DNA from: Onchidella celtica
Lineage: Eukaryota; Mollusca; Gastropoda; Systellommatophora; Onchidiidae
Assembly (NCBI GenBank): GCA_963931925.1
Contig: OZ007569.1
Location: 46,367,021-46,431,020, forward strand
Direction of reading: 5' to 3'
DNA length: 64,000 nucleotides
Position 1 is the stretch's first letter, and every line of letters begins with the position of its first letter. Under the pieces are notes generated by a model that worked only from the letters and a program-made list of their open reading frames with translations, had not been told where the DNA came from and searched no databases. A program made the translations under genes and the position numbers. Shown here piece after piece: positions 1 to 64,000 of this stretch.

Positions 1-46
1 AACAAAACAAAAAACTTCAAACTTCCATATAATCTCTCCCCTGTAG

Positions 47-160
47 GCAGTGCTCTCGTGTCTATTTTTGGCTGGAGATGTCATCAACAAAGTAGTTAAG
101 AAAATATCTTTCTCAGTTCTCCATACCCACACAATGTACCAAAGAAGTACACTTTTGCCC
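47..160 (+). pseudogene. Copy A exon 2, left part, cut by an LTR element
   Basis: A pyrimidine tract ending in CTGTAG precedes this segment, which matches the second exon-like block of copies B (21499) and C (36861). The LTR element inserted after TGCCC at 156-160, and the exon resumes at 9168-9188. Like copy B, it lacks one base present in copy C, so the frame that connects to exon 3 in C is shifted here. With the 9-kb insertion, this copy is probably inactive unless it uses another 5' exon. Confidence 0.5.
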
Positions 161-1398
161 TGTCAAGAACAGATTTAATTCATAAATGTTTCCACTGACT
201 AAATTTTTGTGAGAGAGCAGTGAGTAATTTTTACAAACGTAATTATTGTGCGAGCCAGCATAACTTGGTCTCGTAAACAAGTTGTTTTGAACAGTTTTTT
301 TTATAATAGATAGACAGAAGATGTGGGGAAGGATAGACGGACAGCGTAGGTGTGCATGACTGAGCACTTTTTATATCTCGTGTTTTGAACTAGGTTTAGT
401 AGAGAGGGAATTGGTGAGTAGGAATTAAATGTTATTGAGACTTCTGTTGACGTACAGAAAATACCGTGATCCAGAGTAAAAGCTCGGGGTTTTGAACATG
501 TTAAGAATTTATTGCTATAAAATTACATTATATTGTATTGATTGATTCGACCTTTGATGTCGACCCAAGGTCGTTGCGTAGGGCTGTTACTTAAAATAAC
601 TCAGTTCGGCAGCTGAGCTAGAAGTGGTTGCACCAATCACAATCCAGGAATTAGACGGTAAGCTGCAGATGCAGTCCAGTATTTAAGGCCATACAGAACT
701 TAGTTCTGGGCCACATGTAGACAATCCATTTACGAGGTGGACGGCGATAGTCCTCAGCCAGATGAGAGACATAGAGACGCAGTTGAGCAGTCCATTGTGA
801 GGAGCCTGATTTAAAGCTCCAGAGCCTAAGCTACTTGGTTTGATATAAACCCACAGCGTTTACATCCAGCGCTCTCACTCCCAGTGAGGGCCTCATGGTG
901 AGAGTCCATACTAATTTGTAATGATGAAAGTGAACCGTTCTACTTACTTTTGAAGACAGTTTCAGAGCTACCGCCAGACAACGCATGGTTGTACAAGCAT
1001 TCTCCATGGCGTGTCTAGAGGAAATGTCCATATCATAACATGTCTCATTGAATTAATAGAATTTAAACTGTTATATCCGTCGCCACGTGCGCGGATTCTA
1101 TTTGGCATATAACTCATATGACCTGCAAGTAGTTAGATTGAATACGTTAGTCTTTATAGAAAGCTGTAGTTTCATTAGTTAGATTCAGTTGCCTTTGAAT
1201 TGATATTTATATTTATAATTATATTTGTTACATTAATTCCTGTAATTAAACTGCCCTACAGTTCTGCTAAATATCAAAGCAATTGATTTATTTAGTTTTT
1301 AGAGTGCAAGTATTTTTTTTTTGTGTGTTCGTCGATTGTGGGAGCGGACCTCGAAAGAGTGTCAGTCGAAATATCCCCATCTAACCCACATCGCGACA
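161..1398 (+). repeat. 5' LTR of element 1
   Basis: This is 1238 bp, TG...CA bounded and nearly identical to 7930-9167. It should hold promoter, transcription start and polyadenylation signals. I cannot place the U3/R/U5 limits from sequence alone. Short open frames inside recur at the same place in the 3' LTR and are not taken as genes. Confidence 0.95.
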
Positions 1399-1399
1399 C

Positions 1400-1417
1400 T
1401 GGAGGGGACACTACACG
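1400..1417 (+). promoter_or_regulatory. Primer binding site of element 1
   Basis: One base after the LTR end the sequence reads TGGAGGGGACACTACACG. TGG is the expected complement of a tRNA CCA end, and the one-base spacer matches the second Gmr1-type element in this window. I could not assign the tRNA. Confidence 0.6.
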
Positions 1418-2788
1418 ACATTGTTTAATTTATAGTTTATTTAGATTAGATTATAATATCGTTTTTCTCTTTGATTAACTTTTGTTTCTTTTCAATTTCA
1501 GTGCTCACGTGGTCTTCACGTTGAGCTACTTTAATTACTTCATTGTATTTAGTTTTGTATACTGCTTTCTTTGATTATTTGTTCCACATATTTCCGGCTC
1601 TCCCATTGACCCGAGGATCGAGGCCAAGGAGACTTCAACATAACTGAACGAAGAAAGACAAACGTACTGACTGTGGTGTACGCAAAGGCTAAAGGAATCT
1701 CCACCAGTTCCTTGAGTTAAGTGATTCCATCCTTAATATTGTCTGCGTTAAGGAGTTGAGTGTTCCTCCTTCTGTTTTACAGGCTTTTTATACTTTTTCT
1801 CTGTGTTTAGGAACTCACGGGCGGTGGCGAGGGCGTTCTTACGTTTGCGGGTCCCCCCTGCCAAAGTGGTGGCTTGGTCGCAGACTCTGCCGTCTCGACG
1901 ACAGATTGTGCGGTCTCGCAACACCAGTGGTTATTAAAACTGTGGGAAGTCGCATTCGCGAGAACGGACTTTGATAGGGATCTGTACACTTTGTTTAGAT
2001 TGTAGCGTTTCCATCTTCCTCGTTGTTTTAGGAAGACGTCTCTCTTGTCCTCTTCTTAATCCTATCTGTAAATATGTTCAGACTGTAGAGTTTGTTATTG
2101 TCCGTCTTTTCTTGTTGGTCTGGCGTCTAGTTTCGTGTTGTTTTTTTTATTACACCTTACGTACATTATAATTATACATTCCTTTGTTTAATATAATGCC
2201 TGTGTGAGTCATGTGTCTACATTGACGCATTGATTGAGTTTATCTGGTTATTGTGACGTATAAGGCTGATACGCCAGAGTATATATTTATATATTGGGAA
2301 TATTGATTCCCCATTCAAGTGCAGTTGTGCACCTGCCTTGAATATCCAGTATATAATTACTGAAGTTATTGTTCTTTAAAGAGAACTACCGGTAATAAAA
2401 TTACCTTGCAATTGCAATTATACAAGAGCTATAGAAAAATAGCTAAAAATATTAATCAACGATCTAATATTCGTTGATTCACGTGTATTTATATATTACA
2501 TCGGCAGTGATAACAGTAAGGACACTGCGATTTCATTGAAGAAGAAACATTGTTTGTATTTTGTCGTCTACTAGGGACGTCGACCCGACGAGTGCAAATT
2601 GCCTCAGGGATTAATAATCGCGGAGTTAAACAAGTAAATATTTTTTATCGCGTATCGGATTAACGTAAATACTACAGTGATAACATAGTACACTGTCAGA
2701 CGGGCTATTGCGTGAATTTATCCGGATACCTGTCCATTAACATTAATAGATCTCCTGTAAAGACCTATTGTGAGTGTAACTAATCATA
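1418..2788 (+). other. Long untranslated leader of element 1
   Basis: About 1.4 kb separates the primer site from the gag start. It contains only short open frames with no recognisable domain. The other Gmr1-type element here also has a leader of roughly 0.9 kb. Packaging or translation signals may lie here, but none is identifiable by eye. Confidence 0.6.
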
Positions 2789-5700
2789 ATGGCCGATTAC
2801 ACTTCCTATATAAATTCAGCGAAGCTGTTAGGCATACCCGAGGACCAGCTGGCTTCTTGGTGCGAGAGTAGACTAAAAGAAGACCTAGCTAGAGAAGAGC
2901 GTGCCGCAGATAGAGCCGAGAAGGCCGCGGAACGCGAACGAGAAAAAGAAAAAGAAGAAAGAGAACGACAAAGAGAAATAGAAGAAAGAGCCGAGAAGGC
3001 CGCGGAACGCGAACGAGAAAAAGAAAAAGAAGAAAGAGAACGACAAAGAGAAATAGAAGAAAGAGCCGACAAAGCGGCTCATCGAGAGCACGAAATTGCC
3101 CTAAAGAAATTAGAGCTGCAAGGAAACCAACCGAACGCGGCTCCAAGTGTTCCAACGAATAATGTTAAAGCAAAACCAAAGCTTCCAACCTATAATGATA
3201 AGGTCGACCAGATCGATTCTTATATTCATCGTTTTGAGCTCCACGCGGTAGCCGCCGGATGGGAAAGAACTGAATGGACTTCGTGCCTTGCAAATTTATT
3301 AACGGGACGTGCACTTGAAGTATTCCATGGCCTCAACATCGAGGATTCTAAAAATTACGACATCCTTAAAAAGGCTCTTTTAAAGCGTTTTCAACACACC
3401 GAGGACGGTTTTCACCAAAGATTCCGGACTTGTAAGCCAGACTCGTCCGAAAATTTTTCAACGTACGTCGACCGCCTAAAGCACTACTTAGACCGCTGGA
3501 TTCAGCTGGCTGGTGTCGCTGACGGTAATTTTAAAGGGCTTTATGAGCTCGTTCTGAAGGACCAAATATTTAACGCGTGCCATTCAGAACTAGTCTCCCA
3601 CATTAAAGAGTGGGCACCTAAGACGTTAGCGGAAATCACGTCCTTAGTGGAACAGTACGCGTCCGCACACCCTAATCGTTCGCTGGCTAAAGCCAAAACT
3701 AGCGAACCGTTTTATGCCGGAGTCGGTGGAACTGCGCCAATGGGTACAAGAAATTCTCGACCAGTTCATCGCCAGACGCCGCCTCCGCGTGCATATTCCG
3801 AACCGCCGCCCAATAAAGCTCGCGGTTTTCCTAGCCGTGCTGGACCTCCCACTAGGGGACATTTTATTCGCTATTCAGGTACACCCCGTCGTGACGTTAA
3901 CGAGGGCTACCATTATCAGAGCCCACCATGTCCACCTCCTTGGGCATATTATAATAATCCATATAATGCAACTCCAATGCAACCCAGACGTAATATATAT
4001 GACAGCATTAGGTGTTATCGGTGCAATAAACCAGGTCATACGTCAAAATATTGTAGGGTTAAGTTTGAAGCTGCAAATGCTTGCACCGTCATTGTTCCGG
4101 CTGCACAGAGTAGCCGTACCGTTGAAATTACGTCGCCCATGACGGGCACCGTTCCGGTTATGTCGGCCCTCCATCAACACGGGTCATTGACCTTATATGA
4201 GGGTCATGTTAACGCCATACCCGCGTCTGTCTTACGCGATTCAGGTTGCACCACTATCGGTGTTAGGGAATCACTGGTCAGACCGACCCAGCTGATTGAA
4301 CAACAGGCAACCTGCATTACTTTCGGGGGCTCCGTCGAGCGATTCCGTCTCGCGGAGATATACATCGACACGCCATTCATTACAGGTGTCGTAACGGCAT
4401 GCGTATTACCAAATCCGGTCGCCGATCTAATTATTGGTAATTTACCACAGGTTAATGATACACCTGACGGCCAGTTAAAAGTTTGGAACGAAAACCTTGC
4501 GTGTGTCACCACACGACAACAGTCAAAACGTCCACCGGATGGTACTTTACAAACCCCTGCGTTTGATTTTAATGTCACGCCTACAGTTTTCTATAAGGAA
4601 CAACAAAGCGATCCATCACTAAAACCGCTGTTTGCGAAAGTTCAGCCTCAGAACCGAAATGCCTCTCCGTTTATCATTAAAAATGAATTATTATACAGAA
4701 ATTTCCGAAATAAACGTGAGACCATTGAACAGCTCGTGGTGCCTAAGTCGTTCCGTCGCGACATTCTGCGTCTCGCGCATGATACATCATTTTCAGGCCA
4801 TCAAGGTTCAGCCAGAACCAAATCACGGATATTGGCTCATTTTTTCTGGCCTGGTGTATACGCGGACGTGAACCGTTTTGTGGCGCGCTGCGATGTATGT
4901 CAAAAACGTACACCTAAAGGTAAAGCATCACGCGCACCCCTTCAGGAGATGCCTCCAGTCTCAACACCATTCGAGCGTGTCGCAGTTGACATAGTAGGTC
5001 CTCTTAGTAAATCAGACAGAGGCCATCGATTCATCCTTTCGGTAATCGACTACGCGACGCGCTGGCCTGAGGCTATTCCTTTGAGAGACATTACGGCTGA
5101 CCATGTCGCTGAGGCGCTTGTTACTATTTTCTCGCGAGTCGGATTTCCGACCGAGATTCTTTCAGACAGAGGACCACAATTCACCTCTGATCTATACAAA
5201 AAGGTACTAGAATTAGCGGGAATTAAACAGAAATTAACGTCCCCCTATCATCCGCAGTCAAATGGTTGTTGCGAGCGGTGGAATGCGAGCATGAAGTCTA
5301 TGCTAGCACGCGTATCCGCCGACAAACCTGGAGACTGGGACCGTCAGCTCCCCGCTATTCTCTTCGCCTATAGGGAACTCCCGAACGCGTCCACGGGTTT
5401 CTCCCCATTTGAGTTATTATACGGACGTAAACCACGTGGCCCGATGGCCATACTTAGTCAATTGTTCGCCGGTTCTGAAACCGACGATTATGATACGCGA
5501 TGCGCGTATCAATATGTTGTCGATCTCCGACAACGAATTATTAATGCATGCAAAACCGCTCTGCAATTTGCATGCGCTAGAGCGAGTTCTTCAAAATTTT
5601 ATCGCGATCAGGGCGCCCAAATGCGCGCCTTGTCCGTCGGAGATCTGACACTTGTTCTTTTGCCGCAAACGCAAAACAAACTCCTTCTAACTTGGAAGGG

Positions 5701-7330
5701 ACCATACAGAGTCCTTAAGAGACTCTCCAGAGTGAATTATTTGATAGATATTCGTGGGCAGAGGAAAATATTTCATATTAATATGCTGAAAAAGTACCTG
5801 CCTAGCGATGATCGTCGTAACAACTCCGTTCATGTCGTCCCAAGAGCCAACGCGGTTTTAGTTACTGTCGACGACGAGGACCCTTTGAGTATCGACAAAT
5901 CGTTGCCCATATTACAGGCCACCGAGAGTATAAACGATGTTAATATCAATGATGAGCTTGCGCCGTCGCAGAAACAGGATCTTACACACCTGCTCCAAGA
6001 ATTTGCCACGGTGTTCACTGATTTGCCGGGTTGTACGTCTTTAGTCCAACATGTAATACGACTTCAGACAGACGTACCAGTGTTTGTTAAACCGTACCCG
6101 CGCCCGCTGCACGCTCACGAAACGATAATTACAGAAGTACGTGCCATGCTACGGCTAGGCGTGATAGAGCGATCAACAAGTCCGTATTGCTCACCGATTG
6201 TCCTGGTCAAGAAGAAAGACGATACCGTGCGTTTTTGTATTGACTATAGAAAGCTCAATGCTATAACCATCTATGATGCGGAACCCATTCCCAATCAGGA
6301 GGACTTATTCGCGCGGTTATCCAATGCAAGTATCTTCTCTAAAATAGACTTATCCAAAGGATATTGGCAGATTCCTCTCGAAGAAGGAAGTAAACAATAT
6401 ACAGCTTTTCAAACCCCTTTGGGTTTAATGCAATGGAAATATATGCCTTTTGGACTGGTTACTGCACCAGCCACGTTCGCGCGCATGATGAACATCTTAC
6501 TAAATGAATTGCGCTGCGTTCTATCATATTTCGATGATATATGTATTTTTCAGGCTGATTGGGCTGGCCACTTAATGGCCCTTCGTGAAGTTTTTGCCGC
6601 TCTTCGCCGAGCTGGCCTTACCGCGCGACCCAGTAAAGTGTTCCTAGGATATCACCATATAAACTTTTTGGGTCATACCATAACCCACGGGGTTCAGACT
6701 CCAGACGATCGCAAGATATCCAGTATTTTGAAACTGCAACCCCCTAAAACTAAAAAGCAAGTCCGTAGCTTGTTGGGACTTTTGAATTATTACAGGAAAT
6801 TTATACCAAACTTTTCCTCTCTCTCAGCCCCGTTATCTGATCTAACGAGGAAGAATCTTCCAAATAGAGTCGTCTGGACGCCTCAGTGCGCTGATGCCCT
6901 TCAGACTATTCAGAATTTATTTTCTACTTTCCCCCTGCTTGTTTTACCCGATATACGCCAGACATTCATCGTCCGAACGGATGCATCAGATAAAGGAATA
7001 GGCGCCGTGTTACTCCAACAGCGTGACGGTTTCTTGCGACCGTGCTTATATGCAAGCCGGAAATTACTTGATCGAGAGACGCGCTATGCGATTGTCGAAC
7101 GAGAGTGCCTCGCAATTGTTTACGCGGTAGATGCATTTTCTCGATACTTATTAATGTCCGAATTTATAATTGAAACGGATCATCGACCATTACTGTTTCT
7201 TAAGTCGAACAGAGCCAAGAATGCTCGACTAACCAGATGGAGCCTTGCGCTCCAGGAATACAAATTTACTATTCGGGCTATACCTGGGGAAGATAATTTA
7301 CAAGCTGATGTATTGTCCCGTTTGATTTAG
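2789..7330 (+). CDS. Gag-pol polyprotein, order GAG-PR-INT-RT-RH
   Basis: This 1513-residue frame should encode the capsid, protease, integrase, reverse transcriptase and RNase H of element 1. Residues about 20-110 are a charged coiled coil containing an exact 25-residue tandem duplication. A CCHC knuckle (CYRCNKPGHTSKYC) lies near residue 408, and an aspartic protease-like RDSG near 483. The integrase HHCC zinc finger is at about 660-707. The catalytic D, D(35)E residues fall near 733, 791 and 828, followed by a WKGPYRV segment near 968. Reverse transcriptase follows at about 1110-1270 with YFDD near 1247. RNase H has TDAS near 1396, ERE near 1436 and TDH near 1462. Every catalytic motif I looked for is present and no stop interrupts it. 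The ATG at 2789 is the first in frame before the coiled coil. Confidence 0.93.
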   Translation: MADYTSYINSAKLLGIPEDQLASWCESRLKEDLAREERAADRAEKAAEREREKEKEERERQREIEERAEKAAEREREKEKEERERQREIEERADKAAHREHEIALKKLELQGNQPNAAPSVPTNNVKAKPKLPTYNDKVDQIDSYIHRFELHAVAAGWERTEWTSCLANLLTGRALEVFHGLNIEDSKNYDILKKALLKRFQHTEDGFHQRFRTCKPDSSENFSTYVDRLKHYLDRWIQLAGVADGNFKGLYELVLKDQIFNACHSELVSHIKEWAPKTLAEITSLVEQYASAHPNRSLAKAKTSEPFYAGVGGTAPMGTRNSRPVHRQTPPPRAYSEPPPNKARGFPSRAGPPTRGHFIRYSGTPRRDVNEGYHYQSPPCPPPWAYYNNPYNATPMQPRRNIYDSIRCYRCNKPGHTSKYCRVKFEAANACTVIVPAAQSSRTVEITSPMTGTVPVMSALHQHGSLTLYEGHVNAIPASVLRDSGCTTIGVRESLVRPTQLIEQQATCITFGGSVERFRLAEIYIDTPFITGVVTACVLPNPVADLIIGNLPQVNDTPDGQLKVWNENLACVTTRQQSKRPPDGTLQTPAFDFNVTPTVFYKEQQSDPSLKPLFAKVQPQNRNASPFIIKNELLYRNFRNKRETIEQLVVPKSFRRDILRLAHDTSFSGHQGSARTKSRILAHFFWPGVYADVNRFVARCDVCQKRTPKGKASRAPLQEMPPVSTPFERVAVDIVGPLSKSDRGHRFILSVIDYATRWPEAIPLRDITADHVAEALVTIFSRVGFPTEILSDRGPQFTSDLYKKVLELAGIKQKLTSPYHPQSNGCCERWNASMKSMLARVSADKPGDWDRQLPAILFAYRELPNASTGFSPFELLYGRKPRGPMAILSQLFAGSETDDYDTRCAYQYVVDLRQRIINACKTALQFACARASSSKFYRDQGAQMRALSVGDLTLVLLPQTQNKLLLTWKGPYRVLKRLSRVNYLIDIRGQRKIFHINMLKKYLPSDDRRNNSVHVVPRANAVLVTVDDEDPLSIDKSLPILQATESINDVNINDELAPSQKQDLTHLLQEFATVFTDLPGCTSLVQHVIRLQTDVPVFVKPYPRPLHAHETIITEVRAMLRLGVIERSTSPYCSPIVLVKKKDDTVRFCIDYRKLNAITIYDAEPIPNQEDLFARLSNASIFSKIDLSKGYWQIPLEEGSKQYTAFQTPLGLMQWKYMPFGLVTAPATFARMMNILLNELRCVLSYFDDICIFQADWAGHLMALREVFAALRRAGLTARPSKVFLGYHHINFLGHTITHGVQTPDDRKISSILKLQPPKTKKQVRSLLGLLNYYRKFIPNFSSLSAPLSDLTRKNLPNRVVWTPQCADALQTIQNLFSTFPLLVLPDIRQTFIVRTDASDKGIGAVLLQQRDGFLRPCLYASRKLLDRETRYAIVERECLAIVYAVDAFSRYLLMSEFIIETDHRPLLFLKSNRAKNARLTRWSLALQEYKFTIRAIPGEDNLQADVLSRLI
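2915..3064 (+). repeat. Exact 75-bp tandem duplication in gag
   Basis: The 75 bases at 2915-2989 are repeated at 2990-3064, giving two identical 25-residue blocks rich in Glu, Arg and Lys within the coiled coil. The length keeps the frame. With no difference between the copies the duplication is recent. Confidence 0.9.
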
Positions 7331-7929
7331 TGTTCTAAAATAGTCTGTTGAACAGTGAGGTTGAGCATTTTTCACCTTTTTCGGAGACCGTGGATGGTTT
7401 CACATTATATTGTCCTACCAATTATGGACATTCTTTCTCAAAATTTCCATGTGATTCCTTTTTCCATTAGCGTCCATCCTGACCATGACCTGAGTTTCAG
7501 ACAACCTTGACGCCTTTGTCTGCGGGTCAATGAGATGAGAAAATGGCAAACCGAGCGACCAGACCTACTGCTGCCAGGATACCATTACTTTAACTATGGT
7601 TCGTTCATGTTCTATGAATGTATTAATTACGCTCAATGAAGCGATGGGCTAGTTCCTCAATATTTCAGTCTTTACAGTATGTCTGTGTGAGAGAAGTTTA
7701 TCACTTTAATTCTTAAGTGCTACAATAATTATATATTATCACAGAACGTCGCATATAAATATACATATGCTATTGTCCATCGATAATGCACGTTCTTAGA
7801 ATTATTTTTTTTGACTTTCAGTAACGATATATTTTTTACTATATAGCCCTTTCCAAAGTACTATTACATAGCAACGTTAGTAGACAGTTATGTCGTTCAA
7901 ACCCTAAGTTTTCACTGGGGTGGGGGATG
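7331..7929 (+). other. 3' untranslated part and polypurine tract of element 1
   Basis: About 600 bases separate the pol stop from the 3' LTR. The last bases before the LTR (7916-7929, TGGGGTGGGGGATG) form the polypurine tract priming plus-strand synthesis. The same GGGGTGGGGGATG core precedes the 3' LTR of the other Gmr1-type element, which supports their relationship. Confidence 0.8.
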
Positions 7930-9167
7930 TGTCAAGAACAGATTTAATTCATAAATGTTTCCACTGACTAAATTTTTGTGAGAGAGCAGTGAGTAATTTT
8001 TACAAACGTAATTATTGTGCGAGCCAGCATAACTTGGTCTCGTAAACAAGTTGTTTTGAACAGTTTTTTTTATAATAGATAGACAGAAGATGTGGGGAAG
8101 GATAGACGGACAGCGTAGGTGTGCATGACTGAGCACTTTTTATATCTCGTGTTTTGAACTAGGTTTAGTAGAGAGGGAATTGGTGAGTAGGAATTAAATG
8201 TTATTGAGACTTCTGTTGACGTACAGAAAATACCGTGATCCAGAGTAAAAGCTCGGGGTTTTGAACATGTTAAGAATTTATTGCTATAAAATTACATTAT
8301 ATTGTATTGATTGATTCGACCTTTGATGTCGACCCAAGGTCGTTGCGTAGGGCTGTTACTTAAAATAACTCAGTTCGGCAGCTGAGCTAGAAGTGGTTGC
8401 ACCAATCACAATCCAGGAATTAGACGGTAAGCTGCAGATGCAGTCCAGTATTTAAGGCCATACAGAACTTAGTTCTGGGCCACATGTAGACAATCCATTT
8501 ACGAGGTGGACGGCGATAGTCCTCAGCCAGATGAGAGACATAGAGACGCAGTTGAGCAGTCCATTGTGAGGAGCCTGATTTAAAGCTCCAGAGCCTAAGC
8601 TACTTGGTTTGATATAAACCCACAGCGTTTACATCCAGCGCTCTCACTCCCAGTGAGGGCCTCATGGTGAGAGTCCATACTAATTTGTAATGATGAAAGT
8701 GAACCGTTCTACTTACTTTTGAAGACAGTTTCAGAGCTACCGCCAGACAACGCATGGTTGTACAAGCATTCTCCATGGCGTGTCTAGAGGAAATGTCCAT
8801 ATCATAACATGTCTCATTGAATTAATAGAATTTAAACTGTTATATCCGTCGCCACGTGCGCGGATTCTATTTGGCATATAACTCATATGACCTGCAAGTA
8901 GTTTGATTGAATACGTTAGTCTTTATAGAAAGCTGTAGTTTCATTAGTTAGATTCAGTTGCCTTTGAATTGATATTTATATTTATAATTATATTTGTTAC
9001 ATTAATTCCTGTAATTAAACTGCCCTACAGTTCTGCTAAAAATCAAAGCAATTGATTTATTTAGTTTTTAGAGTGCAAGTATTTTTTTTTTGTGTGTTCG
9101 TCGATTGTGGGAGCGGACCTCGAAAGAGTGTCAGTCGAAATATCCCCATCTAACCCACATCGCGACA
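7930..9167 (+). repeat. 3' LTR of element 1
   Basis: This is 1238 bp, the same length as the 5' LTR. The two mismatches I noticed are A/T differences near 8905 and near 9042. It is followed by the target duplication TGCCC, after which copy A exon 2 resumes. Confidence 0.95.
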
Positions 9168-9254
9168 TGCCCCTCCGAAGTTGTCTATGTTTTGGTTTTT
9201 CTATGTTAGATTCAAGTATACTTATGTACCATCTCATTTTCTCCGACGTTTCAG

Positions 9255-12200
9255 GGATCAAGTCTCTAGTAAACTTGTGAACAATCCCGCCATAGAGGAA
9301 AACGTTATGTCGTTGTTTCCTGGACTGTTCAAGACAGATGGAGAAGTCGAGACGATCAGGAAAGCGCAGCAACTTGAAGATCAGTTGGGGATACCTGGCT
9401 TTGAGAAATCTAGAAAGAAGGTTGGTATCCTGGTCCGCACTTTATGAATAAAACAAACTCTTTATATCCAATGTTCTTGGTCCATGCAGTTTCAATGCAG
9501 AATCTCCAAACATTCATGCGTTTTTTTTTGTAAGACTATACTTCCCAAAGGGGCGATTAAATAAGCATTTAGACGTTTGATTTCAATTGTGGGATGGGAA
9601 AATTAATGTTTTAGTTTGTTTCACTTGATGTTACTCCACAGAAATTATGGATTTTGTTCTGTCTTTCGTCGGAAAGTCCGAGGCATCACGGGCGCATGGA
9701 AATTTGGAATATTGAGACAAACCAAAACAATAAATGACACAGCTGCGAAACCAAAATTCCAGCTCATCCTTTGATCAATTTCATATTTTATTTCGTCTTT
9801 CCACATATCATCATTTTGAACATTCATAATGTGGCACTACCTATGGATGGCTTGCAAAGCATCATGATCAGTATCTCAGTTCCGGTTGATCAATGTGAAT
9901 GTTAAATAAACCTATCACTAATAAAAGGGACATTACTTGTCATTTCAGAGCGGATTTCCTTATCTCTTCGTTAACAGCAACTCCACCCAACAGCCACAAC
10001 ATCAAAATGTGTAATATGTGTTTTCCTTTTTCTTCATCTCTCATTCTGAATCGTCATTCCTTATCGTCCTGATCCAATTCTTAGTGGAAAATCAAATGAG
10101 ATAACATTAACAAAACTTATTGCACGTTAACACTTTACATTTTTTTTTCATCTTTTATTTGCTTTTTTTTTCCTTTCTTGTTCTTCTTCGTTTTTGTATC
10201 CAACACCATCACATTCTTTTGTGCATTCCTTTTTCATCGGTTTAGTTAATATCATCTCCAGCGAAGTTTAAATTTCGTCTCTGTTCAAAATGTACTGAAG
10301 GATGACAATGATACTGGCTAGCCTGCGAAAGCCGAAGTTTGTAACTTGAAGCAGTATGACTCGATCGTTTGTGTGGGTATAACGGGTTTTGTTTCTTTGA
10401 AAATAAAGCAGGACCCGTCGAGCGGACCGTTTAAAATTTATTCACATATCCAGTTTTTTAACTTTTAAGATTGATCAGCGGATCTTCAAATTGCCACTAG
10501 CAGTCCACAGTGCATTACTATTCACGTCGGTTCATCCAGCCTAACACATACATACTTTTACTGGGCCTTGAGACGAAATTCTCAACCTTGGGGTATGCGG
10601 AAACATTTTCGGCTGAGTGTTGTTGGGGGAACAGAGACAATGACAACAATAGCCACATGCACACACATAAAATCTACGGCGAGTTTGGTTTCAGATGCAG
10701 CGAGACCTTCTCACTATGCACTGTTTTTTTTTACTACCTTGATAAGTGTTGTATTTTCTCGCCCTTCCTGTGCATATATGAGTGTCAGAGGGAGAGAGAG
10801 AAAGAAAGAGAGACAGAGGGAGAGAAAGAACAAATTAAAGGGAAAGGATTGGGTGGGTGAGGTTTAACCTGTGCTCAGATTTTGGCAGGGGCCGCAAAGC
10901 AAGAAAAACTTGAAAACCTCAGAATCAAAGTAAATAATACATATAAAATACATTCTTAAAATTTCATTTGAATGAAAAAAATGTAAACTTAATTAAAGGG
11001 GCGGGGGGGGGGGGAAGAATCAGTCTAATTGCGATGCAGCAATTTTTATTTTATTGCAGTTACATCCTTGTTGAATTTACAGTTACCTCCATGATCTGCA
11101 CACGTTCCCCTTTAAAAGAAAATCTGCCTCCCTGCCCTTGCCGAAGACCTATGAAAACTTTTGTTTTAAATAAACAGGCAATTTTCTTGGAAGGCTTTCT
11201 CAGAATGTTTGTACCGATTACTTGAAATTCTCATGCCAGCACTAACATTGAAGAAATTTGCTGTATGTGCTTCATCATGTTACAGTTAAATAAAGGTGAA
11301 CAAAACTGGATATAAATCCCAGAATGTTCAATACAATTACATACGTCAGCACAGAGGAATGCAACTTATAACAAGTTGTTTTCCCTCTGTGTATGTGTGT
11401 ATGTGCGTGTGGGCGCTTTGGGGGGGGGGGGGGGAGCAGTGAAGGTATCATAAAAGTCCATGCCCAACGAACTTGAATCAGTTTGATTTAAAACAAAAGC
11501 TGATGTAATCTGCAAAACAAAATCAAAACAAAATTATGTCTTGTAATGTTGCAATCTTTGAAAATTTAATCAATGATCGATTACACGTAAATCTTTGTTG
11601 TCAAGACAATTAGAAACTCTTGACAATTCCAAAGATCCAAAGATCAGAGAAATGGCGGGAACAACAACATCAGTATACCTGCACATAGAGCAGCAGAAAG
11701 TAGAATGGTTTGGACACCTTTTACGAATGCCGATCTCCCAGTTGGCAAATCATGCATACAATGTGCGGTTCTTTGGACCAGTGGCGTCAAAGAAGCTCTG
11801 GCAACCCACGGCATTATGCCAAAACCGATTTCCCAGCTGGCTGCAGACCGAAAGTTCTTTCTTCCTGCGACGCTATGGATGGTCCAAGCAGATTGAAAAA
11901 ACGAAGGAAAGACAATTCCTAAGGCCACTCAAAATGGATTTCTTCCTTACTGCATGGGCGTCCTGGGTATTTGCCCAAGGTCCCCAAGGGCTCCAGGCAT
12001 GCAAATTTCTGAGTAATGGCATAGGGGACGAGTAGCAGTTTATTGCTTTATCCATCGGGAGGGAGGGGCATAATGATGTTAAGATGGCCCTGATTTCCTA
12101 GTGTGTCCTACCAAAATGTCAGACGTTTAGAGATAATTTTAAATGCAACATATACTTTTTACTATCTTTCTCTCATTTGTTTCAAGCCACCAGGGAAGTC

Positions 12201-13604
12201 TGGAAGACCCAGTGGAGGAAGACCCAATGTCATCTTACACGGCTGCTGCAGATCGTAAGTGACATTGTCAGCCCTCTTTACGGCTTTTTCACTATTTTCA
12301 TATTGAATTTCTGTTTTTCTTTCAAACCATACAAAAAAAAACTTAATTGATATTTTTAATTTCTTGCTCAGCGGTGACAGCAAATATACCATAATCATAT
12401 ATCTTAAAATATCAAATCTTAACCTAGAGGGCTCTGAAGGTATGCTTTAGGAAATAAATTTCTGAACCATTATCTGAAATCAATAAAAAAAAAACAAACA
12501 TTATATCTGTCAGTTATCTTTACCCTGTCTTTAAATAAGTGAAACTCTTGCAGTCACTGAAAACTTTCAATGCCCGTGTTTTGCTGTTTGCAGGGAGCAC
12601 AAGTTGGAAAACTTCTCCTCCCTGAAAAATGTTGAGGGCGTAATGGTTGGAATCGTGGAATTTCCCAATCTTAAACAATATTTTCAGGTGGACACGTGCG
12701 AGTAAGTATGGATAGGTTTTGTGTATTTGTATGTTCTACCACAACAGAGGAAGGATTGGGGAGAGATACCTGTAGTCAGCAAAGTGGAATGTGTAGTGAC
12801 ACAAAGTGATAGACCATTCAAAAATTTGTCCATTTTATTTTTCTAAATGATTTTCTTCTCTTTTTGTTTTTCACAAATTTCATTCCTTCCTCTTGAAATT
12901 GTCCATCTCTCTTTCCCTTCCCTCATCCTTCACATTCCCTTCCGTTGTTGCTCTTTCGTCCATGCTTGCTCTCCCTCCGAGCTCATTCTTTCTCTTTCAC
13001 ATTCCTCCTTTATTTTCTTTCTTCTGTTCATTCTCTCTTTGTTTTTATTTTTCGTCCTTTCATCTTTTGCCTTAGCGACCATCCTGTCTGCTCTTCTGTT
13101 CTAACCTTCAACATCCTTTTTCCTTTGGCTGCCGACCTCTCTTCGTCTCAGTCTAGCTTCCTCTTGACTTGCCTTTTCACTATTTCCTCCCAACCTTACT
13201 AAATGAATCATGTTGCATTGAATTATAATTAGGTCATTCTAATCAAATACCCATGATCTTGCAGAACGGCGCCCAATTGCCAAACCTGTGGTTGTGCACA
13301 AGAGAGTCGTCTCCATACAGCTCTAACTTCGAAGGACGACAATGTTCAGTTTGAATTGGTATTTGCACCCACTGTTTGCAGATGTTACAATAATTTACTC
13401 AGAAGATCTCGGCCTGGGCGCGGACGTCATGAATGTGATGACGCATTTGGAGAGGATGAGCTGGTGGAAGATGATTTAGATGCAATTGTCTCGCAGAGTG
13501 AACTTGAGCAAAGGCTTTCAAACTCAATAGGAAACAAAGTCTTGGACAAGAACGAGGAAGAGGAACATAGGACACATACTCCCTCCGATGATAAAATCTG
13601 CTGA
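9255..13604 (+). CDS. Secreted cystine-knot (Spaetzle/neurotrophin-like) gene, copy A, exons 3-6
   Basis: Predicted exons are 9255-9420, 12187-12254, 12594-12701 and 13265-13604. Phases agree at each junction (0, 2, 2), with AG before and GT after each internal exon. Exon 3 encodes a hydrophilic propeptide (FPGLFKTDGEVETIRKAQQL) ending in the basic KSRKK, a possible processing site. Exon 4 gives GRPSGGRPNVILHGCCRS. Exons 5 and 6 give a Cys-rich domain with YFQVDTCE, NCQTCGC and FELVFAPTVCRCYNN, followed by an acidic tail ending DDKIC. The Cys layout (VDTC, NC, C-x-C near the end) resembles Spaetzle-type cystine knots, which are secreted Toll-pathway ligands; that assignment is inference. Exon 2 of this copy is split by a transposon, so expression is doubtful. 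Confidence 0.55.
9421..12186 (+). other. Copy A intron 3, with a degenerate LINE piece
   Basis: This long intron is shared with copies B and C. It contains poly-G runs near 11000 and 11420, a purine-rich GAGA stretch near 10785-10840, and a LINE-like fragment at 11595-11750. Other short open frames recur in all copies but show no domain. A further exon here is possible but not needed, since exons 3 and 4 already join in phase. Confidence 0.5.
11595..11750 (+). pseudogene. Degenerate non-LTR retrotransposon RT C-terminal fragment (copy A)
   Basis: Translation in the frame starting at 11595 contains YLHIEQQKVEWFGHLLRMP. This resembles the LRWLGHLHRM-type segment near the C-terminus of many LINE polymerases, including the LINE in copies B and C. 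Downstream similarity fades. The same fragment is at 24035 in B and 39861 in C, so it predates the duplications. Confidence 0.45.
12594..12701 (+). CDS. Copy A exon 5 (cystine-knot domain part 1)
   Basis: This 108-bp exon lies between TTTGCAG and GTAAGT and encodes EHKLENFSSLKNVEGVMVGI followed by VEFPNLKQYFQVDTCE. It enters and leaves in phase 2. Copy B differs by one residue here (Ser to Cys), and copy C by seven. Confidence 0.6.
13265..13604 (+). CDS. Copy A exon 6 (cystine-knot domain part 2 and acidic tail)
   Basis: After ATCTTGCAG the exon encodes TAPNCQTCGCAQESRLH, then FELVFAPTVCRCYNN, a basic LLRRSRP, and an acidic tail (DDAFGEDELVEDDLDA) before the stop at 13602-13604. Copy C lacks 112 bp of this tail. 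Confidence 0.6.
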
Positions 13605-13849
13605 TCCCGCCCGACAAAATTTACACAAAAAGGATTTGTTAAAAACTGGTTCAAATGAACCATGCGTGATGAAATTACACAGCTGTATATTTTTTTTCTG
13701 CTTGAAACATAACTCTTCAATGGTAATAAAATTATTTTCCTTCCAAAACTAACATTTAATGCAGGACATTGTATATCTGGACATTTTGTCACCCTTGATT
13801 TTCGATGATAAAATCTGCTAACCCGCATCTCTGCTATGACAATTCACCC

Positions 13850-14480
13850 GTGACGCCTATTGTCAATGTCAGTTATATTATCTCACCCCTGTCTCCTGTT
13901 ACTTATTGTGATATCTTCACCCCTTTTTCCTTTTGATTGTAACGATATTGTTACTCCTGTTTCCTATCGTCTCCTATTGTCTCCATTATGCCATATTTAT
14001 CCTTGTCTCCTCTTGTCTCTTCTAATGATATCTTCACTTTGTCTCCAGTTGTCTCTACTGATGACATCTTCATCCTTGTCTCCTGTTGTCTCTAATATTA
14101 TATCTTCTCCCCTGTTTCCTATTGTCTTTGCTGTGTATCTTCGCCGATGTTTCTTGTTGTCCCTACTAATGATATCTTCACCCTGGTCTCCTGTTCTCTA
14201 TGACTTGATATCTTCTCCCCTGACTCCTGTTGTCTGAGCTAATGACATCATCATCTCCGTTGTCCTTACTAATAAATAATATCTATATCCCTGTCTTCCC
14301 TTGTCTCTACTATAATATCTTCACAATTGTCTCCTGTTGTCGCTGTTATAATATCTTCACCCCTGTTGCTTGTTGTCTCTGCTATAATACCTTCACAACT
14401 GTCTCCTGTAGTCTCTGCTATAATATCTTCAGTCTCTTGTTGTTTCTGCTATAATATCTTCACACCTGTCTCCTGTTGTA
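13850..14480 (+). repeat. Pyrimidine-rich 36/37-bp degenerate tandem array (copy A)
   Basis: About seventeen imperfect units of the type TCTCCTGTTGTCTCTACTAA followed by TGATATCTTCACC lie 3' of the stop codon. The same array occurs in copy B and is greatly expanded in copy C. No coding role is evident. Confidence 0.8.
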
Positions 14481-15085
14481 CACGTTGCAATTCGACTGCA
14501 GGCCGACTGAAGACCAACGTAAATCCAAAACTGATCCGGTTTAACTGTACGTGTAATACCCCTTTAAAACGATCAGAGTCTTCAGACCAAACTGAATGAA
14601 AATTTCAGTATCAACAAACAAAATCTGTTTTATCTCCCTTGTTTACAGCTTTCTTCATTCCTTTCTCATTATTCATTTTGTCTTCCCCTCAAACGTAAAT
14701 TCCTATTATATTTTTACATACACTAGCATGCCCACACATTCAGTAGGTTATGGGCATTCTTAATCCCCCCCCCTCCCCCGCCCCCCGTCCCTCTTCCCCA
14801 AATGCAAATATATATTTTCTTCTCGGTGTCATGTTGAAAATATTCACTATGTCCTATAGCGATACAACCAGAATGTTGTCAGTTTATTCAACAGTTCAAT
14901 TATTTCTGTCCCCTTCACCAAACCTATTCTATTCTAACAATCTTAGGTTTGTCTTGTATTTAGTATCGAAATTTCCCTAAATCTAGTGGGGCTATTTAGG
15001 AATAACTATTGCCTCTGACAGAGTCACGGAAACGCCGTTACATGCGTGGCAAAACCTTATAGGAGGGAGTCTGTTAGTACATGTA
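14481..15085 (+). other. Spacer 3' of the gene, copy A
   Basis: This is non-coding sequence shared with copy B (29286-29885), with a poly-C stretch near 14766-14790. The part from about 14565 to 14977 also occurs inverted at 60413-60811. No gene is recognised. Confidence 0.6.
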
Positions 15086-15442
15086 TTATTCTTCGTGGGA
15101 ATCGTGTAAATTTTTATTAAAACTGTATTGATCGTTCATACTATTGCCTATAATATGGAAGCTTATGAGAGCTGCGGTCTGACTCGTAACAATGTCAGCG
15201 GTTAAATGTAATAATGATGAATATACTCCATATGGTAAGTATGGAAGTCGTGCCTTCCAGCGGTAGATTAGGAAGTTGTGATTATTTATTCTCCAGAGGG
15301 GGAAGAACAACACCTCCTTGTCTTTTCGATTTCTTGGATCTTGATTCTTTACTCCTTGGTACTTGACGGTATTTGTTGATCCAGTTTCCGAGTTGTACCT
15401 TGGCCAAAAGGGCGACACGTGGACGTACGGGTTTCCCATCAT
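15086..15442 (-). CDS. Unrecognised 118-residue open frame, copy A
   Basis: This minus-strand frame is kept in copy B at 29886-30242 with one amino-acid difference noticed. The duplicated copies are near identical anyway, so conservation says little. It has no signal peptide and no domain I recognise. It may be a chance frame or an exon of an unknown gene. Confidence 0.15.
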   Translation of the reverse strand: MMGNPYVHVSPFWPRYNSETGSTNTVKYQGVKNQDPRNRKDKEVLFFPLWRINNHNFLIYRWKARLPYLPYGVYSSLLHLTADIVTSQTAALISFHIIGNSMNDQYSFNKNLHDSHEE

Positions 15443-15945
15443 GGTGGTATGGTGTTGAGCCTATGGTCCAGTCTTCATCAGCGTTGCACTAGAGTGGGGG
15501 GTACAGAGTTCATCTAACTGGGCAGTCAGGCCATAGTAAAGAGGAAGAACCAGTGCCCAGATAGCGCCATACACCCAAAAAGGAGAGGTTTCCTTTATAC
15601 TTTATACTTCATATGTGTGTTTATGCCATTAGCTAGAGATTGAATACTACGATGTCTTTTGCTTATCATGTATTGATTCCCTTGTTTATATTCCAACGTA
15701 AATTACCATGCTATTGTATGATTCATGTTCCCCGTTATTATTGAATTAAGTAACATTGTGTAGATATGTTAATACAGGTCTCGTTCATTGTAAATTATAG
15801 AAGGTGAGTTTAGTTGGTTATTTAGTGTGTTGGTACCGTGCCTATCACGGCTGGTGTCAGAAGAAAGTTTGCGAGAGGAAAAGAGCGCGAATGCTGGAAG
15901 AGTGCCTGAAATTAATCTCAACATAGCAGTAAAGCTAGTCCACAG
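15443..15945 (+). other. Spacer, copy A
   Basis: This is shared with copy B (30243-30744). Nothing recognisable was found. It ends at the CACAG target of the solo LTR. Confidence 0.5.
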
Positions 15946-17184
15946 TGTCACGAGTGGAGTGAGTGCAATTAAGGGGATTGCTACAGAGCGGGTGTAGAAT
16001 AAGAAGAGCTCACGACAGACGGATAGGAAAAGACGTGAAAGGGGAAGAGTAAAAATAACTCATGCAGACAAGTGGGAAAAGCGTGCGTGTATGAGTGGTG
16101 TGGAAGTCTGAATGAGGCGAAAGCGCTGGATTACTATCACTGCAAGTTAGAAGGTCCTACGGATCGGACCTGTGAATAAGAGCCCATCGGGCGGACATAA
16201 GGGAAGCAGTCGAGAAGACTAGTGAGACAGTCTTTCCAGTAATGACTGGTATGTAGAATGTTGATTGATTATTATGATTGATGTATTATATTATATTCGT
16301 CTATTACCATGATGTAAATAAGTATATGTGAGGAATGTGGAAGTCCTTGATATTGAATATAGCAATGTGCGCCATGAGCGATAGATGAAAGTGAGTTCAT
16401 GGATTTGTAGCGCGAGTGAGTAGTGTGTACTCCGATGGAGGTGTGTTTCCGTAAGATGTGTGGTGAGTGAAAGGTGAACTAGTGTGTGTACGTTTCATGG
16501 GTTGTAAGGAGAGGTGGAGTGAATAGAAATGGTAGGGTATTATACCAATGTAATGTTATTATTGTAGGTGTCGGGGACGGGCCGCAGAGCCACCTCGATG
16601 AGCACAGGGGATAGGCCAGCATAGGGCCGGAGGCCACACATAGGCCAGAAGGGAGGCTGTCAGTGCAGGACAGTAGAGGCACATAAAGTCGTGGCAGTCA
16701 GGCCACGGACAGGGACGTAGATATGAGAGTGAATGAGATACTATATTGTTGCCATGTTGATAGGCTAGTGAACTGATACTATGTTGTTGCCATGTTGATG
16801 GCTATGGAAATAATAATGTGTTATTGCCCTGCGGAGGTGCTAGGGGAGTGCTAAGGTGTATGACAATAGGAAGGGGATATTGAGAGACTGCGGTGCCAGT
16901 AAATTATTAATGTGCTATTAAGACCCTGAGGGGAGAGGCTGAGGCCGAAGTGCCTTTAGGAGTAACTACCGGATTGTGGATCCGAGGGAGAGTGTGTGTG
17001 AGAATAAGGCCGTTGTACGGCAGTCATTTCAATAATATAATGTATGTAATTGCGCTATTATATGTATAATTATGTTTAATAAATGTGTGAGTCTGATGGG
17101 TTGTGTTGTTAAGTGTTAACTTGTTTGTTCGTGATTGTCGTCCTGTCATAAACTATTACATCTCCCAGTCTGGGATTTGTGACA
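15946..17184 (+). mobile_element. Solo LTR of the second Gmr1-type family
   Basis: This 1239-bp LTR runs from TGTCACGAGTGG to GGGATTTGTGACA, flanked by the 5-bp duplication CACAG at 15941-15945 and 17185-17189. Copy B shows the empty site (CTAGTCCACAGTAATAAG near 30745). It matches the LTRs of the element at 42269-49597 in reverse orientation. It contains 319 bp (16249-16567) missing from them, bounded by GTATGT and TTGTAG. It probably arose by LTR-LTR recombination. Confidence 0.93.
16249..16567 (+). other. Intron-like 319-bp segment inside the solo LTR
   Basis: In the sense direction of the LTR this segment starts GTATGT and ends TTATTATTGTAG. In both LTRs of the related element the flanks are joined exactly (ATGACTG to GTGTCGG). 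It accounts for almost all of the length difference (1239 versus 912-913 bp). It could be a spliced intron, or a deletion with 3-bp GGT microhomology in the other lineage. Confidence 0.6.
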
Positions 17185-17273
17185 CACAGTAATAAGTCAT
17201 TCAGTGCATCCATCCTGACTATAATTGAGATAGGATTAAGCACAGTGTAACAGCTGAGAGAGGGCAGGAAACG

Positions 17274-17594
17274 TTACACTTGCTGGCAATGTTTTTCATG
17301 TTTAGGTAATACTTCGAGAAAAGAACGAAACCCGCAATGTGTGGACCAATACCTAGAAAGAAAAAAACAAGACACGAGGACATCTAACTTGAACCTGCTG
17401 ACCTTAACCTCTCGCGGATCTGGAGATTCAGGGCAATGTGAGAGGGAAGAACGTGGTTTGAGTTGCAGGGTAGGGATCTCCTGACCTGATCCACATACCA
17501 GTGCAAGAGTAAATAAAGGCTTCATCTCTTTACGCGCCCGTCTCTTCTTTGAACAATTTTTAGAGCCCTGTTCAAAGTATTCCCATGAAGACAA
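17274..17594 (-). CDS. Unrecognised 106-residue open frame, copy A
   Basis: This minus-strand frame begins MSSWEYFEQGSKNC and is repeated at 30830-31150 in copy B with one difference seen. No domain was recognised, and both copies lie in near-identical duplicated DNA. It is low-confidence as a gene. Confidence 0.15.
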   Translation of the reverse strand: MSSWEYFEQGSKNCSKKRRARKEMKPLFTLALVCGSGQEIPTLQLKPRSSLSHCPESPDPREVKVSRFKLDVLVSCFFLSRYWSTHCGFRSFLEVLPKHEKHCQQV

Positions 17595-17639
17595 CTAAAA
17601 ACACCAAGAAATGCGTAGACCTACTTTAGTGTAGATCAG

Positions 17640-17765
17640 ATCTACTCACTCACTCTCTCTCTCTTCTGGTCTCTCTCCTTCCCTTTCTCTCTGTCTCCTC
17701 CAGTCTCTCTGCATCTCTTCTTCTGCCCCTCTCTCTCTCTCTCTTCCTTCTCCCTTTCTCTCGGT
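17640..17765 (+). repeat. (CT)n-rich low-complexity tract, copy A
   Basis: CTCTCT runs are mixed with CTTC and CCTT blocks. The matching tract in copy B at about 31200-31325 has a longer uninterrupted CT run. Confidence 0.85.
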
Positions 17766-18489
17766 GCATGTGTGTATGGTTCTTTAATGTTACATATTTT
17801 TTATATACAAGTACAACAATATTTTTTTAACTTTTCACTGACAATTTTACTTTTCTTGTGTTCAACAGTGGGACACTGAACTGGTTCCGCCTCATGCGTT
17901 CTCTTAAGCAGGCCATACACAACACAGTTATAGAACTGTACGCGGCCTGCGAATGGCCTCTCGACGGCCGGCGGGCAATCCGCCGATGGCCTCCCGGCGA
18001 CCTTGTACTTTCACTGGAGACGTTCAGTTCAAAATCAGAACAAAACGCCTGGCCTGTCGACGGCCTCCTAAATTCAAGCCACGCCAGAAATTTAACAGTC
18101 GGCCTCCGGGACTAGATACTAGTTGCTCAAGATAAATGAATAACAAAGTCAAAATTCTGTAAATATGACTTTATAATCTTCAACAGCATCAACTTTTAGT
18201 GCGTTTTGATACCAAACATTAATATAATAATAATAATAATAATATTACTTCTACTACTACTACTATTACTACCACTACTACTACTTTATTATCCGTCGAG
18301 AAAAAAGGGTGGAAAGGGGGCGGGGGGGGGGGGCGATGCGTGTAATGTGTGTTCGCATGGTAGGCCTACAGTGGAAAAATGTCCACCCAAAACTACTCAG
18401 CCAGCCAGCAAGGGATGATGCAATGAGGCGATAGAAGATGATTGCATCGTATCTATTTATAGACTGGCAAGGGTGAATCAAGAGTCGTA

Positions 18490-18744
18490 TTGGAAGTTCG
18501 TGCGTTGAAACAAAAAAAATGTCTATTCTGTAGAATTATCATTCAGTCCGTAGATAAACAAAACAACAGGATCATTGTTTCTTGGACAAGAGAGCAGACA
18601 TTAGAATTCATCCAAAAATATAGGAGCAATGAATGTCTTTGGAAGATAAAGTCTAAAGAATACAGCAACAAACAGATGAAAGATCAAGCCTATGCCACTC
18701 TCGTAGAATTTGCAAAGAGCATTGTTTTTCTATTAGGGGACTGA
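18490..18744 (+). pseudogene. MADF/Myb-SANT-like protein fragment of Harbinger 1
   Basis: The frame includes WTREQTLEFIQKYRSNECLW and KEYSNKQMKDQAYATLVEFA, the N-terminal pattern of MADF-type DNA-binding proteins that Harbinger elements encode beside the transposase. It stops soon after. The C-terminal continuation survives in Harbinger 2 (20033-20218). Confidence 0.65.
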
Positions 18745-18940
18745 CTATCTCCAGCAGGCGATAATATATTTCCTCATCCATACGAAGATAATTTTGGAGA
18801 TCAATGGAATAAGGCGTCAATTCTTTCAAAAGACGAGTGTGGCTGTGCTTACTCCGCCGAAGAAGCAACGATCTTGTTCTCTCCTTTTTCCTCAACAAAA
18901 AACTCACTGTTAAGCAAGCTAATGCAACCTGCAACCTCAT
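18653..18940 (-). pseudogene. Harbinger transposase N-terminal fragment
   Basis: The minus-strand frame contains SHTRLLKELTPYSIDLQNYL and RMDEEIYYRLLEIVSPLIEK, which resemble the N-terminal region of HARBI1-like transposases (LL.EL...D...F.NFLRM). The DDE catalytic domain is absent. It converges on and overlaps the MADF fragment, as expected after an internal deletion of a two-gene element. Confidence 0.65.
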
Positions 18941-19167
18941 TTTGAGGAGAAGCCATTGTGATTTTTGATTTAGTGCATAGGCCTGTGGCCTGTGAACTGT
19001 GTAGTGTGTGGCTTCAAAGAATCCTGAGCGTGAGACTGCCTCTCGTCCATCCGCAGGTCATCGGGAGGCCGCCCGGAGGAAGCCTCTCGTCCATCGAAAG
19101 GCCGCCGGGAGGACGCGTACAGTTCCGGCCTCTGGCCTTCCAACTGTGTAGTGTATGGCCCGCTTTA

Positions 19168-20557
19168 AGCGGGCCATACACTACACAGTTAAAGAACTGC
19201 ACGCGGCCTGCGGTTGGCCTCTCGACGGCCGGCGGGCAATCCGCCGACGGCCTCCCGGCGACCTTGTACTTTCACTGGAGACGTTCAGTTCAAAATCAGA
19301 ACAAAACGTCTGGCCTGTCGGCGGCCTCCTGAATTCAAGCCAGGCCAGAAATTTAACAGTCGGCCTCCGAGACTAGATACTGGTTGCTCAAAATAAATGT
19401 ATAACAAAGTCAAAATTATGTAAATATGACTTTAGAATCTTCAACAGCATCAAATGTTAGTGCGATTTGATACCAAACATTAAAATGATAATAATAATGA
19501 TAATAATAATAGTAATAATAATAATAATAATGATAATAATAATGATAATATTACCACTACTAGTTCTACTACTACTACTACTTTATTATCCGACGAGATA
19601 AAAAGGTGGAAAAGGAGGTGGGGTGGGGGGGGGGGCTATGCATGTAGTGTGTGTACTAGTAGTCCTACAGAGGAAAAATTTCCATCCAAAACTAGTCAGC
19701 CAGCCAGCAAGGGAAAGAGAGGGGTGAATTTCAATGAGACGATAGAAGATGATTGCATCGTATCTATTTATAGACTGACAAGGGTGAATCAAGAGTCGTA
19801 TTAGAAGTTCATGCTTTGAAACAAACGAATAATCTATTCTGTGCAATTATCATTCAGTCCGTAGATAAACAAAACAACAGGATCACACAGCTTCTTGGCC
19901 AAAAATATAGGAGCAATGGATGTCTTTGGAAGATAAAGTCTAAAGAATACAGCAACAAACAGATGAAAGATCAAGCCTATGCCACTCCGTAGAATTTGCA
20001 AAGTTCATTGATCCTCAATCCGGTCGGGAGACATAATTAAAAAAGTAAATAACTTTCGTATTGCATTCCGAAAGGAGCTCAAGAAAGTGGAAAGTTCAAA
20101 GATTTCTGGCAATGGTGCAAACGAAATATATGTGCCACAACTATGGTATTTTGAAGAACTCATGTTCCTCAGAGACCAAGATATTCCTCAGAGACCAAGA
20201 TTGTCCAACATCGGCTAATCACAGCCAGGAGCTACTGACTCACAGAACGATCTTGTTCTCTTCCGTTTCCTCAACAACAACAACAACAACAAACAAAAAA
20301 ACACAAAAAACTGCTAAGCAAGCTAATTAATGCAACTTCATTTTGAGAAGAAGCTATTTGGATTATGTGCATAGGCCTGTGGCCTGTGAACTTTGTAGTG
20401 TGTGGGTTCAAAGAAGCCGAGCGTGAGGCTGCCTCTCGTCCATGCGCAGGCCATCGGGAGGCCGCCCGGAGGCTGTCTCTCGTCCATCGGAAGGCCGCCG
20501 GGGGGACGCGTACAGTTAAGGCCTCTGGCCTTTGAACTGTGTAGTGTATGGCCCGCT
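19168..20557 (+). mobile_element. PIF/Harbinger DNA transposon 2, in tandem with the first
   Basis: This is 1390 bp, in the same orientation as Harbinger 1. It starts AGCGGGCCATACACTACACA, immediately after the shared TTA (19165-19167), and ends before TTA 20558-20560. Internally it is related to Harbinger 1 but keeps a different part of the MADF gene and a shorter transposase remnant. Tri-nucleotide (ATA)n and (CTA)n repeats lie near 19485-19590. Confidence 0.88.
20033..20218 (+). pseudogene. MADF protein C-terminal fragment of Harbinger 2
   Basis: The frame reads KVNNFRIAFRKELKKVESSK and then GNGANEIYVPQLWYFEELMF, the second half of a MADF/Myb-like domain with the typical YVP-LWYF motif. 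It is separated from an upstream piece (about 19900-20000) by a frameshift. Neither is complete. Confidence 0.65.
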
Positions 20558-20867
20558 TTACCTTTCCGTGCAGGCTGACATTTCCTCGCGCGTCACTGTC
20601 ACACGCATTGCGTAGTTTATTTTTATTTTCTTATTCAACCCTTGGGTTTTTCTCGTGTTCATATTCGCAACGACAACAAGTAAGTCTACACGTTTTCTAT
20701 CCTCGCCAGTGGTGTTTTGTCTGTTGTGTTATATCGCATGTCCTCAGCTGGACGATATACAACAGTTAATATTCAAAGGCTGTATCCGGAGTCCTTCACG
20801 TGAACCTACTGAGTTGTGAAAAAACGAAAAGTGTTTAATACTCTAGTTCCTTCCCGGCCAGCTAACA

Positions 20868-20914
20868 ATGTCTTTGGCTGCTGCAGTGCTGGTTCTGGTA
20901 GTGTTTGTACAATG
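20868..20914 (+). CDS. Copy B exon 1, signal-peptide-like
   Basis: The ATG follows TTCCCGGCCAGCTAACA, itself a plausible splice acceptor. Fifteen codons give MSLAAAVLVLVVFVQ, strongly hydrophobic, and the exon ends in phase 2 before GTGAGT. A possible untranslated exon upstream ends at CGACAACAA before GTAAGT (about 20682). The exon is identical in copy C (36226-36272). Its phase does not match exon 2 as I place it, so one boundary may be wrong. Confidence 0.4.
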
Positions 20915-23900
20915 GTGAGTAAGATCGTCCTTTAAGCTGCTTGTCTTTATTTGTTGTTGTTGTTTATTTGTGTTGTTGTTTTTTTCTTTCACGTGGGAGA
21001 AGGCAGAGTGGGAGTTGTGGAAATATAGTGAAAGAACGAATGGCCTGTTTCGATATTCTTTGTCTCGGGTAATGTGCTCTGTTGTGTTTTGGACTACTTA
21101 AAGTTAAACTTTACACAAGACCCCCCCCCCCATCCCCCTAATGGGCGTTATGGCCTGCTTTATTTTTTGTCCAGTTTCCATTTTGGTATGACCAAAAGAG
21201 ACTGTAAGTCACAAAAACTCACACAATAAGATGTAGTAGATTTCATTCTGTGTCAAAAAATGAGTTTGACCAACATTGAAATGTACGATCTTTTTCGGTA
21301 AAACGACAGTATTATAATTCATTCCAAATAAATTCCAAATATTCACACGAATTGTCTTAAGTCGAGGGACTTTTCTCCCCGACCTTGTTGACACTACTGC
21401 CCTTTGTAGGGCTCTGACCAACGCTGAGACACCCCCGCCCCCAAAAATGAAAACAAAACAAAAAAACTTCAAACTTCCATATAATCTCTCCCCTGTAGGC
21501 ATTGCTCTCGTGTCTATTTTTGGCTGGAGATGTCATCAACAAAGTAGTTAAGAAAATATCTTTCTCAGTTCTCCATACCCACACAATGTACCAAAGAAGT
21601 ACACTTTTGCCGCTCCGAAGTTGTCTATGTTTTGGTTTTTCTATGTTAGATTCAAGTATACTTATGTACCATCTCCTTTTCTCCGACGTTTCAGGGATCA
21701 AGTCTCTAGTAAACTTGTGAACAATCCCGCCATAGAGGAAAACGTTATGTCGTTGTTTCCTGGACTGTTCAAGACAGATGGAGAAGTCGAGACGATCAGG
21801 AAAGCGCAGCAACTTGAAGATCAGTTGGGGATACCTGGCTTTGAGAAATCTAGAAAGAAGGTTGGTATCCTGGTCCGCACTTTACGAATAAAACAAACTC
21901 TTTATATCCAATGTTCTTTGTCCATGCAGTTTCAATGCAGAATCTCCAAATATTCATGCGTTTTTTTTGTAAGACTATACTTCCCAAAGGGGCGATTAAA
22001 TAAGCATTTAGACGTTTGATTTCAATTGTGGGATGGGAAAATTAATGTTTTAGTTTGTTTCACTTGATGTTACTCCACAGAAATTATGGATTTTGTTCTG
22101 TCTTTCCTCGGAAAGTCCGAGGCATCACGGGCGCATGGAAATTTGGAATATTGAGACAAACCAAAACAATAAATGACACAGCTGCGAAACCAAAATTCCA
22201 GCTCATCCTTTGATCAATTTCATATTTTATTTCGTCTTTCCACATATCATCATTTTGAACATTCATAATGTGGCACTACCTATGGATGGCTTGCAAAGCA
22301 TCATGATCAGTATCTCAGTTCCGGTTGATCAATGTGAATGTTAAATAAACCTATCACTAATGAAAGGGACACTACTTGTCATTTCAGAGCGGATTTCCTT
22401 ATCTCTTCGTTAACAGCAACTCCACCCAACAGCCACAACATCAAAATGTGTAATATGTGTTTTCCTTTTTCTTCATCTCTCCTTCTGAATCGTCATTCCT
22501 TATCGTCTTGATCCAATTCTTAGTGGAAAATCAAATGAGATAACATTAACAAAACTTATTGCACGTTAACACTTTACATTTTTTTTTCATCTTTTATTTG
22601 CTTTTTTTTTCCTTTCTTGTTCTTCTTCGTTTTTGTATCCAACACCATCACATTCTTTTGTGCATTCCTTTTTCATCGGTTTAGTTAATATCATCTCCAG
22701 CGAAGTTTAAATTTCGTCTCTGTTCAAAATGTACTGAAGGATGACAATGATACTGGCTAGCCTGCGAAAGCCGGGGTTTGTAACTTGAAGCAGTATGACT
22801 CGATCGTTTGTGTGGGTATAACGGGTTTTGTTTCTTTGAAAATAAAGCAGGACCCGTCGAGCGGACCGTTTAAAATTTATTCCAGTTTTTTAACTTTTAA
22901 GATTGATCAGCGGATCTTCAAATTGCCACTAGCAGTCCACAGTGCATTACTATTCACGTCGGTTCATCCAGCCTAACACATAAATACTTTTACTGGGCCT
23001 TGAGACGAAATTCTCAACCTTGGGGTATGCGGAGACATTTTCGGCTGAGTGTTGTTGGGGGAACAGCGACAATGACAACAATAGCCACATGCACACACAT
23101 AAAATCTACGGCGAGTTTGGTTTCAGATGCAGCGAGACCTTCTCACTATGCACTGTTTTTTTTTACTACCTTGATAAGTGTTGTATTTTCTCGCCCTTCC
23201 TGTGCATATATGAGTGTCAGAGGGAGAGAGAGAAAGAAAGAGAGACAGAGGGAGAGAAAGAACAAATTAAAGGGAAAGGATTGGGTGGGTGAGGTTTAAC
23301 CTGTGCTCAGATTTTGGCAGGGGCCGCAAAGCAAGAAAAACTTGAAAACCTCAGAATCAAAGTAAATAATACATATAAAATACATTCTTAAAATTTCATT
23401 TGAATGAAAAAAATGTAAACTTAATTAAAGGGGCGGGGGGGGGGGAGGGGGAGAATCAGTCTAATTGCGATGCAGCAACTTTTTTTTTATTGCAGTTACA
23501 TCCTTGTTGAATTTACAGTTACCTCCATGATCTGCACACGTTCCCCTTTAAAAGAAAATCTGCCTCCCTGCCCTTGCCGAAGACCTATGAAAACTTTTGT
23601 TTTAAATAAACAGGCAATTTTCTTGGAAAGTTTTCTCAGAATGTTTGTACCGATTACTTGAAATTCTCATGCCAGCACTAGCCTTGAAGAAATTTGCTGC
23701 ATGTGCTTCATCATGTTACAGTTAAATAAAGGTGAACAAAACTGGATATAAATCCCAGAATGTTCAATACAATTACATACGCCAGCACAGAGGAATGCAA
23801 CTTATAACAAGTTGTTTTCCCTCTGTGTATGCTTGTTGTCTCTGCGTGTGGGCGCTTTGGGGGGGGGGGGGGGGTGGGGGGGAGCAGTGAAGATATCATA

Positions 23901-24034
23901 AAAGTCCATGCCCAACGAACTTGAATCAGTTTGATTTAAAACAAAAGCTGATGTAATCTGCAAAACAAAATCAAAACAAAATTATGTCTTGTAATCTTTG
24001 AAAATTTAATCAATGATCGATTATACGTAAATCT

Positions 24035-24190
24035 TTGTTGTCAAGACAATTAGAAACTCTTGACAATTCCAAAGATCCAAAGATCAGAGAAATGGCGGGA
24101 ACAACAACATCAGTATACCTGCACATAGAGCAGCAGAAAGTAGAATGGTTTGGACATCTTTTACGAATGCCGATCTCCCAGTTGGCAAAT
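24035..24190 (+). pseudogene. Degenerate LINE RT fragment, copy B
   Basis: This is the same fragment as at 11595 in copy A and 39861 in copy C, with WFGHLLRMP in frame. Confidence 0.45.
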
Positions 24191-24823
24191 CATGCATACA
24201 ATGTGCGGTTCTTTGGACCAGTGGCGTCAAAGAAGCTCTGGCAACCCACGGCATTATGCCAAAACCGATTTCCCAGCTGGCTGCAGACCGAAAGTTCTTT
24301 CTTCCTGCGACGCTATGGATGGTCCAAGCAGATTGAAAAAACGAAGGAAAGACAATTCCTAAGGCCACTCAAAATGGATTTCTTCCTTACTGCATGGGCG
24401 TCCTGGGTATTTGCCCAAGGTCCCCAAGGGCTCCAGGCATGCAAATTTCTGAGTAATGGCATAGGGGACGAGTAGCAGTTTATTGCTTTATCCATCGGGA
24501 GGGAGGGGCATAATGATGTTAAGATGGCCCTGATTTCCTAGTGTGTCCTACCAAAATGTCAGACGTTTAGAGATAATATTAAATGCAACATATACTTTTT
24601 ACTATCTTTCTCTCATTTGTTTCAAGCCACCAGGGAAGTCGGGAAGACCCAGTGGAGGAAGACCCAATGTCATCTTACACGGCTGCTGCAGATCGTAAGT
24701 GACATTGTCAGCCCTCTTTACGGCTTTTTCACTATTTTCATATTGAATTTCTGTTTTTCTTTCAAACCATACAAAAACTTAATTGATATTTTTAATTTCA
24801 TGCTCAGCGGTGACAGCAATTAT

Positions 24824-26443
24824 ATATATATATGGCCTTTAGCGTCTTTACAGACGGTCTTAGCAGCTAGAATATTCACTTTCACTTTGACTGACAGCTT
24901 CTCTCGTGGCTTATTCTACCAATGTTTGACCCGAGAGTGCGATGGCAGTGATTGCAGGTCAGTCTTTTGGGTTCACTTTGGCGAGTGTTTTCATTCCGCC
25001 TCTGTCGTTTTGTCAGGTATGTTTCTTTTGCCTTGAAGTCTATTGCGAGCGTGCCACTGCGCAATTTTTGTCTCCGTCTGCTTCGATCATTTGCAAGGTT
25101 CTCCTATTCATTGGGGTCGATGTTGAATGCTTTCATCGTGACCTTGCAAGTGTCTTTGAATCGCAGATGTGGCCTACCTCTGGGTCGGTTGCCAGTAGCA
25201 AGTTCCCCGTAGAGAATTTGTCTGGGGATGCGATCATTTTCCATACGGTGGAGATGTCCAAGCCACCGCAGTCTTTTTTTGCCTAGGAGAGCCTGAGTTG
25301 ATGGAATGTTGGCTCGGCTCAGAACTTCGATATTTGAGATCCTGTCTTGCCACTTGATCTTGAGAATTTTGCGTAGGCAGCGCAGGTGGAAGGAGTTGAG
25401 GGATCTTTCATGTTTGGAGTAGGTGGTCCATGTCTCTGAGCCATACAGCAGGGTGCTTAGGACGCAAGTTTGGTACACGAGTACCTTTGTTTTGATGGTC
25501 AGCTTGCTATTGTTCCACACCCTTTTTGAGAGTTTGCCAAAAGCTGTGGCCGCCTTTCCTATTCTGGCATTTATTTCAGTTGTTATGTCTGTGCTACCAC
25601 TGATGGTTGAGCCTAGGTAGCAGAATTTTCCCACTTGCTCCAGAGGAGAGCCATTCAGCATGATTGGGTTGGGGTTTCTCAAGCCTTGTGTCAAAACTAC
25701 AGTTTTTGAGACACTGATCTTTAGCATGAATTTGTCACAGGCTTTGGCAAGGCTATTGATGAGAGCCTGGAGCGTGGTTTCATCGTGGGCCACGATTGCA
25801 GCATCATCTGCGAAGAGGAGCTCTTGTAACATAATATGCTCTGTACGAGATTTTGCTTTTAGTCTGGCAACATTAAAAATGGAGCCGTCCACTCTGGTGT
25901 TAATAAGTACTCCACTTGAACATTGACCAAAGGCATTCTTGAGTAGGGCTGCAAAATATATACCAAATAAGGTAGGAGCAAGAACACATCCCTGCTTCAC
26001 ACCGCTGTTTACAGCAAATGAATTGGATGTGCAGCCCTCAAAGTTGACACATGCCCTCATGTCAGTGTGGAAGGATGCAATAAGTTTTAGCAATGTTGGT
26101 GGACAGCCTATGGATTTAAGGACTGCATACAGGCCAGATCGGCTTACGGTGTCGAAAGCCTTTGTTAGGTCCACAAAGCATGTTATAAGCGGCCTGTTTT
26201 GTTCTTTACATTTTTCTTGGATTTGCCGAAGTGCAAATATCATGTCAATAGTTGATCGTTTGCTTCGAAAGCCACATTGTGTTTCTGGTAAGACTTTTTC
26301 CGCCAGTTGTTGAAGGCGGCAGAGGATGACGCGAGCAAAAGCCTTTCCAGTAATGCTGAGGAGGGATATGCCTCGATAGTTGTTGCAGTCGCCTTTGTCT
26401 CCTTTGTTCTTGTAAAGTGTGACAATTTTGAAGTCTCTCATAT
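24824..26443 (-). mobile_element. RTE-like LINE, 3' half, copy B
   Basis: This is the reverse transcriptase half of the LINE that is more complete in copy C, inserted at the same intron site (GACAGCAATTATA with an AT tail). The minus-strand frame spans the RT core with FVDLTKAFDTVSR and LLFADDAA. It carries a stop at about 25104-25106, where copy C has a Trp codon, removing the C-terminal zinc-finger region. At 26444 the sequence passes into an LTR exactly where the Gmr1-type element interrupts the LINE in copy C. Confidence 0.88.
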
Positions 26444-26995
26444 TGTCACAAATCCCAGACTGGGAGATGTAATAAGTATGACAGGACAACAATCACGAAC
26501 AACAAGTTTAACACTTAACAGAACAACCCATCAGACTCACACATTTATTAAACATAATTATACATATAATAGCGCAATTACATACATTATATTATTGAAA
26601 TGCACTGCCGTACAACGGCCTTATTCTCACACACACTCTCCCTCGGATCCACAATCCGGTAGTTACTCCTAAAGGCACTTCGGCCTCAGCCTCTCCCCTC
26701 AGGGTCTTAATAACACATTAGTAATTTACTGGCACCGCAGTCTCTCAATATCCCCTTCCTATTGTCATACACCTTAGCACTCCCCTAGCACCTCAGCAGG
26801 GCAATAACACATTATTATTTCCATAGCCATCAACATGGCAACAACATAGTATCAGTTCACTAGCCTATCAACATGGCAACAATATAGTATCAGTTCACTA
26901 GCCTATCAACATGGCAACAATATAGTATCTCATTCACTCTCATATCTACGTCCCTGTCCGTGGCCTGACTGCCACGACTTTATGTGCCTCTACTG
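26444..26995 (-). mobile_element. Truncated LTR of the second Gmr1-type family, copy B
   Basis: Starting TGTCACAAATCC, this matches the first 552 bp of the LTR at 42269. It breaks after CTCTACTG, where duplicated host intron (ATATTTTTAATTTCATGCTC) resumes. The left flank CATAT is the original target sequence; copy C has CACAT there. The rest of the element and the 5' half of the LINE are missing, so this is a deletion or recombination product. Confidence 0.9.
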
Positions 26996-27239
26996 ATATT
27001 TTTAATTTCATGCTCAGCGGTGACAGCAAATATACCATAATCATATATCTTAAAATATCAAATCTTAACCTAGAGGGCTCTGTAGGTATGCTTTAGGAAA
27101 TAAATTTCTGAACCATTATCTGAAATCAATAAAAAAAAAAAAAAAAACATATCTTTCAGTTATCTTTACCCTGTCTTTAAATAAGTGAAACTCTTGCAGT
27201 CACTGAAAACTTTCAATGCCCGTGTTTTGCTGTTTGCAG

Positions 27240-27347
27240 GGAGCACAAGTTGGAAAACTTCTCCTGCCTGAAAAATGTTGAGGGCGTAATGGTTGGAATC
27301 GTGGAATTTCCCAATCTTAAACAATATTTTCAGGTGGACACGTGCGA
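27240..27347 (+). CDS. Copy B exon 5 (cystine-knot part 1)
   Basis: It is 108 bp, same limits as copies A and C. It encodes the copy A sequence with Cys in place of one Ser (NFSCLKNVEG). Confidence 0.55.
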
Positions 27348-28027
27348 GTAAGTATGGATAGGTTTTGTGTATTTGTATGTTCTACCACAACAGAGGAAGG
27401 ATTGGGGAGAGATACCTGTAGTCAGCAAAGTGGAATGTGTAGTGACACAAAGTGATAGACCATTCAAAAATTTGTCCATTTTATTTTTCTAAATGATGTT
27501 CTTCTCTTTTTGTTTTTCACAAATTTCATTCCTTCCTCTTGAAATTGTCCATCTCTCTTTCCCTTCCCTCGTCCTTCACATTCCCTTCCGTTGTTGCTCT
27601 TTCGTCCATGCTTGCTCTCCCTCCGAGCTCATTCTTTCTCTTTCACATTCCTCCTTTATTTTCTTTCTTCTGTTCATTCTCTCTTTGTTTTTATTTTTCG
27701 TCCTTTCATCTTTTGCCTTAGCGACTATCCTGTCTGCTCTTCTGTTCTAACCTTCAACATCCTTTTTCCTTTGGCTGCCGACCTCTCTTCGTCTCAGTCT
27801 AGCTTCCTCTTGACTTGCCTTTTCACTATTTCCTCCCAACCTTACTAAATGAATCATGTAGCATTGAATTATAATTAGGTCATTCTAATCAAAGACTTGG
27901 AATAATGTAAAGAGGCTGGCCCATGATAGAGAGGGATGGAAAGTGTTTGTTGGTGGCCTATACCCTGATCCAGGGTGAGAAAGGCAATGATGATGATGAT
28001 TCTAATCAAATACCCATGATCTTGCAG

Positions 28028-28367
28028 AACGGCGCCCAATTGCCAAACCTGTGGTTGTGCACAAGAGAGTCGTCTCCATACAGCTCTAACTTCGAAGGAC
28101 GACAATGTTCAGTTTGAATTGGTATTTGCACCCACTGTTTGCAGATGTTACAATAATTTACTCAGAAGATCTCGGCCTGGGCGCGGACGTCATGAGTGTG
28201 ATGACGCATTTGGAGAGGATGAGCTGGTGGAAGATGATTTAGATGCAATTGTCTCGCAGAGTGAACTTGAGCAAAGGCTTTCAAACTCAATAGGAAACAA
28301 AGTCTTGGACAAGAACGAGGAAGAAGAACATAGGACACATACTCCCTCCGATGATAAAATCTGCTAA
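28028..28367 (+). CDS. Copy B exon 6 (cystine-knot part 2, acidic tail)
   Basis: It is essentially the same protein as copy A exon 6, ending DDKIC and then TAA. In copy B the intron before it has a short insertion (about 27894-28005) ending in a GATGATGATGATG run that copy A lacks. Confidence 0.55.
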
Positions 28368-28604
28368 TCCGGCCCGACAAAATTTACACAAAAAGGATTT
28401 GTTAAAAACTGGTTCAAATGAACCATGCGTGATGAAAATACACAGCTGTATTTTTTTTTTCTGCTTGAAACATAACTCTTCAATGGTAATAAAATTATTT
28501 TCCTTCCAAAACTAACATTTAATGCAGGACATTGTATATCTGGACATTTTGTCACCCTTGATTTTCGATGATAAAATCTGCTAACCCGCGTCTCTGCTAT
28601 GACA

Positions 28605-29285
28605 TCTTCACCCGTGACGCCTATTGTCAATGTCAGTTATATTATCTCACCCCTGTCTCCTGTTACTTATTGTGATATCTTCACCCCTTTTTCCTTTTGA
28701 TTGTAATGATATTGTAAACCCTGTTTCCTATCGTCTCCTATTGTCTCCATTATGCCATATTTATCCTTGTCTCCTCTTGTCTCTTCTAATGATATCTTCA
28801 CCTTTGTCTCCAGTTGTCTATACTGATGACATCTTCATCCTTGTCTCCTGTTGTCTCTACTGATGATATCTTCACCTTTGTCTCCTGTTGTCTCTAATAT
28901 TATATCTTCTCCCCTGTTTCCTATTGTCTTTGCTGTGTATCTTCGCCGATGTTTCTTGTTGTCCCTACTAATGATATCTTCACCCTGGTCTCCTGTTCTC
29001 TATGACTTGATATCTTCTCCCCTGACTCCTGTTGTCTGAGCTAATGACATCATCATCTCCGTTGTCCTTACTAATAAATAATATCTATATCCCTGTCTTC
29101 CCTTGTCTCTACTATAATATCTTCACAACTGTCTCCTGTTGTCGCTGTTATATCTTCACCCCTGTTGCTTGTTGTCTCTGCTATAATACCTTCACAACTG
29201 TCTCCTGTAGTCTATGCTATAATATCTTCAGTCTCTTGTTGTTTCTGCTATAATATCTTCACACCTGTCTCCTGTTGTACACGTT
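28605..29285 (+). repeat. Pyrimidine-rich 36/37-bp degenerate array, copy B
   Basis: It is homologous to 13850-14480, with about one extra unit (TACTGATGATATCTTCACCT) near 28858. Confidence 0.8.
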
Positions 29286-31433
29286 GCAATTCGACTGCAG
29301 GCCGACTGACGACCAACGTAAATCCAAAACTGATCCGGTTTAACTGTACGTGTAATACCCCTTTAAAACGATCAGAGTCTTCAGACCAAACTGAATGAAA
29401 ATTTCAGTATCAACAAACAAAATCTGTTTTATCTCCCTTGTTTACAGCTTTCTTCATTCCTTTCTCATTATTCATTTTGTCTTCCCCTCAAACGTAAATT
29501 CCTATTATATTTTTACATACACTAGCATGCCCACACATTCAGTAGGTTATGGGCATTCTTAATCCCCCCCCCCTCCCCCGCCCCCCGTCCCTCTTCCCCA
29601 AATGCAAATACATATTTTCTTCTCGGTGTCATGTTGAAAATATTCACTATGTCCTATAGCGATACAACCAGAATGTTGTCAGTTTATTCAACAGTTCAAT
29701 TATTTCTGTCCCCTTCACCAAACCTATTCTATTCTAACAATCTTAGGTTTGTCTTGTATTTAGTATCGAAATTTCCCTAAATCTAGTGGGGCTATTTAGG
29801 AATAACTATTGCCTCTGACAGAGTCACGGAAACGCCGTTACATGCGTGGCAAAACCTTATAGGAGGGAGTCTGTTAGTACATGTATTATTCTTCGTGGGA
29901 ATCGTGTAAATTTTTATTAAAACTATATTGATCGTTCATACTATTGCCTATAATATGGAAGCTTATGAGAGCTGCGGTCTGACTCGTAACAATGTCAGCG
30001 GTTAAATGTAATAATGATGAATATACTCCATATGGTAAGTATGGAAGTCGTGCCTTCCAGCGGTAGATTAGGAAGTTGTGATTATTTATTCTCCAGAGGG
30101 GGAAGAACAACACCTCTTTGTCTTTTCGACTTCTTGGATCTTGATTCTTTACTCCTTGGTACTTGACGGTATTTGTTGATCCAGTTTCCGAGTTGTACCT
30201 TGGCCAAAAGGGCGACACGTGGACGTACGGGTTTCCCATCATGGTGGTATGGTGTTGAGCCTATGGTCCAGTCTTCATCAGCGTTGCACTAGAGTGGGGG
30301 GTACAGAGTTCATCTAACTGGGCAGTCAGGCCATAGTAAAGAGGAAGAACCAGTGCCCAGATAGCGCCATACACCCAAAAAGGAGAGGTTTCCTTTATAC
30401 TTTATACTTCATATGTGTGTTTATGCCATTAGCTAGAGATTGAATACTACGATGTCTTTTGCTTATCATGTATTGATTCCCTTGTTTATATTACAACGTA
30501 AATTACCGTGCTATTGTATGATTCGTGTTCCCCGTTATTATTGAATTAAGTAACATTGTGTAGATATGTTAATACAGGTCTCGTTAATTGTAAATTATAG
30601 AAAGTGAGTTTAGTTGGTTTTTTAGTGTGTTGGTGCCGTGCCTATCACGGCTGGTGTCAGAAGAAAGTTGGCGGGAGGAAAAGAGCGCGAATGCTGGAAG
30701 AGTGCCTGAAATTAATCTCAACATAGCAGTAAAGCTAGTCCACAGTAATAAGTCATTCAGTGCATCCATCCTGACTATAATTGAGATAGGATTAAGCACA
30801 GTGTAACAGCTGAGAGAGGGCAGGAAACGTTACACTTGCTGGCAATGTTTTTCATGTTTAGGTAATACTTCGAGAAAAGAACGAAACCCGCAATGTGTGG
30901 ACCAATACCTAGAAAGAAGAAAACAAGACACGAGGACATCTAACTTGAACCTGCTGACCTTAACCTCTCGCGGATCTGGAGATTCAGGGCAATGTGAGAG
31001 GGAAGAACGTGGTTTGAGTTGCAGGGTAGGGATCTCCTGACCTGATCCACATACCAGTGCAAGAGTAAATAAAGGCTTCATCTCTTTACGCGCCCGTCTC
31101 TTCTTTGAACAATTTTTAGAGCCCTGTTCAAAGTATTCCCATGAAGACAACTAAAAACACCAAGAAATGCGTAGACCTACTTTAGTGTAGATCAGATCTA
31201 CTCACTCACTCTCTCTCTCTTCTGGTCTCTCTCCTTCCCTTTCTCTCTGTCTCCTCCAGTCTCTCTGCATCTCTTCTTCTGCCTCTCTCTCTCTCTCTCT
31301 CTCTCTTCCTTCTCCCTTTCTCTCGGTGCATGTGTGTATGGTTCTTTAATGTTACATATTTTTTATATACAAGTACAACAATATTTTTTTAACTTCTCAC
31401 TGACAATTTTACTTTTCTTGTGTTCAACAGTGG
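29286..31433 (+). other. Spacer, copy B
   Basis: It matches 14481-17871 of copy A without the solo LTR. It includes the CACAG empty site at about 30741, the two unrecognised minus-strand frames (29886-30242 and 30830-31150), and a CT-rich tract at about 31200-31325. No gene is recognised. Confidence 0.6.
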
Positions 31434-31571
31434 TGTTTGGGTTCGTATTGTATTGATTTAGTGAACCAGACCATCAGGTACAAGACAATGTTAATTCAAC
31501 ACAACAGACTCCACGTGTAGCCATTTCATAACTTGGATTGAAGATGGAAGATGACTAGTTCGACCTTCTCA
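31434..31571 (-). repeat. 3' LTR of element 2
   Basis: It is 138 bp, TG...CA bounded, and contains the last codons and TAG stop (31555-31557) of the pol frame. A purine-rich tract on the element strand (complement of 31572-31584, TCTCTTCCTCCCT) lies directly inside it. Confidence 0.95.
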
Positions 31572-34500
31572 TCTCTTCCTCCCTGAATCTGGCTGGCTTG
31601 TTAGCAACATAGCCTCGAGCCATACGAGTGACAGGTCTATTTGTAGACACTGTTTCTGGAGGGGATTTGACGACTCTAGAATTTGAACTAGGTGTTGCAG
31701 GAATATCTTGGGTTTGTTCGTTATCTTGCAGCACATCATCTGGAGGATCTGGGCTTGGATCTTGATCAGGAAACGAAGACGGTACTGCTTGAAGGTGTTT
31801 CCGGTTTCTGCGCAGCACCCGGTCAGGTGTTTTCACCAAATATGTTCGGTGATCTGGATTTGTTGCAATGACAGTTCCTGGTCCGGTCCACTTGTTTTCT
31901 TCATCTGTCTTGAGAAGAACTTTCTGTCCAGACTCCAGTTGTTTCAGTTGTCTTGCGCCATGTCTGTTGTCGTAATTCCTTTTGTATCTTGTTTTCGTTT
32001 CTTTTGCTCTGTCTTGGATGTCTTGGTTGTTGACTTGTCGAGGGTAAAGGTTCCTCGGCAATGTGGGAACTTTTGTTCTCAGTTGTCGTCCCATCAGGGC
32101 GACTGCTGGGCTCACTCCAGTCGTTGAGAGAATTGTGTTTCTGTAGTTCATCAGAGCTACCTCTAATGAATTCTGTTTCAAAAGTTTCTTTGCAACCTTC
32201 ACAGCACTTTCGGCTTGTCCGTTGGACTGAGGAAAGTGTGGACTACTGGTCACATGTTGAAAGTCAAAGTCTTTAGCAAAGAGTTTGAATTCTCTGCACT
32301 GAAATTGTGGTCCATTGTCACTAGCCAGAGTTTCACAAATTCCGTGAGTTGCAAAAATGTTTGTTAGCTTCTGGATGATAGCTTGAGATGTTGTAGAATT
32401 CAGTTTTACTACTTCGATCCATTTTGAGTAGTAATCGACTACGACTAAGTATTCATTTTTCCCATGTGTAGCGAGATCTACTGCAATTTTCTGCCATGGC
32501 CTCTCAGGTAGGTCAGTTGGTATTAATGGTTCATTCCGCTGAGAGGGTCTATTTTCTCTGCAGGAGAGACAGTTCTGAATCATGTTCTTGATATCTCTCG
32601 TGATGCCGGGCCACCACACGGATGCGTCAGCATTCTGTCTGCACTTTTCGATTCCTTGGTGAGTCTCATGTAGTTTAGAGAGAATGTAATCTCTTTGAGA
32701 ATGAGGGACTACTATTCGGTTGTTGAAAACTAACAATCCATTCACAATAGACAGTTCTCCTTGCACTTGTTGAAAATTTTGTAGTGTTTTAGGTACCTCT
32801 TTTGGCCAGCCATCCATCACAAAATGCATCACTTTCTGTATGTCTGTATCTTTCTTGCTTTCTTCCCTCAGATTTTCTAATCGTGAAGCAGTGACGGGCC
32901 AAAAGCTTTCCAGAGATTCCACATAAGCCTCTACATTCTGTCCTGTTTCTTTATCTTGAGTTGTATGGTAATTCATTGGACTTCTAGAGAGAGCATCAGC
33001 AATGACGAGCTCTTTCCCTGGCACATGAATGACATTGTAGTTGAATCTTAAAAGTCTCATCAGTAGTCTTTGGCATCTGGCAGGGCATTTATCTAAATCT
33101 TTTTTCTTCATCAATGGAACCAATGGTTTATGGTCTGTTTGTAATTCAAAGTTATCAAGACCAATTAGGTATTTTCCAAATTTTTCACATGCATAGACCG
33201 AAGCCAAACATTCTTTCTCTATTTGGGCATAACCTTTTTCTGTTTCTGTCAATGTTCTAGATGCAAATGCTATGGGCTGAAGTTTGCTTCCTTTCATCTG
33301 TATTAACACTGCTCCCAACCCAAAACTGCTGCTGTCTGCACTGACAATTGTTTCACAGTTAATGTCAAAGAATCCCAAGGTTGTAGCTTCTGCTATTTTC
33401 TTCTTTGCAAGGTTGAATGCATTTTTCTGCTCTGCTCCCCACTGATATTTTTCTGACTTTTTCATCAAATCAGTCAAAGGTTTCAAAATTGTAGCTAGTG
33501 ATGGAACAAATTTACTCATGTAATTGAGTAACCCACACACAGTGCGTAGCTCTGTCAATGATGTTGGCGGCTGTAGTTTCTGTATGGCCTCCACCTTTTC
33601 AGGATTTGGTTTTATTCCCTCCTTGTTTATGAGATGTCCAAAGTATTTCACCTCTTTCTGTCTGAAACAACATTTTTCTTTATTTAATTTCAGTCCTGAT
33701 TGTTCTATTCTCTCCAAAACAGCTTCTAGTTTTCTGTCGTGATCCTCTATGTCTTTCCCATAGATGATGGTATCATCCATAATGACTTCACAACCTGGCA
33801 GGCCTTTTAAAGTCTCTTTCATTTTTGATTGGAATACTTCAGGACCTAATGATATTCCCATGGGTACTCTCTGGAAACAGTATTTTCCAAACGGTGTGAT
33901 GAAAGTTGTGAGCATGCTGCTGTCTTCCTCGAGGGGAATTTGGAAGAAACCAGAGGTTGCGTCTAGTGTAGAAAAGACTGTTGCGCCATTGAATTTGGGA
34001 GCGATATCCTCTAAGTTTGGAAGCATGCAGTAGTTTCTTTTCACTGAAAGATTTAACTTCTTGAAATCCACACAGATCCGAACTTGCTTGTTTGGTTTTA
34101 CTACTGGGACCATTGGGGCACACCATTCTGTAGGTTCATTAACTTTTCTTATTACCCCATTTCTTTCCATCCTTTCCAGTTCTTCTTTTACTTTACTTTC
34201 TAAAGGGAATGGTACTCTTCTTGCTGTTGCAACATTATATGGTTCAGCATCTTTGTTTAATGTTATTTTTACTGGTTCAGTTTTCAACAGTCCGGCAGCA
34301 CCAAAAACTTGTTTTCTTAGTTCAGGTTTTAATTTTTCTGTGCGTTCTATGTCTTCTATGTGCCTGATTAAGCCTAGAGCTTCGGCCACATTTCTGCTGA
34401 GTAAATTGCTACCTTCTTTGTTGTTTAAGACCACAACTCTGAATTCAAAGGTCTTTTCCTTTCTCTTTGTCTTCGCTGTGAACTCTCCTTTCACTTGAAT

Positions 34501-35541
34501 ATTTCCTCCTGGTGAGGTTAGATTCAGTTTACATTGATGCAATGTCGGTTTGGTTCTCAACCTTTGAAATGTTTTCTGAGTAATACAAGTAATGTCAGCT
34601 CCTGTGTCCACTTTGAAAGGAACATTTGTATTCTGAATGTTGAGCATCGTGCTCCATGGTGGAGATTTGTCTGAAATGACTGTATCTATTGAAAATGTTT
34701 GTTCAAATTCTTCAGTCACCTCTCTAATGTTTGACCTGCACATTTTGGCAAAATGATTTGCTTTATGACACTTGTGGCAGGTTCTCCCTTTTGCTGGGCA
34801 TTGGTCACGTGGGTGACCTTTCCCACACCTGCGACAATTTTGATACTGAACACTGGTAGGTCTGTGATGATTATGATTATAAGGTTTCTTATGTGGTTTG
34901 TGACCTTGTTGTGGTGCTGTTGCCCCTTTGTAATGCTTTTCATTCTTTTTAAATCCACCTGATTTTACTCTACTCATCTGAGTTTGCTGTGGCTGTGCTG
35001 TGTTATTTGTCAGCTTTTTTAAGAATTCTTCAGTCATTTCCAGACTTCTCGCGAACTGTAACAATCCTGCTACGTCAAGCGTTGATGTAGTGAGTCCTTT
35101 TTCTCTCACTTTCTTCGATGAGCAACCTGATATGAGTTGCGATTTTATTTCATCCTCCGCATTCGGAAAATTGCACTGAGACGCAAGTTGGCGGAGTTCG
35201 GAGTAAAAATCGTCAATTCGTTGAAATTCTTTCTGCCGCTTGTGTCTGAATTCATATTTCAGGATCTCCAAATTTGATCTTGGATTAAAATGATCTGTTA
35301 GAGCTTTAATGAGGTCCTTATAAGATTCATCTGAGGCTTGTATGGTATTGATAGTGGGTAATGATTCTGCAATATCATTTAGATCTGGACCACCATAAGT
35401 GAGGGTAAGAGCGTATCTTCGTTTGCTGCTAGCTATCTCGTATCCATCAAAGATGTGCTCCAGCCTGCGGACCCATCTAGGCCATCGAACTGCGGCACCT
35501 TCAGTGTGGCAATCGAATTGTTCATACGGTGGGAGATTCAT
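31555..35541 (-). CDS. Gag-pol polyprotein of element 2, order GAG-PR-RT-RH-INT
   Basis: The 1328-residue polyprotein starts MNLPPYEQFDCHTEG. It has two zinc knuckles in tandem (CRRCGKGHPRDQC and CHKCHKANHFAKMC, about residues 235-268). A protease motif VDTGADITC lies near 313. Reverse transcriptase follows with ICVDFKKLN and VIMDDTIIYG. The active site is IMDD, a hydrophobic replacement of the Tyr in YxDD that I recall as common in Mag-type elements. RNase H has SADSS, EKE and TDH. The integrase HHCC finger is followed by the D, D, E residues (AVDL, SDNGPQF, GQAES). No stop or frameshift was seen. The protein should carry out complete replication and integration of the element. Confidence 0.94.
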   Translation of the reverse strand: MNLPPYEQFDCHTEGAAVRWPRWVRRLEHIFDGYEIASSKRRYALTLTYGGPDLNDIAESLPTINTIQASDESYKDLIKALTDHFNPRSNLEILKYEFRHKRQKEFQRIDDFYSELRQLASQCNFPNAEDEIKSQLISGCSSKKVREKGLTTSTLDVAGLLQFARSLEMTEEFLKKLTNNTAQPQQTQMSRVKSGGFKKNEKHYKGATAPQQGHKPHKKPYNHNHHRPTSVQYQNCRRCGKGHPRDQCPAKGRTCHKCHKANHFAKMCRSNIREVTEEFEQTFSIDTVISDKSPPWSTMLNIQNTNVPFKVDTGADITCITQKTFQRLRTKPTLHQCKLNLTSPGGNIQVKGEFTAKTKRKEKTFEFRVVVLNNKEGSNLLSRNVAEALGLIRHIEDIERTEKLKPELRKQVFGAAGLLKTEPVKITLNKDAEPYNVATARRVPFPLESKVKEELERMERNGVIRKVNEPTEWCAPMVPVVKPNKQVRICVDFKKLNLSVKRNYCMLPNLEDIAPKFNGATVFSTLDATSGFFQIPLEEDSSMLTTFITPFGKYCFQRVPMGISLGPEVFQSKMKETLKGLPGCEVIMDDTIIYGKDIEDHDRKLEAVLERIEQSGLKLNKEKCCFRQKEVKYFGHLINKEGIKPNPEKVEAIQKLQPPTSLTELRTVCGLLNYMSKFVPSLATILKPLTDLMKKSEKYQWGAEQKNAFNLAKKKIAEATTLGFFDINCETIVSADSSSFGLGAVLIQMKGSKLQPIAFASRTLTETEKGYAQIEKECLASVYACEKFGKYLIGLDNFELQTDHKPLVPLMKKKDLDKCPARCQRLLMRLLRFNYNVIHVPGKELVIADALSRSPMNYHTTQDKETGQNVEAYVESLESFWPVTASRLENLREESKKDTDIQKVMHFVMDGWPKEVPKTLQNFQQVQGELSIVNGLLVFNNRIVVPHSQRDYILSKLHETHQGIEKCRQNADASVWWPGITRDIKNMIQNCLSCRENRPSQRNEPLIPTDLPERPWQKIAVDLATHGKNEYLVVVDYYSKWIEVVKLNSTTSQAIIQKLTNIFATHGICETLASDNGPQFQCREFKLFAKDFDFQHVTSSPHFPQSNGQAESAVKVAKKLLKQNSLEVALMNYRNTILSTTGVSPAVALMGRQLRTKVPTLPRNLYPRQVNNQDIQDRAKETKTRYKRNYDNRHGARQLKQLESGQKVLLKTDEENKWTGPGTVIATNPDHRTYLVKTPDRVLRRNRKHLQAVPSSFPDQDPSPDPPDDVLQDNEQTQDIPATPSSNSRVVKSPPETVSTNRPVTRMARGYVANKPARFREEEMRRSN

Positions 35542-35779
35542 GATGGACTCTGTGGTGTAGATCTAGTAGATTTGGCTCAGGTCTGAACTCATAGACTCTG
35601 CACTGTGTCGATCTATTCTTGCTGTCAGGTCTGATCTCATAGACTCTGCTCTATCGATAATAGGTCTTGGTTCATGGGCTTGGCTTAGGGGCCTTTTTTT
35701 TTTTTTTTTTTTTTTTCAGATACGTCTAGATTCTAGATCTGGTAATGCCAGCTACTTTAACTGACAACATGTTTGTCAG
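35542..35779 (-). other. Short leader of element 2
   Basis: About 240 bases lie between primer site and gag ATG, including a long T run (A run on the element strand) at about 35694-35716. No other gene was seen. Confidence 0.7.
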
Positions 35780-35797
35780 ATCCCACTTCTGACACCA
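35780..35797 (-). promoter_or_regulatory. tRNA-Leu primer binding site of element 2
   Basis: On the plus strand this reads ATCCCACTTCTGACACCA, which as I recall is the 3' end of metazoan tRNA-Leu (CAG type) with its CCA. It abuts the LTR directly. Sea-urchin SURL elements also use tRNA-Leu. Confidence 0.9.
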
Positions 35798-35935
35798 TGT
35801 TTGGGTTCGTATTGTATTGATTTAGTGAACCAGACCATCAGGTACAAGACAATGTTAATTCAACACAACAGACTCCACGTGTAGCCATTTCATAACTTGG
35901 ATTGAAGATGGAAGATGACTAGTTCGACCTTCTCA
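35798..35935 (-). repeat. 5' LTR of element 2
   Basis: It is 138 bp and no difference from 31434-31571 was found by eye. It drives transcription on the minus strand. Confidence 0.95.
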
Positions 35936-36225
35936 AGTGGGACACTGAACTGGTTCCGCCTCATGCGTTCTCTTACCTTTCCGTGCAGGCTGACATTTCC
36001 TCGCGCGTCACTGTCACACGCATTGCAACGACAACAAGTAAGTCTACACGTTTTCTATCCTCGCCAGTGGTGTTTTGTCTGTTGTGTTATATCGCATGTC
36101 CTCAGCTGGACGATATACAACAGTTAATATTCAAAGGCTGTACCCGGAGTCCTTCACGTGAACTTACTGAGTTGTGAAAAAACGAAAAGTGTTTAATACT
36201 CTAGTTCCTTCCCGGCCAGCTAACA

Positions 36226-39200
36226 ATGTCTTTGGCTGCTGCAGTGCTGGTTCTGGTAGTGTTTGTACAATGGTGAGTAAGATCGTCCTTTAAGCTGCTT
36301 GTCTTTATTTGTTGTTGTTGTTTATTTGTGTTGTTGTTTTTTTCTTTCACGTGGGAGAAGGCAGAGTGGGAGTTGTGGAAATATAGTGAAAGAACGAATG
36401 GCCTGTTTCGATATTCTTTGTCTCGGGTACTGTGCTCTGTTGTGTTTTGGACTACTTAAAGTTAAACTTTACACAAGACCCCCCCCCCCCCCATCCCCCT
36501 AATGGGCGTTATGGCCTGCTTTATTTTTTGTCCAGTTTCCATTTTGGTATGACCAAAAGAGACTGTAAGTCACAAAAACTCACACAATAAGATGTAGTAG
36601 ATTTCATTCTGTGTCAAAAAATGAGTTTGACCAACATTGAAATGTACGATCTTTTTCGGTAAAACGACAGTATTATAATTCATTCCAAATAAATTCCAAA
36701 TATTCACACGAATTGTCTTAAGTCGAGGGACTTTTCTCCCCGACCTTGTTGACACTACTGCCCTTTGTAGGGCTCTGACCAACGCTGAGACACCCCCGCC
36801 CCCAAAAATGAAAACGAAACAAAAAAAACTTCAAACTTCCATATATTCTCTCCCCTGTAGGCATTGCTCTCATGTCTATTTTTGGCTGGAGATGTCATCA
36901 ACAAAGCAGTTAAGAAAACTATCTTCCTCAATTCTCCATACCCACACAATGTACCAAAGAAGTACACTTTTGCCCCTCCGAAGTTGTCTATGTTTTGTTT
37001 TTTCTATGTTAGATTCAAGTATACTTATGTACAGTCTCCTTTTCTCCGACGTTTCAGGGATCAAGTCTCTAGTAAACTTGTGAACAATCCCGCCATAGAG
37101 GAAAGCGTTATGTCCTTGTTCCCTGGACTGTTCAAGACCGATGGAGAAGTCGAGACGATCAGGAAAGCGCAGCAACTTGAAGATCAGTTGGGGATACCTG
37201 GCTTTGAGAAATCTAAAAAGAAGGTTGGTATCCTGGTCCGCACTTTATGAATAAAACAAACTCTTTATATCCAATGTTCTTTGTCCATGCAGTTTCAATG
37301 CAGAATCTCCAAACATTCATGCGTTGTTTTGTAAGACTATACTTCCCAAAAGGGCGATTAAATAAGCATTTAGACGTTTGATTTCAATTGTGGGATGGGA
37401 AAATTAATGTTTTAGTTTGTTTCACTTGATGTTACTCCACAGAAATTATGGATTTTGTTCTGTCTTTCGCCGGAAAGTCCGAGGCATCACGGGCGCATGG
37501 AAATTTGGAATATTGAGACAAACCAAAACAATAAATGACACAACACACGAAACCAAAATTCCAGCTCGTCCTTTGATCAATTTCATATTTTATTTCGTCT
37601 TACCTCATGTCATTTTGAACATTCATAATGTGGCACTACCTATGGATGGCTTGCAAAGCATCATGATCAGTATCACAATTCTGGTTGGCCACTATTACTA
37701 ATAAAAGGGACACTACTTGTCATTTCAGAGTGGGTTTCCTTATCTCTTCGTTAACAGCCACTCCACCCAACAGCCACAACATCAAAATGTGTAATATGTG
37801 TTTTCCTTTTTCTTCATCTCTCCTTCTGAATCGTCATTCCTTCTCGTCCTGATCCAATTCTTAGTGGAAAATCAAATGAGATAACATTAACAAAACTTAT
37901 TGCACGTTAACACTTTACATTTTTTTTCATCTTTTATTTGCTTTTTTTTTCCTTTCTTGTTCTTCTTCGTTTTTGTATCCAACACCATCACATTCTTTTG
38001 TGCATTCCTTTTTCATCGGTTTAGTTAATATCATCTCCAGCGAAGTTTAAATTTCGTCTCTGTTCAAAATGTACTGAAGGATGACAATGATGATGGCTAG
38101 CCTGCGAAAGCCGGGATTTGTAACTTGAAGCAGTATGACTCGATCGTTTGTGTGGGTATAACGGGTTTTGTTTCTTTGAAAATAAAGCAGGACCCGTCGA
38201 GCGGACCGTTTAAAATTTATTCACATATCCAGTTTTTTAACTTTTAAGATTGATCAGCGGATCTTCAAATTGCCACTAGCAGTCCACAGTGCATTACTAG
38301 TCACGTCGGTTCATCCAGCCTAACGCATACATACTTTTACTGGGCCTTGAGACGAAATTCTCAACCTTGGGGTATGCGGAGACATTTTAGGCTGCGTCTT
38401 GTTGGGTGAACAGAGACAATGACAACAATAGCCACATGCACACACATAAAATCTACGGCGAGTTTGGTTTCAGATGCAGCGAGACCTTCTCACTATGCAC
38501 TGTTTTTTTTTACTACCTTGATAAGTGTTGTATTTTCTCGCCCTTCCTGTGCATATATGAGTGTCAGAGGGAGAGAGAGAAAGAAAGAGAGACAGAGAGA
38601 GAGAAAGAACAAATTAAAGGGAAAGGATGGGGTGGGCGAGGTTTAACCTGTGCTCAGATTTTGGCAGGGGCCGCAAAGCAAGAAAAACTTGAAAACCTCA
38701 GAATCAAAGTAAATAATACATATAAAATACATTCTTAAAATTTCATTTGAATGAAAAAAATGTAAACTTAATTAAAGGGGCGGGGGGAGGGGGGGGGGAG
38801 AATCAGTCTAATTGCGATGCAGCAATTTTTTTTTTATTGCAGTTACATCCTTGTTGAATTTACAGCTACCTCCATGATTTGAGGTCTTTATTTTAGGAGG
38901 TTCGCTGCCCTTGGCATTTACACCTCACTTTACTTGTTTTTTTATTATTTCTTGTTCTGGCGGGTAGGGGGGGGGGAGATGATATGGATAAATTTTAACC
39001 TATTAATTTCAATTTTGCCCGGGCAGCGGCCTTTCGGCCTGCTCTTTACGATTTCCAACTGCCAAGGTATCTTTAACGTGCGCAGCGTGCACACGGGCCC
39101 TCCGAATTTTTTCGTCCTTATCCGAGAAGACTAGGTACTCGATCCTACCCCCCAATAGGACCAGGGACTTGAAAATATGAGAAAAATCCAATTTCCAAGA

Positions 39201-42200
39201 ACTACTCGATCCTACCCCCCAATAGGACCAGGGACTTGAAAATATGAGAAAAATCCACTTTCCAACATGCCTGCACTGCCCGGGTTTAGAACCCGGGACC
39301 CTTGGCATAAGAGGCGAGCACCTTGCCTCTAGACCACCTTGTCCCCCTCGATGATCTGCACACGTTCCCCTTTAAAAGAAAATCTGCCTCTCTGCCCTTG
39401 CCGAGGACCTTTGAAAACTTTTGTTTTAAATAAACAGGCAATTTTCTTGGAAAGTTTTCTCAGAATGTTTGTACCTATTACTTGAAATTCTCATGCCAGC
39501 ACTAGCCTTGAAGAAATTTGCTGCATGTGCTTCATCATGTTACAGTTAAATAAAGGTGAACAAAACTGGGTATAAATCCCAGAATGTTCAATACAATTAC
39601 ATACGTCAGCACAGAGGAATGCAACTTATAACAAGTTGTTTTCCCTCTGTGTATGTGTGTATGTGCGTGTGGGCGCTTTGGGGGGGGGGGGGGGGGGAGC
39701 AGTGAAGGTATCATAAAAGTCCATGCCCAACGAACTTGAATCAGTTTGGTTTAAACCAAAAGCTGATGTAAGCTGCAAAACAAAATCAAAACAAAATGAT
39801 GTCTTGTAATGTTGCAATCTTTGAAAATTTAATCAATGATCGAGTACACGTAAATCTTTATTGTCAAGACAATTAGAAACTCTTGACAATTCCAAAGATC
39901 CAAAGATCAGAGAAATGGCGAGAACAACAACATCAGTATACCTGCACATAGAGCAGCAGAAAGTAGAATGGTTCGGACACCTTTTACGAATGCCGATCTC
40001 CCAGTTGGCAAATCATGCATACAATGTGCGGTTCTTTGGACCAGTGGCGTCAAAGAAGCTCTGGCAACCCACGGCATTATGCCAAAACCGATTTCCCAGC
40101 TGGCTGCAGACCGAAAGTTCTTTCTTCCTGCGACGCTATGGATGGTCCAAGCAGATTGAAAAAACGAAGGAAAGACAATTCCTAAGGCCACTCAAAATGG
40201 ATTTCTTCCTTACTGCATGGGCGTCCTGGGTATTTGCCCAAGGTCCCCAAGGGCTCCAGGCATGCAAATCTCTGAGTAATGGTATAGGGGACGAGGAACA
40301 GCTTATTGCTTTTCCCCGTGGGGGGGGGGGGGAATTAATTATGTTAAGTCGGCCCTGATTTCTTAGTGTGTTCTACCAAAATGTCAGACGTTTAGAGATG
40401 ATTTTAAATGCAACATATACTTTTTACTATCTCTCTCTCATTTGTTTCCAGGCACACGGGAGACCTGAAAGACCCAGTGGAGGAAGACCCAATGTCATCT
40501 TACACGGCTGCTGCAGATCGTAAGTGACATTGTCAGCCCTCTTTACGGCTTTTTCACTATTTTCATATTGAATTTCTGTTTTTCTTTCAAACCATACAAA
40601 AACTTAATTGATATTTTTAATTTCATGCTCAGCGGTGACAGCAATTATATATATATATGGCCTTTAGCGTCTTTACAGACGGTCTTAGCAGCTAGAATAT
40701 TCACTTTCACTTTGACTGACAGCTTCTCTCGTGGCTTATTCTACCAATGTTTGACCCGAGAGTGCGATGGCAGTGATTGCAGGTCAGTCTTTTGGGTTCA
40801 CTTTGGCGAGTGTTTTCATTCCGCCTCTGTCGTTTTGTCAGGTATGTTTCTTTTGCCTTGAAGTCTATTGCGAGCGTGCCACTGCGCAATTTTTGTCTCC
40901 GTCTGCTTCGATCATTTGCAAGGTTCTCCCATTCATTGGGGTCGATGTTGAATGCTTTCATCGTGACCTTGCAAGTGTCTTTGAATCGCAGATGTGGCCT
41001 ACCTCTGGGTCGGTTGCCAGTAGCAAGTTCCCCGTAGAGAATTTGTCTGGGGATGCGATCATTTTCCATACGGTGGAGATGTCCAAGCCACCGCAGTCTT
41101 TTTTTGCCTAGGAGAGCCTGAGTTGATGGAATGTTGGCTCGGCTCAGAACTTCGATATTTGAGATCCTGTCTTGCCACTTGATCTTGAGAATTTTGCGTA
41201 GGCAGCGCAGGTGGAAGGAGTTGAGGGATCTTTCATGTTTGGAGTAGGTGGTCCATGTCTCTGAGCCATACAGCAGGGTGCTTAGGACGCAAGTTTGGTA
41301 CACGAGTACCTTTGTTTTGATGGTCAGCTTGCTATTGTTCCACACCCTTTTTGAGAGTTTGCCAAAAGCTGTGGCCGCCTTTCCTATTCTGGCATTTATT
41401 TCAGTTGTTATGTCTGTGCTACCACTGATGGTTGAGCCTAGGTAGCAGAATTTTCCCACTTGCTCCAGAGGAGAGCCATTCAGCATGATTGGGTTGGGGT
41501 TTCTCAAGCCTTGTGTCAAAACTACAGTTTTTGAGACACTGATCTTTAGCATGAATTTGTCACAGGCTTTGGCAAGGCTATTGATGAGAGCCTGGAGCGT
41601 GGTTTCATCGTGGGCCACGATTGCAGCATCATCTGCGAAGAGGAGCTCTTGTAACATAATATGCTCTGTACGAGATTTTGCTTTTAGTCTGGCAACATTA
41701 AAAATGGAGCCGTCCACTCTGGTGTTAATAAGTACTCCACTTGAACATTGACCAAAGGCATTCTTGAGTAGGGCTGCAAAATATATACCAAATAAGGTAG
41801 GAGCAAGAACACATCCCTGCTTCACACCGCTGTTTACAGCAAATGAATTGGATGTGCAGCCCTCAAAGTTGACACATGCCCTCATGTCAGTGTGGAAGGA
41901 TGCAATAAGTTTTAGCAATGTTGGTGGACAGCCTATGGATTTAAGGACTGCATACAGGCCAGATCGGCTTACGGTGTCGAAAGCCTTTGTTAGGTCCACA
42001 AAGCATGTTATAAGCGGCCTGTTTTGTTCTTTACATTTTTCTTGGATTTGCCGAAGTGCAAATATCATGTCAATAGTTGATCGTTTGCTTCGAAAGCCAC
42101 ATTGTGTTTCTGGTAAGACTTTTTCCGCCAGTTGTTGAAGGCGGCAGAGGATGACGCGAGCAAAAGCCTTTCCAGTAATGCTGAGGAGGGATATGCCTCG

Positions 42201-45200
42201 ATAGTTGTTGCAGTCGCCTTTGTCTCCTTTGTTCTTGTAAAGTGTGACAATTTTGAAGTCTCTCACATTGTCACAAATCCCAGACTGGGAGATGTAATAA
42301 GTATGACAGGACAACAATCACGAACAACAAGTTTAACACTTAACAGAACAACCCATCAGACTCACACATTTATTAAACATAATTATACATATAATAGCGC
42401 AATTACATACATTATATTATTGAAATGCACTGCCGTACAACGGCCTTATTCTCACACACACTCTCCCTCGGATCCACAATCCGGTAGTTACTCCTAAAGG
42501 CACTTCGGCCTCAGCCTCTCCCCTCAGGGTCTTAATAACACATTAGTAATTTACTGGCACCGCAGTCTCTCAATATCCCCTTCCTATTGTCATACACCTT
42601 AGCACTCCCCTAGCACCTCAGCAGGGCAATAACACATTATTATTTCCATAGCCATCAACATGGCAACAACATAGTATCAGTTCACTAGCCTATCAACATG
42701 GCAACAATATAGTATCAGTTCACTAGCCTATCAACATGGCAACAATATAGTATCTCATTCACTCTCATATCTACGTCCCTGTCCGTGGCCTGACTGCCAC
42801 GACTTTATGTGCCTCTACTGTCCTGCACTGACAGCCTCGCTTCTGGCCTATGTGCGGCCTCCGGCCCTATGCTGGCCTATCCCCTGTGCTCATCGAGGTG
42901 GCTCTGCGGCCCGTCCCCGACACCAGTCATAGCTGGAAAGACTCTCACTAGTCTTCTCGACTGCTTCCCCTTTATGTCCGCCCGATGGGCTCTTATGCAC
43001 AGGTCCGATCCCTAGGACCTTCTAACTTGCAGTGATAGTTATACAGCGCTTTCGCCTCCTTCAGACCCCCCCCCCCCACTACTCACAACAGCACGCTTAA
43101 CTTGCTGTCTACTGTGAGTCCTTCTTACTCTACACCCGCTCTGTAGCAATCCCCTTAATTGCACTCACTCCACTCGTGACATCATCCCCCACCCCAAAAA
43201 AATTAATGCAATTAATTTCAAATCGCATCAAGATGACTGTCAACGAGTGAGTGTGAGCAATACGTACACTAAAAAAAAAATGACCTAGCAGTTCCCCTAG
43301 TATATAAAATACCGAAATCAGGGGAAAATATGGGGATCAATATGGCCTGCAATATGCATATATGTGTCACATCATGAATAGCTAACTAACCACAATACTT
43401 AATACAGAATCAAAAACCATTCAACCTATCAACCATTCTTCATATCATATTTATAATGTCAATATTTTAAAGTCGACTCATTCACACAAATCCTGTCAAT
43501 GTTCCTGTCCTCCGATGCATAAGCTCCTGAAATCTTCCCCTAGGCTCGACTAAGGTAGTCGGCGATATGATTGCTGGTTCCTGGAATTGGTTGAATAACG
43601 AAGGTGTACGGCTGTAAAGCCAATGCCCATCTAGACAAGCGTGGGCTGGACGAACGATTCTTCGACAAAAATGTCAGTGGCTTGTGGTCTGTCTGGATAC
43701 AAAATTCTCGTCCCATGAGATAACGTCCCAATTTCTGGACGGACCAGACAATGGCAAGACACTCACGCTCTATCACAGAATACTTTCTTTCTCTCTGCAA
43801 TAACTTCCTACTGACATAACATACAGGATGGAGACATTCGTTCTTCTCCTGTAGAAGACAAGCGCCGACACCAGAGTCCGATGCATCCGTTCTGAGGATA
43901 AAATTAGATCGAAAATCGGGTAATATCAAAATGGGTGACGATGATAATGCTGTCACCAAATTATCAAATGATGTCTGACATTCAGACGTCCACTGGACCT
44001 TATCGGGTTGTCCCTTCTTAGTAAGGTCAGTAAGAGAAGATGACAAGGAGGAAAAATTTGGAATGAACTTTCTGTAATAATTTAAAATTCCCACTAAGCT
44101 TCTGACTTGTTTCTTTGTTTTAGGGATTTGCAACCCTGCCAGTTTGTCAATTTTTGTTCCTTCAGGCCTCTGAACACCTCTACCCACGATATGTCCTAAG
44201 AATATTATCTCTGGACATGCCAAATCCATCTTTGCGGGTTTAGCAGTTAACCCAAAATGACGTAATCGTTGAAAAATTACTGTTAGTGTCTGAATATGAT
44301 CAGACCATGTCGACGTATGGCATGCTATATCATCAAAGAATGACACGACATTAGGTATGTCCTTCAACACTAGTCTCATTAATCGTGCAAACGTCGCTGG
44401 CGCGTTTACCAACCCAAATGGCATGACCTTAAATTGGAATAATCCAATGGGCGTTTGAAACGCCGTGTATTGTTTAGACTCCTCAGTAAGCGGGATTTCC
44501 CAATAACCTTTCGTTAAATCTATCTTGGAAAACCACGTGGACCCGGCCAATGAAGCTATTAGTTCCTCCTGAAACGGAATAGGCTCCCTATCGCCTACCG
44601 TAATAGTGTTCAATCTTCGAAAATCAATACAGAACCGCACCGATCCATCAAGTTTTTTCACGAGGACGATGGGTGATGAATACGGCGATGTTGATGGTTC
44701 TATCACATCTAACTTCAACATTGACTCAACTTCCTTTATGACTCTATCTCTCGAAGAAAAAGGCAGCGGATACGGTCTAAGAAATACTGGCTTATCCGAA
44801 GTCAACTTTATTTGGTGCTGGATCACCGTAGTGCGACCCGGCAAATCCGTAACAACATCCGGAAATGACGCTAACAGGGTCTCAAGTTCCCTACTCCTTG
44901 AACTTGTAAGGTCAGGGTTAATTTTTACGTCCCTGTAACCTTGTGTCGGAGTTAACTCCGGCAATTGAATTTGTAACTCTTCCTGCGCCTCGGTGTCGCT
45001 TACGTCACAGTCCAACTGGTCTACGACCCCCGTACAAGCAGTAGAGAAGACAGTCTCCTCTGGTCTTGTCTGTGCACACAGATACTGTGGTCTCTCATAA
45101 AATCTCTGTAGCATATTAACATGGAAAACCTTACTCGCTCCATCAATGTGGATAGCGTAATCTACCTTTGAAACAACTCGCTCAATAACATAAGGACCTT

Positions 45201-48200
45201 TCCATGTCATCAATAACTTATTATGGTCCGTAGGTAACAACAATAGGACCTTGTCTCCTGGCTTAAAAATTCTCAGTTTGGAACCTCTATCTTTATAGTC
45301 TTTTGCTCTTTCTGAAGCGATACTAGACGCTTCTTCTGCTATAGTGCGCGCTGAAGATAGTCTTTCTCTTAAATCAACAAGGTCTATCGAAACCTTTTTA
45401 AACGGTTCCGAAACCGTGGGGATCTTTTGACGAGGAGCCTGAGGTGTACGACCCTTATGCGTCGTCTTTTGGCACGCACTGCACGTCTTACAATATAACC
45501 CTACATCTCTATGTATCGATGGCCAATAAAAATATTTCAGGACTCTCTCCTTGGTTCTAGCACTTCCCATGTGACCCGCTAATGGAACATCATGGGCCAG
45601 ACGCAATACTGTAGCAATTAACGACCGTGGCACGACGACTTGCTTTTCAACGGAAGCCACTATGACGTACATACGGAACAGAATGCCCCCCTGGACAAAA
45701 AAAGAAGATGACCCGTTTTTATATTTCCTTGTTTTCTCGGTTCGCGCTTCCCCAAAACACGGGTTTAATGATGGATCCTCCCTTTGTAATCTCGCCAAGC
45801 GCTCTGGCGTGATATCTAGGTTGACTGCTGGCGTTGCCAAGGGTCTAATTTTACCCTTATCACCTACCTGTCGACGTGTCTCGACCGCGGCACAAAAGTC
45901 AATACCTTTTGATTGCGACCATGCTTGCACGTTCTCATCGGAAGGGGAAACTACCCGTGATACATTCCCAATGATGAGCTGGGCGCCTGGAAAACAACCA
46001 ACGACCGCTTCGACTTCCCCGTTAAGGAAAGGTGTATCTATCATTATTCTTGCCATGGGTAATTTCTCAATGGCCCCCGAAAATTGGATGCACGGGACAG
46101 TCTCACCTGTAAGCTGTGAATCCCGAATGCAGTCTCTATGCACTCCCACAACGGTAGATCCTGTATCTCGTAAAACCGAGACCGGTTCGTCCCCAACAAA
46201 CCCCGGATAAACCCCAAGACCACCTCCTGTATGACATGAATTTATAACGGGGATCTTTCTCCCACAAGGTAAAATACCGGAAGATAATAACTTCTCACAA
46301 CTGGGACACTTAGAATACTGTCCGCCTCCGTTGTCCGATGTAACACACGCAGCCGCATGATGAAATTTATTTGGGGAACATGGACTGGAGCTACTGTCCA
46401 CGTTCGGGGCTATCCTACCTGCAGGGCAGTTCACGCTGATGTGATCTGCTCTTCCGCAGTTCCAACACTTCGCGGCCCTACACTCGCGCGAAAAGTGACC
46501 CACGCGTCCGCAAGTCCAACACTCCGCTCCCTGTGCTGCCCTAGGCCTGGGTCCCCGTGACCCCTCGCGACCGGAACTAGAGTCCCTATGCCGTCGGTCA
46601 TCGGCAAAGGTCACAACTCGCCCCCGGCCATTACCGCGACCTAGCCCTCCTGCTCGGTCAAACTTACCGGATCCATATGCCGGTGATTGGTGATAGCCCC
46701 TATGCTGCCCCTGGCCTTGCCCACTATAGGCACCACGCTGACGCGACCTGTCCCTAAGTCCTGCCGGCGACCCCTCGACAACGGCGACGTACCCAGCATC
46801 TTGGACGTACGCCCTGGCGACTGGTTTGGACGGGTGCGCCGTACGGTATGCCTCCGCCAACTTAGACGCCTCCTGCACCGTCGCGGGTTCGTTCTCTTTC
46901 AGGAAAGCCACCAGATCTTTGTGGCACGACGCGTACAGCTGGTCACGGATCATTAAGTCTTTCAGTTTAGCAAAATCCGTGCCCACATGCGCCAAGTCTA
47001 CCCAGTTCGCGAAATACTCCGTTAGTCTCGCGACGAAGGCAGCAAAGTCCTCCCTGGTATCTGCACGTGCCCGCCTAAACTGCTCCCGGAAGTATTCCTC
47101 GGTACGCGCAAATCGGCGAAGCAGCAAAGCCTTCAGCTTATCGTAGTCTTGCACGTCTTCGCGCTGTAGCTCTTTAAAGTAGGTTAACGCTCGCCCCTGC
47201 AATAGCGATGCCAGGTACGTGGCCCATAATTCCTTATTTTCCCCCCATTGCAATTGTGCGTTCAGTTCGAACCTGTAAAGGAAGGCGTCTATGTCGTCCT
47301 TCCGGTCGTCGAACGTAGGGAGCTTAATCCTAACGCCACCTTTATTGGGTACCTGCCGCTCAACTGTTTCTGTTGGCGCACTCTTTTTGCTTTCTAATTC
47401 TGCGATTCTTACTCGCGCGTCTGTCTCCCGCTCTTGAGCTTCTATCTCCTTTAACTTTAACTCCCTCTCCTGTTGCTGAGCCTCTAACTCCTTTAACTGA
47501 GCCTCTTTTTCTCGCTCTCTATCCTTAGCACGCTCATCGCGCATTTCTGCCTGCTGTTCTTTAATCCAGCCGCGTAGCTCTTCTCCCTCCAGGCCAAGTT
47601 CCTTACCCAACTTCATTAGTTGTTGGAGTTCCGCCATTTCACCGATTTATGGTTATGGTATCTATTATAAGACGACCAACCTGTCGGTATGATCACTAGC
47701 GATACGACCAGAGACCTGAGATCACACCAGATATAACAAAACCCAAATACAATTCAGCAACACCCCTAACTAAACATTCTACAGCCTACTCTCTCTAACT
47801 AATTGTATGTTTATAACATGTCTAGCACTATTGAATAACAAAACGAAAGGAAAAGATAAGAATGAGAAAATTCAGTAGAAGGACCACAAGTACGTCAAGG
47901 ACAACGAACCAGACTAAGACAAAGGCCTAAAAAAGAAAATATAATGGAAAAAAAATGCAACCTAAATACGCCGATTACACTACAAGGTACGAACAAGAAC
48001 AGAGTCTGAAAAAAAAGAACGTATTTACAGACAGGTAAGAGAGGGACAAGAGAAACGTCTTCCTAAAACAACGAGGAAGATATCGACGCTACAACTAAAC
48101 AATATTACAGGTCCCTACAGAACTGGTCACTGTGATGAACGAAGTTCCAAAGTTTACCACACCTTTTTAAAAGGATAAACTAAGTTCAACACAGCAAACC

Positions 48201-51200
48201 CGCGCCACCGCCCGTATAATCAATTACAACGAAAACAGCAAAAACAGGGAAACAGACAGATGAAAAGACAGCCCTTAATCCAGGGTACAAAATTTTAGAC
48301 TTTTACTTAACTTTCAATTTTTGAAATTTTGAGTAAACTCCTCCCTTTAATCGGAGCTCTGGCTGCTCGTCTCCTCAGGCTGCACGCACACACACTGTCT
48401 CTCTGAAATTTAAGTACACATTAATACATATTCATCAAAATACATGCATCAATATATATTATTATTCATAAATATACCTAAATCATATCATGAAATGTCC
48501 ATTCATCCAACGAACAAGACAGCACAAATACCTACTAACTAACTACAACTAAATATTACGAAAATGGACGAGTCACAATGGACGAGCCCCCAATGTCACA
48601 GCGGACGAGCCCCCAATGTCACAACGGACGAGCCCCCAGTGTCACAACGGACGAGCCCCCAGTGTCACAACGGACGAGCCCCCAGTGTCACAAATCCCAG
48701 ACTGGGAGATGTAATAAGTATGACAGGACAACAATCACGAACAACAAGTTTAACACTTAACAGAACAACCCATCAGACTCACACATTTATTAAACATAAT
48801 TATACATATAATAGCGCAATTACATACATTATATTATTGAAATGCACTGCCGTACAACGGCCTTATTCTCACACACACTCTCCCTCGGATCCACAATCCG
48901 GTAGTTACTCCTAAAGGCACTTCGGCCTCAGCCTCTCCCCTCAGGGTCTTAATAACACATTAGTAATTTACTGGCACCGCAGTCTCTCAATATCCCCTTC
49001 CTATTGTCATACACCTTAGCACTCCCCTAGCACCTCAGCAGGGCAATAACACATTATTATTTCCATAGCCATCAACATGGCAACAACATAGTATCAGTTC
49101 ACTAGCCTATCAACATGGCAACAATATAGTATCAGTTCACTAGCCTATCAACATGGCAACAATATAGTATCTCATTCACTCTCATATCTACGTCCCTGTC
49201 CGTGGCCTGACTGCCACGACTTTATGTGCCTCTACTGTCCTGCACTGACAGCCTCGCTTCTGGCCTATGTGCGGCCTCCGGCCCTATGCTGGCCTATCCC
49301 CTGTGCTCATCGAGGTGGCTCTGCGGCCCGTCCCCGACACCAGTCATAGCTGGAAAGACTCTCACTAGTCTTCTCGACTGCTTCCCCTTTATGTCCGCCC
49401 GATGGGCTCTTATGCACAGGTCCGATCCCTAGGACCTTCTAACTTGCAGTGATAGTTATACAGCGCTTTCGCCTCCTTCAGACCCCCCCCCCCACTACTC
49501 ACAACAGCACGCTTAACTTGCTGTCTACTGTGAGTCCTTCTTACTCTACACCCGCTCTGTAGCAATCCCCTTAATTGCACTCACTCCACTCGTGACACAT
49601 ATCATGTGGTATCACGCCTTCTTTCCAACACTGCAGTAACAGATTATACAGGTGTGGTAATAGTGGGCCTTTTAGGTCTTTTAATACCTCTGCAGGAATG
49701 TTGTCACTTCCTGTGGCTTTTCCAGCAGACAGGTGGTCGATTGCATTGGAAAGCTCGACTAAGGAAGGTTCAGCGTCAAGTTCGGCCATTATTGGCAGTT
49801 TTTGGAGGTGTTCCTCAAAATCTGGTGGAATATTTTTCTCAGTTGAATACAACAGAGAGTAATGCTCTACCCACCTATTCAGTTGTTCATTTTTATCTGT
49901 GATGGGTTCACCATTTACAGACTTAAGTGGGGCGCTTTTGGTGATGATTGGCCCAAGAGCTACTTTCATCTGACTAAAGGCGGTTTTCATATCTCCCTTT
50001 TCATTTGCCTCTTGTATGCTGTTACACAAGTCTGTCCAGTATTTGTTGGCGCAACGTCTTACCTCCAGCTGAAGTTTAGCTTTTGCATTTTTCAAACAAG
50101 TTTTTGTACTCTGATTGCAATTTTTGTTATACTCATTGAAAGCAGATTTCTTTTGCTCAATGAGAGGTAGGAGAATTTCGCTGTTCTGGGCTACCCAGTC
50201 GTTGTTTGAAACTTTATGCTGTCCAAAAGACTTGATGGCACAGTCATGAATTTTTGAACTAAGAGTGTTCCATGTTTCATCTACCGAGTCACATTGGGTG
50301 ACATTATCCATGCTTTCAGCAAATAACTTTTCAAATGACTTTCTATTTGATTTATCTCTGATTGCTGTTACATTGATCTTAGGGATTGAAGGGGCTTTTG
50401 ATCTGTATATTTTCTTGGCCGAAATTTTGATTTTGCTGACTACCAGTGCATGGTCGGTGTCACAGTCAGCACTGTGGAGGGAACGAGTTATTTTTATACA
50501 GCCCAAACTCTTCCTCCTTGAGAGAATAAGATCTAATTGATGCCAATGGCCAGACCTGGGATGGCGCCATGATGTTCTTTGGCATCTCTTAAGGTCAAAG
50601 TACGTGTTTGTAACACATAATGAGTTTACGGAGCATAGCTCCAGAAGGCGCTGCCCGTTTTCGTTGATGTTGCCAATGCCGAAGTGCCCAATGCACTTTG
50701 GCCATGCGGAGTGATCTGCTCCCACTCGAGCGTTAAAGTCACCCAGAATTAGCAGGCCTTCGGTGAGAGGGATGTTGTGGAGAGTCCTCTGCAATGCCTC
50801 GTAGAAAATGTCTTTGGTTTCGTCAGAGGAGGTAAGTGTTGGGGCATAGACACAGATAATGTTGGTAAAACCAGACCGGGTGTTCAGTCTGAGTGTCATT
50901 ATGCGTTCTGACACTCCAATTGGAGTTGCGATCGAATTGATAAGGGAGTTTTTTACGGCGAAGCCCACGCCGTGGATTCTCGGCTGTTCGCTGCTAAGGC
51001 CCTGACAGAAGAAGGTGTAGTTTTCTTCTTTGACTGACCCGGAGTCGGGAAGTCGAGTTTCTTGAAGGGCAGCGATGTCGATGTTTAGTAGCTGAAGTTC
51101 TCGATCAATAATTTGGGATTTCCTGATGGAGTCAATATCAGTGAGATCTTGCTGTTGCAAGCCTGGGCGCATTGTTCTGACGTTCCAGGTACCAAGTTTT

Positions 51201-53104
51201 AGTATTTTTCTGTTTTTGCCAGGTGCACACTTTACGTCAGCTTTTTGACTTTTGGTCTAGCTCCAACCACCTTATGAAGCAGGCTGACGTGGCGGAACAA
51301 CACCCAACTGCCTGGGGGCTGCCCAGGTTACGGCGGGCGGTAGTTGATCAATGCAGCTGAAAAGCCGCTCCCACCGACAGAGGGGACCCCTGGCGCTCAT
51401 CCGTACGCCAAATGGATTGAGCTTATCACCGGTAACTGCCACCTCCCGTGTTGTGCCCATCCGTAACGGATGGCTGGAGTGTCCTCTCCAAATCGGAAAT
51501 GGGTGGGCTTATAGAGGAGAGACAGACGCTTGCCAAGCCCGAGCAAACGCCTCCTTGTTTTGCTGCCTTGCCTGGGCTATTTTTAAGAGATGGTGCTTTG
51601 CCCAGAGGCACCACCCCTCTCTCTGCCATTCTAGTTAAACCCAAGGGAGAGACCAGGTCAATACATTTGGAACTAGTCCGGCTGCAGGAGATGCTGGAAG
51701 CCAGTTTTATGCAGTTCTCCCTGACAACCACCTTCGGGTCTCCACTCCTGATTTTCTGTCTGGGTTTACTCCTATAGCCTTTGCTATCATAGCAACACAC
51801 AAGGCAGTGTGGTATTTGTATTCAGGGTTACCTTCCCCTAGTCTTCCTCTCTCCCGAGATGACCCACAAGACAGTGGGGGTGACAGTAGCAGGCTGTATT
51901 GTGTACTGTCGTACAATAGCAGAAAACTCTGGCCTGACAAAAGACAGCAATTATACCACAATCATATATCTTAAAATATCAAATCTTAACCTAGAGGGCT
52001 TTGTAAATATGCTTTAGGAAATAAGGAAATAAATCTCTGAACCATTATCTGAAATCAATTAAAAAAAAACATTATACAGTATCATTCAGTTATCTTTACT
52101 CTTTCTTTAAATAAGTGAAACTCTTGCAGTCAATGAAAATGTTCAATGCCCGTGTTTTGCTGTTTGCAGGGAGCACAAGTTGCGAAACTTCTTTCGCCTG
52201 AAAAATGCTGAGGGCGTTAAGGTCGAAATCGTGGAATTTCCCAATAGGAAACAATATTTTCAGGTGGACACGTGCGAGTAAGTGTGGACAGGTTTTGTGT
52301 TTTTGTATGTTCTACCACAACAGAGGAAGGATTGGGGAGAGATACCTGTAGTCAGCAAAGTGGAATGTGTAGTGACACAAAGTGATAGACCATTCAAAAA
52401 TTTGTTCATTTTATTTTTCTTAATGATTTTCTTCTCTTTTGTTTTTCACAAATTTCATTCCCTCCTCTTGCAATTTTCTATCTCTCTTTCCCTTCCCTCA
52501 TCCTTCACATTTCCTTCCTTTGTTGCTCTTTCGTCCATGCTTGCTCTCCCTCCGAGCTCATTCTTTCTCTTTCACTTTCCTACTTTATTTTCTTTCTTCT
52601 GTTCATTCTCTCTTTGTTTTTATTTTTCGTCCTTTCATCTTTTGCCTTAGCGACTATCCTGTCTACTCTTCTGTTCTAACCTTCAACATCATTTTTCCTT
52701 TGGCTGTCGACCTCTCTTCGTCTCAGTCTAGCTTCCTCTTGACTTGCCTTTTCACTATTTCCTCCCAACCTTACTAAATGAATCATGTAGCATTGAATTA
52801 TAATTAGGTCATTCTAATCACATACCCATGATCTTGCAGAATGGCGCCCAATTGCCAAACCTGTGGTTGTGCACCAGAGAGTCGTCTCCATACAGCTCTA
52901 ACTTTGAATAACGGCAATGTTCAGTTTGAATTGGTATTTGCACCCACTGTCTGCAGATGTTACAATAATTTACGCAGAAGATCTCGGCCTAAGGAAACAA
53001 AGCCTCGGACAAGAACGAGGAAGGTGAACATTCGACAGAACTCCCCTTCGATTATAAAATCTGCTAATCTGGCCCCACCAAATTTACAGGAAAATATTTG
53101 TTAA
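36226..53104 (+). CDS. Spaetzle/neurotrophin-like cystine-knot gene, copy C
   Basis: Predicted exons are 36226-36272 (signal-like), 36861-36991, 37058-37223, 40452-40519, 52170-52277 and 52840-53104. Exon 2 here is 131 bp and joins exon 3 in frame (phase 2), encoding NSPYPHNVPKKYTFAPPKL. This is therefore the copy with the best reading frame, although exon 1 (phase 2) does not fit exon 2 (phase 0) as drawn. Intron 4 is enlarged by the LINE and nested LTR element to 11.6 kb. The Cys-rich domain keeps every Cys of copy A, but surrounding residues differ strongly and the tail is basic and shorter. The family call rests on Cys spacing and is inference. Confidence 0.5.
36861..36991 (+). CDS. Copy C exon 2
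   Basis: This 131-bp block lies between CCCTGTAG and GTTTTG. Frame 0 gives ALLSCLFLAGDVINKAVKK and then a Pro/Lys-rich stretch. The frame also stays open through the 66-bp interval to exon 3, so this could instead be one unspliced exon. Confidence 0.4.
38879..39350 (-). mobile_element. tRNA-derived SINE, copy C only
   Basis: This 472-bp insertion is flanked by ATGAT (38874-38878 and 39351-39355). Copies A and B show the empty site CTCCATGATCTGCACACG. On the minus strand the 5' head at about 39348-39265 contains box A-like GTGGTCTAGAGGCAAGG and box B-like GGGTTCTAAACCC, as in a tRNA. The middle holds a direct repeat of about 67 bp (39136-39202 and the following copy). Next comes a block with GCACGTTAAAGAT, similar to segments I associate with conserved central domains of molluscan SINEs. 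Confidence 0.85.
39858..40015 (+). pseudogene. Degenerate LINE RT fragment, copy C
   Basis: This is the same remnant as 11595 and 24035. Confidence 0.45.
40452..40519 (+). CDS. Copy C exon 4
   Basis: This 68-bp exon after TTTGTTTCCAG encodes AHGRPERPSGGRPNVILHGC and ends before GTAAGT in phase 2. It is the same length in A (12187-12254) and B (24627-24694). Confidence 0.55.
40650..42268 (-). mobile_element. RTE-like LINE, 3' (RT) half, copy C
   Basis: This is the right-to-left continuation of the LINE split by the LTR element. The 3' end has a short untranslated part of about 57 bases and an (AT)n tail, followed by the target duplication GACAGCAATTATA (40637-40649, repeated at 51943-51955). 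A very short 3' UTR with a simple-repeat tail is typical of the RTE clade. Confidence 0.9.
40707..42268 (-). CDS. LINE reverse transcriptase with C-terminal zinc finger (interrupted ORF, 3' part)
   Basis: The frame includes the RT motifs TLYKNKGDKGDCNNYRGISL, QCGFRSKRSTIDMIF, CFVDLTKAFDTVSR, VKQGCVLAPTLF and LLFADDAA (catalytic ADD). The thumb and C-terminal segment with LRWLGHLHRM follow, ending in a CNHCHRTLGSNIGRISHERSC finger-like motif. It is open up to the LTR junction, and the small frame extension beyond 42268 comes from the LTR. The 5' half resumes at 49603 in the same frame once one copy of the 5-bp duplication is discounted. Confidence 0.9.
42269..43181 (-). repeat. 3' LTR of element 3
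   Basis: It is 913 bp. It lacks the 319-bp GT...AG segment present in the solo LTR at 15946. It contains two to three tandem copies of a segment of about 36 bp with CACTAGCCTATCAACATGGC near 42650-42750. Confidence 0.95.
43182..43539 (-). other. 3' untranslated part and polypurine tract of element 3
   Basis: About 358 bases lie between pol stop and 3' LTR. Next to the LTR the element strand reads a T run, then GGGGTGGGGGATGA (complement of 43182-43195), the polypurine tract, sharing its core with element 1. Confidence 0.8.
43540..47637 (-). CDS. Gag-pol of element 3, order GAG-PR-(INT remnant)-RT-RH
   Basis: The 1365-residue frame starts MAELQQLMKLGKELG, with a charged coiled coil at about 20-95. 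Two zinc knuckles (CWTCGRVGHFSREC, CWNCGRADHISVNC) lie near residues 371-405. The protease motif RDTGSTVVG is near 489. The integrase HHCC finger is intact near 679-725. Only the first catalytic Asp remains (SIDLV near 752). The frame then jumps to the segment preceding WKGPYVIE, so the second Asp and the Glu are gone. RT (RFCIDFRRLN, SFFDD) and RNase H (RTDASDSG, ERE, TDHK) look complete. By comparison with element 1 about 180 residues are missing, in frame. RT should be made, but self-integration should be impossible. Confidence 0.93.
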   Translation of the reverse strand: MAELQQLMKLGKELGLEGEELRGWIKEQQAEMRDERAKDREREKEAQLKELEAQQQERELKLKEIEAQERETDARVRIAELESKKSAPTETVERQVPNKGGVRIKLPTFDDRKDDIDAFLYRFELNAQLQWGENKELWATYLASLLQGRALTYFKELQREDVQDYDKLKALLLRRFARTEEYFREQFRRARADTREDFAAFVARLTEYFANWVDLAHVGTDFAKLKDLMIRDQLYASCHKDLVAFLKENEPATVQEASKLAEAYRTAHPSKPVARAYVQDAGYVAVVEGSPAGLRDRSRQRGAYSGQGQGQHRGYHQSPAYGSGKFDRAGGLGRGNGRGRVVTFADDRRHRDSSSGREGSRGPRPRAAQGAECWTCGRVGHFSRECRAAKCWNCGRADHISVNCPAGRIAPNVDSSSSPCSPNKFHHAAACVTSDNGGGQYSKCPSCEKLLSSGILPCGRKIPVINSCHTGGGLGVYPGFVGDEPVSVLRDTGSTVVGVHRDCIRDSQLTGETVPCIQFSGAIEKLPMARIMIDTPFLNGEVEAVVGCFPGAQLIIGNVSRVVSPSDENVQAWSQSKGIDFCAAVETRRQVGDKGKIRPLATPAVNLDITPERLARLQREDPSLNPCFGEARTEKTRKYKNGSSSFFVQGGILFRMYVIVASVEKQVVVPRSLIATVLRLAHDVPLAGHMGSARTKERVLKYFYWPSIHRDVGLYCKTCSACQKTTHKGRTPQAPRQKIPTVSEPFKKVSIDLVDLRERLSSARTIAEEASSIASERAKDYKDRGSKLRIFKPGDKVLLLLPTDHNKLLMTWKGPYVIERVVSKVDYAIHIDGASKVFHVNMLQRFYERPQYLCAQTRPEETVFSTACTGVVDQLDCDVSDTEAQEELQIQLPELTPTQGYRDVKINPDLTSSRSRELETLLASFPDVVTDLPGRTTVIQHQIKLTSDKPVFLRPYPLPFSSRDRVIKEVESMLKLDVIEPSTSPYSSPIVLVKKLDGSVRFCIDFRRLNTITVGDREPIPFQEELIASLAGSTWFSKIDLTKGYWEIPLTEESKQYTAFQTPIGLFQFKVMPFGLVNAPATFARLMRLVLKDIPNVVSFFDDIACHTSTWSDHIQTLTVIFQRLRHFGLTAKPAKMDLACPEIIFLGHIVGRGVQRPEGTKIDKLAGLQIPKTKKQVRSLVGILNYYRKFIPNFSSLSSSLTDLTKKGQPDKVQWTSECQTSFDNLVTALSSSPILILPDFRSNFILRTDASDSGVGACLLQEKNECLHPVCYVSRKLLQRERKYSVIERECLAIVWSVQKLGRYLMGREFCIQTDHKPLTFLSKNRSSSPRLSRWALALQPYTFVIQPIPGTSNHIADYLSRA
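47638..48580 (-). other. Leader of element 3
   Basis: About 0.94 kb of untranslated sequence lies between the primer-site array and gag. No gene was recognised. Confidence 0.6.
48581..48685 (-). repeat. Five-fold tandem primer-binding-site array (tRNA-Pro type)
   Basis: On the element strand a 23-bp unit repeats: TGGGGGCTCGTCCG (complement of a tRNA-Pro 3' end) joined to TTGTGACAC, the last eight bases of the LTR plus the one-base spacer. Unit starts on the plus strand are 48581, 48604, 48627, 48650 and 48673. The two distal units have small changes, the proximal ones are identical. The duplicated unit spans exactly the LTR-end/primer boundary. Confidence 0.9.
48686..49597 (-). repeat. 5' LTR of element 3
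   Basis: It is 912 bp and identical to 42269-43181 by eye except for poly-C length. Confidence 0.95.
49598..51942 (-). mobile_element. RTE-like LINE, 5' half, copy C
   Basis: It carries the endonuclease half of the ORF plus about 0.7 kb of 5' sequence. The outer end is fixed by the target duplication GACAGCAATTATA at 51943-51955. Without the nested element the LINE is about 3.96 kb, plausible for a full-length RTE-like element. Confidence 0.88.
49603..51172 (-). CDS. LINE AP-like endonuclease and linker (interrupted ORF, 5' part)
   Basis: The first in-frame Met is at 51172, but coding similarity extends upstream. The preceding in-frame bases encode LGTWNVRT, the N-terminal strand of APE-type endonucleases, back to a stop at about 51259. 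Motifs seen are LQETRLPDSG (metal-binding Glu), ICVYAPT, LLILGDFNARVG, WRHPRSGHWHQLDLILSRR and DCDTDHALV (catalytic Asp and His). The frame runs to the LTR junction at 49602. The missing upstream Met suggests a non-standard start or a small 5' mutation. Confidence 0.9.
52170..52277 (+). CDS. Copy C exon 5 (cystine-knot part 1, diverged)
   Basis: This 108-bp exon encodes EHKLRNFFRLKNAEGVKVEI and VEFPNRKQYFQVDTCE. Compared with copy A, seven of nine changed codons alter the amino acid, several to Arg or Lys. Confidence 0.6.
52278..52839 (+). other. Copy C intron 5, pyrimidine-rich
   Basis: A long TTC/TCC-rich tract (about 52420-52770) is shared with A (12830-13200) and B (27475-27845). Confidence 0.6.
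52840..53104 (+). CDS. Copy C exon 6 (cystine-knot part 2, basic tail)
   Basis: It encodes MAPNCQTCGCAPESRLH and FELVFAPTVCRCYNN, then a basic tail (LRRRSRPKETKPRTRTRKVN) ending QENIC. A 112-bp difference relative to A and B removes the acidic segment and shifts the frame. Confidence 0.6.
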
Positions 53105-53299
53105 AAACTGGTTAAAATGAACCATGCGTGACGAAAATACACAGTTGTATTTTTTTTCTGCTTGAAACATAACCCTTCGTTGGTAACAAAATTATTTTCC
53201 TTCCAAAAGTAACATTTTTAATGCAGCACATTGTATATCTGGACATTTTTTCACCCTTGATTTTCGATGACAAAATCTGCTAACCAGGATCTGTGCTAT

Positions 53300-54590
53300 G
53301 ACATCTTCACCAATAACGCCTATTGTCAATGTCAGTTATATTATCTCACCCCTGACTCCTGTTCCTTATTGTGATATCTTCACCCCTTTTCCCTTTTGAT
53401 TGTAACGATATTGTTACTCCTGTTTCCTATCGTCTCCTATTGTCTCCATTATGCCATACTTGTCCTTGTCTCCTGTTGTCTCTGCTAATGATATCTTCAC
53501 CTTTGTCTCCAGTTGTCTCTACTGATGACATCTTCATCCTTGTCTCCTGTTGTCTCTGCTAATGATATCTTCACCTTTGTCTCCAGTTGTCTCTCCTATG
53601 AAACCTTCGGCCCTGTCTCCTGCTGTCTCTGCCAATGGTATCTACACTCTTGTCTCCTGCTCTCTACTTCTGATATCTTCATCACTGTCTCCTGTTGTCT
53701 CTGCAAATTGTTTTTCACCCAGTCTCCTGTTGTCTCTAGTGATGATATCTTCACTCTTTTCTCCTGTTTTCTCTAATATTATATCTTCTCCCCTGTTTCC
53801 TGTTGTCTTTGCTGTGATATCTTCGCCGATGTTTCCTCTTGTCTCTACTAATGATATCTTCACCCTGGTCTCCTGTTGTCTCTACTGATGACATCTTCAT
53901 CCTTGTCTCCTGTTGTCTCTACTGATGATATCTTCATCCTTGTCTCTTGTTGTCTCTACTGATGACATCTTCATCCTTGTCTCCTGTTGTCTCTACTGAT
54001 GATATCTTCATCCTTGTCTCTTGTTGTCTCTACTGATGACATCTTCATCCTTGTCTCCTGTTGTCTCTACTGATGACATCTTCACCCTTGTCTCCTGTTG
54101 TCTCTACTAATGATATCTTCATCCTTGTCTCCTTTTGTCTCTACTGATGACATCTTCATCCTTGTCTCCTGTTGTCTCTACTGATGACATCTTCACCCTT
54201 GTCTCCTGTTGTCTCTACTGATGACATCTTCATCCTTGTCTCCTGTTGTCTCTACTGATGACATCTTCACCCTTGTCTCTTGTTGTCTCTAATATTATAT
54301 CTTCTCCCTTGTTTCCTGTTGGCTTTGCTGTGATGTCTTCGCCCCTGTTCCTGTTGTCTGGGCTAATGATATCATCATCCCTGTCTCCTGTTGTCCTTAC
54401 TAATAATATCTACTAATGATATCTTCAACCTTGTCTCCTGTTCTCTATGCCTTAATAGCTTCTCCTCTGTCTCCTGTTGTCTGGGCTAATAATATCATCA
54501 TCCCTGTCTCCTGTTGTCCTTACTAATAAAATCTCTAGACTCCTGTTTTCTCTTGTCTCTACTATACTATCTTCACAACTGTCTCCTGTT
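53300..54590 (+). repeat. 37-bp pyrimidine-rich array, copy C, older part
   Basis: Units of the type GTCTCCTGTTGTCTCTACTG followed by ATGACATCTTCATCCTT are mostly 37 bp, so the reading frame rotates unit by unit. This part corresponds to the short arrays of copies A and B but has more units. Confidence 0.85.
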
Positions 54591-57475
54591 GTCTCTGCTA
54601 TAATAAATTCACCACTGTCCCTTGTTGTCTCTGCTATAATATCTTCAAACCCGGATCTTGTTGTTTCTGCTATAATATCTTCAAACCCGTCTCTTGTTGT
54701 TTCTGCTATAATATCTTCAAACCTGTCTCTTGTTGTTTCTGCTATAATATCTTCAGACCCGTCTCTTGTTGTTTCTGCTATAATATCTTCAAACCTGTCT
54801 TTTGTTGTTTCTGCTATAATATCTTCACACCTGTCTCTTGTTGTTTCTGCTATAATATCTTCACACCTATCTCTTGTTGTTTCTGCTATAATATCTTCAC
54901 ACCTGTCTCTTGTTGTTTCTGCTATAATATCTTCACACCTGTCTCTTGTTGTTTCTGCTATAATATCTTCAAACCCGTCTCTTGTTGTTTCTGCTATAAT
55001 ATCTTCACACCTGTCTCTTGTTGTTTCTGCTATAATATCTTCACACCTGTCTCTTGTTGTTTCTGCTATAATATCTTCACACCTGTCTCTTGTTGTTTCT
55101 TCTATAATATCTTCAAACCTGTCTCTTGTTGTTTCTGCTATAATATCTTCACACCTGTCTCTTGTTGTTTCTGCTATAATGTCTTCAAACCTGTCTCTTG
55201 TTGTTTCCGCTATAATATCTTCACACCTGTCTCTTGTTGTTTCTGCTATAATATCTTCACACCTGTCTCTTGTTGTTTCTGCTATAATATCTTCAAACCT
55301 GTCTCTTGTTGTTTCTGCTATAATATCTTCAAACCTGTCTCTTGTTGTTTCTGCTATAATATCTTCAAACCCGTCTCTTGTTGTTTCTGCTATAATATCT
55401 TCAAATCCGTCTCTTGTTGTTTCTGCTATAATATCTTCTAACCTGTCTCTTGTTGTTTCTGCTATAATATCTTCAAACCCGTCTCTTGTTGTTTCTGCTA
55501 TAATATCTTCAAACCCGTCTCTTGTTGTTTCTGCTATAATATCTTCAAACCCGTCTCTTGTTGTTTCTGCTATATCTTCAAACCTGTCTCTTGTTGTTTC
55601 TGCTATAATATCTTCACACCTGTCTCTTGTTGTTTCTGCTATAATACCTTCAAACCTGTCTCTTGTTGTTTCTGCTATTATATCTTCAAACCCGTCTCTT
55701 GTTGTTTCTGCTATAATATCTTCAAACCCGTCTCTTGTTGTTTCTGCTATAATATCTTCAAACCTGTCTCTGGTTCTTTCTGCTATAATATCTTCAAACC
55801 CGTCTCTTGTTGTTTCTGCTATAATATCTTCAAACCCGTCTCTTGTTGTTTCTGCTATAATATCTTCTAACCTGTCTCTTGTTGTTTCTGCTATAATATC
55901 TTCAAACCCGTCTCTTGTTGTTTCTGCTATAATATCTTCAAACCCGTCTCTTGTTGTTTCTGCTATAATATCTTCAAACCCGTCTCTTGTTGTTTCTGCT
56001 ATATCTTCAAACATGTCTCTTGTTGTTTCTGCTATAATATCTTCACACCTGTCTCTTGTTGTTTCTGCTATAATACCTTCAAACCTGTCTCTTGTTGTTT
56101 CTGCTATAATATCTTCAAACCCGTCTCTTGTTGTTTCTGCTATAATATCTTCAAACCCGTCTCTTGTTGTTTCTGCTATAATATCTTCAAACCTGTCTCT
56201 TGTTGTTTCTGCTATAATATCTTCAGACCCGTCTCTTGTTGTTTCTGCTATAATATCTTCAAACCTGTCTTTTGTTGTTTCTGCTATAATATCTTCACAC
56301 CTGTCTCTTGTTGTTTCTGCTATAATATCTTCAAACCTGTCTCTTGTTGTTTCTGCTATAATATCTTCACACCTGTCTCTTGTTGTTTCTGCTATAATAT
56401 CTTCACACCTGTCTCTTGTTGTTTCTGCTATAATATCTTCACACCTGTCTCTTGTTGTTTCTGCTATAATATCTTCAAACCCGTCTCTTGTTGTTTCTGC
56501 TATAATATCTTCACACCTGTCTCTTGTTGTTTCTGCTATAATATCTTCACACCTGTCTCTTGTTGTTTCTGCTATAATATCTTCACACCTGTCTCTTGTT
56601 GTTTCTTCTATAATATCTTCAAACCTGTCTCTTGTTGTTTCTGCTATAATATCTTCATACCTGTCTCTTGTTGTTTCTGCTATAATGTCTTCAAACCTGT
56701 CTCTTGTTGTTTCCGCTATAATATCTTCACACCTGTCTCTTGTTGTTTCTGCTATAATATCTTCAAACCCGTCTCTTGTTGTTTCTGCTATAATATCTTC
56801 ACACCTGTCTCTTGTTGTTTCTGCTATAATATCTTCAAACCCGTCTCTTGTTGTTTCTGCTATAATATCTTCAAACCCGTCTCTTGTGGTTTCTGCTATA
56901 TCTTCAAACCTGTCTCTTGTTGTTTCTGCTATAATATCTTCACACCTGTCTCTTGTTGTTTCTGCTATAATACCTTCAAACCTGTCTCTTGTTGTTTCTG
57001 CTATAATATCTTCAAACCCGTCTCTTGTTGTTTCTGCTATAATATCTTCAAACCCGTCTCTTGTTGTTTCTGCTATAATATCTTCAAACCTGTCTCTGGT
57101 TGTTTCTGCTATAATATCTTCAAACCCGTCTCTTGTTGTTTCTGCTATAATATCTTCAAACCCGTCTCTTGTTGTTTCTGCTATAATATCTTCACACCTG
57201 TCTCTTGTTGTTTCTGCTATAATATCTTCAAACCCGTCTCTTGTTGTTTCTGCTATAATATCTTCACACCTGTCTCTTGTTGTTTCTGCTATAATATCTT
57301 CAAACCTGTCTCTTGTTGTTTCTGCTATAATATCTTCAAACCTGTCTCTTGTTGTTTCTGCTATAATATCTTCACACCTGTCTCTTGTTGTTTCTGATAT
57401 AATATCTTCACACCTGTCTCTTGTTGTTTCTGCTATAATATCTTCAAACCTGTCTCCTGTCGCCCTTGCTATATC
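54590..57475 (+). repeat. 36-bp array, about 80 units, copy C
   Basis: The unit GTCTCTTGTTGTTTCTGCTA followed by TAATATCTTCAAACCT is 36 bp, with variants at about three positions (AACCC, ACACC, AGACC). As 36 is a multiple of three, both strands stay open: plus strand 12-residue SLVVSAIISSNP-type repeats over 1094 residues, minus strand ETTRDGFEDIIA-type repeats over 1053 residues. A higher-order period of about 1470 bp is visible (54751 versus 56221). I treat the frames as by-products of the array, not genes. Confidence 0.92.
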
Positions 57476-57639
57476 TGCACCCATGTCTCCTGTTGTCTCT
57501 ATTAATATCTTCACCGCTGCCTCATCTGTTAAATCTTTCCATAGTCCACATACGCACACACAAAAAAACACACACATCGTAAAACAATCTTGTGCTATAG
57601 GTCTAATTGACACTTATCGAACACATATTACAATTCATT

Positions 57640-60412
57640 TTCATTTTCATTTTGCAAAAGTAAAGAATTCCATGATTACAATCATTTTTAATTTCACAAG
57701 CAAAGGAGAGCTGGCTGTATTTTGGAAAAAAAATTCCCCTTTGGCCAAACTGAAAAGCTGATGAACAAGAACGTGTCATTTAATTGCTTTGTCAGTATTT
57801 TTTGGTATTACAGTCATGTTATACAATGCCTTGCTGAGTGCCTAATACTTTTACGACACAAGAAACAGTGACATAAAATGATGAGGAAAAACTACTATGA
57901 ATAGAGGGAAGATTGAGCAGAGTGTATGATAAACACAAATATATCGTGTCTGAAATGAACTGACAATTGGATGAATTAATGATTTAAATGGAAGATGGGA
58001 GAAGTGAATAGCTGAGTTGTAGGAGAGAGACAACGATGAATGAAAAGAGCGCATTTGAGGTTGTACAAATACTATTAGTCAGTAAAAGTTAATGTGCCCT
58101 CACATTTCACTGATTTCTTCCTAACCTACTCTAATTATCATGTACTATTTTGAGGGAGACTTTGGATTTGATTTCACATTACTATCTTTGTGGTCATGAC
58201 AACATGTTTACCCAGATCAGAATAAAACTCCAAAATTCGTTGGTTCTGGTGATAATTGGGTAAAAAATGTACCGAATAACAAATTTTACTGTATTTATAT
58301 TAAAATTTGTTGTGTTGATGTCCTCCGACAGTGAATTACGTGGTCTTCAGTTTTACAAAAGAGCAGTTGTGTGAGGATTGTCACCCCAGGGTGTGTTCCT
58401 TAAGTGTGTAGTGTAGGTATTAAATCACAGGCCTTTTTCTGGGATTTCTCAGGGTTCACTTGTGAGTTGGACAAAACATTACCGTTCCCTATAAGGCTGC
58501 AGCAACTAAAAAATTCATAAAATCTATTTTCATGTATACCCAATTACATTTAAAGCCTCCTTGAATTATCTTGATTATAGACTCCATGGCCGAAAACCAA
58601 TCGACTGGAAATTTTCCAAACATTCATCTAACTAGGCAGTTTCTTGTTTTTCCTGGAAGTGGTCAAAACCGATGACTACAGTTTGAGGGAATGGTAATGC
58701 CATGATCGATGAGCTCTTGTACGAAAAAGGAATCACTCAATTCAGCTGACATGTATTCAAAACCTGATTAGGGAAGTGGCCGAAAGTGGCTCTTTTTGAA
58801 ACCAACAAGAAAATAGAAAGAAACGGAAATGAAAGACCACACAGATCTAGAACCAAAAGAAATTCTACCTCCATGTTCTGAGCACCATAGGCCTGCATGC
58901 AAAGTGTTCAGGCAAGATAACAAGAGAAGTCAAGGAGTCTGTGTGAGGGCGCATTACCTTTCACAGACTTATTGTCAAATGTCTGCATAACGAACATGAA
59001 GATAAGTGAATGAATGTAGCTACAGCAGTGAATTTGGTCAAGAAAATTGATTCTCCACACATTTAAGGAATTGTATTTATGTCCATTACTCTTTGTTGCC
59101 ACTGCAGCTTGCATCAGATTAAATAATTTGCAATTTGAACTTTATGTTGTCATTACTGTGTCTTTCTGCGTGTTCACATCACAGATTCATGTTCCATTAT
59201 TGCATCAAATCCACAAGCAAAAGTTCTATTGGTCGCACGCAGCTGTTCACACAGAGGTCTATGTCCTTCCAATGACTTCAGTTCCAGCCTTCAAATTCAC
59301 ATTCCAACCCTCGTTTCAATTTCATCACTGCTCTAAAATTTCTTCCTCCAGCATCTATATTTTTCTATATTTAGGTGTTGTTTTTTTCATTATTTTACAA
59401 TGTATATTTGTCTTTTGATTACTGTGACAACTGACATAGTCTATAATGTCTATAAATCCACTATTGTTTGAAGTAACTTGTCATGTGTTTTTGGCCCTGT
59501 TCTAACGCATACAATATGATTTCCTGTGAGAACGTGATTATGGGGAGCTCTGGATACTTTTACTTGTTGTATGCATATTTTTACCCTTTGTCAGTTTTAG
59601 CAACAAAATCAAACAGTTTTGTTGTCCATGTTATATTAGGCTACTGCTGGACGCGGATGTTCTATGTGAAAATCCATCCGCCCGCCAACATTATGTCGTT
59701 ATGTGCGTGAGGCGGATGGGCGGAGGCGGATCTCTGCTGTGAAGAGGCTGTTTGTGTGCCAGTTGTGTCTGGGATTTCCAAATTGGATTTTCATGGAATA
59801 ACCTTTTGACATTATCATTCACTTAGGGAGATATTTTGGGTTGTGGGAAAAATTGTTTTGATGATGGAAAATTATATTAAATATAATATTTAATATGCAA
59901 AGTAGGTTTGCTAACTCACCTGTTCAAATCTGAATTGTTGTATTGTTATACGAAGTTATCTAAGATTTTGTGTTAAACATTGCGTAAATTGTGACCTTCC
60001 TCCCATGCAACATCCATCAATAACGAAAATTCAAATATTGACCAGTTGCTAAATCTTCATCAAATACTCTGGTAATATTTTAAAATGAATCCAAAGCAAA
60101 ACACAGCATTTCATTAAATAGCAGAACAGAGATCAACAGTACATTAGCATTGTAACACTTTCAGTCTACCGGTATAAAGTGTTAATAATGATGAACTGTT
60201 GCTACTGGATAACGACTTCTGTACAGAAATAAACGTATGCCTTTTCCTGTGTCTGCCATTCATCTGAGTACAATATACATCCGATATCTTGTTCAGCTTA
60301 AACAACCCGGATACAACATGAACAATTGTACAACAATCATTACCCATTGACCCAATGTGCCTTTGTGTGTAGTGATGAAAGATGCAAAAATCTCATCATT
60401 TGGTTGGTCCCT
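57640..60412 (+). other. Region without recognised genes
   Basis: Only short open frames lie here, none with a domain I can name. No insertion ends or duplicated copy-A/B sequence were seen. A GC-rich imperfect hairpin lies near 59678-59732 (CCATCCGCCCGCC and GGCGGATGGGCGG). Confidence 0.4.
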
Positions 60413-60811
60413 ATGGGAAATTTCGATACTAAAAACAGCACAAACCTAAGATTGTCAGAATAGAATAGGTTTGGTGAAGGGGACAGAAATAATTGTCTGA
60501 ACTGTTGAATAAACTGACAACATTCTGGTTGTATCGCTACAGGACATTGTGAATATTTTCAATATGACACCGAGGAGAAAATATGTATTTGCATTGGGGG
60601 GGGGGGGGGGGGGAGCTTAAGAATGCCCATAACCTCCTGAATGTGTGGGCATGCTAGTGTATATATTTTACGTAAAAATATAATAGGAATTTACGTTTGA
60701 GGGGAAGACAAAATGAATGAAGAAAGCTGTAAACAAGGGAGATAAAACAGATTTTGTTTGTTGGTACTGAAATTTTCATTCAGTTTGGTCTGAAGACTCT
60801 GATCGTTTTAA
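60413..60811 (-). repeat. Inverted fragment of the duplicated spacer
   Basis: Read on the minus strand this matches about 14565-14977 in copy A (and 29365-29785 in copy B), from the GATCAGAGTCTTCAGACC motif to TAGTATCGAAATTTCCC, including the poly-C run (poly-G here, about 60596-60613). The match ends abruptly at TTTTAAA on the right. It is more diverged than A versus B. Confidence 0.88.
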
Positions 60812-63199
60812 ACTGATGCTTTTATTAAATATATATATATATATATAATATATATCAAACAACGAAACGCCTTTGATCTGTTGTACTCTGAAGATATTTT
60901 TATTTCCTGTGAACATAATTTTTTGACGTATAAAACAACCCTTTCGTTTGATGAAACAATATCTACTGATTATAATGACTTTGTCTCCAAGTCATGTGTA
61001 CATGTTTCATTCTATTTAATTTTCAGTTCGTTTGGAACTTTGTTTGGTAAAGGCATTGTCTTACTGACAAAGTTGGAAAGCAAATAGAAAAAATTATATA
61101 TACATGTTATGTAACTGAGAATGATGGTAAAGTTTCTTATTTAGAGATAATCTTGGATTTTGACGGCAGGTAAACTTTCTGTCCACATTGGTTCTCAATC
61201 TGTGATTTGTGCAGGCACTGTGAAACATGTGACACTGTCTGATCCAGACATCACTTTCCATTCCACAACCAGTGTCAGCTGCAAGTGAAGAGAAGATTTC
61301 TCAAGTCAAGTGACTTAATTAATGAAATATCGAGGGGTTTTGCCATATTGTTGTACGCGATATTTTGCCGATTTCGGGGTTTTCTCATGAAAGTGGTTCT
61401 CTCATTCTAATTTCATTTTGTGTACGTGTCGTACCGGTGTATTTTTCGTGGGCAGTTTTACGCAAGTATCGATTTCAAAGCGTATTGAACAAAACCCTGA
61501 TTCTACACAACTCTTCAAACTTTCAATCCTCATTTTCTCCAAAAGGCAAAAATGCACATACAACAATATGGAAAATACCCGATGATATGTCAGTATGGAG
61601 GAATTGACACGTTGTTTTTAAAAACAACAGAAAATTTGCAGGGATCGCAGCTTGGCTTGACACAAAGTTAAGATGTAATCACATTCATAATATATATTTT
61701 GACAAGCCCAGCTTTATGAACAAACAAAAGGAAAAAATAAATGTTCAATAAATTCCCAATATGCAGACAATTTAACAGAGAATATAATACGTCACTAATG
61801 TATTAGGCGTATGTTGTGAAGACTGCACCGTGTGGTGGGGCGCGGGTATCACATTTCATGGCAACTGTAACTCTAGGGATGTGTAGGAATGACCAACCTT
61901 AGGATATTCTGGTTTAACGAACACGGCGTTCTTGTAAGTGACTTCCGTGCCACTTTTGATGGGACATGTCATGTCATTACAGGCATTGGCATCTGGCAGA
62001 GGGAATGGGACAAGTTGACCCAGGATAAGTCCATATACTTTAGTTTGTGCTGCGGTGATGTCGGCACCTGTGGGAGAAAAAAATCATTGGATGGCAAGAG
62101 ATTGGGGAACAGTGTGAAAGAAAAGTTTATATTTGTCAAAAATTCTTTTGTTCAATCAAAGGAGGAAATTCTCGGCCAAAAATTCTTAAATTTCTACCAA
62201 ATTTGACAATAAAACACATCTTAAAATTCTCAGATCCGATACACAGTAGTGTAGCGCACATTCATTCTGGCTTTTGATTTTGGAAATTTGAGTTTGGAGA
62301 AAGCACGTCGACATGATAACGTGCTAGGAAAATGCAAGACGACAGATCGAACCCAACAGAACGATAGGACAGAGGAAGATCCTACCATATGCATCCACCA
62401 ACCGCCCACTTCATTGAAGACATTGACATATCAGTTATCACACAGATCTACAGAAATGGTTTCAGTCAATAGTGGTCCCTGGCCACAGGTCAAGATCTTG
62501 ATGCGGGAACGAATTTTTGTTGGGAAGGACATTCTCGTTGATGACAATGAATTTTCAAGCGTTTCATTTGATAAATAGATTCTTAGGTCATGCTTGTTTC
62601 AGATGAGTCATGTAAACCTGACCTTAGTTCTTCTTTGTTCCAACTCCAATTTTTTGCACAGCTGAGAAATTCGACGTAAACGTTTGCGGCTCTAGTATTA
62701 TGATAAAGATTTATAATAAATTGGAAGTGTGAAACAGCTTGATAAGTGCCACAGCGCATTTTAAGCAAGTGTCAAAGTGTCCATTTGTTATACCTGTTAT
62801 ACTAAAAGATCTCCAGTTTTTCTGGACATGGAGATAGAACAAACAAGAACCAAAGTCGAGAAACAGCCACTGGTGCTGCTAACGATGCTGAACATGGTGA
62901 TAAGTGTAATAGTTTGTAGTGACGATGATGGTGAAAACTGCAGTGTTAACAAAAACTCCAATAGTTGAGTGCTTTTAATGATAGACATTGACATTATTAC
63001 TATGATGAGGACGCCGACAAAGTCAACGATAAGGACACTCAGAACTTACTGGCTTTAAATGTCATGGTAACTGTGACGTTTGTGTTTCTCTTGAAAGGAC
63101 AGGGGAACTGGGGACATGGTGTGACATCTACACTGGTAATAGCACTCAACTTTGAACCTGTGAGCACACAAAAATGGCATAATTATTATCTTTGTGTGA
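60812..63199 (+). other. Region without recognised genes
   Basis: An (AT)n tract lies at about 60827-60856. The remaining open frames are short, and none shows a recognisable domain or splice pattern I would defend. Confidence 0.4.
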
Positions 63200-63960
63200 T
63201 ATGTAGAAGGCGGCGTGCGAGAGATGGTAAACATAGCATGGTGTGCTAAAGATGGTAGGCAAGGCGTGGTGTGCAAAGGATGGTAGGCATGGCATAGTGA
63301 ACGATTGCAGGCAGGGCATGGTGTACAAAAGATAGTAGGTATGACATAATCTGCAAAAGATGTTAGATATGGTATAGAGTGTAAAAGATTGCAGGCAGGG
63401 CATGGCGTACAAAAGATAGTATGTATGACATAATCTGCAAAAGATGGTAGATATGGTATAGTGTGTAAAAGATTGCAGGCAAGGCAAGGTGTACAAAAGA
63501 TAGTAGGTATGACAAAGTGTGCAAAAGATGGTAGATATGGTATCGTGTGTAAAAGATTGCAGGCAGGGCATGGTGTACAAAAGATAGTAGGTATGACATA
63601 GTGTGCAAAAGATGGTAGATATGGTATAGTGTGTAAAAGATTGCAGGGAGAGCATGGTGTGCAAAGGATGGTAGGCAGGGCATAGTGTGTAAAGGGTTGT
63701 AGGCAGGGCATGGTGTGCAAGGGATGGTAGGCAAAGCATGGTATGTAAAGGATGGTAGGCAAGTCAAGGTGTGTAAAGGATGGCAGGCAAGGCATGGTGT
63801 GTAAAGGATGGTAGGCACAGCATGCTGTGTAAAGGATGATAAGCAGGGCATGGTGTGTAAAGGGTTGTAGGCACGGTATGCTGTGCAAAAGATTGTAGGC
63901 AGGGCATGGTGTGCAAAATATGATGATAGACATTGTGTAGTGGGCAAAAGATGGAAGACA
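63200..63960 (+). repeat. 28-bp minisatellite with 84-bp higher-order unit
   Basis: Units of 28 bp such as GATTGCAGGCAGGGCATGGT followed by GTACAAAA repeat about 27 times. In the middle (about 63310-63650) three distinct 28-bp types alternate in fixed order, giving an 84-bp higher-order repeat of about four rounds. Because 84 is a multiple of three, overlapping minus-strand frames of up to 292 residues (YHPLHTMPCLQPFTH-like) arise. I do not call them genes. Confidence 0.9.
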
Positions 63961-64000
63961 GAGAGCGGTATTTGCGCGGAACGTAATATTTGCATTTGGT

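Follow-up and report, generated by a model that had tools for sequence, protein, structure and literature searches.

The usual picture of the primer binding site (PBS) of an LTR element is of one site that serves both for priming and for reception of the plus-strand tail. In retroviral LTRs, tandem repeats change number during reverse transcription, and short tandem repeats in general change number through DNA slippage or unequal exchange. Lauermann and Boeke reportedly found in 1994 that the primer tRNA sequence of Ty1 is not inherited. For HIV-1, the available portion of PMC13191261 gives m1A58 as the main stop of reverse transcriptase on the primer tRNA and modified base 37 as a minor one; the same portion assigns m1A58 to all retroviral primer tRNAs, tRNA-Pro included, and m1G37 to tRNAs for codons that start with C, except CAN. 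The order in which integrase precedes reverse transcriptase is given as a mark of the Gmr1 clade of Ty3/gypsy in the available portion of PMC6238403. Our literature search, which had limited reach into subscription journals, found no report of natural tandem primer sites.

The window, a 64,000-nucleotide stretch of the genome of Onchidella celtica, contains a young LTR retrotransposon on its minus strand. The two LTRs are nearly identical (no substitution and one 1-base gap), and both start with TGTCAC and end with GTGACA, thus having the TG..CA ends of LTR retrotransposons. The 3' LTR ends in ..TTTGTGACA and is followed directly by ATGTG, and ATATG precedes the 5' LTR. These pentamers form a target-site duplication with one difference; ATATG is also found in a duplicated block near 26440. 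The parts of the element are as follows.

49598..49602, minus strand: target-site copy ATATG, 5' side
48686..49597, minus strand: 5' LTR, 912 bp, TGTCAC..GTGACA, one 1-base gap and no substitution against the 3' LTR
47647..48564, minus strand: 5' leader, its bound set by the limit of the open frame
43540..47646, minus strand: single gag-pol open frame, stop to stop, with zinc knuckle, integrase H2C2, then reverse transcriptase and RNase H
43182..43195, minus strand: purine-rich tract GGGGTGGGGGATGA ahead of the 3' LTR, located by eye
42269..43181, minus strand: 3' LTR, 913 bp, adjoined directly by target DNA without extra units
42264..42268, minus strand: target-site copy ATGTG, 3' side (ATATG in the duplicated block near 26440)

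The gag-pol frame has six Pfam matches, among them H2C2 (residues 672-729), RVT_1 (996-1154), and RNase H (1244-1347), which places the integrase H2C2 domain before reverse transcriptase. The domain search of the element covered the 43540-47646 frame and gave no Pfam match to the integrase catalytic core there; the window copy therefore looks internally deleted. A stretch in another fetched locus, L142, resembles such a core by eye. The element lies within a LINE-like coding region, with endonuclease on one side and reverse transcriptase on the other (40707-42317 and 49571-51256). Elsewhere in the window, direct repeats of 1,238 bp at 161-1398 and 7930-9167 are 99.8% identical, and in another block of the window the sequences flanking them on the outside adjoin each other; these repeats are probably the LTRs of another young element. 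Blocks at 9168-12388, 20667-26995, and 36025-42820 are present two to three times at 95-98% identity, and block 23522-26995 contains part of the LTR of the element studied here. A 36-bp tandem repeat of ~110 copies occupies 53467-57460 and has shorter relatives at 13969-14479 and 28733-29278.

The preliminary description had reported five 23-bp units, each composed of the LTR end, a spacer, and a tRNA-Pro PBS, at 48581-48685. This tandem PBS array is real. It lies on the minus strand at the end of the 5' LTR and has the described makeup; its true span is 48579-48693, the outermost bases having been missed. Each unit consists of the LTR end TTGTGACA, one spacer base, and 14 bases complementary to the 3' end of tRNA-Pro; in unit 1, the first 8 bases still belong to the LTR and form its end. 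The array comprises three exact units, one with a T spacer, and one, farthest from the LTR, with three changes.

48671..48693, minus strand: unit 1, last 8 LTR bases, spacer C, and 14-nt tRNA-Pro PBS
48648..48670, minus strand: unit 2
48625..48647, minus strand: unit 3
48602..48624, minus strand: unit 4, spacer T
48579..48601, minus strand: unit 5, the last, CTGTGACAT.., ending ..CCA instead of ..CCG
48565..48578, minus strand: degenerate sixth unit TTGTGACTCGTCCA (TTGTGAC..TCGTCCA), start of the type A leader

Tandem Repeats Finder (TRF) scored the array at 216 with a period of 23, and the PBS 14-mer with up to two mismatches is absent elsewhere in the window. The predicted RNA fold of the array was unremarkable (z-score 0.16; 104 of 200 shuffles folded at least equally well), and a special RNA fold was rejected as a candidate.

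We searched the genome (1.14 Gb, 43 contigs) with a generic 72-base tRNA-Pro query. Of 47 candidates, 40 were scored, and 15 of these rows match 53-72 bases of the query with identities of 92-99%. A single gene, the best match, was fetched; ARAGORN calls it tRNA-Pro(TGG), and the PBS next to the 5' LTR thus matches a tRNA-Pro gene of the same host genome. This gene ends without an encoded CCA, so the TGG that opens the PBS represents the CCA added to mature tRNA. Positions 63-76 of the tRNA are those represented in the 14-nt PBS; directly beyond it the element has TTGT where the tRNA complement has GGAT. Near the end of U5 (48691-48698, minus strand) lies GGGATTTG; the same eight bases come next in the tRNA complement beyond the 14-nt PBS, and this stretch of U5 could pair with the T arm of tRNA-Pro.

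Exact junctions of LTR end and PBS number 4,389 in the genome and exact later units 2,962, or ~40% of exact units, and a reversed-pattern control occurred 0 times, which excludes chance. The first 100 listed junctions carry one unit (59), two (14), three (18), four (6), five (2), or six (1), so that 41 of 100 have two or more; this census samples the start of one contig rather than the whole family, requires an exact first unit, includes tandem neighbours and one double junction 200 bp apart, and scores several tail-bearing copies as one unit. DNA was read for 44 of the census junctions, and the counts obtained (27, 6, 7, 3, and 1 for one to five units, respectively) agree with those based on position. 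Absence of the array from other copies, which had been raised as a possible sign of a one-off local event, is thus not what the genome holds: unit number ranges from one to six across these junctions. A further 40 loci were picked by a five-unit query and were kept out of the census as biased; they have four (8 loci), five (26), six (4), or seven units (2), and L015, counted among the six-unit loci, consists of five units plus a partial copy. There are two leader types, and each occurs with one to several units. Unit numbers and spacer bases differ at many separate, independent places, and the idea that the array is an assembly error can be set aside almost entirely. Some family copies stand in rows ~7.1 kb apart (L051-L053, L059-L061, L109-L111), as if neighbours had LTRs in common.

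Some genomic copies run past the PBS into further tRNA-Pro sequence, with main ends at 18 nt and ~39 nt. An 18-nt tRNA copy after TGACAN occurs at 77 places in the genome; all were fetched (L071-L146) and gave 80 rows, 70 of them distinct. The search pattern demands 18 tRNA bases, and the set covers tails of at least 18 nt. In 14 of the 70 distinct rows the tRNA bases lie in the 23-nt register of the array or leader (..CCGGGATGACA..); in the other 56 they are out of register. Six of these 56 rejoin the array through an irregular join (L075, L078, L109, L118, L122, and L136), most of the others jump to leader, gag-pol, or LTR sequence, some of it inverted, and five rows (L101, L127, L128, L138, and L142) have no match to the window element. 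The 56 tails fall into a short class (18 nt in 30 rows, 19 in 5, 20 in 1, 21 in 2) and a long class (36 nt in 1, 37 in 3, 38 in 1, 39 in 4, 40 in 5), with single tails of 24, 25, 27, and 29 nt. The 29-nt tail (L102) has one changed base and then continues as tRNA sequence to ~40, and in four of the five 40-nt tails (L102, L107, L112, and L125) the last C is also present in the acceptor. The fetched tRNA-Pro(TGG) gene differs from the long tails by one base, and their source may, given this difference, be another tRNA-Pro gene. The TGG of the tails fits copying of mature tRNA.

The 18-nt tail ends before A58 and the 39-nt tail before G37; we infer that m1A58 and m1G37 are present in tRNA-Pro of Onchidella celtica. 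The tRNA-Pro search bears on the second stop, since 25 of its 40 scored rows were partial and all 25 start at query base 34-39. Fourteen of these rows were already among the 77 places, and the other eleven were fetched. Four belong to the studied family (L166, L167, L174, and L175). In four more (L169, L170, L172, and L176), the tail comes after ..TCAGCTGTTACATAT, the LTR end of what appears to be another family, and stops in the same stretch. In all eight the tail adjoins the LTR end directly, and in L168, L171, and L173 the LTR end of the second family is inverted behind the tail. L169, L170, L172, and L176 thus apparently mark a second LTR family with tRNA-Pro tails that end at or just before G37. 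Because the stop is common to both apparent families, its position is suggested to be set by the tRNA and not by one element. In two loci (L094 and L132), an inverted LTR end follows the 18-nt tail, as though plus-strand strong-stop DNA had served as its own template after folding back. L075, L122, and L127 contain units of the form ..GGGATCTAAA[CT]C[AG]TTGTGACA, which are perhaps ~25-nt tails read through A58 with changed bases. The 18-nt copy is absent from ~98% of first units, and tails must therefore usually be lost, corrected, or shorter; ~1.7% (73 of 4,389) keep it.

The position of the tails bears on which unit primes. At 73 of the 77 places, the tail lies right after the LTR end (in L097, after only the last bases of that end). 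Two places, both in the array of L098, have tails at later units, this array being tailed at units 1, 2, and 4; in L080 and L127, other DNA lies upstream of the tail. The difference between first units (73 of 4,389) and later units (2 of 2,962) has a Fisher p of 2e-14, in a test that takes places as independent and enters duplicate neighbours as separate places. Position 1 thus carries evidence of productive priming across the family. Several working priming sites, which the preliminary description had thought capable of changing replication efficiency, are contradicted by this distribution.

Could every unit nonetheless be a working primer site that raises priming efficiency? The PBS core of later units is nearly intact: 134 later units hold one mismatch over the 13-nt core and six over the 8 LTR-end bases, in counts that leave out arrays without a recognised leader (6 of 34) and with an indel (1 of 32), as against a mean mismatch of 5.5-5.9% in flanks, taken from a partly different locus set. 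This near-uniformity fits rapid turnover as well as constraint. The tails at later units of L098 also speak for additional primer sites. Under uniform use of units and the census distribution, however, the mean chance of unit 1 is 0.74, and ~26% of tails would lie away from it, far from the 2 of 77 observed; the chance that 50 tails all fall at unit 1 is ~3e-7 if the parents resemble the census. Priming at unit k would place k-1 units ahead of the tail in plus-strand strong-stop DNA, and for k>1 the same number would remain behind the 3' LTR. Integration of such ends might still occur, because every unit ends in the final 8 LTR bases. A search limited to flanks starting with A detected no extra unit behind a 3' LTR, and the window copy has none there; units left behind by later priming were rejected as a candidate on this basis. 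A unit followed by A occurs at seven places; the four that were read are array or leader with no host flank, and the other three are evenly spaced tandem neighbours of one read place. We therefore regard working primer sites throughout the array as very improbable. Read from these scars, evidence of productive priming is widespread at the first PBS only. This exclusivity could arise from integration rather than priming, in that later units prime yet their products do not integrate.

Comparison of closely related copies indicates when unit number changes. Nine loci provide six pairs of unlinked copies with no substitution in ~460 flanking bases. Four of the six differ in unit number; the small number of loci and the two pairs that agree count against the account favoured below. 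With up to three flank substitutions, 16 of 24 pairs differ. For the flank, unit, and join comparisons, 16 listed loci were excluded as the same place repeated or as duplicate neighbours, and a sample selected for an exact unit 1 was set aside. Because unit number differs between unlinked copies with identical flanks, the retrotransposition cycle is indicated as the stage of change. Unit number might likewise be altered by DNA slippage or unequal exchange after insertion, as is general for short tandem repeats. This explanation is at odds with the unlinked equal-flank copies that differ and with neighbouring duplicates that keep their array (L082-L084, L151-L152, and L109-L111, few groups though these are), and we consider it improbable.

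Individual loci suggest how the change occurs. The flanks of L078 equal those of the five-unit L017, yet L078 passes from unit 1 through an 18-nt tail to the last unit only, which suggests a picture of the tRNA tail skipping to the last unit. L015 and L118 have partial duplications at the PBS. No expansion was caught with both parent and product, and L015, L078, and L118 represent partial duplications or skips, not clean 23-bp gains. In L098 the tRNA-marked units lie within the array, which suggests addition of new units on the LTR side. At the 17 joins that could be aligned to the window copy from their first base, overlap averages 1.53 nt compared with 0.33 at random positions, and overlaps of at least 2 nt occur in 10 of the 17 joins compared with 6% at random positions. 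The 23 bp of a unit may be divided into 14 tRNA bases plus 9, or into 18 plus 5. A 27-nt unit, expected if an 18-nt tail had landed on GGGAT of U5, was absent among the 77 places, and that route was rejected.

These observations would be joined by the following sequence of events. With mature host tRNA-Pro as primer, minus-strand DNA would start at unit 1, the PBS adjacent to the LTR. The LTR, the spacer, and the 3' end of the tRNA would then be copied into plus-strand strong-stop DNA, and copying would stop at m1A58 (18 nt) or sometimes just before m1G37 (~39 nt). When the resulting tail lands on the minus strand, units 2 to n would act as extra landing sites and not as productive primer sites. 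Landing out of register would drop units, joins near the PBS could add them, and unit number would shift from cycle to cycle. Out-of-register landing of plus-strand strong-stop DNA, together with productive priming at unit 1, appears to be the most economical account. We infer landing on later units as the usual cause of the change in number, along with the step that added the first extra unit and the molecular step by which units are added. Taken as a whole, a changeable, family-wide array at the place where strand transfers meet, with unit 1 priming and out-of-register landing altering unit number, is the reading we consider probable, albeit by no means secure.

A serious rival is slippage or template switching of reverse transcriptase between repeats in the course of ordinary minus- or plus-strand synthesis, as at other retroelement tandem repeats, with no special role for plus-strand transfer. 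Whole-unit differences between identical-flank copies fit any slippage in the replication cycle, and 39 of the 40 loci obtained with the five-unit query have no tRNA bases between units. In L078 and L118, however, the tRNA tail sits precisely where the array junctions are altered, as suits plus-strand transfer but not plain slippage. General slippage of this kind is thus a possibility that we take seriously and think unlikely. The preliminary description had attributed the array to reverse transcription. This origin gains support from the identical-flank copies that differ and from the tail skip of L078, which together fall short of proof.

Under out-of-register landing with priming at unit 1, the array might in addition be an adaptation of the second strand transfer. 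It would offer several landing sites, the PBS having been split into one priming copy and several acceptor copies. The proposal rests on a mismatch between the 3' end of the tail and its landing site, since of the 18 tRNA bases copied the PBS of the family matches only 14. We put it forward tentatively and judge it rather doubtful. If it were true, the genome would be a readable record of the modifications of host tRNA-Pro.

The family has thousands of copies, a large share of them with a multiplied PBS, and the scars left in the genome separate priming from tail reception. The tails show where reverse transcriptase stopped on the primer tRNA in an animal genome, apparently in two element families. 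Failed transfers show one route to internally deleted copies. Strand transfer of an animal retrotransposon in vivo thereby becomes testable, mostly through sequencing.

The array resembles the tandem repeats of retroviral LTRs in that whole repeats are gained or lost between copies, and it differs from them in that the repeat includes the primer site and the LTR end. As is reported for Ty1 by Lauermann and Boeke, the 18-nt tRNA copy is missing from most copies; unlike Ty1, ~1.7% of first units here retain it. The main stop at m1A58 after 18 nt and a minor one at a modified base 37 are shared with HIV-1 plus-strand strong-stop DNA as presented in the available portion of PMC13191261, whereas the primer here is tRNA-Pro, the second stop falls before G37, and it is in integrated copies in the genome that the products are seen. 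With the Gmr1 clade, as characterised in the available portion of PMC6238403, the element has in common an integrase domain before reverse transcriptase, LTRs, and a 5-bp target duplication; the window copy differs in its lack of a Pfam integrase core, and the likeness is one of domain order, not of a tree.
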